Virus record (IMG/VR): IMGVR_UViG_3300034072_001352
Span: 1-36,961 of that record
Strand: one strand, 5' to 3'
DNA: 36,961 nucleotides
From: a virus
Part shown: positions 1 to 36,961 of the stretch, piece by piece
Position numbering within the stretch: position 1 is the stretch's first letter
How the letters are laid out: the number at the start of each line of letters is the position of its first letter
Notes under the pieces: model-generated
Seen by the model: only the letters and a program-made list of their open reading frames with translations
Told to the model about the DNA's origin: nothing
Databases searched by the model: none
Translations under genes and position numbers: made by a program

Positions 1-219
1 TGTGACCCTAACCTGATTCGTTTGTGGGCACTGGTGAAGTCGATCAAGGATGATTGCCTGTATCTGTGTCGATGTTCAGGACCTGCTGCCTATTTGAATG
101 GGGAGCGTATTGTAGGAGAAGGGTTTGTAATGTCCAATGAGTTTGGAACTTATAAGTTGGTAAACAGGGAAGTATTCTCTCACGCCAACTTTAATTCTGG
201 CAGGTTTCAAGTAAAGTAA
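1..219 (+). CDS. 3' end of a probable nucleotidyltransferase/ligase-fold protein (partial)
   Basis: The frame is open from the first base, so the start lies outside the window; 72 residues are visible. The visible part contains GEGFVM, about ten residues later YKLVNRE, then FSHANF. This spacing resembles motifs IV (EGxV) and V (K-hydrophobic-V) of the covalent nucleotidyltransferase superfamily (RNA/DNA ligases and capping enzymes), where motif V lies close to the C terminus. The motif-I lysine that would prove it is off the window. The last 29 bases overlap the 3' end of the minus-strand homing endonuclease, so the final residues (GRFQVK) are shared with that gene. The tail may therefore have been altered when the endonuclease arrived. 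The superfamily call is inference from two short motifs. Confidence 0.4.
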   Translation, partial: CDPNLIRLWALVKSIKDDCLYLCRCSGPAAYLNGERIVGEGFVMSNEFGTYKLVNREVFSHANFNSGRFQVK

Positions 220-643
220 AACCTTTATAACCTTTTCTTGATAAACTAGTCCTAGGGATATTATTTTCTTCACAAAACTTTCTTAAACTTGAAACCTCAA
301 CAATTTGGTTTGTTGGGGTTTTTATTTTATAAATCATTCGTTGTGAATAACATCTATTATATGAATGATCACACCACTCTAAGTTACTAACACTATTATC
401 ACTTCTATTTTCATTTTTGTGATTGATTAAAGGTAATTTGTTTGGATTTGGTAGATAGGTTTCTGCTACTAATCTATGAACTCCTTGACATACAAGTTTA
501 TCTCCTATTCTAACCCTGATATTTTTATATCCAGATTGTTTGTGTGTCCCTGGAAATAACTCTTTTAGTGTGCCTTTTTTGTTACTAAAAACCCTGCCAT
601 CTTCCGTGACAAAGTAACCCTTATGGGTAGGATGTTCTTTCAT
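191..643 (-). CDS. HNH homing endonuclease (NUMOD4-HNH-NUMOD1 type)
   Basis: This 150-residue protein is on the opposite strand to everything else. The N-terminal 5-50 resembles NUMOD4 (GYFVTEDGRVFSNKKG). VHRLVAETYL at 55-64 and INHKNENRSDN at 73-83, followed by NLEWCDHSYN at 87-96, form the HNH nuclease core; H75, N83 and the NLEW motif are in the expected places. Residues 110-140 (VEVSSLRKFCEENNIPRTSLSR) look like a NUMOD1 DNA-binding helix-turn-helix. Such free-standing enzymes are common in T4-like phages and promote their own spread by cutting endonuclease-free alleles. Its stop overlaps the end of the upstream + gene by 29 bases. It has its own late-type promoter 24 bases before the ATG. 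No intron halves or intein signatures are visible, so it is probably free-standing. Confidence 0.9.
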   Translation of the reverse strand: MKEHPTHKGYFVTEDGRVFSNKKGTLKELFPGTHKQSGYKNIRVRIGDKLVCQGVHRLVAETYLPNPNKLPLINHKNENRSDNSVSNLEWCDHSYNRCYSQRMIYKIKTPTNQIVEVSSLRKFCEENNIPRTSLSRKGYKGFTLLETCQN

Positions 644-667
644 CTGCTCTATGTTTGTGTGGTGTAT

Positions 668-675
668 TATTTATA
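668..675 (-). promoter_or_regulatory. T4-late-type promoter for the homing endonuclease
   Basis: On the minus strand the sequence reads TATAAATA, an exact match to the T4 late promoter box. It lies 24 bases upstream of the endonuclease ATG, the same distance as the late boxes before gp25, gp8 and the 113-aa structural gene. This implies late expression of the endonuclease, independent of neighbouring transcription. Confidence 0.7.
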
Positions 676-676
676 A

Positions 677-698
677 GGGGAGATGATAAAATCTCCCC
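677..698. terminator. Perfect 8-bp hairpin between divergent units
   Basis: GGGGAGAT and ATCTCCCC flank the loop GATAAA. There is no T-run on the + side. The hairpin sits directly upstream of the minus-strand late promoter, so it may insulate that promoter or stop transcription from either side. Confidence 0.5.
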
Positions 699-765
699 AA
701 CCTGACAAGTTACCACACAAACCAGGCAAAAACTATTTAGTGTGCCAGTAGCACAACCTACACAC

Positions 766-799
766 ACCCCCTAGCAGGGGTCCTGAGTTGCCTTATAGT
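766..799 (+). promoter_or_regulatory. Hairpin-embedded promoter for the PD-(D/E)XK-like gene
   Basis: TATAGT at 794-799 is a good -10 box. Exactly 17 bases upstream lies CTAGCA (771-776). It is a weak -35 by sequence but forms the 6-base loop of an ACCCC/GGGGT stem (766-770 with 777-781). A second hairpin lies in the leader. The -10 call rests on sequence match; the role of the loop is inference. Confidence 0.45.
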
Positions 800-808
800 A
801 GTTTCAAC

Positions 809-827
809 GGGGGGCAAAGCACCCCCC
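809..827 (+). promoter_or_regulatory. GC hairpin in the 5' leader of the 844 gene
   Basis: GGGGGG (809-814) and CCCCCC (822-827) enclose CAAAGCA. The hairpin lies between the -10 box and the ATG, 16 bases before the start. It could affect mRNA stability or initiation, or act as an attenuator. Confidence 0.45.
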
Positions 828-843
828 TCACCAAAGAATTAAG

Positions 844-1485
844 ATGACCCGCGAATTTCATCACACTCTCTCCCCCCTGCTGCAGACTATCTCTGCTCAG
901 GCAATTGTTAAAGTTAATGAGCGCCTGAAACTTGGCATTTGGGGTATCTACATTCCCCTGAAAGATCTTTTTGTTGATGATAAGCAAATCAACCAAACTC
1001 TTACAAAACTTCTTCAGAATCTGGTGAATTATTGCATCAAAGAAGTGATGAAAGAAATGGGAGTTAATGGTAAGCAAGTCGGTGAAGATGGATATGATTA
1101 TATCTTCATTGTCGATGGAGTTGAGTACAAAGTTGAATTCAAACTCATTGCAGGCACTGATAGCATGAAAGCAAGTTTTGCAACTGGCAATAAAATCAGC
1201 GCCCTTAAAGATGAGGATGGTAACTCTATCGGTAAGAAGTCTCCGCTGGTATGGTCCATCAAATATGTGATGGGTGATGATAATCAACTGACTGAATATG
1301 CTGCGGCACTGGTCAATTGCGATCGTTTCTTTAATCCTAACAGTGGTTGGCGTGCTGGTAGTGGAAAGAATGACAGTTATGCTAACTTGAATGTTTGTCT
1401 GAATGAATTGCTCTGCCTTGATATTCTTTACGGTGTAAAACATAAGGCACAAAAGTATTATCATTTTCTTCCTGAGGCAATGTGA
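844..1485 (+). CDS. PD-(D/E)XK nuclease-like protein, possible restriction-type endonuclease
   Basis: The protein has 213 residues and I do not recognise the exact family. The core GYDYIFIVDGVEYKVEFKL (residues 83-101) gives D85, then E98-F-K100, on two predicted beta strands. This is the D-x(n)-E-x-K layout of PD-(D/E)XK nucleases. The N-terminal 1-75 is predicted mostly helical. The C-terminal half holds a Trp- and Asn-rich stretch (FFNPNSGWRAGSGKNDSYANLN, split here as FFNPNSGWRAG and SGKNDSYANLN). A phage enzyme of this type could degrade host DNA, act in DNA repair, or be a remnant of a type II restriction enzyme; no methyltransferase is adjacent. Its base composition is intermediate, less GC-rich than the mini-genes that follow, although its upstream promoter and hairpin arrangement resembles theirs. 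Confidence 0.5.
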   Translation: MTREFHHTLSPLLQTISAQAIVKVNERLKLGIWGIYIPLKDLFVDDKQINQTLTKLLQNLVNYCIKEVMKEMGVNGKQVGEDGYDYIFIVDGVEYKVEFKLIAGTDSMKASFATGNKISALKDEDGNSIGKKSPLVWSIKYVMGDDNQLTEYAAALVNCDRFFNPNSGWRAGSGKNDSYANLNVCLNELLCLDILYGVKHKAQKYYHFLPEAM

Positions 1486-1493
1486 CAATCGGC

Positions 1494-1514
1494 GGGGTGT
1501 CCACTCGGCACCCC
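1494..1514 (+). terminator. GC hairpin after the 844 gene
   Basis: GGGGTG and CACCCC enclose a 9-base loop, starting 9 bases past the stop of the nuclease-like gene. There is no clear T-run. It separates this gene from the promoter of the first mini-gene. Confidence 0.45.
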
Positions 1515-1534
1515 CCTTCTGCCCCTCCTGCCCT

Positions 1535-1540
1535 TAGAAT
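1535..1540 (+). promoter_or_regulatory. -10 box of mini-gene 1
   Basis: TAGAAT lies 21 bases before the ATG at 1562. No convincing -35 is present. The leader is A/C-rich, ends in AACAACCCG before the ATG, and has no Shine-Dalgarno site. Confidence 0.5.
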
Positions 1541-1561
1541 GACCTCAGTTCAAACAACCCG

Positions 1562-1720
1562 ATGATCACGACCTCCTTTGCCTACGGCGACTCCTACGGC
1601 ATCCACGATCGCTACGGCGACGATGAGCGGGAGCATGATGACCTGATGAGCGCCGAGGATTATGATGCCCGCGCTGCCTGGCGTGACGGTTGGGCAAGTG
1701 ACACACAAGGGCGCTGGTGA
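1562..1720 (+). CDS. Mini-gene 1, acidic 52-aa protein of unknown function
   Basis: The product is 52 residues and very acidic, rich in Asp and Tyr, with a repeated YGD motif (AYGDSYG, RYGDDERE) in the first 25 residues. The C-terminal RAAWRDGWASDTQGRW is Trp-rich. No known domain is recognised. The start is supported by the -10 box 21 bases upstream, a C/A-rich leader, and strong use of GC-ending codons. It is first of the co-directional GC-rich mini-gene array and is followed by another promoter. An acidic small phage protein could act as a host-protein inhibitor or DNA mimic, but that is only a guess. Confidence 0.7.
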   Translation: MITTSFAYGDSYGIHDRYGDDEREHDDLMSAEDYDARAAWRDGWASDTQGRW

Positions 1721-1735
1721 CCCCCTCCCTGCCTC

Positions 1736-1741
1736 TATACT
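1736..1741 (+). promoter_or_regulatory. -10 box of mini-gene 2
   Basis: TATACT lies 25 bases before the ATG at 1767. It supports that ATG as the start and marks the upstream extension of the frame to 1662 as non-coding, since that stretch overlaps mini-gene 1. Confidence 0.55.
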
Positions 1742-1766
1742 GATTCAGTCAACCACAGACAACCCA

Positions 1767-2027
1767 ATGGCAACCGCAACCTACCAGACCAACCTGACCG
1801 ACCGCACCTATAACGGTTGGACTAACTACGAAACCTGGAATGTTGTGCTCTGGATTGAGAATGACGAAAGCATTCAAGACTACATTCAAGAGCACGAAGT
1901 CTGCTGCTATGAAGAACTGTTGGACCTGTTCTATGCTTGTGGCAGCACCGAAACCCCTGACGGTGTGAAGTGGGCAGACCCTAAGGTCAACCGCCCCGAA
2001 ATCAACGGTGACGTGTTCGATTTCTGA
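1767..2027 (+). CDS. Mini-gene 2, conserved GWTNYETWN-family phage protein
   Basis: The product has 86 residues. The stretch YNGWTNYETWNVVLWIEND (residues 14-32) is a motif I recognise from many small phage and bacterial proteins of unknown function (NGWTNYETWNVALW-type). The rest is acidic with a CCYEELLDLFYAC segment. The frame continues upstream to 1662, but the ATG at 1767 fits the -10 at 1736-1741 and avoids the overlap with mini-gene 1. No biochemical role is known to me. It is the one mini-gene whose family is clearly widespread. Confidence 0.8.
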   Translation: MATATYQTNLTDRTYNGWTNYETWNVVLWIENDESIQDYIQEHEVCCYEELLDLFYACGSTETPDGVKWADPKVNRPEINGDVFDF

Positions 2028-2038
2028 ACCGTCCACAA

Positions 2039-2056
2039 GGGGGGCAGCGACCCCCC
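2039..2056 (+). terminator. Perfect GGGGGG/CCCCCC hairpin, loop at the -35 position
   Basis: Six G (2039-2044), loop CAGCGA, six C (2051-2056), starting 12 bases after the stop of mini-gene 2. The loop ends 16 bases before the next -10 box. The same CACAAGGGGGGCAGCG sequence recurs before the 3310 gene. Confidence 0.55.
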
Positions 2057-2066
2057 TCTGACCCTG

Positions 2067-2072
2067 TAGGAT
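2067..2072 (+). promoter_or_regulatory. -10 box of mini-gene 3
   Basis: TAGGAT preceded by CCTG, 22 bases before the ATG at 2095. The position matches the other units of the array. The -35 position falls on the loop of the hairpin above. Confidence 0.5.
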
Positions 2073-2094
2073 ACTCTCAACAGCAAACGACCCG

Positions 2095-2289
2095 ATGACC
2101 GAAGACCGCCTGCTCTGCCTCTACGATGACCTGCTGGCACTGGCAGAGCGTCAGGCAGTTGACCTCTACGGATGCGACCTGGATCGCTTGGACCCTGAGA
2201 TCCTGGAATTCTACGGTTCCAAACTGACCGAAGACAACCTGGAGGAACTGGCATCCGACCTTGCCCATGAGGCATGGTTCGCCAACTGA
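2095..2289 (+). CDS. Mini-gene 3, acidic helical 64-aa protein
   Basis: A 64-residue, strongly acidic and Leu-rich protein, predicted all-helical (LYDDLLALAERQ, then DPEILEFYGSKL, then NLEELASDLAHEAWF). No domain is recognised. The start follows the array's usual leader (CAAACGACCCG before ATG) with no Shine-Dalgarno site. Codons are GC-rich like its neighbours. The next promoter begins within 13 bases of its stop, so it is expected to be transcribed as its own unit. Confidence 0.75.
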   Translation: MTEDRLLCLYDDLLALAERQAVDLYGCDLDRLDPEILEFYGSKLTEDNLEELASDLAHEAWFAN

Positions 2290-2294
2290 CCCCC

Positions 2295-2322
2295 GACCTG
2301 CTACAATACTCTCACAACGCAA
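2295..2322 (+). repeat. 28-bp direct repeat A, copy 1, containing the mini-gene 4 promoter
   Basis: Identical over 28 bases to 2544-2571. It holds an extended -10 (TGC-TACAAT, hexamer at 2302-2307) and the leader start CTCACAACGCAA. The hexamer ends 22 bases before the ATG at 2330. Confidence 0.7.
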
Positions 2323-2329
2323 CCCACCC

Positions 2330-2545
2330 ATGAGCAAGCGTTTCCCCTGGATTGATGACCTCAGCACCCCGCAGCTGGTGGCTCTGGCAGGTATCCTGAT
2401 CGTTGGCGTCGCTGGCGTCGTTGCCCTTAAGGCGTGGCTCCTGGTGCTGGTGCTGGGGTGGTTTGGAATCACCGCCCTGGGATTTTGGAAGGCGGTTGTG
2501 GCAGTTGTCCTGCTGGACCTGTTGCTGGCCGCTGCCCGCCGCTGA
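2330..2545 (+). CDS. Mini-gene 4, small two-helix membrane protein
   Basis: The protein has 71 residues. A short polar N terminus (MSKRFPWIDDLSTPQ) is followed by two or three hydrophobic stretches: residues 16-33 (LVALAGILIVGVAGVVAL) and roughly 35-50 plus 53-68 (rich in V, L, A, W). It ends in AARR. The layout suggests a small inner-membrane or thylakoid-membrane protein, with Arg at the C-terminal end likely cytoplasmic. The frame is open further upstream to 2261, but the ATG at 2330 fits the promoter repeat. Function is unknown; holin-like or membrane-modulating roles are possible but unsupported. Confidence 0.75.
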   Translation: MSKRFPWIDDLSTPQLVALAGILIVGVAGVVALKAWLLVLVLGWFGITALGFWKAVVAVVLLDLLLAAARR

Positions 2546-2571
2546 CCTGCTACAATACTCTCACAACGCAA
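2544..2571 (+). repeat. 28-bp direct repeat A, copy 2, containing the mini-gene 5 promoter
   Basis: Identical to 2295-2322. TACAAT at 2551-2556 ends 23 bases before the ATG at 2580. The repeat starts inside the stop codon of mini-gene 4 (TGA at 2543-2545). Confidence 0.7.
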
Positions 2572-2579
2572 GACACCCC

Positions 2580-2741
2580 ATGCGCTTCGAAGTCCGTTAC
2601 CAGACCCCCTACAACCACTGCGAGTGGCGCTCCCAGTGGTTCACCAGTAAAGAGGAAGCAGACCGTATGGTAGACTTCTATCGCTCCTGCGGGTCGCCCT
2701 CTCACATTGCCCCCTCCTCCCTGGCACAACTGGAACGCTGA
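2580..2741 (+). CDS. Mini-gene 5, 53-aa hypothetical protein
   Basis: The sequence MRFEVRYQTPYNHCEWRSQW begins a predicted short beta strand pair, followed by FTSKEEADRMVDFYRSCG, a predicted amphipathic helix. This beta-beta-alpha layout resembles many small phage proteins with a surface strand and an EEA-x-R-M helix, but no named family is recognised. The start is set by the promoter repeat; the frame is open upstream to 2403 only because of the GC-rich composition. Two cysteines (C14, C37) are present. Confidence 0.7.
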   Translation: MRFEVRYQTPYNHCEWRSQWFTSKEEADRMVDFYRSCGSPSHIAPSSLAQLER

Positions 2742-2765
2742 CCCCCATGGGAATGGCAGCGCCCC

Positions 2766-2771
2766 TAAAGA
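2766..2771 (+). promoter_or_regulatory. Weak -10-like box of mini-gene 6
   Basis: TAAAGA lies 29 bases before the ATG at 2801. It is a poorer match and further away than in the other units, so this gene may also be read from upstream. Confidence 0.25.
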
Positions 2772-2800
2772 CTCCGCCAACCCTTTACCTTTCAACTCTG

Positions 2801-2968
2801 ATGACCCGCGACCTGGCACTCTCCCTGCTCCGCACTGGCAACGACGGCAACAGCATCCTCCAGATTCTGGAGACCCTGACCTCTGACATTGAGCAGGAGA
2901 ACATCGCTGACGCCGCTGCCCATTATGCTGCCATCAGCGCCCCGACCCTGCAGGAAGTTCAATTCTGA
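2801..2968 (+). CDS. Mini-gene 6, conserved small cyanophage-type protein (MTRDLALSLL family)
   Basis: The protein has 55 residues: MTRDLALSLLRTGNDGNSIL, then QILETLTSDIEQENIADAAA, then HYAAISAPTLQEVQF. I recognise this type (MTRxxALSLLxxGNxGxxIL) as a common small protein in T4-like cyanophages and related phages, function unknown. The first half resembles a small helical domain with a GN-x-G turn. The frame could begin at 2747 (MGMAAPLK), but the ATG at 2801 matches the family start. The hairpin at 2983-3000 follows its stop. Confidence 0.75.
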   Translation: MTRDLALSLLRTGNDGNSILQILETLTSDIEQENIADAAAHYAAISAPTLQEVQF

Positions 2969-2982
2969 AACTGCACACCCTG

Positions 2983-3000
2983 GGGGAGCAGACCCTCCCC
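2983..3000 (+). terminator. GGGGAG/CTCCCC hairpin after mini-gene 6
   Basis: A 6-bp stem with 6-base loop CAGACC (2989-2994). It lies 14 bases after the stop of mini-gene 6 and just upstream of the next -10 box, as at 2039-2056. Confidence 0.5.
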
Positions 3001-3007
3001 TGGGGTC

Positions 3008-3013
3008 TAATAT
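3008..3013 (+). promoter_or_regulatory. -10 box of mini-gene 7
   Basis: TAATAT within TCTAATATTAGG, 28 bases before the ATG at 3042. The overlapping TATTAG at 3011-3016 would give the usual spacing of 25. The leader (CCGCAACCGACAGAGGACCG) includes GAGG, the only near-Shine-Dalgarno in the array. Confidence 0.4.
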
Positions 3014-3041
3014 TAGGGGGACCGCAACCGACAGAGGACCG

Positions 3042-3239
3042 ATGACCCACACCATCACCAACACTGAAGCCCAACTCCTGCAGACTGCTGGCGTGATCAC
3101 CTGGGACTGCTTCACCCCTAGCATGATTCGGCAGATGCACGCCACCCCTGAAGGCGCTGAGATGCTCCGCCTGATTGTCCGCGACAACCTGCAGGGTGCC
3201 GCTGATAAGATCGCCAACGCCCTCCTTGCCAAACTCTGA
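3042..3239 (+). CDS. Mini-gene 7, 65-aa hypothetical protein
   Basis: The protein has 65 residues. MTHTITNTEAQLLQTAGVIT is followed by WDCFTPSMIRQMHATPEGAE and a C-terminal helix (MLRLIVRDNLQGAADKIANA). Mostly helical by eye; the amphipathic C-terminal helix could support dimerisation. No domain is recognised. The start is chosen from the array leader (ACAGAGGACCG before the ATG); the frame extends upstream to 2889 only across mini-gene 6. Codon use is GC-rich like its neighbours. Confidence 0.7.
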   Translation: MTHTITNTEAQLLQTAGVITWDCFTPSMIRQMHATPEGAEMLRLIVRDNLQGAADKIANALLAKL

Positions 3240-3252
3240 GGTGGCACACAAG

Positions 3253-3270
3253 GGGGGCAGCGATGCCCCC
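3253..3270 (+). terminator. 7-bp hairpin with GCGA tetraloop
   Basis: GGGGGCA (3253-3259), GCGA, TGCCCCC (3264-3270). GCGA is a GNRA tetraloop, which makes a stable RNA hairpin. It starts 14 bases past the stop of mini-gene 7, with its loop 16 bases before the next -10 box. Confidence 0.6.
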
Positions 3271-3275
3271 TGCTG

Positions 3276-3303
3276 CCTGTAGAATTCTCAAGCAACCGAC
3301 AGA
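3276..3303 (+). repeat. 28-bp direct repeat B, copy 1, containing the mini-gene 8 promoter
   Basis: Identical to 3742-3769. It contains TAGAAT (3280-3285) followed by the leader TCTCAAGCAACCGACAGA. The -10 ends 24 bases before the ATG at 3310. Confidence 0.7.
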
Positions 3304-3309
3304 GACCTG

Positions 3310-3492
3310 ATGACCTTCCCCGACCTCATCGCTGAAATCACCAACCCTGAGAACGGCACCATCTACTGGATCGAAGCGGCACACGCTGCCAAGCAGCATG
3401 GTCTGTGGGATGACTTCCGCACCGACTACGGAACGACCTCTGCCTTCGGTGGGGTCGATGCTGGGGAGTTTCTGGTCTGGCTGGGGTATTGA
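3310..3492 (+). CDS. Mini-gene 8, 60-aa hypothetical protein
   Basis: The protein has 60 residues: MTFPDLIAEITNPENGTIYW, then IEAAHAAKQHGLWDDFRTDY, then a Gly/Phe-rich C terminus ending in FLVWLGY. It is acidic and appears folded from a helix, a turn and a C-terminal hydrophobic strand. No domain is recognised. Its start is fixed by promoter repeat B. Its stop codon TGA overlaps the -35 element TTGACC of the next unit, showing how tightly the array is packed. Confidence 0.75.
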   Translation: MTFPDLIAEITNPENGTIYWIEAAHAAKQHGLWDDFRTDYGTTSAFGGVDAGEFLVWLGY

Positions 3493-3517
3493 CCCTGGCA
3501 CCCCGACCCTGTAGAAT
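3489..3517 (+). promoter_or_regulatory. Sigma70-type promoter of mini-gene 9
   Basis: TTGACC (3489-3494), exactly 17 bases, TAGAAT (3512-3517), then 25 bases to the ATG at 3543. With the 3723-3751 site it is the clearest full promoter in the array. The -35 contains the stop codon of mini-gene 8. Confidence 0.75.
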
Positions 3518-3542
3518 TCCAAAGCAAACCGCAACCGACCTC

Positions 3543-3707
3543 ATGCTGGACGGAACCATCGCCACCGCCTTCGACGACCTGACCTCCTTCCAACTGGAGG
3601 AGTGGCTGTGGGAAGGAAACCCCACCGCCAAGGAGCAGCGGGCAATCCTCAAGGAACTGGTATCCCGCCAGCAGCGCCGTGAAGCAATTGCCGACCTGCT
3701 CTGGTGA
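3543..3707 (+). CDS. Mini-gene 9, 54-aa helical protein
   Basis: The protein has 54 residues: MLDGTIATAFDDLTSFQLEE, then WLWEGNPTAKEQRAILKELV, then SRQQRREAIADLLW. Two to three amphipathic helices are predicted, with an acidic, Trp-containing N-terminal half and a basic C-terminal helix. No domain is recognised. The start follows a full promoter and the array leader (CCGCAACCGACCTC). An upstream frame to 3489 exists but would overlap the promoter. Confidence 0.7.
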   Translation: MLDGTIATAFDDLTSFQLEEWLWEGNPTAKEQRAILKELVSRQQRREAIADLLW

Positions 3708-3714
3708 CCCCTAC

Positions 3715-3736
3715 GGGGAGGGTTGACCCCCTCCCC
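3715..3736 (+). terminator. Perfect 8-bp GC hairpin with a -35 hexamer as its loop
   Basis: GGGGAGGG (3715-3722) and CCCTCCCC (3729-3736) enclose the 6-base loop TTGACC, which is also the -35 of the next promoter. It begins 8 bases after the stop of mini-gene 9. Confidence 0.65.
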
Positions 3737-3751
3737 TCCATCCTGTAGAAT
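3723..3751 (+). promoter_or_regulatory. Sigma70-type promoter of mini-gene 10
   Basis: TTGACC (3723-3728), exactly 17 bases, TAGAAT (3746-3751), then 24 bases to the ATG at 3776. The -35 is the loop of the hairpin at 3715-3736. Confidence 0.75.
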
Positions 3752-3769
3752 TCTCAAGCAACCGACAGA
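3742..3769 (+). repeat. 28-bp direct repeat B, copy 2
   Basis: Identical to 3276-3303, covering the -10 box and most of the leader of mini-gene 10. Repeats A and B suggest that promoter-leader units were duplicated or kept identical by recombination. Confidence 0.7.
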
Positions 3770-3775
3770 CGACCG

Positions 3776-3985
3776 ATGCGTTTCCCCCTCTCTCAAGCAA
3801 CCCGCCTCTCTGACCGTCAGACCGTGTGGGTCTCCGCCTCTGACAATGCCAAGAATGCGGACGGTCGCCCCTCTCAGTTCGTGCACTGGGGTGTGCCCAC
3901 TGCCACCATCGCCGCCGCCTATTCTGAGGCACACCGTGGCACTCACCGCTGCCCCATCAGCGGGTGGGTCAGTCAGCAGGGGTGA
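3776..3985 (+). CDS. Mini-gene 10, 69-aa hypothetical protein
   Basis: The protein has 69 residues. An N-terminal part (MRFPLSQATRLSDRQTVWVS) with beta-strand character is followed by ASDNAKNADGRPSQFVHWGV and a C-terminal PTATIAAAYSEAHRGTHRCP. Three His and one Cys lie in the last 30 residues, but no clean metal-binding motif is formed. No family is recognised. The promoter and leader fit exactly with this ATG. Near its stop the sequence is G-rich and can pair with the following C-run. Confidence 0.7.
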   Translation: MRFPLSQATRLSDRQTVWVSASDNAKNADGRPSQFVHWGVPTATIAAAYSEAHRGTHRCPISGWVSQQG

Positions 3986-4007
3986 GGGGTCTCCCCCCCA
4001 TTCGTGC

Positions 4008-4013
4008 TACAGT
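4008..4013 (+). promoter_or_regulatory. -10 box of mini-gene 11
   Basis: TACAGT preceded by GTGC (extended -10-like), 23 bases before the ATG at 4037. Leader AACCAAGCAACCGAAACCAA without a Shine-Dalgarno site. A short GGGG/CCCC pairing lies just upstream (about 3986-3996). Confidence 0.5.
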
Positions 4014-4036
4014 AACCAAGCAACCGAAACCAACCG

Positions 4037-4351
4037 ATGACCGTCACCATCACCCGTCTCCGCCGCCAGGGTCCCCGTAAGGGTGAAACCCTCTCCCGCA
4101 ATTCTCAGCACGGTCGCGGCGCTGCAGTCGGTGCCGTTCGTGGCGGAGACTCTGCCGCTGCTTCTCATGCCGTTGGTGCTGGTAAGGGTCTGACCATCAC
4201 CCGCGTGACGGGTCTGGGGCGGCAGATGGTCTCCGACCTTGACGGTGCCATCGCCCGTGCTAAGCAGCAGCATCGCGCCGACCGTATCGCCGCTGCCCGT
4301 GACCGTCTGCAGGAGCGGGTGGGTCATTCGCCGCTCGCCTGCCGCTTCTGA
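4037..4351 (+). CDS. Mini-gene 11, basic Arg/Ala/Gly-rich 104-aa protein
   Basis: The largest of the array (104 residues) and strongly basic. The N-terminal 1-55 is Arg/Gly-rich (TRLRRQGPRKGETLSRN, VGAVRGGDS) and probably flexible. Residues 60-92 (LGRQMVSDLDGAIARAKQQH, then RADRIAAARDRLQERV) should form an amphipathic helix or coiled coil. The composition fits nucleic-acid binding, but no domain is recognised. The start is supported by the promoter and the CCAACCG leader. It is the last full gene of the GC-rich block; composition turns AT-rich about 130 bases later. Confidence 0.7.
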   Translation: MTVTITRLRRQGPRKGETLSRNSQHGRGAAVGAVRGGDSAAASHAVGAGKGLTITRVTGLGRQMVSDLDGAIARAKQQHRADRIAAARDRLQERVGHSPLACRF

Positions 4352-4398
4352 CTCATATTCGTGGGCGGCAGTCATTCGTGCGTGTTTGGCAGTCGCCC

Positions 4399-4425
4399 CC
4401 GCCCGTTGCCCGCGTCGCGGGGCGG
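4399..4425 (+). terminator. GC-rich inverted repeats at the end of the mini-gene block
   Basis: CCGCCC (4399-4404) pairs with GGGCGG (4420-4425), and inside them lies the 13-base palindrome CCCGCG-T-CGCGGG (4409-4421). There is no T-run. It sits at the junction between the GC-rich array and the AT-rich region. Confidence 0.4.
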
Positions 4426-4430
4426 CGTGT

Positions 4431-4436
4431 TATAAG
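4431..4436 (+). promoter_or_regulatory. -10 box at the end of the mini-gene block
   Basis: TATAAG with a possible -35 TTGCCC (4406-4411, spacing 19). It precedes an ATG at 4459 by 22 bases, the same spacing as in the array, and could also serve the gene at 4562. Confidence 0.4.
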
Positions 4437-4458
4437 GTTACCCCCCGTTCATAAATCG

Positions 4459-4512
4459 ATGGGTCCCCCTAACCTACAAAGTGTTACGAAAGGCATCTAT
4501 ATATCACACTGA
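4459..4512 (+). pseudogene. Possible truncated twelfth mini-gene (17 codons)
   Basis: An ATG at the array's normal distance from a -10 box opens a frame of only 17 codons (MGPPNLQSVTKGIYISH). Base composition switches from GC-rich to AT-rich within it. It may be the remnant of a mini-gene cut by recombination at the block edge, or just the leader of the 4562 gene. Confidence 0.25.
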
Positions 4513-4561
4513 TTATAAAAATTTTTTTCCCTATATAAAAACGAAAAAAGGTTTAGAGGAA

Positions 4562-4738
4562 ATGAAAAAAAATTCCGGAGATATTTTCGAGTCCATAGAG
4601 GTCGATCCAATTAGTGGGGAGTATTACATTACAATCCCAGAGCAAGTCATGAATGAACTCTCATGGTATGAAGACACTGAAATATCCTTTAAGATTGAGG
4701 GGGACGAAGTAGTCTTAACCGAAAGGGAAGTCGATTGA
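4562..4738 (+). CDS. Small AbrB/SpoVT-like protein, conserved in cyanophages
   Basis: The product has 58 residues: MKKNSGDIFESIEVDPISGE, then YYITIPEQVMNELSWYEDTE, then ISFKIEGDEVVLTEREVD. The pattern GEYYITIPEQVMNELSWYEDTEIS (strand, IP, helix, acidic turn, strand), with the final KIEGDEVVLTE, matches the half-barrel of AbrB/MazE-type DNA-binding antitoxin and regulator domains. A single-copy domain of this size would have to dimerise. AGAGG lies just before this ATG. The frame also extends to a GTG at 4481, but that stretch looks non-coding. Its stop overlaps the -35 of the next promoter. A regulator role is inference from fold pattern only. Confidence 0.65.
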   Translation: MKKNSGDIFESIEVDPISGEYYITIPEQVMNELSWYEDTEISFKIEGDEVVLTEREVD

Positions 4739-4763
4739 CACTCTATACATAATACTGTATGAT
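4735..4763 (+). promoter_or_regulatory. Consensus sigma70 promoter of the glycosyltransferase operon
   Basis: TTGACA (4735-4740, perfect), exactly 17 bases, TATGAT (4758-4763). The ATG is 22 bases further on. The -35 overlaps the stop codon of the preceding gene. It should be read efficiently by unmodified host polymerase, so expression is likely early. Confidence 0.85.
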
Positions 4764-4785
4764 ACTGAAGTAAACAACTTATCTC

Positions 4786-5544
4786 ATGGCAAAAGGATTC
4801 ACTGTAAAAGCAAAGGCACCCGTTGCCTCACAAACTACACAAGAATGGGATTATAATCTAGCAAAAGAGATGGTGCGTGGTAAGTCCGTCGTCTTTTGTC
4901 TTCCTGGAAGAGGAGTCTCTTACACATACTTGAAGAATTTCGTGCAACTCTGTTTTGACTTAGTTCAGGCGGGAGCAAGCATTCAAATCTCGCAAGACTA
5001 TTCATCAATGGTAAACTTTGCAAGATGCAAATGTTTAGGTGCGAATGTACTGCGAGGACCTGACCAAATTCCCTGGGATGGCAAATTGAAATATGATTGG
5101 CAACTATGGATTGACTCTGACATTGTTTTTAATACTGAAAAGTTTTATCAACTAGTCTTAATGGACAAAGACATTGCTTCTGGTTGGTATGCGACTGAAG
5201 ATGGTCATACGACCTCAGTTGCACACTGGTTGGATGAAGATGATTTCAGAGGTAATGGTGGAGTGATGAATCATGAAACCGTTGAAAGCATCTCTAAGCG
5301 TCGGAAACCATTTACAGTTGACTATGCAGGATTCGGTTGGCTTCTGATTAAGAATGGAGTATTTGAGCATCCTGAAATCAAGTATCCTTGGTTTGCCCCT
5401 AAGATGCAAGTCTTTGAATCTGGTCAAGTTCAAGATATGTGTGGAGAAGATGTATCATTCTGTTTGGATGCAAAGGAAGCAGGATTTGAAATTTGGTGCG
5501 ACCCTCGCGTGCGCGTTGGACACGAAAAAACAAGGATTATTTGA
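4786..5544 (+). CDS. GT-A fold glycosyltransferase-like protein
   Basis: The protein has 252 residues. FCLPGRGVSYTYLKNFVQLC (38-57) fits the first Rossmann strand and helix of a GT-A domain. LWIDSDIVF (107-115) holds the DSD (D110-S-D112) metal/nucleotide-sugar motif. CGEDVSFCLDAKEAGFEIWC (219-238) is the GED acceptor/catalytic region, and VGHEK (244-248) supplies the C-terminal His that often binds metal. Substrate and acceptor are unknown; in phages such enzymes modify DNA bases, capsid proteins or host surface sugars. It is driven by a consensus sigma70 promoter. The next gene starts one base after its stop. This type is widespread in T4-like cyanophages. Confidence 0.8.
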   Translation: MAKGFTVKAKAPVASQTTQEWDYNLAKEMVRGKSVVFCLPGRGVSYTYLKNFVQLCFDLVQAGASIQISQDYSSMVNFARCKCLGANVLRGPDQIPWDGKLKYDWQLWIDSDIVFNTEKFYQLVLMDKDIASGWYATEDGHTTSVAHWLDEDDFRGNGGVMNHETVESISKRRKPFTVDYAGFGWLLIKNGVFEHPEIKYPWFAPKMQVFESGQVQDMCGEDVSFCLDAKEAGFEIWCDPRVRVGHEKTRII

Positions 5545-5545
5545 T

Positions 5546-5740
5546 ATGACTAACGATAACGAAACTTACAATATCCTATGTAAGGGTCGTAGAATATATA
5601 CAGGACTTACAGAGGAAGAATATTTCAATGTAATGGAGGACTTGTCAATAGAATTCTATCAGACAGGTTCTCCACGACCTGAAGATATTGAAACTGAAAT
5701 TTTAACGGAGAGTAAACTATGGCAAAAGGCGGATCACTGA
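5546..5740 (+). CDS. Conserved small cyanophage protein, 64 aa
   Basis: MTNDNETYNILCKGRRIYTG followed by LTEEEYFNVMEDLSIEFYQT and a GSPRPEDIETEI tail. I recognise this as a common T4-like cyanophage protein of unknown function (typical features: SEEE-[FY]-F-x-x-MEDL and EFYQTG). A short beta hairpin followed by an amphipathic helix is predicted. Its ATG is one base beyond the glycosyltransferase stop, so it is probably translationally coupled. Its last 22 bases overlap the next gene in another frame. Confidence 0.75.
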   Translation: MTNDNETYNILCKGRRIYTGLTEEEYFNVMEDLSIEFYQTGSPRPEDIETEILTESKLWQKADH

Positions 5741-5865
5741 AGAATAGTTCTTATATTCCGGGACCTCCTAAGAAGTCTCGTCAAGGCAATGGAGGTGGTA
5801 CTAAGTATGCCTCGTCTTCTCGTAATGGAGCACGTAAGAAGTATAGAGGTCAAGGTAAAGGATGA
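5719..5865 (+). CDS. Small Gly/Lys/Ser-rich basic cyanophage protein, 48 aa
   Basis: The protein reads MAKGGSLKNSSYIPGPPKKS, then RQGNGGGTKYASSSRNGARK, then KYRGQGKG. It is highly basic and low-complexity, with no predicted fold, and resembles short basic proteins seen at this place in other cyanophages. GGAG lies 8 bases before the ATG. It overlaps the end of the previous gene by 22 bases and its stop overlaps the next start as ATGA. A nucleic-acid or ribosome-associated role is possible but unproven. Confidence 0.7.
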   Translation: MAKGGSLKNSSYIPGPPKKSRQGNGGGTKYASSSRNGARKKYRGQGKG

Positions 5866-5990
5866 AAAAGAGTTCTCATGGACCAGGAGGCAAGCACCGT
5901 AGAACTGGCACTTGTCGCACTAATGCCCAAAAGGCAGCAGCACGGAAAAGGAGAAAACTCAAACCAGGTAGAAAATACGGGTTTAAGTAG
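5862..5990 (+). CDS. Small very basic protein, 42 aa
   Basis: The protein reads MKKSSHGPGGKHRRTGTCRT, then NAQKAAARKRRKLKPGRKYG, then FK. Its composition is like a ribosomal protein tail. It starts in an ATGA overlap with the previous gene and ends directly before the next ATG (5991), so it is clearly in the operon. The function is unknown; an RNA- or DNA-binding peptide is the likeliest general role. Confidence 0.65.
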   Translation: MKKSSHGPGGKHRRTGTCRTNAQKAAARKRRKLKPGRKYGFK

Positions 5991-6590
5991 ATGTATCTTC
6001 TAGAGTGTAATGATGAATGGAATCATATACATCCTGAAGATTTGTGGGTATATAATAAATTATTTCTAAGTCGGCGTTTAGGTTATATTTGTGGTCCTGC
6101 AGGGACTACAGTTCCTAAACCCGACTTTTATATTGTTCGCCCATCTTTTAATTTGTTTGGGATGAGTCGTTTTGCTCGTATAGTATGGATAGAAAAGTTT
6201 ACAGATAACATACACCCCTCTGAATTTTGGTGTGAGATATTCAAGGGTGAGCATTTAAGTGTCGATTATCATAATCAACAGCATGATATGACAGTATTAG
6301 GAGTTAGAAATGAAGAGAATCCCATTTATAAGTGGGACCGATGGGAAAAAATTAATAGAAAAATAGAATTTCCTGATATTTTAAAGAATTTAAAGAAAAA
6401 ATATGAATGGATAAATTGCGAATTCATAGATGGGCGCATTATAGAAGTACAATTTCGTAGAAATCCTGATTTTAGATATGGAAATACAGTGGCAATTCCA
6501 GTCTGGGAAGAAGATAGTAATAAAATTTATCAAGATTGCACTTATATTGATGATGTTGACTATAAAAGAAAAGGTTTTTGGGTAAAATAA
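5991..6590 (+). CDS. Conserved cyanophage hypothetical protein, 199 aa
   Basis: The protein starts MYLLECNDEWNHIHPEDLWV and then contains a YNKLFLSRRLGYICGPAGTT segment with VRPSFNLFGMSRFARIVWIE. The mix of Trp, Tyr, Pro and charged residues suggests a compact enzyme-like alpha/beta domain. CGPAGTTVPKPDFYIVRPSFN recalls the start of ATP-grasp-like proteins (IVRPS), but no catalytic set is complete. I recognise the type as conserved in T4-like cyanophages, next to the small genes before speD, without known function. The ATG directly follows the previous stop. A late-type box lies over its last codons and serves the next gene. Confidence 0.7.
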   Translation: MYLLECNDEWNHIHPEDLWVYNKLFLSRRLGYICGPAGTTVPKPDFYIVRPSFNLFGMSRFARIVWIEKFTDNIHPSEFWCEIFKGEHLSVDYHNQQHDMTVLGVRNEENPIYKWDRWEKINRKIEFPDILKNLKKKYEWINCEFIDGRIIEVQFRRNPDFRYGNTVAIPVWEEDSNKIYQDCTYIDDVDYKRKGFWVK

Positions 6591-6593
6591 ATA
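6586..6593 (+). promoter_or_regulatory. Late-type promoter box before speD
   Basis: AATAAATA, one mismatch from the T4 late box TATAAATA. A start site a few bases downstream (about 6600) would make a TTG start at 6600 leaderless. This favours the ATG at 6630 for speD. Confidence 0.5.
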
Positions 6594-6629
6594 CATTTTT
6601 TGTGTACAACTGAATTGGAAATCTTTTCA

Positions 6630-6956
6630 ATGGGCAAACACCTACTCTTAGAGGTGTATGATGTTGATTTTGAAGCGATTAATGATGTAGAATCGCTTCA
6701 AAATGTAATGATCAATGGCATTAAACGTGCTAAAATGACCATTTTGAATGTTTTTTCACATTGTTTTATACCTCAAGGGTGTACAATTGTGATTGCTCTT
6801 GCAGAAAGTCATGTTTCTTGCCATACTTGGCCTGAAAATGGGTGTTTAGCAATCGATGTTTACACCTGTGGAGACGGAAATCCAAAATTAATCGCTTTAG
6901 AGATATTAAAATACTTAAATTCTGACAATTACTCTCTTCGGGAAATCGATCGTTAA
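6630..6956 (+). CDS. speD: S-adenosylmethionine decarboxylase proenzyme
   Basis: The protein has 108 residues. It makes decarboxylated SAM, the aminopropyl donor for spermidine synthesis, and is a recognised auxiliary metabolic gene of T4-like cyanophages. The bacterial-type core is complete: MGKHLLLEVY at the N terminus, ALAESHVSCHTWPENG (56-71) and VYTCGDG (77-83). E59-S60 is the self-cleavage site that makes the pyruvoyl group from S60. H65 and C80 match the processing His and the catalytic Cys (TCGD). The frame continues to a TTG at 6600, but the ATG at 6630 fits the family start and the late promoter at 6586-6593. It precedes the virion genes, with an 80-aa gene in between. Confidence 0.93.
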   Translation: MGKHLLLEVYDVDFEAINDVESLQNVMINGIKRAKMTILNVFSHCFIPQGCTIVIALAESHVSCHTWPENGCLAIDVYTCGDGNPKLIALEILKYLNSDNYSLREIDR

Positions 6957-6964
6957 ATAGAAAT

Positions 6965-7015
6965 AAGGAGATAGCAACCTCCTTTATAAAAGTTCTGTTT
7001 TATTCATTAAAACAG
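6965..7015 (+). promoter_or_regulatory. Structured leader with anti-Shine-Dalgarno segment before the 7024 gene
   Basis: AAGGAG (6965-6970) can pair with CTCCTT (6979-6984). A second hairpin, CTGTTTT (6995-7001) with AAAACAG (7009-7015), reaches into the Shine-Dalgarno site AGGAG (7014-7018) of the next gene. CCTCCTTT at 6978-6985 could alternatively pair with that site. Confidence 0.4.
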
Positions 7016-7023
7016 GAGCTAAA

Positions 7024-7266
7024 ATGTCTAATTTACCCGTCGATAGGGACTCAAATTATATGAGAGAGATGTGGGGAACTACTCATCTCATCACCGATTA
7101 TGATAATGTGCCCCCAAAAAGAGTGATTCAAGAGGTTATGCATGACCTGGCACCTAAGCATAACTTGAAAAAACAACAAGAATTGCACGAAAAAATTCGC
7201 AATGACGAAGATTATGATGATTGGGAGTATGGAACTGAGCCAGGATATGGATCTTTGTGGAAATAA
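7024..7266 (+). CDS. Conserved small cyanophage protein, 80 aa
   Basis: The protein reads MSNLPVDRDSNYMREMWGTT, then HLITDYDNVPPKRVIQEVMH, then DLAPKHNLKKQQELHEKIRN and a very acidic tail (DEDYDDWEYGTEPGYG). A central helix is predicted between two disordered ends. AGGAG 6 bases before the ATG is a strong ribosome site, partly covered by a predicted hairpin. It sits between speD and gene 25, a place where cyanophages often carry a small protein of unknown role. A virion or assembly function is possible because of its location. Confidence 0.7.
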   Translation: MSNLPVDRDSNYMREMWGTTHLITDYDNVPPKRVIQEVMHDLAPKHNLKKQQELHEKIRNDEDYDDWEYGTEPGYGSLWK

Positions 7267-7267
7267 A

Positions 7268-7275
7268 CATAAATA
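7268..7275 (+). promoter_or_regulatory. Late-type promoter box before gene 25
   Basis: CATAAATA, one mismatch from TATAAATA, ending 21 bases before the gp25 ATG. It marks the start of the late virion block. Confidence 0.6.
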
Positions 7276-7296
7276 ATCCAAGAAATTTCTTATCCA

Positions 7297-7698
7297 ATGG
7301 CAGTAACACGAATATCTAGATCATTCAAGGATATTAGTCTGTCTTTTGATCCACATCCTGTGACCAAAGATCTGCCAATTCTGAAAAATCAGAGTGCAAT
7401 TATTCGTTCTATTCGTAATCTTGTAGAAACTATCCCAAACGAAAGATTTTTTAATCCTAGTTTGGGATCTGATGTTCGCTCAAGTCTATTTGAATTTGTA
7501 GATTTTGCAACTGCATCAGTTGTAAGAGACCAAATTATCAACACAATTTCAAATTATGAGCCAAGAGTGTCTGGTGTTGATGTAGAAGTTGAACCTAGAC
7601 CAGACTCTAATGAATTTGAAGTTACTGTTATTTTTGATATCATTGGACAAGAATTACCAACGCAACAGTTCTCATTCATATTAGAGGCAACAAGATAA
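7297..7698 (+). CDS. 25: Baseplate wedge subunit gp25
   Basis: The protein has 133 residues, against 132 in T4. Features of the gp25/TssE-like family are present: FDPHPVTKDLPILKNQSAII (18-37), then RSIRNLVETIPNERFFNPSL (38-57) with GSDVRSSLFEFVD, and a C-terminal SGVDVEVEPRPDSNEFEVTV strand region. gp25 is part of the inner baseplate wedge and helps nucleate sheath polymerisation around the gp6 ring. The following gene 6 starts one base after its stop. It has a late-type promoter. The family call is firm. Confidence 0.93.
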   Translation: MAVTRISRSFKDISLSFDPHPVTKDLPILKNQSAIIRSIRNLVETIPNERFFNPSLGSDVRSSLFEFVDFATASVVRDQIINTISNYEPRVSGVDVEVEPRPDSNEFEVTVIFDIIGQELPTQQFSFILEATR

Positions 7699-7699
7699 A

Positions 7700-9655
7700 A
7701 TGCCTTTCACTAAATTTACCAACCTAGATTTTGACCAGATAAAAACTTCAATCAAAGATTATCTTCGTGCTAACTCAACATTCACGGATTTTGATTTTGA
7801 AGGTTCTAACTTCTCTGTTCTAATTGATACTCTAGCGTATAACACATATATTACGGCATTTAATTCGAATATGGTGATAAACGAATCCTTTTTGGATTCG
7901 GCAACTGTTAGAGAAAATGTAGTTTCTCTTGCTAGGAATATTGGTTATGTGCCATATTCTAGAAACGCTGCAAGTGCTACAGTATCTTTTACGGTAAATG
8001 TACCCCCAAGTAGTTTTTTAAGCGACGATACGCCTGTTTATACGCCAACAGTAACTCTACAAGCAGGACTTGTCTGCACTGGTTCAGTAAGGGGAACTTC
8101 TTATGTATTTTCTGCTCCAGAAAATATCACAGTTCCAGTTGTGAATGGTGTAGCAACATTTAGTAATATTATAATCAAAGAAGGAACTTTTCTAACCAAA
8201 AAGTTTACTGTTAATGCATCTTTAGACCAAAAGTTTATACTTGACAACTCTTTTATTGATACTTCTACAGTTAGAGTCTATGTAAAGGGTTCTAGTGATA
8301 GTGGATTAGGAATAAAATACTCATTAGTGGATAATATTTTTGAAGTAAATTCAAATTCTCAAATCTTTTTAATTCAGGAAGTACAGGACGAAAAATATCA
8401 ACTTCTTTTTGGTGATGGAATTTTTGGTCAAAAACCAGAAAATGGCGCAATAATTACTAGTAACTACATTATAACTAGTGGAAAGGATGGAAATGGTGTA
8501 GAAACATTCTCTTTTGCGGGATCATTAAGGAATTCTGATGATGGTAATGTAATACCACAGAATACAATTACAGTTACTACTAATCAGAAATCTCAAAATG
8601 GATCTGATATTGAAACAATAGATTCTATTCGTTATTTCGCTCCTCGTTTGTATGCATCTCAATATAGAGCAGTAACTGCAAGTGATTATGAAACTATTAT
8701 TAAGTCCAAAATATATGGAAATGCAGAGTCAATTTCTGTGATTGGCGGAGAAGAATTAACTCCACCACAGTTTGGAACGGTTTTAATCAGTATAAAACCA
8801 AAAAATGGCACATTTGTTTCAGATTTTGACAAAGAAAATATACTTGCAAAACTAAAGCAATATAGTGTCTCTGGAATTAATACAAAAATAATTGATCTGA
8901 AAATTCTTTATGTTGAAATTGAGTCTTTTATCTATTATAATGAAAGTCAAGTTGCAAGTTCTTCAGACTTAAAAACTAGAGTAAACAATTCTCTTACAAA
9001 GTATTCGGAGTCTGTAGATTTAAATAAGTTTGGTGGAAGATTTAAATATAGTAAAGTTTTACAAGTTATAGACAATACCGACAATGCTGTTACTTCAAAT
9101 ATAACAAGAGTTAGAGTAAGAAGAGACTTAAAGGCTCTTGTGAATCAGCAGGCACAATATGAAATATGTTTCGGAAATCAATTCCATGTAAATCAGTATG
9201 GATATAATATTAAATCAACTGGATTTAAGATTTTAAATGAATCAGATACTGTATATTTTAGTGATGTTCCTAATTCTGATGGAAAAACAGGTGTAATTGC
9301 CATTGTAAAACCATCCACGGGAACTAGCATAGAAACGCAATCAAACGTTTCTCTACAACCATTCGTAATTGTACAATCTGCAGGAGTTGTTAATTATGAA
9401 ACAGGTGAAATAACTATTAACACCATTACAATAACATCAACTGAAAGAGATAATGATATTATTGAAATACAAGCATATCCTGAGTCAAATGATGTTGTTG
9501 GTCTGAAAGACTTGTATGTTTCTTTTGACATTTCAAAAAGTCAAATAAATATGGTAAAGGATACTATTGCATCTGGTGAGGACATTTCTGGTGTTGTCTT
9601 CACAAAAAATTCTTATCGCTCAAGTTATTCAAACGGGAGTTTAACGAGGTCATAA
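7700..9655 (+). CDS. 6: Baseplate wedge subunit gp6
   Basis: The protein has 651 residues, against about 660 in T4. The N terminus (FTKFTNLDFDQIKTSIKDYL, then FEGSNFSVLIDTLAYNTYIT with AFNSNMVINESFLDSATVRE) is the typical gp6/J-like start. The middle shows the GDGIFGQKPENGAIITSNYI motif (about 246-265) and YRAVTASDYETIIKSKIYGN (about 326-345), both characteristic of baseplate J/gp6 proteins. gp6 dimers form the continuous ring that holds the six wedges together. It follows gene 25 and precedes the gp7-like gene with one base between stop and start. The assignment is secure. Confidence 0.93.
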   Translation: MPFTKFTNLDFDQIKTSIKDYLRANSTFTDFDFEGSNFSVLIDTLAYNTYITAFNSNMVINESFLDSATVRENVVSLARNIGYVPYSRNAASATVSFTVNVPPSSFLSDDTPVYTPTVTLQAGLVCTGSVRGTSYVFSAPENITVPVVNGVATFSNIIIKEGTFLTKKFTVNASLDQKFILDNSFIDTSTVRVYVKGSSDSGLGIKYSLVDNIFEVNSNSQIFLIQEVQDEKYQLLFGDGIFGQKPENGAIITSNYIITSGKDGNGVETFSFAGSLRNSDDGNVIPQNTITVTTNQKSQNGSDIETIDSIRYFAPRLYASQYRAVTASDYETIIKSKIYGNAESISVIGGEELTPPQFGTVLISIKPKNGTFVSDFDKENILAKLKQYSVSGINTKIIDLKILYVEIESFIYYNESQVASSSDLKTRVNNSLTKYSESVDLNKFGGRFKYSKVLQVIDNTDNAVTSNITRVRVRRDLKALVNQQAQYEICFGNQFHVNQYGYNIKSTGFKILNESDTVYFSDVPNSDGKTGVIAIVKPSTGTSIETQSNVSLQPFVIVQSAGVVNYETGEITINTITITSTERDNDIIEIQAYPESNDVVGLKDLYVSFDISKSQINMVKDTIASGEDISGVVFTKNSYRSSYSNGSLTRS

Positions 9656-9656
9656 T

Positions 9657-12600
9657 ATGGTACAGAATGGTTTCGAATCAAGGGTAAAAGTACAACAAAT
9701 AATTGATAGTCAATTACCAGAATTTATTTTAGATGAAAGTCCAAAAGCATCAGAATTCTTAAAACAATATTATATCTCTCAAGAATATCAGGGTGGACCT
9801 ACAGATATTGTTGAGAATTTAGACCAATATATAAACCTCGATAGTCTCATTCCTGAGGTTATAATAGGAAGCGTTGTCCTTGAAAACAATATTACTGCAA
9901 CTAGTAATACGATAGAAGTAGATAGTACTAAAGGTTTTCCTTCACAGTATGGATTATTAAAAATTGATGATGAAATTATCACTTACACTGGGTCAACTGA
10001 GACATCTTTTACTGGTTGTATTCGTGGATTTAGTGGTATTACTAATTATCATAAAGATCTTCAGTATGAAGAATTAGTTTTTAGCGAATCTTCGGCAGCA
10101 GCACATATTTCTGGTGCTACAATTCAAAATTTAAGTTCTCTGTTTCTACAAGAATTTTACAAAAAGATTAAGTTTAGTTTGACACCAGGTTTAGAATCTG
10201 TAGATTTTACTGAAAACTTAAATGTTGGTAATTTTATAAAAGAAGCAAGGTCTCTTTACGAATCTAAAGGAACAAATGAATCTTTTAGAATTCTATTTAA
10301 TGTTCTATTTGGAGAAACACCAAGTGTAGTAGATTTAGAAAGATTCTTAATTAAACCATCAGACGCCAGTTTTATAAGAAGAGATGTAGCAGTAGTTGAT
10401 ATAATATCTGGTGATCCTACTAGATTAAAGGGTCAGACGATTTACAAATCTACTGATGAAAATACCAGTGCTTCTGTTTCTGAGGTAGATGCAATTACTA
10501 GAAAAGGAAAGACTTACTATAAACTTAATTTTTTTGTAGGTTATGATGATACTTATCCTAATGTTACTGGAACTTTCTTAATAACTCCAAATACTAAGGT
10601 AATTGAAAATGTAACTTTAGATTCTGTTAATAGAAATGTAATCACAGTAGATTCTACTGTTGGATTTGCAGAGTCTGGTTTTGTTTTTTATAATGAAAAC
10701 AAGATTTTTTATACTGAAAAAACTATTAATCAATTTTTAGGGTGTTATATAGATTCTGATCAATCTATCACCATCAACAAAACATCGTCTTTGACATCTA
10801 GTGAAACTTATTATGGATATGAAGATGGTGACATAACTAAGAAAGTAGAATTTATAATTACTGGCGTATTATCTAATGTTATTATTGATTCAGATTCATA
10901 TAGTTTTTTAGAAGGGGAAAAGATATATCCACAAAATGTTGGACAAATTATAGAAAAAGGTAGTAGCACAAAACAAATCTTTGCCAATAGTTGGATTTAT
11001 AATACCAGTTCTAGATATCAAATAGATTCATTTTCCGGAAGTACAATAACAACAAAATCTTCAATTGATAATACAAGTTTATCTGTTGGAGATAAGGTTG
11101 AAATTTTAAGAAGAAATACTGAAGTTGTAGTCACATCTTTTGATGATGTCAGTGTTTTATCAATTTCGGATAACACTATTACTACTGATAAAAATACTTC
11201 GACATTAAATCCTCTAGACAAGTATGATGTTAGAAGGAAGGTTAAAAAAGTATCATCTTCATTAGTACCTATTGAATTTGGAAACGATAAGATAACATCA
11301 GATGTACAAAATGTTTATTCTGAAGGTTCCAATAGTCTTTATGTAGCTTCTAATTCACTTCCATCATATTCCACCGAAACAGATGTTTTTGAATATACTG
11401 TAGTTGGTTTGTTGGAAAGAAGTGAAAATGACGATTATAGTGTTATTGATTTTGGAATTGATCAGGTAGTTTCCTTTATAACTGGAGATAGAGTATATTA
11501 TTATCCAGATGAATCTGGTGCAATAGAAGGTTTGAATGAAGGTGATTATTATGTTGAGGTCTTAAAGAATGATGATCTTAATGTTAATAACCGAAGAATT
11601 AGACTTTATTTGAGTAATTCTACCATTGGAACGGATGATTATGTTTCTTTTGGTTTATTGTCTAATGGTATTGTAACTGGAACACATAAATTTGTGTTGT
11701 ATTCCCAAAAATCTAGATTAATTTCACCACAAAAACTTCTTAAAAAGTTTATTATAAACCAGACAATTGGTGGAAATAAAAAATATGAAACTATTCCTGG
11801 ACCTATTGGTCTTTTAAAGAATGGAGTTGAAATATATGGTTATAAAACAAATGATAAAATTTATTATGGACCATTAGAGACTGTTAACGTCTTAAGTGGT
11901 GGAAGTGGATATGATGTAATAAATCCACCCTCACTTACTTTATCAAGTGGTAGTGCCCTTGTACAACCAGTAGTAAAAGGATCTGTTGAAAAAATATTCG
12001 TAGATCCACAGGACTTTGATATTGATGTCGTAGTTTCCATAGCATTAACTGGTGGAAACGGTGCTGGGGCAAGTTTTGAACCAGTTATAGAAAAATTTGT
12101 TAGAGAACTTGAATTTGATGCTAGACCAATTTCTATCGGAGGTGGATTAGATTCTGTAAATGAAAGAATTGCATTTACAAAAAATCACAACTTAATAAAT
12201 GGTCAACCAATTATCTACAACAGTAATAATTCTAATGCTATAGGAATTGGAACTTTTGGAGGATCTGATTTAGATCAGTCTAAGACTTTAGTGAATGGTG
12301 CCACTTATTATTCGAAAGTAATCAATGATAAAACTATAGAAATATATCAAACTTTTTCCGATTATATCTCTGGAATTAATACAGTAGGATTTACTACTAT
12401 TGGAAATTCTGGAATTCAAAAATTTAAAACTAATCTTACAAATAGATTAACAGGAATCAAAGTTATTAACAGTGGAAGTGATTATACTAATAGAAAACTT
12501 AGAGTTAAACCAGTTGGTATTTCTACATATAATCACACTTTAGAATTTAAGAATCACGGTTTTTCTGATGGTGAAATTGTAACTTATGATTATCAAACTA

Positions 12601-15600
12601 CAGGTATAACTGGTTTATCTACAGCAAATAGGTATCAAGTATTAAAAATAGATTCTGATAAATTTAGACTTTGCAACGCTGGAGTTGATGGTACAGATAC
12701 TTCTAATTATGAAAGAAAACACTATGTAAAATTTTCAACTACCGGATCTGGATATCAGATTTTTAGTTATCCTGATATTGTTTTATCAGTTGATTATACT
12801 TCTGTTGGTTTAGGAAGTACTCAAGTCAAAGGATCTATTGTTGCAACTCCGATAATTAGAGGTGAAATAGACCAAGTTTATGTTTATGAACAAGGATCGG
12901 ATTATGGTTCATTAGTTTTAAACAAGCACCAAAGACCTCAAATTGTAATTAAAAATGGAAAAGAGTCACAATTTAAACCATTAATTGAAAATGGTAGAAT
13001 TGTTGATGTAACTATCCTATATGGAGGACAAGATTATTATTCCACTCCAGATTTAGTTGTATCTGGTAGTGGTATTGGTGCAAATCTTAGACCTATAGTA
13101 TCTAATAATAAAATTATAGATGTAATCGTTGTTAACTCAGGTGCAGGTTATAGTATTACAGACACAGTGATTCGTGCTGTTCCTGCAGGTAAGAATGCTA
13201 TCTTTGAATCTAATATAAGATCCCTAACACTCAATAATTCATATAAGTATGGGATTCAAAATGAAAATTATAGAGACCCTGCAACAGAAATATTAGTTGA
13301 GACAGAAAATAATCTAGAATATGCAGTTGTTGGATATTCTGAATCTTTAAAGAGTAATCTAAAAGATTCTGGTAATAATACTACACATTCTGACATTATT
13401 GGATGGGCATATGATGGAAATCCGATCTATGGGTCTTATGGATATTCGGATCCAAATAATACTGAAAATGTTAAAAAATTAGAACCTGGATATTCTCTAG
13501 CAACTATTGAAAATCGCCCATCTACTTCTATTTTCCCTGTTGGATACTTTATTGAAGATTATGTATTTACCAATAGTGGAGACTTGGACCGATATAATGG
13601 TAGATTTGGAAAAACTAAAGATTTTCCAGAAGGTGTTTATGCATATTTTGCCACAGTTGAAAATAATGATGATAATCAATCTGTCGGCAAGTTTCCATAT
13701 TTTATTGGAAATGAATACAGATCTCCATATATCGAAGAAAATATTTCATTAAATCAATCGTTTGATTTTAATAATTCTTCTCTAATTAGAAATACTCTTC
13801 CGTATAAGGTAAATGATGAGTATGCTGATAATGACTTTATTGTAGAATCTAATGAAATCATAGAACAAAAGACTTTAATTGAGTCAGTTTCTTCTGGTAG
13901 TGTTTCTTCACTACAAGTAGTTGATTCTGGGTCTAATTATAAAGTTGGTGACGAAATATTATTTGATGAAAGTGGAACAGAGGGTGGTGGAATTTATGCA
14001 AAAGTATCTAAGGTAAAAGGCAAACAAATTAATCAAATTGATACTAACATTGTATCTTATACAGATTCGGTAATAACATGGGAAAATGGCAATACTGTAA
14101 AAGTCCAAGTATTGCCATATCATGAGTTTTTGAGTGGAGATAATATTAATATATCCGGATTATCTACACAGGTTTCTAATTTAAATGGATCTTACAAAAT
14201 AGGACTTACAACTTATTCAACAATACTGGATAAAGAAATTCCAGCATATGCTTCAACAGGAATAGTTACAGACATTTATCTATCTTCAATACCTGAAACC
14301 GTTTCTATTGGAAGTAGTTTCAAAATTGGTGCGGAAACCTTCTCCATTCTAAACATTTATGACAATTTTGGTATCGTAAAGGTACGTAGAGATTCAAGTG
14401 GTGGAATACACACCCAAACAACTCCAGTATATTTTCTTCCAAACTCGTTCACAGTTAATAAATCTACTGATTATTTTGAGTCTAAGATTGATGATAAGGT
14501 TTATTACAATCCTACAAAATCTGTGGGAGTTGGAACTACTTCTGGTACTGGAATTAATGTAAATTACAACATTGGTATAACATCATATAATACATTTATA
14601 CCAACTCAGAGTATCTTTATACCAAATCACCCATTTAAAACTGGACAGCAAGTAATCTTTAGAAAACCAAGTGGTGCCTTTCCAATATCAGTATCAAATA
14701 CTTCTACAAGTGCTTCATTTAATATTTTAAGTGGAGACAGTGAAACTTTATATACAATTAACAAATCTAAGGATTATATTGGTATAGTAACTAGTGTTGG
14801 ATTTACAACTAATACAAATGGACTATTTTTTAGAAATACTCTTTGGTATCCGCAACACGATAACTATGAATATTCAATAGAATCAAACTTTACTCAAGTC
14901 ACTGCAGATGTTAATAAAATAAACACAGTAGTTTCTGTTTCAACATCTCATGAATTAAAAATTGGCGATACTGTAACTTTAAATGTAAATCCAGATTTAT
15001 CGGTAGGTATAGGAACATCAACTGCCGTAAGAGTTAAACGTAGTGCATTAATTGACAATATTATTGTAAATCCTATCGGATTTAGTTCTTTAGGAATTAG
15101 TACAGAGTCTAATCAAATTACAATAAATTCTCATGGACTTAAAACTGGTGATAAAATTCTATATCAATCAGAATCTATTCCATCTGGTATAGAAACTGGA
15201 ACTTATTATGTTTATAAAGTAGACGATAATACAATAAAATTATCTGAAACTCATTTAGAAGTTTCTAGTGTTTCTCCATCTTTTGTAAACCTAGTAACTG
15301 CCGGAATTGGCACACAGGAGATTAGTTTAGTAAATCCACAAATTCAAATTGTAAAAAATAATAACTTAGTATTTGATTTATCCGATTCTTCACTTTATGG
15401 ATATGAATTAAAAATTTACTATGATAAAGACTTCACAAAAGAATTTGTCTCAGTTGCAACTACTACCTCGTTATCAGTCTCTGGTGTTGGAACTGTAGGA
15501 GTATCTACAAATGCGTCACTGACTTTAAATTATACTGATTCTGTTCCAGAAAAACTCTATTATAATTTAGAAAAGTCTGGATATATCAGTACTGCAGATA

Positions 15601-18600
15601 CTGATGTTGTCAACTATTCCGAATTGTCTTTTACTGATAGTGTTTATAATGGAAATTATACTGTAGTTAGTGTCGGAGACACTACTTTTACCGTTTCTTT
15701 ATCAAATACTCCAGAAAATTTAAACTATCAAAAAGATGAATGTGATATACTTGAGTATTCTTCAAATTCTACTTCAATCTCTGGAGGAATTGACCAAGTT
15801 AATCTAATTTCTGGAGGATATGGATATAAGTCACTTCCTCGCTTTACTGGATCTGATTCCGCAACTGGTGAGGGGGCATTTGTTATTCCATCCTCAGACA
15901 GTATTGGAAAGATAACCCAAAGTAGAATTATAAATGAGGGATTTGAATACGCTTCAGATAAAACTTTAAGACCAACAGCAACCATCCCCCAATTAGCTTA
16001 TATTTCTTCATCAAATACTATTGATACGATCACTATCCTTAATGGTGGACAAAATTACACATCTGCTCCAGATTTAATTCTAGTTAACACTGATACTGGA
16101 GAACTCATTAACTCTGGATTCTTAAAGGCAACTTTAACAGGATCTTCTATTGGTGAAGTAGACATTGAAGTAGAACCTAAAGGTTTACCTATCAGACCAG
16201 TTACAATTAGGTCAATTAATAATTCTAATTCTGTATCGATAGACAAGGTAGAATCTTCTTCATCTGGAATAGTTACTTGTATTTTAACTACACCAGTATT
16301 AGGATTTACAACTGCACCTTTTGCAGTTGGAGATAGAATATTTGTTGAAGGAATTGAAAAAGCAGATTCTTCAGGAGATGGATTCAACTCTGAAGACTAT
16401 GGATATAGATTCTTTACAATAGAAAATTATTTTGAATTAAATCCATCCAAACTTGAGTTTAGTGTTTCTGGATTAACAACTAATCCTGGAGTAGCAAAAA
16501 CTATTCAAGAATCTTATGCATCTATTACAAATTATAAAAATTATCCAGAGTTTGAAGTTACTCAAAAGTTTTTACCATTTATCGTTGGAGAGACTTTAGA
16601 ATCGGATAATGGAATAGGATTCCAGTCTAGAGATTTAATTGTTACTTCTTGTGATGAAAACATTGTAAGAGTATCTGGGAAATATAATCTTTCGCAAAAT
16701 GAAAGAATAAGAGGATTACAGTCTTTGAGTGAGGCGACAGTTGATGTAGTTTCCACAACTGAAGGAATTTACAATATAGACTACTTTAATCTTCAAAATT
16801 TTGGATGGAGGGAGGAAACTGGCAAACTTAACAATGACTCACAAGTAACTTCAGATAATGATTACTATCAAAATCTTTCATACACGGTAAAGAGTAGTAA
16901 AACTTGGGAAGAGATAGTAACGCCAGTTAATAATTTACTACACACTAGTGGTACAAAGAATTTTGCAGATACTCAATTATCTCAAAGCGCACAATCTGGT
17001 GTAGGAAATACAGAATCTACATTGTCGATTATTAATATGATTGTTGAAGACAATCGAGTTGACACTATTAATAATTTTGATTTTGCCTTTGATGTAGATA
17101 CTTCGGGAGATAGATCGAGATTTGTAAAATTTGAAAATACACGTCTTTCGAAATATATTTTACTTAGAACTAATAGAGTTTTGAAAATTGATGATATTAG
17201 TTCTCAATTTTCCAGTAGTGATGATGAGAGAGAAGACGTATCCAATATACTTGCAATTAATTCTTCCAATGGATATAACAAATTTTTAGTTCAAGTAAAG
17301 AATACATCAAATAATGAAGCACAGTTTAGTGAAATAGTTGCAATTAATGATTCTGAAAATATTTTTAATTTATACAAGGGGGACCTTACTACAGGAACCA
17401 CTGGATACGGATCTACCGTATTTGACCCTGATTTGTTATTGGCAAATATTAGTGGATATGTTGATGAAGAAGGCGTATTTTATTTGAGATTTGAACCAGA
17501 AGATCCATTTAACTCTGATTTTGACATTAAGATATTACAAGATACATTTATTTCTGGCATTGGATCTACGCAGAGTTTAAATTGTATAGATTTAATATCT
17601 CAAAATAAAGTAGTTACTAGTGGAATAACAACAACAATTATTGAATTAGATTCAACAAAATACTCCTCTGTTTATTCAAATATTCATGTAATGAATAATG
17701 ATAGTTCTAAGATGAACTATGTCGAAATTTATCTGTCACATGATGGTTCTGACACTTATATTACTGAATATTATTTTGATGGTGAGGGAGGTGATAGTTA
17801 TGGATTTATAGGTTCATTTGGCGCTTCATTAAGTGGTGGAATTTTATCTTTAAATTATACAAATACAGAGTCTGAAAGTATATCTGTAAGATCTAAAAAT
17901 GTTGGGTTTGGAACCACGGCATTGGGTGGAGATTTCTATAGGTTTAAACTTCCAGGACAAATAGATGGAAATGAGAGAACAGTTGTTTTTGAATCAAATT
18001 ATAATAATGTTTCTTCAGGGTCTACAAGTGTAATTACATTAGACAAATCACTGTTTACCTCAATAAAATCTGTAGTTCGTGTTGGGTTGGGAGAAACTAG
18101 TGCTTTACATCAAGTAATGACTGTTTATGATGGATCAAATGTTTCTACCCTACAGTATCCATTCTTGTCTATTGGAAGTACGGGTGGAATAGGTACTTTT
18201 GGAGCAAGTATTGATTCAACAAATATTATTCTTAGTTTTTATCCAGATCCCTCTGTTACTGGAGATATTGAAATAATTTCGTTCAATGAATGTTTTTATA
18301 CAGATTTGGATGTTGTAAATATTCCTCCAGATTTAGATTATTCTACAGTGAGACAATCTGTAAGAATTTCCAAATACTTTGGTATTAATTCACCATCATC
18401 TGATAAACTTGACTTTGAAGCAAATTATGAAGAAAATCCAATATTTATGAAGACTTTCGATCCTTCAAATTCAATTGATGCAGTAACTGGTATATGCACA
18501 ATACCAAATCACTTCTTTAATACTGGAGAAGAGTTAATTTATAGACCAAAATCTACTTTCATTGGCATTGGCACTTCCGCTTTAGGCATAGGTGCAACAG

Positions 18601-21422
18601 AAAATTATGTTGGAGTAGTTACCACTATACTTCCAGAAGTTGTCTATGCAATTAAAGAAACTCCTAATACATTGAGATTGGCAACTAAAAAGGAGTACGC
18701 TGAGCAAGGAATTGGGGTAACTTTTACCTCTTTAGGTCTTGGCAATGCTCATGAAATAGAAATGTTTAAAAAGAATGAAAAATCTTTAATCACAATTAAT
18801 AATCTAGTACAATATCCAATTTCATATTCTTATGTAACTCATACATTATCTGATAATGGTGGGCAAATTGGCACCGCATCTACAATTTTTGCCTTGAGTG
18901 GAATTAGTTCCATTAGACCCACAGATTTGTTAAAAATTGATAATGAGTTTGTTAGAGTTGAAAATGTTGGATTAGGTACTACAAGCAGCGGTCCAATATC
19001 ATTTACTGGGAGTGTTCCACTAGTTGAAGTTACTAGAGGGTTTGTAGGATCTACTGCTGGAGTACATACAGATACTTCAATTGCTAGGGTTCATAGAGGA
19101 TCATACAATATTTCTGGTAATAAAATTTACTTTACTCAACCACCAAGAGGAAATCAACTCGATTTAATTGGTCCAGATGAAAATGCTCTTCCAAGAGAAC
19201 GGGCAACATTCAGTGGTAAAGTTTTCTTAAGGCAAGATTACACTTCCAATCAATTATATGATGATATATCGGAACAATTTACTGGAATTGGGCAGACTTT
19301 TACACTAACTACACAGGGAATTAATACAGTTGGTTTAGGAACTAGTGGAGGAAATGGAATTGTCTTTATTAACAGTATTTTCCAATCTCCATCTACTTTA
19401 AATAATTCTGGAAATAATTATGTAATTGAGGAAGATTCTGTATCTGGAATATCCAGTATAACATTTACTGGAATTAGATCGGATAGTGGAATCTATACTT
19501 CAGATTATGATATTAATATGAATCAATTACCTCGTGGAGGTATTATTGTTTCCTTGGGATCTACCTCAGGTCTTGGATATGCTCCTCTCGTAGGTGCTTC
19601 TGTAACTGCAGTAGTGGACGGTGGAGGGTCTATTGTCTCAGTTGGATTAGGTACTTTAGATATACTTGGATCTGGGTATAGAGGAAGCGTTTCTGTAGCG
19701 ATTACAGAGTCTGGACATACAGGGTCTGCAGCAAATGTCACAGCTTCCGTTGGTGTTGGAGGAACTTTATCATTCACAGTTGTTGATGGAGGAAGCGGAT
19801 ATTCTAGTCCTACAGTCAATGTCTCCTCACCTTCTTATGAAAATCTACCAGTCATTGGAGTTTCTCGTCTTGATATAGGAGCAACTACAGAAACAGGTGT
19901 TGGATTATTATTAAATGTTGAAGTTGGTGCAAGTTCTACCACAGGAATAGGGTCAACATACTTTGAAGTAACTAATTTCACAATTACAAGAAATGGTTAT
20001 GGATTTAGAAGAGGTGATGTATTCAAACCTGTAGGATTAGTAACTGATGCAAGATTAGTGTCTCCGATCAGTGAGTTTGAATTAACAGTCCTTGACACCT
20101 TTAGCGATTCATTCGCTGCTTGGCAATTTGGAGAATTAGATTATATTGATTCAATTAAAAATTATCAAAATGGTACAAGAACTAGATTCCCACTATTTTA
20201 TAATTCAGAACTGTTAAGTTTTGAAATTGATGAAGGAATAAGTGATTCTCAGTTGATAGATTTAGATTCAGTCCTAGTAATATTTGTAAATGGAATATTA
20301 CAAGAACCTGGAAGTTCTTATCAGTTTAGTGGAGGAACATCATTTACATTTACAGTTCCACCAAAAGAAGTTGATGATATATCAATATTCTTCTATAGAG
20401 GAACTAGAGGAGAAGATAGCACACTTGAAGAGGTTACAGAAACGATTAAAGTCGGTGACACTATACAATTATTCAGTAATAATAATATTCCAAATACAAT
20501 TACTCAAAATAAGAGAACTGTATATGATATTGCAGGATCTGATAAGGTGGAAACGAATTTATACAATGCACAAGGTATTGATACAGAGAATGAGAAACCT
20601 CTTTATTGGACTAAGCAAAAAGTTGATTTGACAATTAATGGTGAGATTGTTTCTAAATCAAGAGATTCCATAGAACCTCAAGTTTATCCAACTGCAAATA
20701 TTATAGGAGATTTAACTTCCACTGATACTGAAATATTTGTCGATGATTTCTCACTATTTAATTATGAAAATGAGTCTCCAATTAATTTTAGTGCCATTGC
20801 CTTTACTAACACAAATGTTGGAATAGCAACTACAGATTTCTCCACACAATTTGAAATTATCTCTGGAATATCTGCTGTAGACGGATTTAATGCTTCGGTT
20901 GTAGGAATTGCAACTACTACTGGAATTGGTCATCCTTTAGCAGTAGAATTCACAATAAGAAATATTTCAAATCCTTCAAATTCATTGGATTTTTCAAATT
21001 TGCAAGTTGGATATCCTGTTTATATCTCAAATACTACTGTAGGAAGTGGAGTGACCTCAGTTGACACTTCTGATGCTGATATTGTTGCTATCAGCACATC
21101 AAACTTAAATAATGTGTATAAGATTCATGCTTTTGATGCAGTAACAGGAATTATGACTTGTAATGTTGCGTCAGATACATCAACTGTTGGAATTGCCACT
21201 ACAGGAACTATCAAATATCCAGTAGGTGGAATGACATGGGGTAGATTATCTGGATTTACTAGATCTTCAGCACCAATTTCAATTGCAGTTACTGGATATG
21301 TATCAAGTGTTGGTATAAGTAGCGAAAGTTATAGTGCAGGATTATCCACTTACCCAATTATTCAGAGAAGAGGGTTTGGATTGAGAAGCACTGGATCATT
21401 GGTTAAAGATAAGTTGACATAA
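9657..21422 (+). CDS. 7: Giant gp7-like baseplate wedge protein (3921 aa)
   Basis: The first 250 residues (ESRVKVQQIIDSQLPEFILD, then ESPKASEFLKQYYISQEYQG, with ESKGTNESFRILFNVLFGE near 205-225) are the cyanophage gp7-type wedge start. The rest is almost all beta-rich repeats. At least three copies of the STxGFPxxGxIxIDxEIITYTG module lie near residues 88, 331 and 3090. HxFxxGxxIxY modules lie near 842, 965, 1656, 1825 and 2950. About eleven GGxGYxxxP-type motifs lie between 745 and 3390. A YHYH-like domain is at about 1243-1358. The T4 counterpart has 1032 residues; cyanophage versions are known to be long. It initiates wedge assembly with gp10-like partners, and its repeats probably decorate the baseplate rim or contact receptors. 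The reading frame is intact over 11.8 kb. Confidence 0.85.
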   Translation: MVQNGFESRVKVQQIIDSQLPEFILDESPKASEFLKQYYISQEYQGGPTDIVENLDQYINLDSLIPEVIIGSVVLENNITATSNTIEVDSTKGFPSQYGLLKIDDEIITYTGSTETSFTGCIRGFSGITNYHKDLQYEELVFSESSAAAHISGATIQNLSSLFLQEFYKKIKFSLTPGLESVDFTENLNVGNFIKEARSLYESKGTNESFRILFNVLFGETPSVVDLERFLIKPSDASFIRRDVAVVDIISGDPTRLKGQTIYKSTDENTSASVSEVDAITRKGKTYYKLNFFVGYDDTYPNVTGTFLITPNTKVIENVTLDSVNRNVITVDSTVGFAESGFVFYNENKIFYTEKTINQFLGCYIDSDQSITINKTSSLTSSETYYGYEDGDITKKVEFIITGVLSNVIIDSDSYSFLEGEKIYPQNVGQIIEKGSSTKQIFANSWIYNTSSRYQIDSFSGSTITTKSSIDNTSLSVGDKVEILRRNTEVVVTSFDDVSVLSISDNTITTDKNTSTLNPLDKYDVRRKVKKVSSSLVPIEFGNDKITSDVQNVYSEGSNSLYVASNSLPSYSTETDVFEYTVVGLLERSENDDYSVIDFGIDQVVSFITGDRVYYYPDESGAIEGLNEGDYYVEVLKNDDLNVNNRRIRLYLSNSTIGTDDYVSFGLLSNGIVTGTHKFVLYSQKSRLISPQKLLKKFIINQTIGGNKKYETIPGPIGLLKNGVEIYGYKTNDKIYYGPLETVNVLSGGSGYDVINPPSLTLSSGSALVQPVVKGSVEKIFVDPQDFDIDVVVSIALTGGNGAGASFEPVIEKFVRELEFDARPISIGGGLDSVNERIAFTKNHNLINGQPIIYNSNNSNAIGIGTFGGSDLDQSKTLVNGATYYSKVINDKTIEIYQTFSDYISGINTVGFTTIGNSGIQKFKTNLTNRLTGIKVINSGSDYTNRKLRVKPVGISTYNHTLEFKNHGFSDGEIVTYDYQTTGITGLSTANRYQVLKIDSDKFRLCNAGVDGTDTSNYERKHYVKFSTTGSGYQIFSYPDIVLSVDYTSVGLGSTQVKGSIVATPIIRGEIDQVYVYEQGSDYGSLVLNKHQRPQIVIKNGKESQFKPLIENGRIVDVTILYGGQDYYSTPDLVVSGSGIGANLRPIVSNNKIIDVIVVNSGAGYSITDTVIRAVPAGKNAIFESNIRSLTLNNSYKYGIQNENYRDPATEILVETENNLEYAVVGYSESLKSNLKDSGNNTTHSDIIGWAYDGNPIYGSYGYSDPNNTENVKKLEPGYSLATIENRPSTSIFPVGYFIEDYVFTNSGDLDRYNGRFGKTKDFPEGVYAYFATVENNDDNQSVGKFPYFIGNEYRSPYIEENISLNQSFDFNNSSLIRNTLPYKVNDEYADNDFIVESNEIIEQKTLIESVSSGSVSSLQVVDSGSNYKVGDEILFDESGTEGGGIYAKVSKVKGKQINQIDTNIVSYTDSVITWENGNTVKVQVLPYHEFLSGDNINISGLSTQVSNLNGSYKIGLTTYSTILDKEIPAYASTGIVTDIYLSSIPETVSIGSSFKIGAETFSILNIYDNFGIVKVRRDSSGGIHTQTTPVYFLPNSFTVNKSTDYFESKIDDKVYYNPTKSVGVGTTSGTGINVNYNIGITSYNTFIPTQSIFIPNHPFKTGQQVIFRKPSGAFPISVSNTSTSASFNILSGDSETLYTINKSKDYIGIVTSVGFTTNTNGLFFRNTLWYPQHDNYEYSIESNFTQVTADVNKINTVVSVSTSHELKIGDTVTLNVNPDLSVGIGTSTAVRVKRSALIDNIIVNPIGFSSLGISTESNQITINSHGLKTGDKILYQSESIPSGIETGTYYVYKVDDNTIKLSETHLEVSSVSPSFVNLVTAGIGTQEISLVNPQIQIVKNNNLVFDLSDSSLYGYELKIYYDKDFTKEFVSVATTTSLSVSGVGTVGVSTNASLTLNYTDSVPEKLYYNLEKSGYISTADTDVVNYSELSFTDSVYNGNYTVVSVGDTTFTVSLSNTPENLNYQKDECDILEYSSNSTSISGGIDQVNLISGGYGYKSLPRFTGSDSATGEGAFVIPSSDSIGKITQSRIINEGFEYASDKTLRPTATIPQLAYISSSNTIDTITILNGGQNYTSAPDLILVNTDTGELINSGFLKATLTGSSIGEVDIEVEPKGLPIRPVTIRSINNSNSVSIDKVESSSSGIVTCILTTPVLGFTTAPFAVGDRIFVEGIEKADSSGDGFNSEDYGYRFFTIENYFELNPSKLEFSVSGLTTNPGVAKTIQESYASITNYKNYPEFEVTQKFLPFIVGETLESDNGIGFQSRDLIVTSCDENIVRVSGKYNLSQNERIRGLQSLSEATVDVVSTTEGIYNIDYFNLQNFGWREETGKLNNDSQVTSDNDYYQNLSYTVKSSKTWEEIVTPVNNLLHTSGTKNFADTQLSQSAQSGVGNTESTLSIINMIVEDNRVDTINNFDFAFDVDTSGDRSRFVKFENTRLSKYILLRTNRVLKIDDISSQFSSSDDEREDVSNILAINSSNGYNKFLVQVKNTSNNEAQFSEIVAINDSENIFNLYKGDLTTGTTGYGSTVFDPDLLLANISGYVDEEGVFYLRFEPEDPFNSDFDIKILQDTFISGIGSTQSLNCIDLISQNKVVTSGITTTIIELDSTKYSSVYSNIHVMNNDSSKMNYVEIYLSHDGSDTYITEYYFDGEGGDSYGFIGSFGASLSGGILSLNYTNTESESISVRSKNVGFGTTALGGDFYRFKLPGQIDGNERTVVFESNYNNVSSGSTSVITLDKSLFTSIKSVVRVGLGETSALHQVMTVYDGSNVSTLQYPFLSIGSTGGIGTFGASIDSTNIILSFYPDPSVTGDIEIISFNECFYTDLDVVNIPPDLDYSTVRQSVRISKYFGINSPSSDKLDFEANYEENPIFMKTFDPSNSIDAVTGICTIPNHFFNTGEELIYRPKSTFIGIGTSALGIGATENYVGVVTTILPEVVYAIKETPNTLRLATKKEYAEQGIGVTFTSLGLGNAHEIEMFKKNEKSLITINNLVQYPISYSYVTHTLSDNGGQIGTASTIFALSGISSIRPTDLLKIDNEFVRVENVGLGTTSSGPISFTGSVPLVEVTRGFVGSTAGVHTDTSIARVHRGSYNISGNKIYFTQPPRGNQLDLIGPDENALPRERATFSGKVFLRQDYTSNQLYDDISEQFTGIGQTFTLTTQGINTVGLGTSGGNGIVFINSIFQSPSTLNNSGNNYVIEEDSVSGISSITFTGIRSDSGIYTSDYDINMNQLPRGGIIVSLGSTSGLGYAPLVGASVTAVVDGGGSIVSVGLGTLDILGSGYRGSVSVAITESGHTGSAANVTASVGVGGTLSFTVVDGGSGYSSPTVNVSSPSYENLPVIGVSRLDIGATTETGVGLLLNVEVGASSTTGIGSTYFEVTNFTITRNGYGFRRGDVFKPVGLVTDARLVSPISEFELTVLDTFSDSFAAWQFGELDYIDSIKNYQNGTRTRFPLFYNSELLSFEIDEGISDSQLIDLDSVLVIFVNGILQEPGSSYQFSGGTSFTFTVPPKEVDDISIFFYRGTRGEDSTLEEVTETIKVGDTIQLFSNNNIPNTITQNKRTVYDIAGSDKVETNLYNAQGIDTENEKPLYWTKQKVDLTINGEIVSKSRDSIEPQVYPTANIIGDLTSTDTEIFVDDFSLFNYENESPINFSAIAFTNTNVGIATTDFSTQFEIISGISAVDGFNASVVGIATTTGIGHPLAVEFTIRNISNPSNSLDFSNLQVGYPVYISNTTVGSGVTSVDTSDADIVAISTSNLNNVYKIHAFDAVTGIMTCNVASDTSTVGIATTGTIKYPVGGMTWGRLSGFTRSSAPISIAVTGYVSSVGISSESYSAGLSTYPIIQRRGFGLRSTGSLVKDKLT
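13384..13731 (+). other. YHYH-like domain inside the gp7-like protein
   Basis: Residues about 1243-1358 contain IIGWAYDGNPIYGSYGYSDP, then DRYNGRFGKTKDFPEGVYAY, then FPYFIGNEYRSPY. This is the layout of the YHYH domain (GWAxDGxPIYGxYGY, LDxxNGxFGxTPEFPxGTYxYxxT, YPYxIG). The eponymous YHYH motif reads VYAYFAT here, so the two His are replaced by Ala and Phe and metal binding is doubtful. Confidence 0.75.
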
Positions 21423-21427
21423 CCTCA

Positions 21428-21435
21428 TATAAATA
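21428..21435 (+). promoter_or_regulatory. T4-late promoter before gene 8
   Basis: Exact TATAAATA, 20 bases before the gp8 ATG, in the 33-base gap after gp7. It gives gp8 and the genes after it a supply independent of the 11.8-kb gp7 transcript. Confidence 0.75.
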
Positions 21436-21455
21436 TAAAAAAAACATCAATATAA

Positions 21456-23030
21456 ATGTCTGCACTTGTAACAGATCAATTTAGAATTCTTAATGCTACT
21501 AATTTTATAGAATCAGTAGATAATGATTCATATTATGTTTGGGTTGGACTGTCAAACCCTAATATATCTGGATTTGGTAGAAATGCAAACTGGGATGGTG
21601 GAACTGGAGTAACAAATGGTGTTGTTCCAAATCCTATAGATAATTTAGATTACCTCACCCAATATGAAGATACTCTTCTTTTTGGAAAAAAAGTAACATC
21701 ATCAAATATAAGAAGAGTTGTAAAAAGAGTTGATTGGGTGAGAGGAAAAAAATATGATATGTATAGGCATGATTATAGTATCACTAATCTTAGTCCAATA
21801 GCAAAAAGGGCAAGATTGTATGATTCAGAATATTATGTAATCAATAGCGACTATAAAGTTTATATCTGTACCCAAAACGGTTCCAGTGGTATTAATACAA
21901 CTGGAAATCAGTCATTATACGAACCAACGCACACTGATTTAGAACCAACTATAGCAGGTTCAGGTGGTGATGGATATTACTGGAAGTATCTATTCACAGT
22001 TTCTCCTAGCGACATTATAAAGTTTGACTCTACAGAGTATATTACATTACCCAATAACTGGAGCAATTCTACAGACTCTCAGATTGTTTCTGTAAGAGAA
22101 AATGGCGATTCTGAAGTAAATGATAATCAAATAAAAACGGTTTATATCGATAATCCTGGAAGTAATTATCAAGTTTTACCAGAGGCAGTAGAAGTTGACA
22201 TTTTGGGAGATGGGACTGGTGGTAAAGTTAGTATTGAAACTAATTCAAGTGGAGAAATAATTAATACCACTGTTACTTTTGGTGGTAAAGGATATACTTA
22301 TGGAATAGTTGATTTGGGACCTATACAACCAGGTGGAAATATTGCAAATCCTGCAAAACTAATTCCAATAATTCCACCATCTAGAGGTCATGGATACGAT
22401 TTATATAAAGAACTTGGTGCAGACCGAGTGATGATTTACAGTAGATTTGATGATTCTTCTAGGGATTTTCCAACCAATACTAAGTTTTGTCAGATTGGCA
22501 TATTAAAAAATCCTACTAAATTTATATCAACAGATACCTTTACAGATGCTCAATTTTCTGGATTATATTCAATCAATTTCTCTTCAGTAAATGATATTCT
22601 TCCAATTGTTGGTGAAAAGATTACTCAATCGAGTACTGGAGCAGTAGGATATGTTGCATCATATGATTCTGACACTAAAGTGTTAAAATATTTTAGAGAT
22701 AGATCACTATATTATGCACCTGCACCGTCATATGATCAAACAGATTATGTTGGTGTTTCTACTGATGGAAATGCTAATGTGAATTTTAGTAACACTGGGG
22801 GAAATATAGTTGGTGAAACTAGTGGATTTACAGGACAAATTTCATCCTTTAGTGGAATAACTACAACAGTGAATAACTCCATTATAAATTTAGGAGTTAC
22901 ATTTGAAGATGGTCTTGCAAATCCTGAGATAAATAAAAAGACGGGAGATATAATTTATATTGATAATAGACCTCTCGTTTCACGCAATATTAGGCAAAAA
23001 GAAGACATTAAAATTATCCTGGAATTTTAA
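21456..23030 (+). CDS. 8: Baseplate wedge subunit gp8
   Basis: The protein has 524 residues; T4 gp8 has 334. The N terminus MSALVTDQFRILNATNFIES with YYVWVGLSNP and then YDMYRHDYSITNLSPIAKRA (about 97-116) and YICTQNGSSG...TDLEPTIAGSGGDGYYWKY (about 130-182, shortened here) match the gp8 fold (wedge protein binding gp7 and gp10). Residues about 225-300 hold two GxGY-type repeats (IDNPGSNYQVLP, FGGKGYTYG) that T4 gp8 lacks, so the extra length is probably this insertion. It has its own late promoter. Its stop is 3 bases before the next gene. Confidence 0.88.
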   Translation: MSALVTDQFRILNATNFIESVDNDSYYVWVGLSNPNISGFGRNANWDGGTGVTNGVVPNPIDNLDYLTQYEDTLLFGKKVTSSNIRRVVKRVDWVRGKKYDMYRHDYSITNLSPIAKRARLYDSEYYVINSDYKVYICTQNGSSGINTTGNQSLYEPTHTDLEPTIAGSGGDGYYWKYLFTVSPSDIIKFDSTEYITLPNNWSNSTDSQIVSVRENGDSEVNDNQIKTVYIDNPGSNYQVLPEAVEVDILGDGTGGKVSIETNSSGEIINTTVTFGGKGYTYGIVDLGPIQPGGNIANPAKLIPIIPPSRGHGYDLYKELGADRVMIYSRFDDSSRDFPTNTKFCQIGILKNPTKFISTDTFTDAQFSGLYSINFSSVNDILPIVGEKITQSSTGAVGYVASYDSDTKVLKYFRDRSLYYAPAPSYDQTDYVGVSTDGNANVNFSNTGGNIVGETSGFTGQISSFSGITTTVNNSIINLGVTFEDGLANPEINKKTGDIIYIDNRPLVSRNIRQKEDIKIILEF

Positions 23031-23033
23031 GAA

Positions 23034-26000
23034 ATGGCACAAAAGACAAACCTAAATGTAAGTCCTTATTTTGATGACTTTGATGCTCAAAAGGATTTTT
23101 ACAAAGTTCTTTTCACTCCAGGAAGACCAGTACAGGCAAGAGAATTAAATAATATTCAATCAATATTACAAAATCAAATTGAATCTTTTGGAAGTCACAT
23201 ATTTAAAGAAGGGTCTGTAGTAATTCCAGGAAATACTACTTATGATTCTAACTTTTATTCAGTTAAGCTAAATTCAACATCTTTTGGCGTTAACATATCA
23301 GCGTATATTAATCAGTATGTTGGAAAGTTAATAGAAGGTCAAATTTCTGGTGTTACTGCATCAGTACAAAAAGTTGAAATTCCAAATTCATCTAATGGAT
23401 TAGACTATGTTACTTTATATGTAAAATACATAGATTCTGATAACGATTTTAATTTTACTCCATTTCAAGATGGAGAATCATTAGTTTCTAATGAAAGTGT
23501 AGTTTATGGTAACACTACAATTACATCTGGAACTCCTTTTGCATCTTTAATATCTACTGATGCTACTTCTACAGGATCTGCAGCTTCGATTGATGATGGA
23601 ATTTATTTTGTAAGAGGCACTTTTGCAAATGTAACCAAGCAAACTATTATTCTTGATTATTATTCTAATACTCCTTCATATAGAGTAGGATTAAAAGTAT
23701 CAGAAGAAATTGTAACATCTAAAGAAGATTCTTCTTTATATGATAATGCAAAAGGATTTACAAATTTTGCAGCACCAGGAGCAGATAGATTTAAAATAAA
23801 TCTATCTTTAACTAAAAAGACTTTAGATAGTGTTGATACAGACACTGATTTTATTGAAATTCTTAGAATTGAAAATGGTGAGATTAAAAAGGTTAATACT
23901 AAGACACAATACTCAGTAATAAGAGATTATCTGGCGCAAAGAACTTTTGATGAGTCTGGAAATTATTCAGTAGAACCTTTTAAAATTTCTTTACACAATT
24001 CTCTTAATGATAGACTTGGTAATAATGGATTATTTTTTGATAGCCAGAAAACAGAATCTGGAAATAATCCATCAGATGACTTAATGTGTGTAAAGTTATC
24101 TCCAGGAAAAGCATATGTTAAAGGATATGATATAGAAAAAGTTACTACTACTATCCTTGATGTAAACAAACCAAGAGAAACCCAGAATGTAGAGAGTGTA
24201 AATATTCCCTTTGAAATGGGAAATTTACTGAGGATTAATAATATCACAGGATCTCCAAAGCAAAATGAATCCGTAGAAATTCACTCTGTTAGAAGAAGTG
24301 ATTCGGGAGATCCAGATTCAAGTACACGAATTGGAGACGCTAAAGTTTATAATTTTAGATTAACTGATGCTGCGTATTCCGGAGCATCTACTAATTGGGA
24401 TTTGTATCTTTATGATGTACAAACATATACTACCTTAGTATTGAATCAAGGTCTTTCTTCAACACAATTGCCAGTATCATCTTATGTAAAAGGTAAAAGT
24501 AGTGGAGCATCTGGATATGCTGCTATTGCTGGTGATGGAACTACAACAATTAAGTTAAGGCAAACATCTGGTACTTTTGTAAGAGGTGAGCAATTAGTTA
24601 TTAATGGATTGGAGTTATATCCAAGATCAATTTTTGAAATAACTGTATATGATACTACAGATATTAAGCAAATTTACCAACCAATATCTGTTTCTGGATT
24701 TACCACATCATTTATTGGAGACTCTGTATTAGATAGACAACTTCCTATCGGTTTTAATGCTTCAGATACTATCAATATCACTGCAGGTGGTGTAGTAACT
24801 TCTCCAGGAAAGTTTTTTAACACTATCAAACCTGGTTCTATAGTAAGATTCCAGGCACCAGATAAAACAACTGAAACTTTTAATGTTGTCTCCAGTGTAA
24901 ATTCTACTGGAACATCTATGGTTGTTGCAGGAATTGCTACAGTTACGGGTGTTTGTGATGGTGGAGTAGGAGTTGCGACAAATTTATCATTTAGTTTAGG
25001 AATACCTAAGATTAGAAATTCTGATAAAGGATACTTATATGCAGAACTGCCAAACACAAATGTATCGCAGGTAGATTTAAACGATTCTATCTTAACTTTT
25101 AGCGCACAATCTACAAGCGCAAAAACAGTTTCTTCTAATCAAATAACCTTAACAGTTTCGGATTTTTCATTACCTTCTGGATTATCGACTGCGTTATTTG
25201 CACCTTTTGACGAGGAGCGTTATTCTGTTCATTATGATGATGGCACTACTCAATCTTTAACATCAGATCAATTTTCTTTATCTAGTAATCAAGTAGTAAT
25301 ATCAAACCTTACTAATGGAAAAATAACTTCATCAATCAATGCTACTTTCATTAAGAATGGAGTGCAAAGTAAGCAAAAGCAGTTTAATCGTAGTAAGTCT
25401 ATAAATGTAGTATATTCTAAGTATCCAGAGTCTGGTACGGGAGTTAGTACTTCAATCAATGATGGATTGGAATACAATCAATACTATGGACTTAGAGTGC
25501 AGGATGAAGAGATTTCTATTAACTACCCAGATGTATCAAAAGTCTTAGCAGTTTATGAGTCTTTAGATACATCAAATCCATCTGTAGACACTTTATCATT
25601 CAGCACGGTTTTAAATATTGGAGATAATGTAATTGTAGGCGAAAATATTTTAGGATCAGAAAGTGGATGTATCGCTAGAGTAGTATCCAGATCTACTAAT
25701 AGTGTTGGGATTATCTACCTAAACTCAAATCGCTTTAATAATAATGAATCTGTAACTTTCCAGGAATCAAATATTGTTGGTGAAATTGATTTTCTAACGC
25801 CAGGAAATTATAATGATATTACTAATAGATTTACTTTAGATAAGGGTCAAAAAGAACAATATTATGACTATTCAAGACTTGTTCGTAACGAAGGAGAAAC
25901 TGAACCTTCAAAGAGATTATTAGTTGTATTTGACCATTATACAATACCCTCAACCGACAACGGTGATGTATTTACTGTAGCAAGTTATAATAAAGAGCAG

Positions 26001-29000
26001 TTTGCAACAGATGTTCCTTCAATTGGAAACAATGATATTAGAGCAACAGATACTTTAGATTTTAGACCAAGAGTATCTGTTTTTAGCTCAAATACTTCTT
26101 CACCCTTTGATTTTTCTAATAGAGACTTTAGTTCTTCTATCAAGTTAAACTTGACACCAAATGAAAGCACTATTGTTGGTTATGACTATTATCTTGGAAG
26201 AGTTGATAAAATTTATTTGAATAAAAATGGTGAGTTTATTTACCTGGAAGGATTATCATCTATAAATCCAAAGTCTCCGTTAAAGACTGATGATTTGATG
26301 GAATTGGGAACTGTTACTTTACCACCATATCTTTATAATGTTAAGAATGCCATATTATCTCTCGTTGATAATAGAAGATATACTATGAGAGATATTGGAT
26401 TAATTGAGAATAGAGTAAAAAATCTTGAAAGGGTTACTTCACTATCTCTGTTAGAATTAAGTACACAAACACTCCAAATACAAGATTCTGAAGGATTTAA
26501 TAGATTTAAGACTGGATTTTTTGTAGATGACTTTAAAGATTCTTCAAGAATAAACAATTTATTCTCATCAATTGAAATTGATTCTGATTCGCAAGAGATG
26601 GGACCAATTATATCTAGAAATAGTTTAAAAAATTATCTTGCACCTGCACAAAATATAACAAATGAATCTGTAGATCTATCAACAAATTATAGTCTCTTAG
26701 ATTCAAACACTCAAAAAACTGGTCCAACAGTTTCACTCAAATATAGTTCTGAAAAGTGGATATCACAACCATTAGCAACTCAGGTTGAAAATGTAAACCC
26801 ATTCCATGTAGTATCTTATAGTGGAACAATAAAATTATCTCCAGAAAGAGATAACTGGGTTAGAACTGTACAATTACCAAATAAAACAGTTTCTGTTACT
26901 GATTGTGTTTTAGTCGAAAGATCTAGAGTTGAAGTTGGATCTAGAAATATAAGAGTAGCAAATTGGGATAGAAGAGGTCAAATTGAAAGAACTATTGAAG
27001 CGTCTCAAAGTGTTACTGCATCTTCAAATGTGACTACATCATCTTCAAGTGTCACTAGATTAGTAGAATCTAGACCTGAAGAATATATGAGATCTAGAAA
27101 TACTGAGTTTTCTATTTCCAACCTAAAACCATCTACAAGATATTATCAATTCCTAGATGGAAATGGATCTGTAGATTTTATTCCGAAACTTATTGAAATA
27201 TCGGATAGTTCTTCCTTACAAAATCCTGGAGCATCATCTGCATTCACAGTTGGAGAAACTGTCTTTGGTTATGACTCAAACAATAATAAGGTTATTTCCT
27301 TTAGGGTTGCAAGACCTGATCATAAGTTTGGAACATATGATTCTCCAACTACATCTTTTAATATAAATCCTTATATTAAAACAGAGTCTCTACCAACCGC
27401 ATATAGTGCTTCTTCAAAAGTATTGAATGTAGATACTTATTCATTATCAGAAGAAGCACAGGGTTTATATTCTGGATATTTAGTTAAAGGTGCAAAACTT
27501 GTTGGACAAACAAGTGGTGCCATAGCATATGTAAAAGATCTCAGACTAGTATCTGATAACTTTGGCGATTTAATAGGATCTTTCTTTATCAGAAATCCAA
27601 ATACTTCACCTGCACCTGACGTTAGAATTAATACGGGAAATAAAACTTATAAAGTCACATCAAGTCCTACAAACGAAACTGCAGCACCTGGAAGCACTTC
27701 CATTTCTAGTGCTACATCAAACTATGTTTCTGAAGGAACTTTAGAGTTATATGAAACCACCATTACAAATACTACTACAGTAACTACAACTAGGACAACA
27801 ACTACAACTATAGCAAATGTTACGACTGAATTTTATGATCCTTTAGCACAGTCGTTTAGTGTTGGTGGAAGTGAAACTGCAAATGACGAGGAGAATGGTG
27901 CTTATTTAACAAGTGTAGATTTATTCTTCTATAAAAAGGACACTAATAATAATCCTCTAACAGTTCAAGTAAGAACTGTAGAACTTGGTACTCCAACAAG
28001 AACAGTTATTGGAAATCCAGTTACATTACGACCAAATCAAATTAATATTTCAGATGATGCATCTGCAGTAACTAAAGTTACATTTGATTATCCAATTTAT
28101 CTTGCTCCTGGACTAGAATATGCAATTGTCCTCCTTGCTCCAGAAAGCGTAGAGTATGAGGTTTTCATTGCAGAAATGGGCAAAAAGACTATTCAGTCTG
28201 CAAATCTACCTGATGCTAATGCTGTTGTCTACAGTCAACAATTTGCTCTAGGCAGTCTATTTAAATCCCAAAATGGATCTATATGGACAGCAAATCAATA
28301 TCAAGATATGAAGTTTACACTATATCGTGCAAACTTTGTAACAAATACTCCTTCTACAGCATACTTCTATAATCCAACGTTAGATGAGAGTAATGGTTAT
28401 ATTAAAAATCTTCAAAGTAATCCATTAACAGCACTTCCTAGATTGCTAAGTGTCGGTATTACAACAACTACCGATGCAAACGCTATTGGAATTTTAACCA
28501 CTGGAAGAAAAGTAAGTGAAAGTGTGAAGACTTATAATTATGGATATATTGTTGGCACAGGATGCTCAGTGTCTTCTGTTGGGGTAACCACTGGTGGATC
28601 TAATTATGTTACCGATTCTGATGTATCTACATTCAATATTATTGGCAACGGATCTGGTCTTACTTTAGATATTACTGCTTCAGGTGGTGTGATTGGTGTT
28701 GCTACTGTAGTAAATCCTGGCACAGGATATGCAATTGGAGACGTTGTTGGTATTGTAACTTCCTCAGTTTCAAGTAATAGTGGAAGAAATGCAACGATAA
28801 CAATCACTGGAAATAATGACGGAATTGATACTTTATATCTGAGTAATGTCCAGGGTAACTCTTTCACTATAGATGGAACTGCAAACTTAGTCTATTATGA
28901 TGATTCTAATAATTCAGTGACTATGGGTTCCACCTATATTAGAAGTTCAACTCCTACAGGATCTTTATATGCTGGAAACTTCCTTAAGGTAAATCACTTT

Positions 29001-30317
29001 AATCATGGAATGTATGCGGAGAATAATAAAGTTTCAATATCTGGTGTTTTACCAAATGTTGTCCCAACTACATTATCCCAGCCTATAACAGCATCTTCTA
29101 CATCTATTTCTGTTGCAAGTACTGAAAACTTTGGGACCTTTGAGGGTAAAGGAGTTGGTGGAGGTAATCCTGGATATGTAATTATTGAAAATGAGATTAT
29201 TAAGTATGAAGATGTTGGAACTGGTACATTAGAAACAATAACAAGAGCACAATCATCAACAATTGCAGTTCCTCACGACACTAATGCACAAGTCTATAAG
29301 TATGAATTTAATGGAGTCTCTTTAAGAAGAATTAATACAACTCATGACATTAGTGATGTTGGTTTAGATATTGATAGTTACTATATTGAAATTGATAGGA
29401 CTTCTAATGGTGAAGATAGGAGCGCAGATAACACTCCTACAGGATATCCTCAACTCTCATTTGAAACTGAATTAAATTCTGGTGGAAATAATGTGTTTGC
29501 TACAGAAAATATTCAGTATGACTCCATTATTCCATTTTACAGAATTATATCTCCAACTGATGCAACTTCTGTATCTGCAAAGATTAGAAGTGTAAGTGGA
29601 ACAAGTATTTCTGGAAGTGAGGTATCATTCAATGACTTAGGTTATGAGGATATACAACTTAATTCTTTAAATCAATTGTCTTCGACAAGAATTGTTTGCT
29701 CGAAAGTCAATGAGGATACATACTTAACTGCACTTCCCAGAAATAAATCTTTCACTACAGCAATTACTTTACAAACAACTAATAAGTACCTTTCACCACA
29801 AATATTCTTAGATAACTCTTTTACAGATTTCCATAGTAATAGAATTAATTCACCTATATCAAATTACTCTACAGACAATAGAGTTAATTCATTCATCGAA
29901 GACCCACATTCTTCTGTTTATGTTTCCAATACAGTTAGACTATCACAGTCTGCAACTTCCCTAAAAGTTATACTATCTGCTTATAGACATTCTTCTGCTG
30001 ACTTTAGAGTTCTTTATAGTCTAATTAGACCTGATTCTAGTGAAATTGCTCAAGCATTCGAATTATTCCCAGGATATGATAATCTAACCGTAGATAACAA
30101 TAATGATGGATATCTGGATGTAGTAAATCCAGCAAATAATAGTGGACTGCCAGATACTCTTGTAAGAAGTAGTAGGGAGAATGAATTCTTAGAATATGAG
30201 TTTTCTGCTAATAATCTTGGCGAATTTACTGGATATATAATTAAAATAGTTATGTCTTCAACTAATCAAGCATATCCTCCAAGATTTAAAGATTTAAGGA
30301 GCATTGCAATCAGATGA
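23034..30317 (+). CDS. DUF4815 virion structural protein (baseplate/tail fibre), 2427 aa
   Basis: The N terminus (NVSPYFDDFDAQKDFYKVLF, then PGRPVQARELNNIQSILQNQ, then IESFGSHIFKEGSVVIPG) is the cyanophage DUF4815 signature. It continues through residues 50-900 with beta-rich modules. Residues about 1600-1720 (DPLAQSFSVGGSE, then AYLTSVDLFFYKKDTNNNPL, then APGLEYAIVLLAPESVEYEV) resemble a jelly-roll carbohydrate-binding-like domain. A Thr-rich linker is at about 1577-1599. GxGY-type repeats lie near 1852 and 1893, and a TxNFGxxG/ITRAQ module at about 2028-2085. It sits where T4 has genes 9-12 and may replace gp10-type adhesin attachment. Exact function is not established; a virion structural role is well supported. 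Confidence 0.85.
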   Translation: MAQKTNLNVSPYFDDFDAQKDFYKVLFTPGRPVQARELNNIQSILQNQIESFGSHIFKEGSVVIPGNTTYDSNFYSVKLNSTSFGVNISAYINQYVGKLIEGQISGVTASVQKVEIPNSSNGLDYVTLYVKYIDSDNDFNFTPFQDGESLVSNESVVYGNTTITSGTPFASLISTDATSTGSAASIDDGIYFVRGTFANVTKQTIILDYYSNTPSYRVGLKVSEEIVTSKEDSSLYDNAKGFTNFAAPGADRFKINLSLTKKTLDSVDTDTDFIEILRIENGEIKKVNTKTQYSVIRDYLAQRTFDESGNYSVEPFKISLHNSLNDRLGNNGLFFDSQKTESGNNPSDDLMCVKLSPGKAYVKGYDIEKVTTTILDVNKPRETQNVESVNIPFEMGNLLRINNITGSPKQNESVEIHSVRRSDSGDPDSSTRIGDAKVYNFRLTDAAYSGASTNWDLYLYDVQTYTTLVLNQGLSSTQLPVSSYVKGKSSGASGYAAIAGDGTTTIKLRQTSGTFVRGEQLVINGLELYPRSIFEITVYDTTDIKQIYQPISVSGFTTSFIGDSVLDRQLPIGFNASDTINITAGGVVTSPGKFFNTIKPGSIVRFQAPDKTTETFNVVSSVNSTGTSMVVAGIATVTGVCDGGVGVATNLSFSLGIPKIRNSDKGYLYAELPNTNVSQVDLNDSILTFSAQSTSAKTVSSNQITLTVSDFSLPSGLSTALFAPFDEERYSVHYDDGTTQSLTSDQFSLSSNQVVISNLTNGKITSSINATFIKNGVQSKQKQFNRSKSINVVYSKYPESGTGVSTSINDGLEYNQYYGLRVQDEEISINYPDVSKVLAVYESLDTSNPSVDTLSFSTVLNIGDNVIVGENILGSESGCIARVVSRSTNSVGIIYLNSNRFNNNESVTFQESNIVGEIDFLTPGNYNDITNRFTLDKGQKEQYYDYSRLVRNEGETEPSKRLLVVFDHYTIPSTDNGDVFTVASYNKEQFATDVPSIGNNDIRATDTLDFRPRVSVFSSNTSSPFDFSNRDFSSSIKLNLTPNESTIVGYDYYLGRVDKIYLNKNGEFIYLEGLSSINPKSPLKTDDLMELGTVTLPPYLYNVKNAILSLVDNRRYTMRDIGLIENRVKNLERVTSLSLLELSTQTLQIQDSEGFNRFKTGFFVDDFKDSSRINNLFSSIEIDSDSQEMGPIISRNSLKNYLAPAQNITNESVDLSTNYSLLDSNTQKTGPTVSLKYSSEKWISQPLATQVENVNPFHVVSYSGTIKLSPERDNWVRTVQLPNKTVSVTDCVLVERSRVEVGSRNIRVANWDRRGQIERTIEASQSVTASSNVTTSSSSVTRLVESRPEEYMRSRNTEFSISNLKPSTRYYQFLDGNGSVDFIPKLIEISDSSSLQNPGASSAFTVGETVFGYDSNNNKVISFRVARPDHKFGTYDSPTTSFNINPYIKTESLPTAYSASSKVLNVDTYSLSEEAQGLYSGYLVKGAKLVGQTSGAIAYVKDLRLVSDNFGDLIGSFFIRNPNTSPAPDVRINTGNKTYKVTSSPTNETAAPGSTSISSATSNYVSEGTLELYETTITNTTTVTTTRTTTTTIANVTTEFYDPLAQSFSVGGSETANDEENGAYLTSVDLFFYKKDTNNNPLTVQVRTVELGTPTRTVIGNPVTLRPNQINISDDASAVTKVTFDYPIYLAPGLEYAIVLLAPESVEYEVFIAEMGKKTIQSANLPDANAVVYSQQFALGSLFKSQNGSIWTANQYQDMKFTLYRANFVTNTPSTAYFYNPTLDESNGYIKNLQSNPLTALPRLLSVGITTTTDANAIGILTTGRKVSESVKTYNYGYIVGTGCSVSSVGVTTGGSNYVTDSDVSTFNIIGNGSGLTLDITASGGVIGVATVVNPGTGYAIGDVVGIVTSSVSSNSGRNATITITGNNDGIDTLYLSNVQGNSFTIDGTANLVYYDDSNNSVTMGSTYIRSSTPTGSLYAGNFLKVNHFNHGMYAENNKVSISGVLPNVVPTTLSQPITASSTSISVASTENFGTFEGKGVGGGNPGYVIIENEIIKYEDVGTGTLETITRAQSSTIAVPHDTNAQVYKYEFNGVSLRRINTTHDISDVGLDIDSYYIEIDRTSNGEDRSADNTPTGYPQLSFETELNSGGNNVFATENIQYDSIIPFYRIISPTDATSVSAKIRSVSGTSISGSEVSFNDLGYEDIQLNSLNQLSSTRIVCSKVNEDTYLTALPRNKSFTTAITLQTTNKYLSPQIFLDNSFTDFHSNRINSPISNYSTDNRVNSFIEDPHSSVYVSNTVRLSQSATSLKVILSAYRHSSADFRVLYSLIRPDSSEIAQAFELFPGYDNLTVDNNNDGYLDVVNPANNSGLPDTLVRSSRENEFLEYEFSANNLGEFTGYIIKIVMSSTNQAYPPRFKDLRSIAIR

Positions 30318-30517
30318 TGATACCAGTAAAAGGTCACCCAAACTTGTATAGGGATGAAGAATCTGGGGCAATTGTCAATTGCGACAATACATCTTATAAT
30401 CAGTATGTTAATAGTCTTAACAATAGAAAGTCTCAAAAAAGAGAGTTGGATGAAATGAAAAAGGATATTGAGGAGATTAAATCTTTACTAAAGGAGTTTT
30501 TAAATGGATCCAAGTGA
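30314..30517 (+). CDS. Small coiled-coil cyanophage protein, 67 aa
   Basis: The protein begins MMIPVKGHPNLYRDEESGAI and ends in an acidic/basic helix (KRELDEMKKDIEEIKSLLKE) with heptad-like spacing of I, L and M, suggesting a coiled coil. The N-terminal half with DEESGAIVNCD is the type I recognise in other T4-like cyanophages after the DUF4815 gene. Its start overlaps the previous stop (ATGA), so coupling is likely. It could be a trimeric connector or chaperone for the fibre; that is inference. Confidence 0.75.
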   Translation: MMIPVKGHPNLYRDEESGAIVNCDNTSYNQYVNSLNNRKSQKRELDEMKKDIEEIKSLLKEFLNGSK

Positions 30518-30671
30518 AATCACTCTAAATTCAATAAATAAACTATTTGAGTATGAAAAACATGCTCGAATAATTGATGAATTGGATGAAGAGCAACTAA
30601 AAAATTTTGCAAAACTATATTGTAAACTATATTTGCAACAACAAGAAGTAATTTCTACTATGAATCTATAG
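30504..30671 (+). CDS. Small helical protein, 55 aa
   Basis: The protein reads MDPSEITLNSINKLFEYEKH, then ARIIDELDEEQLKNFAKLYC, then KLYLQQQEVISTMNL. It is all-helical and Leu-rich, and resembles the small helical proteins found next to the coiled-coil protein in other cyanophages. AAGGAG (30491-30496) is a strong ribosome site before the ATG. It overlaps the preceding gene by 14 bases and the late promoter box begins one base after its stop. The function is unknown. Confidence 0.75.
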   Translation: MDPSEITLNSINKLFEYEKHARIIDELDEEQLKNFAKLYCKLYLQQQEVISTMNL

Positions 30672-30679
30672 TATAAATA
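30672..30679 (+). promoter_or_regulatory. T4-late promoter before the neck module
   Basis: Exact TATAAATA, 23 bases before the ATG at 30703. It should drive the 113-aa and 149-aa proteins and gp13-gp16. Confidence 0.75.
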
Positions 30680-30702
30680 AATTGTAGAGGTAGACTAATT
30701 AC

Positions 30703-31044
30703 ATGGCATCAGTATATGTAAACAATTTAGTCATTAATTCTGGGTCAGATTTTAGTCAAACATTCACATTGGAAGATCCTACCACCAATTCGTTTTATGA
30801 TTTGTCCTTATATGCGGTTTCTTCTCAATTGCGAAAATGGGCAGGAAGTTCTACGGCAATCAATTTTGATGCTGCCATAGAAATTCCTCTTGAAGGGAAA
30901 ATAAATATTTCTCTCACAAATGAGCAAACGTCTTTATTAAAACCTGGAAGATATGTATATGATGTAGTTATTACAGATACTGGAGGACAAAAAAGTAAAG
31001 TTATCGAGGGTATGGCATTAGTGCGAGAAGGAGTAACTAGATAA
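30703..31044 (+). CDS. Small beta-rich structural protein, 113 aa
   Basis: The protein reads ASVYVNNLVINSGSDFSQTF, then TLEDPTTNSFYDLSLYAVSS and QLRKWAGSSTAINFDAAIEI, ending KSKVIEGMALVREGVTR. The pattern (alternating strands, DLSLYAVSSQLRKW and LKPGRYVYDVVITDTGG) looks like an Ig-like fold of the kind found in phage baseplate/receptor-binding adapters (BppU N-terminal-like). It has its own late promoter and its stop shares an A with the next ATG. It is a common cyanophage neighbour of gp13; its role is probably virion structural. Confidence 0.75.
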   Translation: MASVYVNNLVINSGSDFSQTFTLEDPTTNSFYDLSLYAVSSQLRKWAGSSTAINFDAAIEIPLEGKINISLTNEQTSLLKPGRYVYDVVITDTGGQKSKVIEGMALVREGVTR

Positions 31045-31493
31045 TGCCCGATATAAGAGTTAGAGTAGGACAACAAAATGCAGTAAAAGTTGTCTCTAGT
31101 ATTTCTGGATCTACTGTTGCGGCAATAGCAGAAAATGTAATTGGCGGAATTGCTTCAGTAACTCAATTAAATGTAAGTGGCGTATCAACATTTGTTGGAG
31201 TTGCAACTTTTAATAATGATGTTTACATTGATGGTGATTTATATATTGGCGATGACTTAAATTTTGACGAATTTACTGCAAGAAATGGAAATATTTCAGG
31301 TATTCTTACCGTAGGGCAGTCTTTCTATTATCCTCCAGGTGAACCATATGGTATTGCATATTTTGATCCAAATGACCGATTAGCATCTACAGGAACAACA
31401 AGTTATGCGATAACAGAAAGTAACTATGTTCTTACAACAGACGATTCTGGAGTTCCAATCTGGTCCAGTGTTATAGATGGAGGATCTTACTAA
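31044..31493 (+). CDS. Tail-fibre-like structural protein, 149 aa
   Basis: MPDIRVRVGQQNAVKVVSSI is followed by a beta-helix-like stretch of short repeats: VTQLNVSGVSTFVGVATFNN, DVYIDGDLYIGDDLNFDEFT and ARNGNISGILTVGQSFYYPP. The VSGVSTFxGxATF and DVYIDGDLYI motifs recur in cyanophage fibre proteins. It ends near GGSY, just before gp13. It is likely a short fibre or whisker; exact location unknown. The start is coupled to the preceding stop (TAATG). Confidence 0.75.
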   Translation: MPDIRVRVGQQNAVKVVSSISGSTVAAIAENVIGGIASVTQLNVSGVSTFVGVATFNNDVYIDGDLYIGDDLNFDEFTARNGNISGILTVGQSFYYPPGEPYGIAYFDPNDRLASTGTTSYAITESNYVLTTDDSGVPIWSSVIDGGSY

Positions 31494-32335
31494 TGGCAAA
31501 ACCGACAACAAGACAAGAATTAATAGATTATTGTTTAAGAAGATTAGGTGCTCCTATATTAGAAATTAATTTAGCAGATGAACAAATAGATGATTTGGTA
31601 GATGATGCTCTACAGTATTTTCAAGAAAGACACTTTGATGGTGTCGAACGAATGTATTTAAAATATAAGATTACTGAAGAAGATATAAGCAGAGGATCTG
31701 CAAAAGGAACTAATGGTGTTGGAATTGTAACTACAACAGGCACATCAACAATTTCTGGAATAGGTACAACATCATTTAACTTTTATGAAAATTCAAATTT
31801 CGTACAAGTTCCTGATAGTGTTATTGGAATTGAAAAAATATTTAAATTTGATACAAGTTCTATATCTGGCGGAATGTTTAGTATTAAATATCAATTATTT
31901 TTGAATGATTTATACTATTTTAATTCTGTTGAACTTTTGCAATATGCTATGGTAAAAACTTACCTTGAAGATATTGATTTTCTTTTGACAACAGATAAAC
32001 AAATAAGATTTAATAAAAGACAAAATAGATTATACTTAGATATTGATTGGGGAGCACAGTCAAAGGATACATTTATTGTAATTGATTGCTACAGAATTTT
32101 AGATCCAAATGATTTTACAAAAGTTTATAATGATAGTTTTTTAAAGAAATATTTAACGGCATTGATGAAGCGTCAATGGGGACAGAATTTAATTAAATTT
32201 AGAGGTGTTAGACTTCCCGGTGGAATAGAATTAAATGGAAGAGAACTTTATGAAGATGCTGAGAAGGAGATTGCAGAAATAAAACAAAGAATGTCTATGG
32301 ATTATGAACTTCCACCTTACGATTTTATAGGATGA
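31493..32335 (+). CDS. 13: Neck protein gp13
   Basis: The protein has 280 residues, against 309 in T4. KPTTRQELIDYCLRRLGAPI followed by LEINLADEQIDDLVDDALQY and FQERHFDGVERMYLKYKITE is the characteristic gp13 N terminus in cyanophages. The C-terminal half (LNDLYYFNSVELLQYAMVKT, then YLTALMKRQWGQNLIKFRGV, then ELYEDAEKEIAEIKQRM) is also conserved. gp13 and gp14 close the packaged head and form the neck joining tail to portal. A Gly/Thr-rich insertion (GTNGVGIVTTTGTSTISGIG, about 71-90) resembles the spacers in the other virion proteins here. Confidence 0.9.
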   Translation: MAKPTTRQELIDYCLRRLGAPILEINLADEQIDDLVDDALQYFQERHFDGVERMYLKYKITEEDISRGSAKGTNGVGIVTTTGTSTISGIGTTSFNFYENSNFVQVPDSVIGIEKIFKFDTSSISGGMFSIKYQLFLNDLYYFNSVELLQYAMVKTYLEDIDFLLTTDKQIRFNKRQNRLYLDIDWGAQSKDTFIVIDCYRILDPNDFTKVYNDSFLKKYLTALMKRQWGQNLIKFRGVRLPGGIELNGRELYEDAEKEIAEIKQRMSMDYELPPYDFIG

Positions 32336-32339
32336 TCAT

Positions 32340-33734
32340 ATGGCACTTAATCCATTTTTCTTACAAGGATCACCTAACGAACAAAGTCTCATTCAACAAT
32401 TAATTAATGAGCAATTAAAAATATATGGCGTTGAAGTTATCTATATTCCTAGAAAATTTGTAAGAAAACAAACGATTATTAAAGAAATACAATCTTCTCT
32501 ATTTGATGACAACTTTTCAATTGAGGCATATTTAAATAATTATGATGGATACTCTGGTCAAGGTGATATTCTTTCAAAATTTGGAATGAATTTAAAAGAT
32601 GAATTAAGTTTAATTATTTCAAAAGAAAGATTTGAAGATTTTATATCACCATTTATGCTTGAATCTGAACTAAATGGTGAGCTGGAGTTGTCTACCCGTC
32701 CAAGAGAAGGTGATATTGTATATTTTCCTTTAGGGCAAAGACTATTTGAAGTAAAGTTTGTTGAACATGAGCAACCATTTTATCAATTAGGGAAACTTTA
32801 TGTTTATGAACTCAAGTGTGAATTATTTGAATATGAAGATGAAGTTATTGATACCACAATTGATGAAATTGATGAGCAAGTTCAAGAAGAAGGATATATT
32901 ACAACATTAAATCTTATTTCTATAGGTTCTACAGCTACCGCGACAGTCAGTATAAATTCTGGATATATTGATAGAATTTATTTAAATAATGATGGTTATG
33001 GATATACATCCGCGCCAATAGTTTCAATTTCAACTGCACCATCTGGAGGTATCAGTGCTCAGGCAGTTGCAATTACAACTACAAAATCTGATGCAAAATC
33101 TGTATTAGCAATAGAACTTGTCAATTCTGGAGCAGGTTACACTGTTGCACCTACAATAACTATATCTGGAGGTGGGGGTGTAGGAGCGTCTGCAACTTGC
33201 AGTATTGAAACCACTTACAGTGGAATTACATCCTTTACTGTTACAGACAGTGGACAAGGTTATAAAACTATTCCAACTGTATCTATTGTTGGAAATGTTG
33301 GGGTAGGAACTAGTGCAGTTGCAAAAGCAATTGTTGGAACTGGTAATTCTATTAATTCTATTCGAATTATTAATCCTGGTGTTGGATACACGGAAGCACC
33401 GACAGTATTAATTTCACAACCTTCAATTTTAACTGGTATAGGTACTTATAAATTTAATGAAATTGTTACTGGATCTATTTCAGGTACACAAGCAAGAGTT
33501 AAATCATGGGATAAAGACACTAACATTCTTAAGATATCTTATGTAGATGATGTTTCTAGTAAAGGATTTTATCCTGGAGAAATTATTGTTGGATCTGCAT
33601 CTAGTGCCACATATGCAGTTAGTAATTACAATAATTGGAATGAATATGATAAATATAGTGAAAATGTACAAATTGAAACAGAAGCAGACAATATTATAGA
33701 TTTTTCAGAATCAAATCCATTTGGAGTATTTTAA
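32340..33734 (+). CDS. 14: Neck protein gp14 with C-terminal repeat extension
   Basis: The protein has 464 residues, against 256 in T4. Residues 1-190 are the gp14 neck domain (MALNPFFLQGSPNEQSLIQQ, then LINEQLKIYGVEVIYIPRKF, with LSTRPREGDIVYFPLGQRLF and FVEHEQPFYQLGKLYVYELK). Residues about 205-360 add four tandem repeats of about 42 residues, each with a GYGYTSAPIVSI, GAGYTVAPTITI, GQGYKTIPTVSI or GVGYTEAPTVLI motif. The final 100 residues include ARVKSWDKDTNILKISYVDD and a conserved ESNPFG end. gp14 works with gp13 in head completion. The repeats are the same type as in gp7, gp8 and the DUF4815 protein. Its stop overlaps the gp15 start. Confidence 0.88.
   Translation: MALNPFFLQGSPNEQSLIQQLINEQLKIYGVEVIYIPRKFVRKQTIIKEIQSSLFDDNFSIEAYLNNYDGYSGQGDILSKFGMNLKDELSLIISKERFEDFISPFMLESELNGELELSTRPREGDIVYFPLGQRLFEVKFVEHEQPFYQLGKLYVYELKCELFEYEDEVIDTTIDEIDEQVQEEGYITTLNLISIGSTATATVSINSGYIDRIYLNNDGYGYTSAPIVSISTAPSGGISAQAVAITTTKSDAKSVLAIELVNSGAGYTVAPTITISGGGGVGASATCSIETTYSGITSFTVTDSGQGYKTIPTVSIVGNVGVGTSAVAKAIVGTGNSINSIRIINPGVGYTEAPTVLISQPSILTGIGTYKFNEIVTGSISGTQARVKSWDKDTNILKISYVDDVSSKGFYPGEIIVGSASSATYAVSNYNNWNEYDKYSENVQIETEADNIIDFSESNPFGVF
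32945..33430 (+). repeat. Four GxGYxxxP tandem repeats in gp14
   Basis: The motif starts near residues 219, 262, 303 and 345, a period of about 42 residues (126 bases). The pattern is N/D-x-G-x-GY-x-x-x-P-x-(V/I)-x-I, then a Gly/Ala-rich segment such as GGGGVGASA. DNA copies are diverged, so this is a protein-level repeat. Confidence 0.75.
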
Positions 33735-34531
33735 TGTTAGGAACTTACTACTATCACGAAATTATTAGAAAAACTGTCATTGCTTTTGGCACAGTTTTTA
33801 ATGAAATTTATATCAGGCATAAAAATTCTTCAAACGATAGTATAAGTGAAATAAAGGTGCCTTTGGCATATGGTCCAATTCAAAAGTTTCTTGCTCGCCT
33901 CGAACAACAACCAGAATTAAATAAACCAATAGCGATTACTTTGCCTAGAATGTCATTTGAGATGACATCGATTCAATATGATTCTACTAGAAAAGCAAAT
34001 ATTACTCAAACTTTTAAAGCATCTGAAGGTGGAAATTTGAAAAAAGTTTTCATGCCTGTTCCATATAATATTGGATTCCAATTGAGTATAATGACAAAGT
34101 TGCAGGATGATTCTTTACAGATAGTAGAACAAATACTTCCATATTTTCAACCATCATTCAATCTAACAGTTGACTTAATAGATTCTATAGGGGAAAAAAG
34201 AGATATTCCTATTGTGTTGGACAATGTTTCCTTTACAGATGACTATGAAGGAGATTATTCTACAAGGAGAGTTTTAATTTATACTTTAAACTTTACGGCA
34301 AAAACTTATCTGTTTGGTCCAATTGCAGATTCTACAGACGGTCTTATTCGTAAGGTTCAAGTTGATTATTACAATTCAACAGACACTACGACCGCAAAGA
34401 GAGAAATGAGATATACAGTGACTCCCGATCCTATTGATGCTGCTCCAGATGATGACTTTGGATTTAGTGAGGTTTGGGAATCTTTTGACGACTCCAGATC
34501 ATACAGTCCAACTCAACAAAAAGATATTTGA
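33734..34531 (+). CDS. 15: Tail sheath stabiliser / completion protein gp15
   Basis: The protein has 265 residues, against 272 in T4. GTYYYHEIIRKTVIAFGTVF followed by NEIYIRHKN, then VPLAYGPIQKFLARLEQQPE and ITLPRMSFEMTSIQYDSTRK match the gp15 family. Further on, MPVPYNIGFQLSIMTKLQDD and PYFQPSFNLTVDLIDSI are also typical. gp15 caps the sheath and tube and joins the tail to the gp13/gp14 neck. The start shares an A with the gp14 stop. The assignment is firm. Confidence 0.92.
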   Translation: MLGTYYYHEIIRKTVIAFGTVFNEIYIRHKNSSNDSISEIKVPLAYGPIQKFLARLEQQPELNKPIAITLPRMSFEMTSIQYDSTRKANITQTFKASEGGNLKKVFMPVPYNIGFQLSIMTKLQDDSLQIVEQILPYFQPSFNLTVDLIDSIGEKRDIPIVLDNVSFTDDYEGDYSTRRVLIYTLNFTAKTYLFGPIADSTDGLIRKVQVDYYNSTDTTTAKREMRYTVTPDPIDAAPDDDFGFSEVWESFDDSRSYSPTQQKDI

Positions 34532-34537
34532 TAAATT

Positions 34538-34960
34538 ATGACAAATAATTATGACGGTTTAGATTCTGCTCTCAATATTGAAAGTGATATTGTTGAGGTG
34601 GAAAAATCAAAAGAATATTTAAATATTCAACCTTTAAAAAATGAGGATATTCAGAAGGACTATGAATACACAAGAGCAAACTTATATTCATTGATTGAGA
34701 AGGGTCAAGAGGCAATCAATGGAATAATGGAGCTTGCTGGAGAAGGTGGAAGTCCCAGAGCATATGAAGTTGCAGGACAACTGATTAAAAGTGTTGGTGA
34801 TGTGACAGATAAACTCATTGATCTACAGAAGAAATTGAAGGATGTTGAAGATGAGACGGTTAAAACAACTAACAATGTAACTAACAATGCGGTTTTTGTG
34901 GGGTCTACTACAGAATTATCTAAATTACTCAAGCAAGGTTTTCTAAATAATAAAGAGTAA
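34538..34960 (+). CDS. 16: Small terminase subunit gp16
   Basis: The protein has 140 residues, against 164 in T4. The sequence NIQPLKNEDIQKDYEYTRAN with LYSLIEKGQEAINGIMELAG (about 45-70) and AYEVAGQLIKSVGDVTDKLI, then LQKKLKDVED, form the conserved helical core, which builds the oligomeric ring that regulates packaging initiation. The terminal part (NAVFVGSTTELSKLLKQ) matches cyanophage gp16. It follows gp15 by 6 bases. Gene 17 (large terminase) does not follow directly: three other genes lie between it and the right edge. Confidence 0.9.
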   Translation: MTNNYDGLDSALNIESDIVEVEKSKEYLNIQPLKNEDIQKDYEYTRANLYSLIEKGQEAINGIMELAGEGGSPRAYEVAGQLIKSVGDVTDKLIDLQKKLKDVEDETVKTTNNVTNNAVFVGSTTELSKLLKQGFLNNKE

Positions 34961-34973
34961 TTTTACTATTCTA

Positions 34974-36338
34974 ATGGGTTGGTCGGACAAATATAAAAAA
35001 TCTATTGATTGCGACAATCCAAAAGGATTTTCTCAAAGAGCTCATTGTCAGGGGCGCAAGAAAAAAATGAATGAGGAAAGGGGTGGATCTTTACACCATT
35101 GGTTTAAAGGTTCTAAATCTAAAGAAGGTAAACCTGGATGGGTGCAAGCAGATGGATCACCTTGTGCCAACGAACCTGGAGAAACTAAAACGCCAAAATG
35201 TTTTAGTAGTGCAAGACTTGCTTCACTTAAGAGAAAGGGTAAAAAAGGAGAGGCAATTATCAAAGCGGCAGTTCGTCGTAAGCGTGAAAAAGACCCAGGT
35301 CAGCAGGCAAAAAGTGGCGGAGCAAAACCAACTTTGGTAAAAACTTTTTCTAAAGGTAAAAAAGATCCAAATTACATTAAACCAGAACCAGGACTCAAAG
35401 AAGAAATGCAAATTAACGAAGCACAAAGAGACATCAAGGGTAAAGGTAGTGGTAAAAAAGATGCTTGCTACCATAAAGTAAAATCTAGATATGATGTCTG
35501 GCCAAGTGCATATGCCTCTGGAGCACTTGTAAAGTGTCGTAAAGTTGGCGCTGATAATTGGGGCACAAAGTCCGAAGAAACTATGGTTGATGAAGCAAAG
35601 AAGTGTTGGCCTGGTTATGAGAAGAAAGGAAATAAAAAGATGTTTGGTAAAACATACAATAATTGTGTAAAAGTAAAGGAGGAAATGGAAATGAAAAGAT
35701 ATTGCCCTAAGTGTGAAAAGTCTGAAACTAGGGATGAATGTAGATATGGTCCCAAATATTGGGATATGTTTTCTATTCCAGAACCACTAGCACCAAATCA
35801 GAAGAAGTATAATATTGCAACAGTTCATCCCGGCAATTTCCCAGAGTCTTACGATCACGAGCACTCAATGGTGAGGTCTCAACTTTCTACCATTGTTTCT
35901 GCAGCGAAGAGACTTCGTAAGAAAATGAAGGGTGAAGGTAATGTTGAGGCGTGGGTTCAATCAAAGATTACCAAAGCATCAGATTACTTAGATTCTGCTG
36001 CCGATTATGTTGATAGTGGAGAGATGAGGGCAGAACAAAAAACATTCTCAGAGTTTATGATTGAAGCGGTTGACAAATCTAAAATGAAGTGCAATAAACC
36101 TAAAGCACAAGCACACGGATCTGGTGAGACTGGAAAGTCTCATATTGTAAAAGCTTGCGAAGGTGGAAAAGAAAAAATTATTCGTTTCGGACAACTTGGT
36201 GTAAAAGGTTCTCCTAAAAAGAAAGGGGAATCTAAAGCATATGCAAGTCGTCGTCATAGATTTAAAACCAGACATGCAAAGAACATTGCAAAAGGTAAAA
36301 TGTCTGCTGCATATTGGGCAAACAAAGTTAAGTGGTAA
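34974..36338 (+). CDS. Basic multi-module protein (DUF5872-like, Cys/Lys-rich), 454 aa
   Basis: The protein is strongly basic and built of short modules known from diverse phages and giant viruses. Residues 1-31 form an IDCDNPKGFSQRAHCQGRKK module. Residues 37-125 form a DUF5872-like module (GSLHHWFKGSKSKEGKPGWV, then FSSARLASLKRKGKKGEA). Residues 160-198 hold KKDACYHKVKSRYDVWPSAY with ALVKCRKVGADNWG. Residues 209-234 hold KCWPGYEKKGNKKMFGKTYN. Residues 240-262 contain CPKC. Residues 293-350 hold HEHSMVRSQLSTIVSAAKRL and a helix. Residues 367-454 are a Cys/Arg/Lys C-terminal module. INE149|A, VDE207|A and MIE364|A lie at module borders and resemble gp21 prohead-protease sites. The likely role is an internal, DNA-associated virion protein; this is inference. 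A strong internal ribosome site precedes M240. Confidence 0.7.
   Translation: MGWSDKYKKSIDCDNPKGFSQRAHCQGRKKKMNEERGGSLHHWFKGSKSKEGKPGWVQADGSPCANEPGETKTPKCFSSARLASLKRKGKKGEAIIKAAVRRKREKDPGQQAKSGGAKPTLVKTFSKGKKDPNYIKPEPGLKEEMQINEAQRDIKGKGSGKKDACYHKVKSRYDVWPSAYASGALVKCRKVGADNWGTKSEETMVDEAKKCWPGYEKKGNKKMFGKTYNNCVKVKEEMEMKRYCPKCEKSETRDECRYGPKYWDMFSIPEPLAPNQKKYNIATVHPGNFPESYDHEHSMVRSQLSTIVSAAKRLRKKMKGEGNVEAWVQSKITKASDYLDSAADYVDSGEMRAEQKTFSEFMIEAVDKSKMKCNKPKAQAHGSGETGKSHIVKACEGGKEKIIRFGQLGVKGSPKKKGESKAYASRRHRFKTRHAKNIAKGKMSAAYWANKVKW
35675..35693 (+). promoter_or_regulatory. Internal Shine-Dalgarno and possible second start in the 454-aa gene
   Basis: AAAGGAGG (35675-35682) is followed after 8 bases by the in-frame ATG at 35691 (M240). 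Initiation there would give a separate 215-aa product starting MKRYCPKC. M238 at 35685 is too close to the site. Confidence 0.4.
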
Positions 36339-36343
36339 AGAAA

Positions 36344-36652
36344 ATGAAAAGTTTTAAGCAATTTATTTCAGAAAGTATCACTATCAACGGTGACTTCAAT
36401 GGAACCTTAAATGTAGGTTCTTCTCAACCAGAGCAAGCAACTGAATCATTTTTTGCAGATGTTGTTTGGGAAGGTAAATTATATCGCCTTGAAGTCGAAG
36501 GTAATATTATGGATAAGAATGCTCTTGCAGAGCAACTTCAGGGAGAATATCCTGGAGCAATTGTGCATAATGTATACCCAATGGCATCAAATTCAGTAAC
36601 AGTTAAAAACGCACAAAGATACAGACCAGAAAGACTATCGTGGAGTGATTGA
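36344..36652 (+). CDS. Small protein with capsid-targeting-like N terminus, 102 aa
   Basis: The protein begins MKSFKQFISESITINGDFNG and ends RPERLSWSD. The first ten residues match the K-x-F-x-x-F-x-x-E pattern also found inside the upstream 454-aa protein (KTFSEFMIEA). They resemble the short capsid-targeting peptides cut off by gp21 in T4 internal proteins. The remainder (FADVVWEGKLYRLEVEGNIM, then LAEQLQGEYPGAIVHNVYP) looks like a small alpha/beta domain. The frame could start at a GTG at 36332 inside the previous gene, but the ATG at 36344 gives the family-like N terminus. It is probably a virion or packaged protein. Confidence 0.65.
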   Translation: MKSFKQFISESITINGDFNGTLNVGSSQPEQATESFFADVVWEGKLYRLEVEGNIMDKNALAEQLQGEYPGAIVHNVYPMASNSVTVKNAQRYRPERLSWSD

Positions 36653-36655
36653 TTA

Positions 36656-36961
36656 ATGGCACAGTGGAATAAGAATGAACAAGACTTTCTAAATCAAGAA
36701 AGAACACTTTTTGAAGTTTATATGCGTGCCGATAGGTATGGAAACATCTATGATGACTTGGGACAGGGATTCAGTGGAGACCTTTTTGGTAGATTAAAGG
36801 TTTCTAATCCACTCACTCTTTTTGATTCTTCTCATATCTATTATCAAGATGGTGATTTTGATGATGTAGTTGTAGGAACTGGTTCTACTGTTGGATTCAT
36901 CACAGCACAAAGTTCTGCAACTCTTGGTATTGGAACAACTGCAGGATGTAGATTAGTTCGT
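36656..36961 (+). CDS. Virion structural protein, N-terminal part (partial)
   Basis: The frame is open to the right edge (102 codons visible). AQWNKNEQDFLNQERTLFEV is followed by FSGDLFGRLKVSNPLTLFDS and SHIYYQDGDFDDVVVG. This start (AQWNKNxQDFLNQExTLFEV, DPFGRLKVSNPxTLFDS) is the one I know from long cyanophage structural proteins. In related genomes such proteins are virion components. The C-terminal part lies outside the window. Its ATG is 3 bases after the previous stop. Confidence 0.8.
   Translation, partial: MAQWNKNEQDFLNQERTLFEVYMRADRYGNIYDDLGQGFSGDLFGRLKVSNPLTLFDSSHIYYQDGDFDDVVVGTGSTVGFITAQSSATLGIGTTAGCRLVR

Follow-up and report, generated by a model that had tools for sequence, protein, structure and literature searches.

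How can the end of one gene's message and the promoter of the next gene be written in the same few bases, and does the promoter depend on the structure around it? The question is raised by positions 3705–3775 of a 36,961-nucleotide fragment of an uncultured T4-like cyanophage (an IMG/VR record, analysed over its whole length and called the window here), where the loop of a GC-rich hairpin is at the same time the −35 hexamer of a putative promoter.

The site and the small-gene array

The host group of the virus is picocyanobacteria. Positions 4467–11368 of the window are about 79 per cent identical to Synechococcus phage S-SRM01 in the aligned parts, and gp25 lies at 7297–7698. From about 1500 to 4440, the window carries a GC-rich (about 60 per cent) array of co-directional small ORFs that adjoins baseplate genes, with junctions that vary between contigs. 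Nearly all array ORFs tested are without a known domain (one is a DUF7249 protein), most have their own −10 box about 24–35 nt 5′ of the ATG, and the small genes are separated by cassettes of about 70 bases. An HNH_3 endonuclease ORF on the minus strand (191–643), possibly a homing-type element, marks the left boundary of the array. An Rfam search of 600–4600 returned no match near the gathering score.

The cassette under study, like the sister hairpins and the hairpinless TTGACC site described below, lies on the plus strand. Its left end is the TGA stop codon (3705–3707) of the upstream ORF (3543–3707), followed by the 5′ arm of the hairpin, GGGGAGGG (3715–3722), the 6-nt loop TTGACC (3723–3728), the 3′ arm CCCTCCCC (3729–3736), which is also the first half of the promoter spacer, a 9-nt tail TCCATCCTG (3737–3745), the −10 box TAGAAT (3746–3751), and a leader TCTCAAGCAACCGACAGACGACCG (3752–3775) common to other array promoters (repeat families D2 and D5). 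The small ORF that follows (3776–3985; MRFPLSQATR...) has no Pfam match. The original prediction placed TTGACC in the hairpin loop exactly 17 bases (3729–3745) before TAGAAT, and both direct reading and a script found every letter and distance correct. TTGACC-17-TAGAAT matches 10 of 12 positions of the sigma-70-type consensus, and it is from this match and the conserved spacing that the promoter half of the cassette is predicted. As RNA, 3708–3745 folds at −18 kcal/mol with a stem of 8 bp; the z-score of −2.1 is modest because the context is GC-rich.

Similar geometry had been claimed for four other places in the array. The loops of two sister hairpins do end 16 bases before their −10 boxes: AGGGGGG-cagcga-CCCCCCT (2038–2057, loop 2045–2050) before TAGGAT (2067–2072), and GGGGGGCA-gcga-TGCCCCCT (3252–3271, loop 3260–3263) before TAGAAT (3280–3285). 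The other two agree in part. ACCCC-ctagca-GGGGT (766–781, loop 771–776) ends its loop 17 bases before TATAGT (794–799) as claimed, but its stem is just 5 bp; GGGGGAG-cagacc-CTCCCCT (2982–3001, loop 2989–2994) is a hairpin, but its loop ends 14 bases before AATATT (3009–3014), a poor −10 box. Three hairpins with loop ends at 16–18 among 11 array promoters correspond to p ~2e-5. Among the cited array sites, a good −35 hexamer lies in the loop at 3723 only; the second TTGACC of the array (3489–3494), 17 bases before TAGAAT (3512–3517), is without a stem and arises from the context of an upstream stop codon, TAT TGA CCC (stop at 3490–3492). A further GC hairpin, GGGGGG caaagca CCCCCC (809–827), follows the putative −10 box that starts at 794 and presumably belongs to the 5′ leader of ORF 844–1485.

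Recurrence and covariation in related viruses

Relatives were gathered through array proteins and leader patterns without any hairpin criterion, and the sample consists of the matches listed. Among these, 341 non-redundant cyanophage promoters were defined by the −10 box and the CAGTTCA leader alone. A GC hairpin with its loop end 10–24 nt upstream is present in 124 of these 341 listed promoters, against about 9 (range 4–14) expected from dinucleotide shuffles. The loop ends 16, 17 or 18 nt before the −10 box in 23, 43 and 28 of these listed cases, respectively, where shuffles give fewer than 1 each (about 1.6 per 341 promoters for 16–18 before a given −10 box). Fixed-column complementarity, which involves no picking of hairpins, peaks among the matches listed at a dyad centre of −20.0 from the −10 box, i.e. 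the middle of the −35 hexamer with a 16–17-nt spacer. The overlap of the hairpin with the −35 position is thus real and recurrent and is not due to chance.

The hexamer itself is less constant than the position. Of the 48 upstream occurrences of TTGAC among the matches listed, 33 begin between −25 and −21, and the motif occupies the −35 position in only 16 of 120 hairpins. Nevertheless, many different stems enclose TTGAC in their loops: among the matches listed, 49 of 291 cassette-like hairpins have the motif overlapping their loop, versus 12 of 791 other strong hairpins (p ~4e-19, with exact duplicates alone removed). Conversely, when 200 TTGAC-N17-TANANT sites were picked from the matches listed without a hairpin criterion, 11 had a flanking stem of at least 8 bp, versus 0.7 with arms swapped. 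RNA folding of 47 array TTGAC promoters with shuffled flanks placed TGA in the loop in 38 cases versus 30.6, a weak separation because G-runs and C-runs fold anyway; arm-swapping and covariation are the informative tests. The correlation of stem length with foot distance (r −0.59, versus 0.00 with loop end) was set aside as proof of an anchored loop, since chance outward extension of stems yields the same pattern.

The 120 cassettes among the matches listed have 74 distinct stem sequences, mostly of 6–9 bp (112 of these 120 listed cassettes combine a G-rich 5′ arm with a C-rich 3′ arm). The original prediction had proposed a search of related genomes for stem covariation around a conserved loop position, and such covariation was found: it reaches 0.291 versus 0.174 in column shuffles, 0 of 500 of which attain the observed value, and is lower in every slid register, and each of the 8 pairs shows changes in both arms. 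In the GGGG..TTGAC..CCCC family, the outer GGGG/CCCC is constant and the inner arms change jointly (CAGG/CCTG, CACC/GGTG, AGGG/CCCT in the window, and CGGG/CCCG). The hairpins could in principle be an artefact of composition, namely of G-runs and C-runs in a region of such GC content, and the modest z-score of the 3715 fold would agree with that, but the observed values lie far above those from dinucleotide shuffles, arm-swaps and column shuffles alike, and we regard an artefact as wildly improbable.

Cassettes are also dispersed. Among the matches listed are 22 same-contig pairs of cassettes that are at least 85 per cent identical, all before unrelated proteins, one pair (contig L254) being 100 per cent identical over 70 nt; the near-identical cassettes span from stop codon to start codon. 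Such copies before unrelated genes, together with orthologous junctions that occur both with and without the hairpin, would suit a pure recombination seam, in which cassettes persist for the short homologies they offer to gene shuffling, with no RNA function for the hairpin. Covarying stems, however, mean that selection maintains the pairing but lets the sequence drift, whereas homology would require the reverse, and we give this explanation very little credence. One cassette queried by BLAST had no match among isolated phages. When 257 Gb of bacterial and archaeal genomes were scanned for the leader pattern, 86 contigs gave one match each, with no cyanobacterium among the titles, which is chance level and gives no sign that the leader came from a host.

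A separate palindrome, TGCCAGTT-N4-AACTGGCA, centred at about −42.5 from the start of the −10 box, is present in 182 of the 341 promoters among the matches listed versus 25 in shuffles; an example in the window is 1684–1703 (TGACGGTTGGGCAAGTGACA), before TATACT at 1736. Since its sequence is conserved, unlike that of the hairpin stems, it looks like a candidate binding site for a dimeric regulator.

Transcript end, promoter and the role of the stem

In front of the same downstream genes, the −10 box and leader occur without a stem in many phages. In L248, which encodes the protein closest to that of the downstream gene outside the window (among the matches listed), TTGACC comes from the stop-codon context and is stemless, and in L250 an upstream gene that ends in the same way is followed by the hairpin form; hairpin and hairpinless cassettes thus interchange at orthologous junctions. 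Because such stemless orthologous promoters are common, the stem, judged from these junctions, is not required for the promoter to exist. Related phages with the promoter and no stem had been named in advance as refuting the compact terminator–promoter joint; their existence rules against a required stem, not against the composite architecture, which stands with its fixed geometry in many phages, its covarying stems and its loop at the −35 position.

The suggestion that a cruciform exposes the −35 loop finds no support. A dyad acting in DNA, either as a cruciform of this kind or as an operator for a dimeric protein, would explain the exact symmetry centred on the −35 position. The 74 distinct stems among the matches listed and their compensatory changes nevertheless argue against a conserved operator, as the stemless orthologous promoters argue against a dyad that is required by and conserved with the promoter; 104 of the 120 listed loops are without TTGAC, and GC stems of 6–9 bp make poor cruciforms. 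We therefore consider action of the dyad in DNA very unlikely.

The position of the hairpin relative to the upstream gene is consistent with an end of the upstream transcript. Among the matches listed, a median of 10 nt separates the upstream stop codon from the 5′ foot of the stem, and all 98 listed copies of the GGGG..TTGAC..CCCC family have TGA no more than 9 nt 5′ of the stem region. The 3′ foot lies on average 9.7 nt before the −10 box (120 cassettes among the matches listed). In intrinsic termination, RNA is released 7–9 nt after the stem, so the release point would fall just before the −10 box, and the tail at 3737–3745 would be the release zone if the hairpin terminates. A few copies have the complete form: L069 is a textbook terminator (AACACCCC-TTGACC-GGGGTGTT-TTTTTATTG-TATAAT), and L124 is a full intrinsic terminator with TTTTTTT. 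Among the matches listed, fewer than four T occur in the next 8 bases at 97 of 120 hairpins, and at least four at 23. Given the stops close 5′ of the stems and these full terminators, the hairpin probably forms the 3′ end of the upstream message, and termination would be the likeliest way of doing so, although canonical intrinsic termination is not assured because most hairpins, including that at 3715–3745, are without a U-tract.

An alternative is that the hairpin only stabilizes or processes the 3′ end of the mRNA, that transcription continues, and that the promoter is merely nearby. Hairpins placed just after stop codons are what such a stabilizer would look like, as is a U-tract that is missing from most cassette copies yet present at other hairpins of the same contigs. 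This would not account for the fixed 17 nt between the loop itself and the −10 box, where a stem of looser position would be expected, and the complete terminators L069 and L124 also count against it; we consider it unlikely, albeit the most serious competitor.

Our preferred reading, to which we assign a probability of roughly two in three, is that 3705–3775 is a dispersed stop-to-start composite cassette of a T4-like cyanophage, whose RNA hairpin ends or protects the upstream message and whose loop doubles as a −35 element in DNA. In the RNA of the upstream gene, 3715–3736 would fold into the GC hairpin directly after the stop codon and would either end the short message or define and protect its 3′ end; in double-stranded DNA, the same bases would be an ordinary sigma-70-type promoter. 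The loop, as the sole part of the hairpin with free sequence, would carry the −35 hexamer, the 3′ arm and about 9 nt would make up the 17-nt spacer, and the −10 box would start where a terminated transcript would end. Since no single molecule has to adopt both the stem and the promoter, no cruciform is needed. The promoter–terminator joint is well supported as an architecture and putative as a function, with promoter activity, termination and early timing of the cassette all predicted from sequence.

Retention of bacterial RNA polymerase after termination, its diffusion on DNA and its reinitiation are among the behaviours described in the literature (PMC6978380, PMC6978322). Since the predicted release point falls where the −10 box starts and the loop is the −35 box, a polymerase terminating here might be set free on the next promoter itself, bind sigma again and reinitiate on the spot, a gene-to-gene terminator–promoter relay that we offer as a speculation with the odds well against it.

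More generally, a gene-end hairpin and the next promoter can share bases under two constraints, RNA pairing on the one hand and the DNA hexamer with its spacing on the other. The natural set of junctions with and without a hairpin before the same gene is suited to studies of insulation, of U-tract-free termination in cyanobacteria, of polymerase recycling, and of cassette-driven gene shuffling.

Relation to known systems

The cassette resembles an intrinsic (Rho-independent) terminator in its GC hairpin right after the stop codon and, in a few copies, in the U-tract; it differs in that most copies are without that tract, and at 3715–3736 the GC-rich hairpin is followed by TCCATCCTG instead. 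In the hairpin-dependent promoters of the phage N4 virion RNA polymerase and of the F plasmid (Frpo), a DNA hairpin is the recognition element. The cyanophage cassettes likewise have a promoter element at a hairpin, but their stem is dispensable and variable and their promoter is of the ordinary sigma-70 type.

Closer relatives are the PeSL (promoter-early stem-loop) elements of T4-like coliphages, which are composite promoter–terminator cassettes. Those of RB49 and phi1, as summarized in PMC4503421, mediate shuffling and join a stem-loop to an early promoter (Arbiol et al. 2010; Comeau et al. 2014). The cyanophage cassettes share with PeSL a promoter that is sigma-70-like by sequence, its combination with a stem-loop, a location in a variable region among small non-core genes, and repeated, dispersed and apparently shuffled copies. 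Few PeSL-like elements were reported in the S-PM2 ORFan region (Puxty et al., PMC4503421). T4-like cyanobacterial phages nonetheless possess dense composite cassettes, S-PM2 included: adjacent to that region, at 21.7–24.6 kb, S-PM2 has five cassettes of the −35-centred type, at 21770–21790, 22037–22060, 23728–23747, 24070–24087 and 24556–24574, one with TTGACG in the loop (GGGAGCAGG-TTGACG-CCTGCTCCC-N8-TATACT). S-SZBM1 and S-SRM01 have one each, and S-H9-1 has a TTGACA promoter with a weak short stem only. The S-PM2 record (L001) leaves 22975–23767 empty and calls minus-strand ORFs across parts of the array, and plus-strand small ORFs with their own cassettes at 13140–13900 and 11742–12200 are unannotated in it.

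The difference from RB49 is one of register. By our computation, RB49 has two registers: one with the hairpin upstream of the −35 hexamer in TTGACA-N16-TATAAT (centre −46 to −65, with a U-tract in clear cases), and one whose hairpin takes up the entire 17-nt spacer (centre −9, e.g. TTGACA GGGGATCggtGATCCCC TATACT). Eight RB49 early promoters have this perfect spacer hairpin (GGGGATCggtGATCCCC) between TTGACA and TATAAT or TATACT (loci L029, L451 and L452, e.g. L452, minus strand, script position 42283). The cyanophage hairpin differs from both in being centred on the −35 hexamer (about −20) and usually without a U-tract, and this mismatch makes the cassette a PeSL variant rather than an RB49-type PeSL. 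The cyanophage form is best read as a third register, a compressed relative of PeSL.
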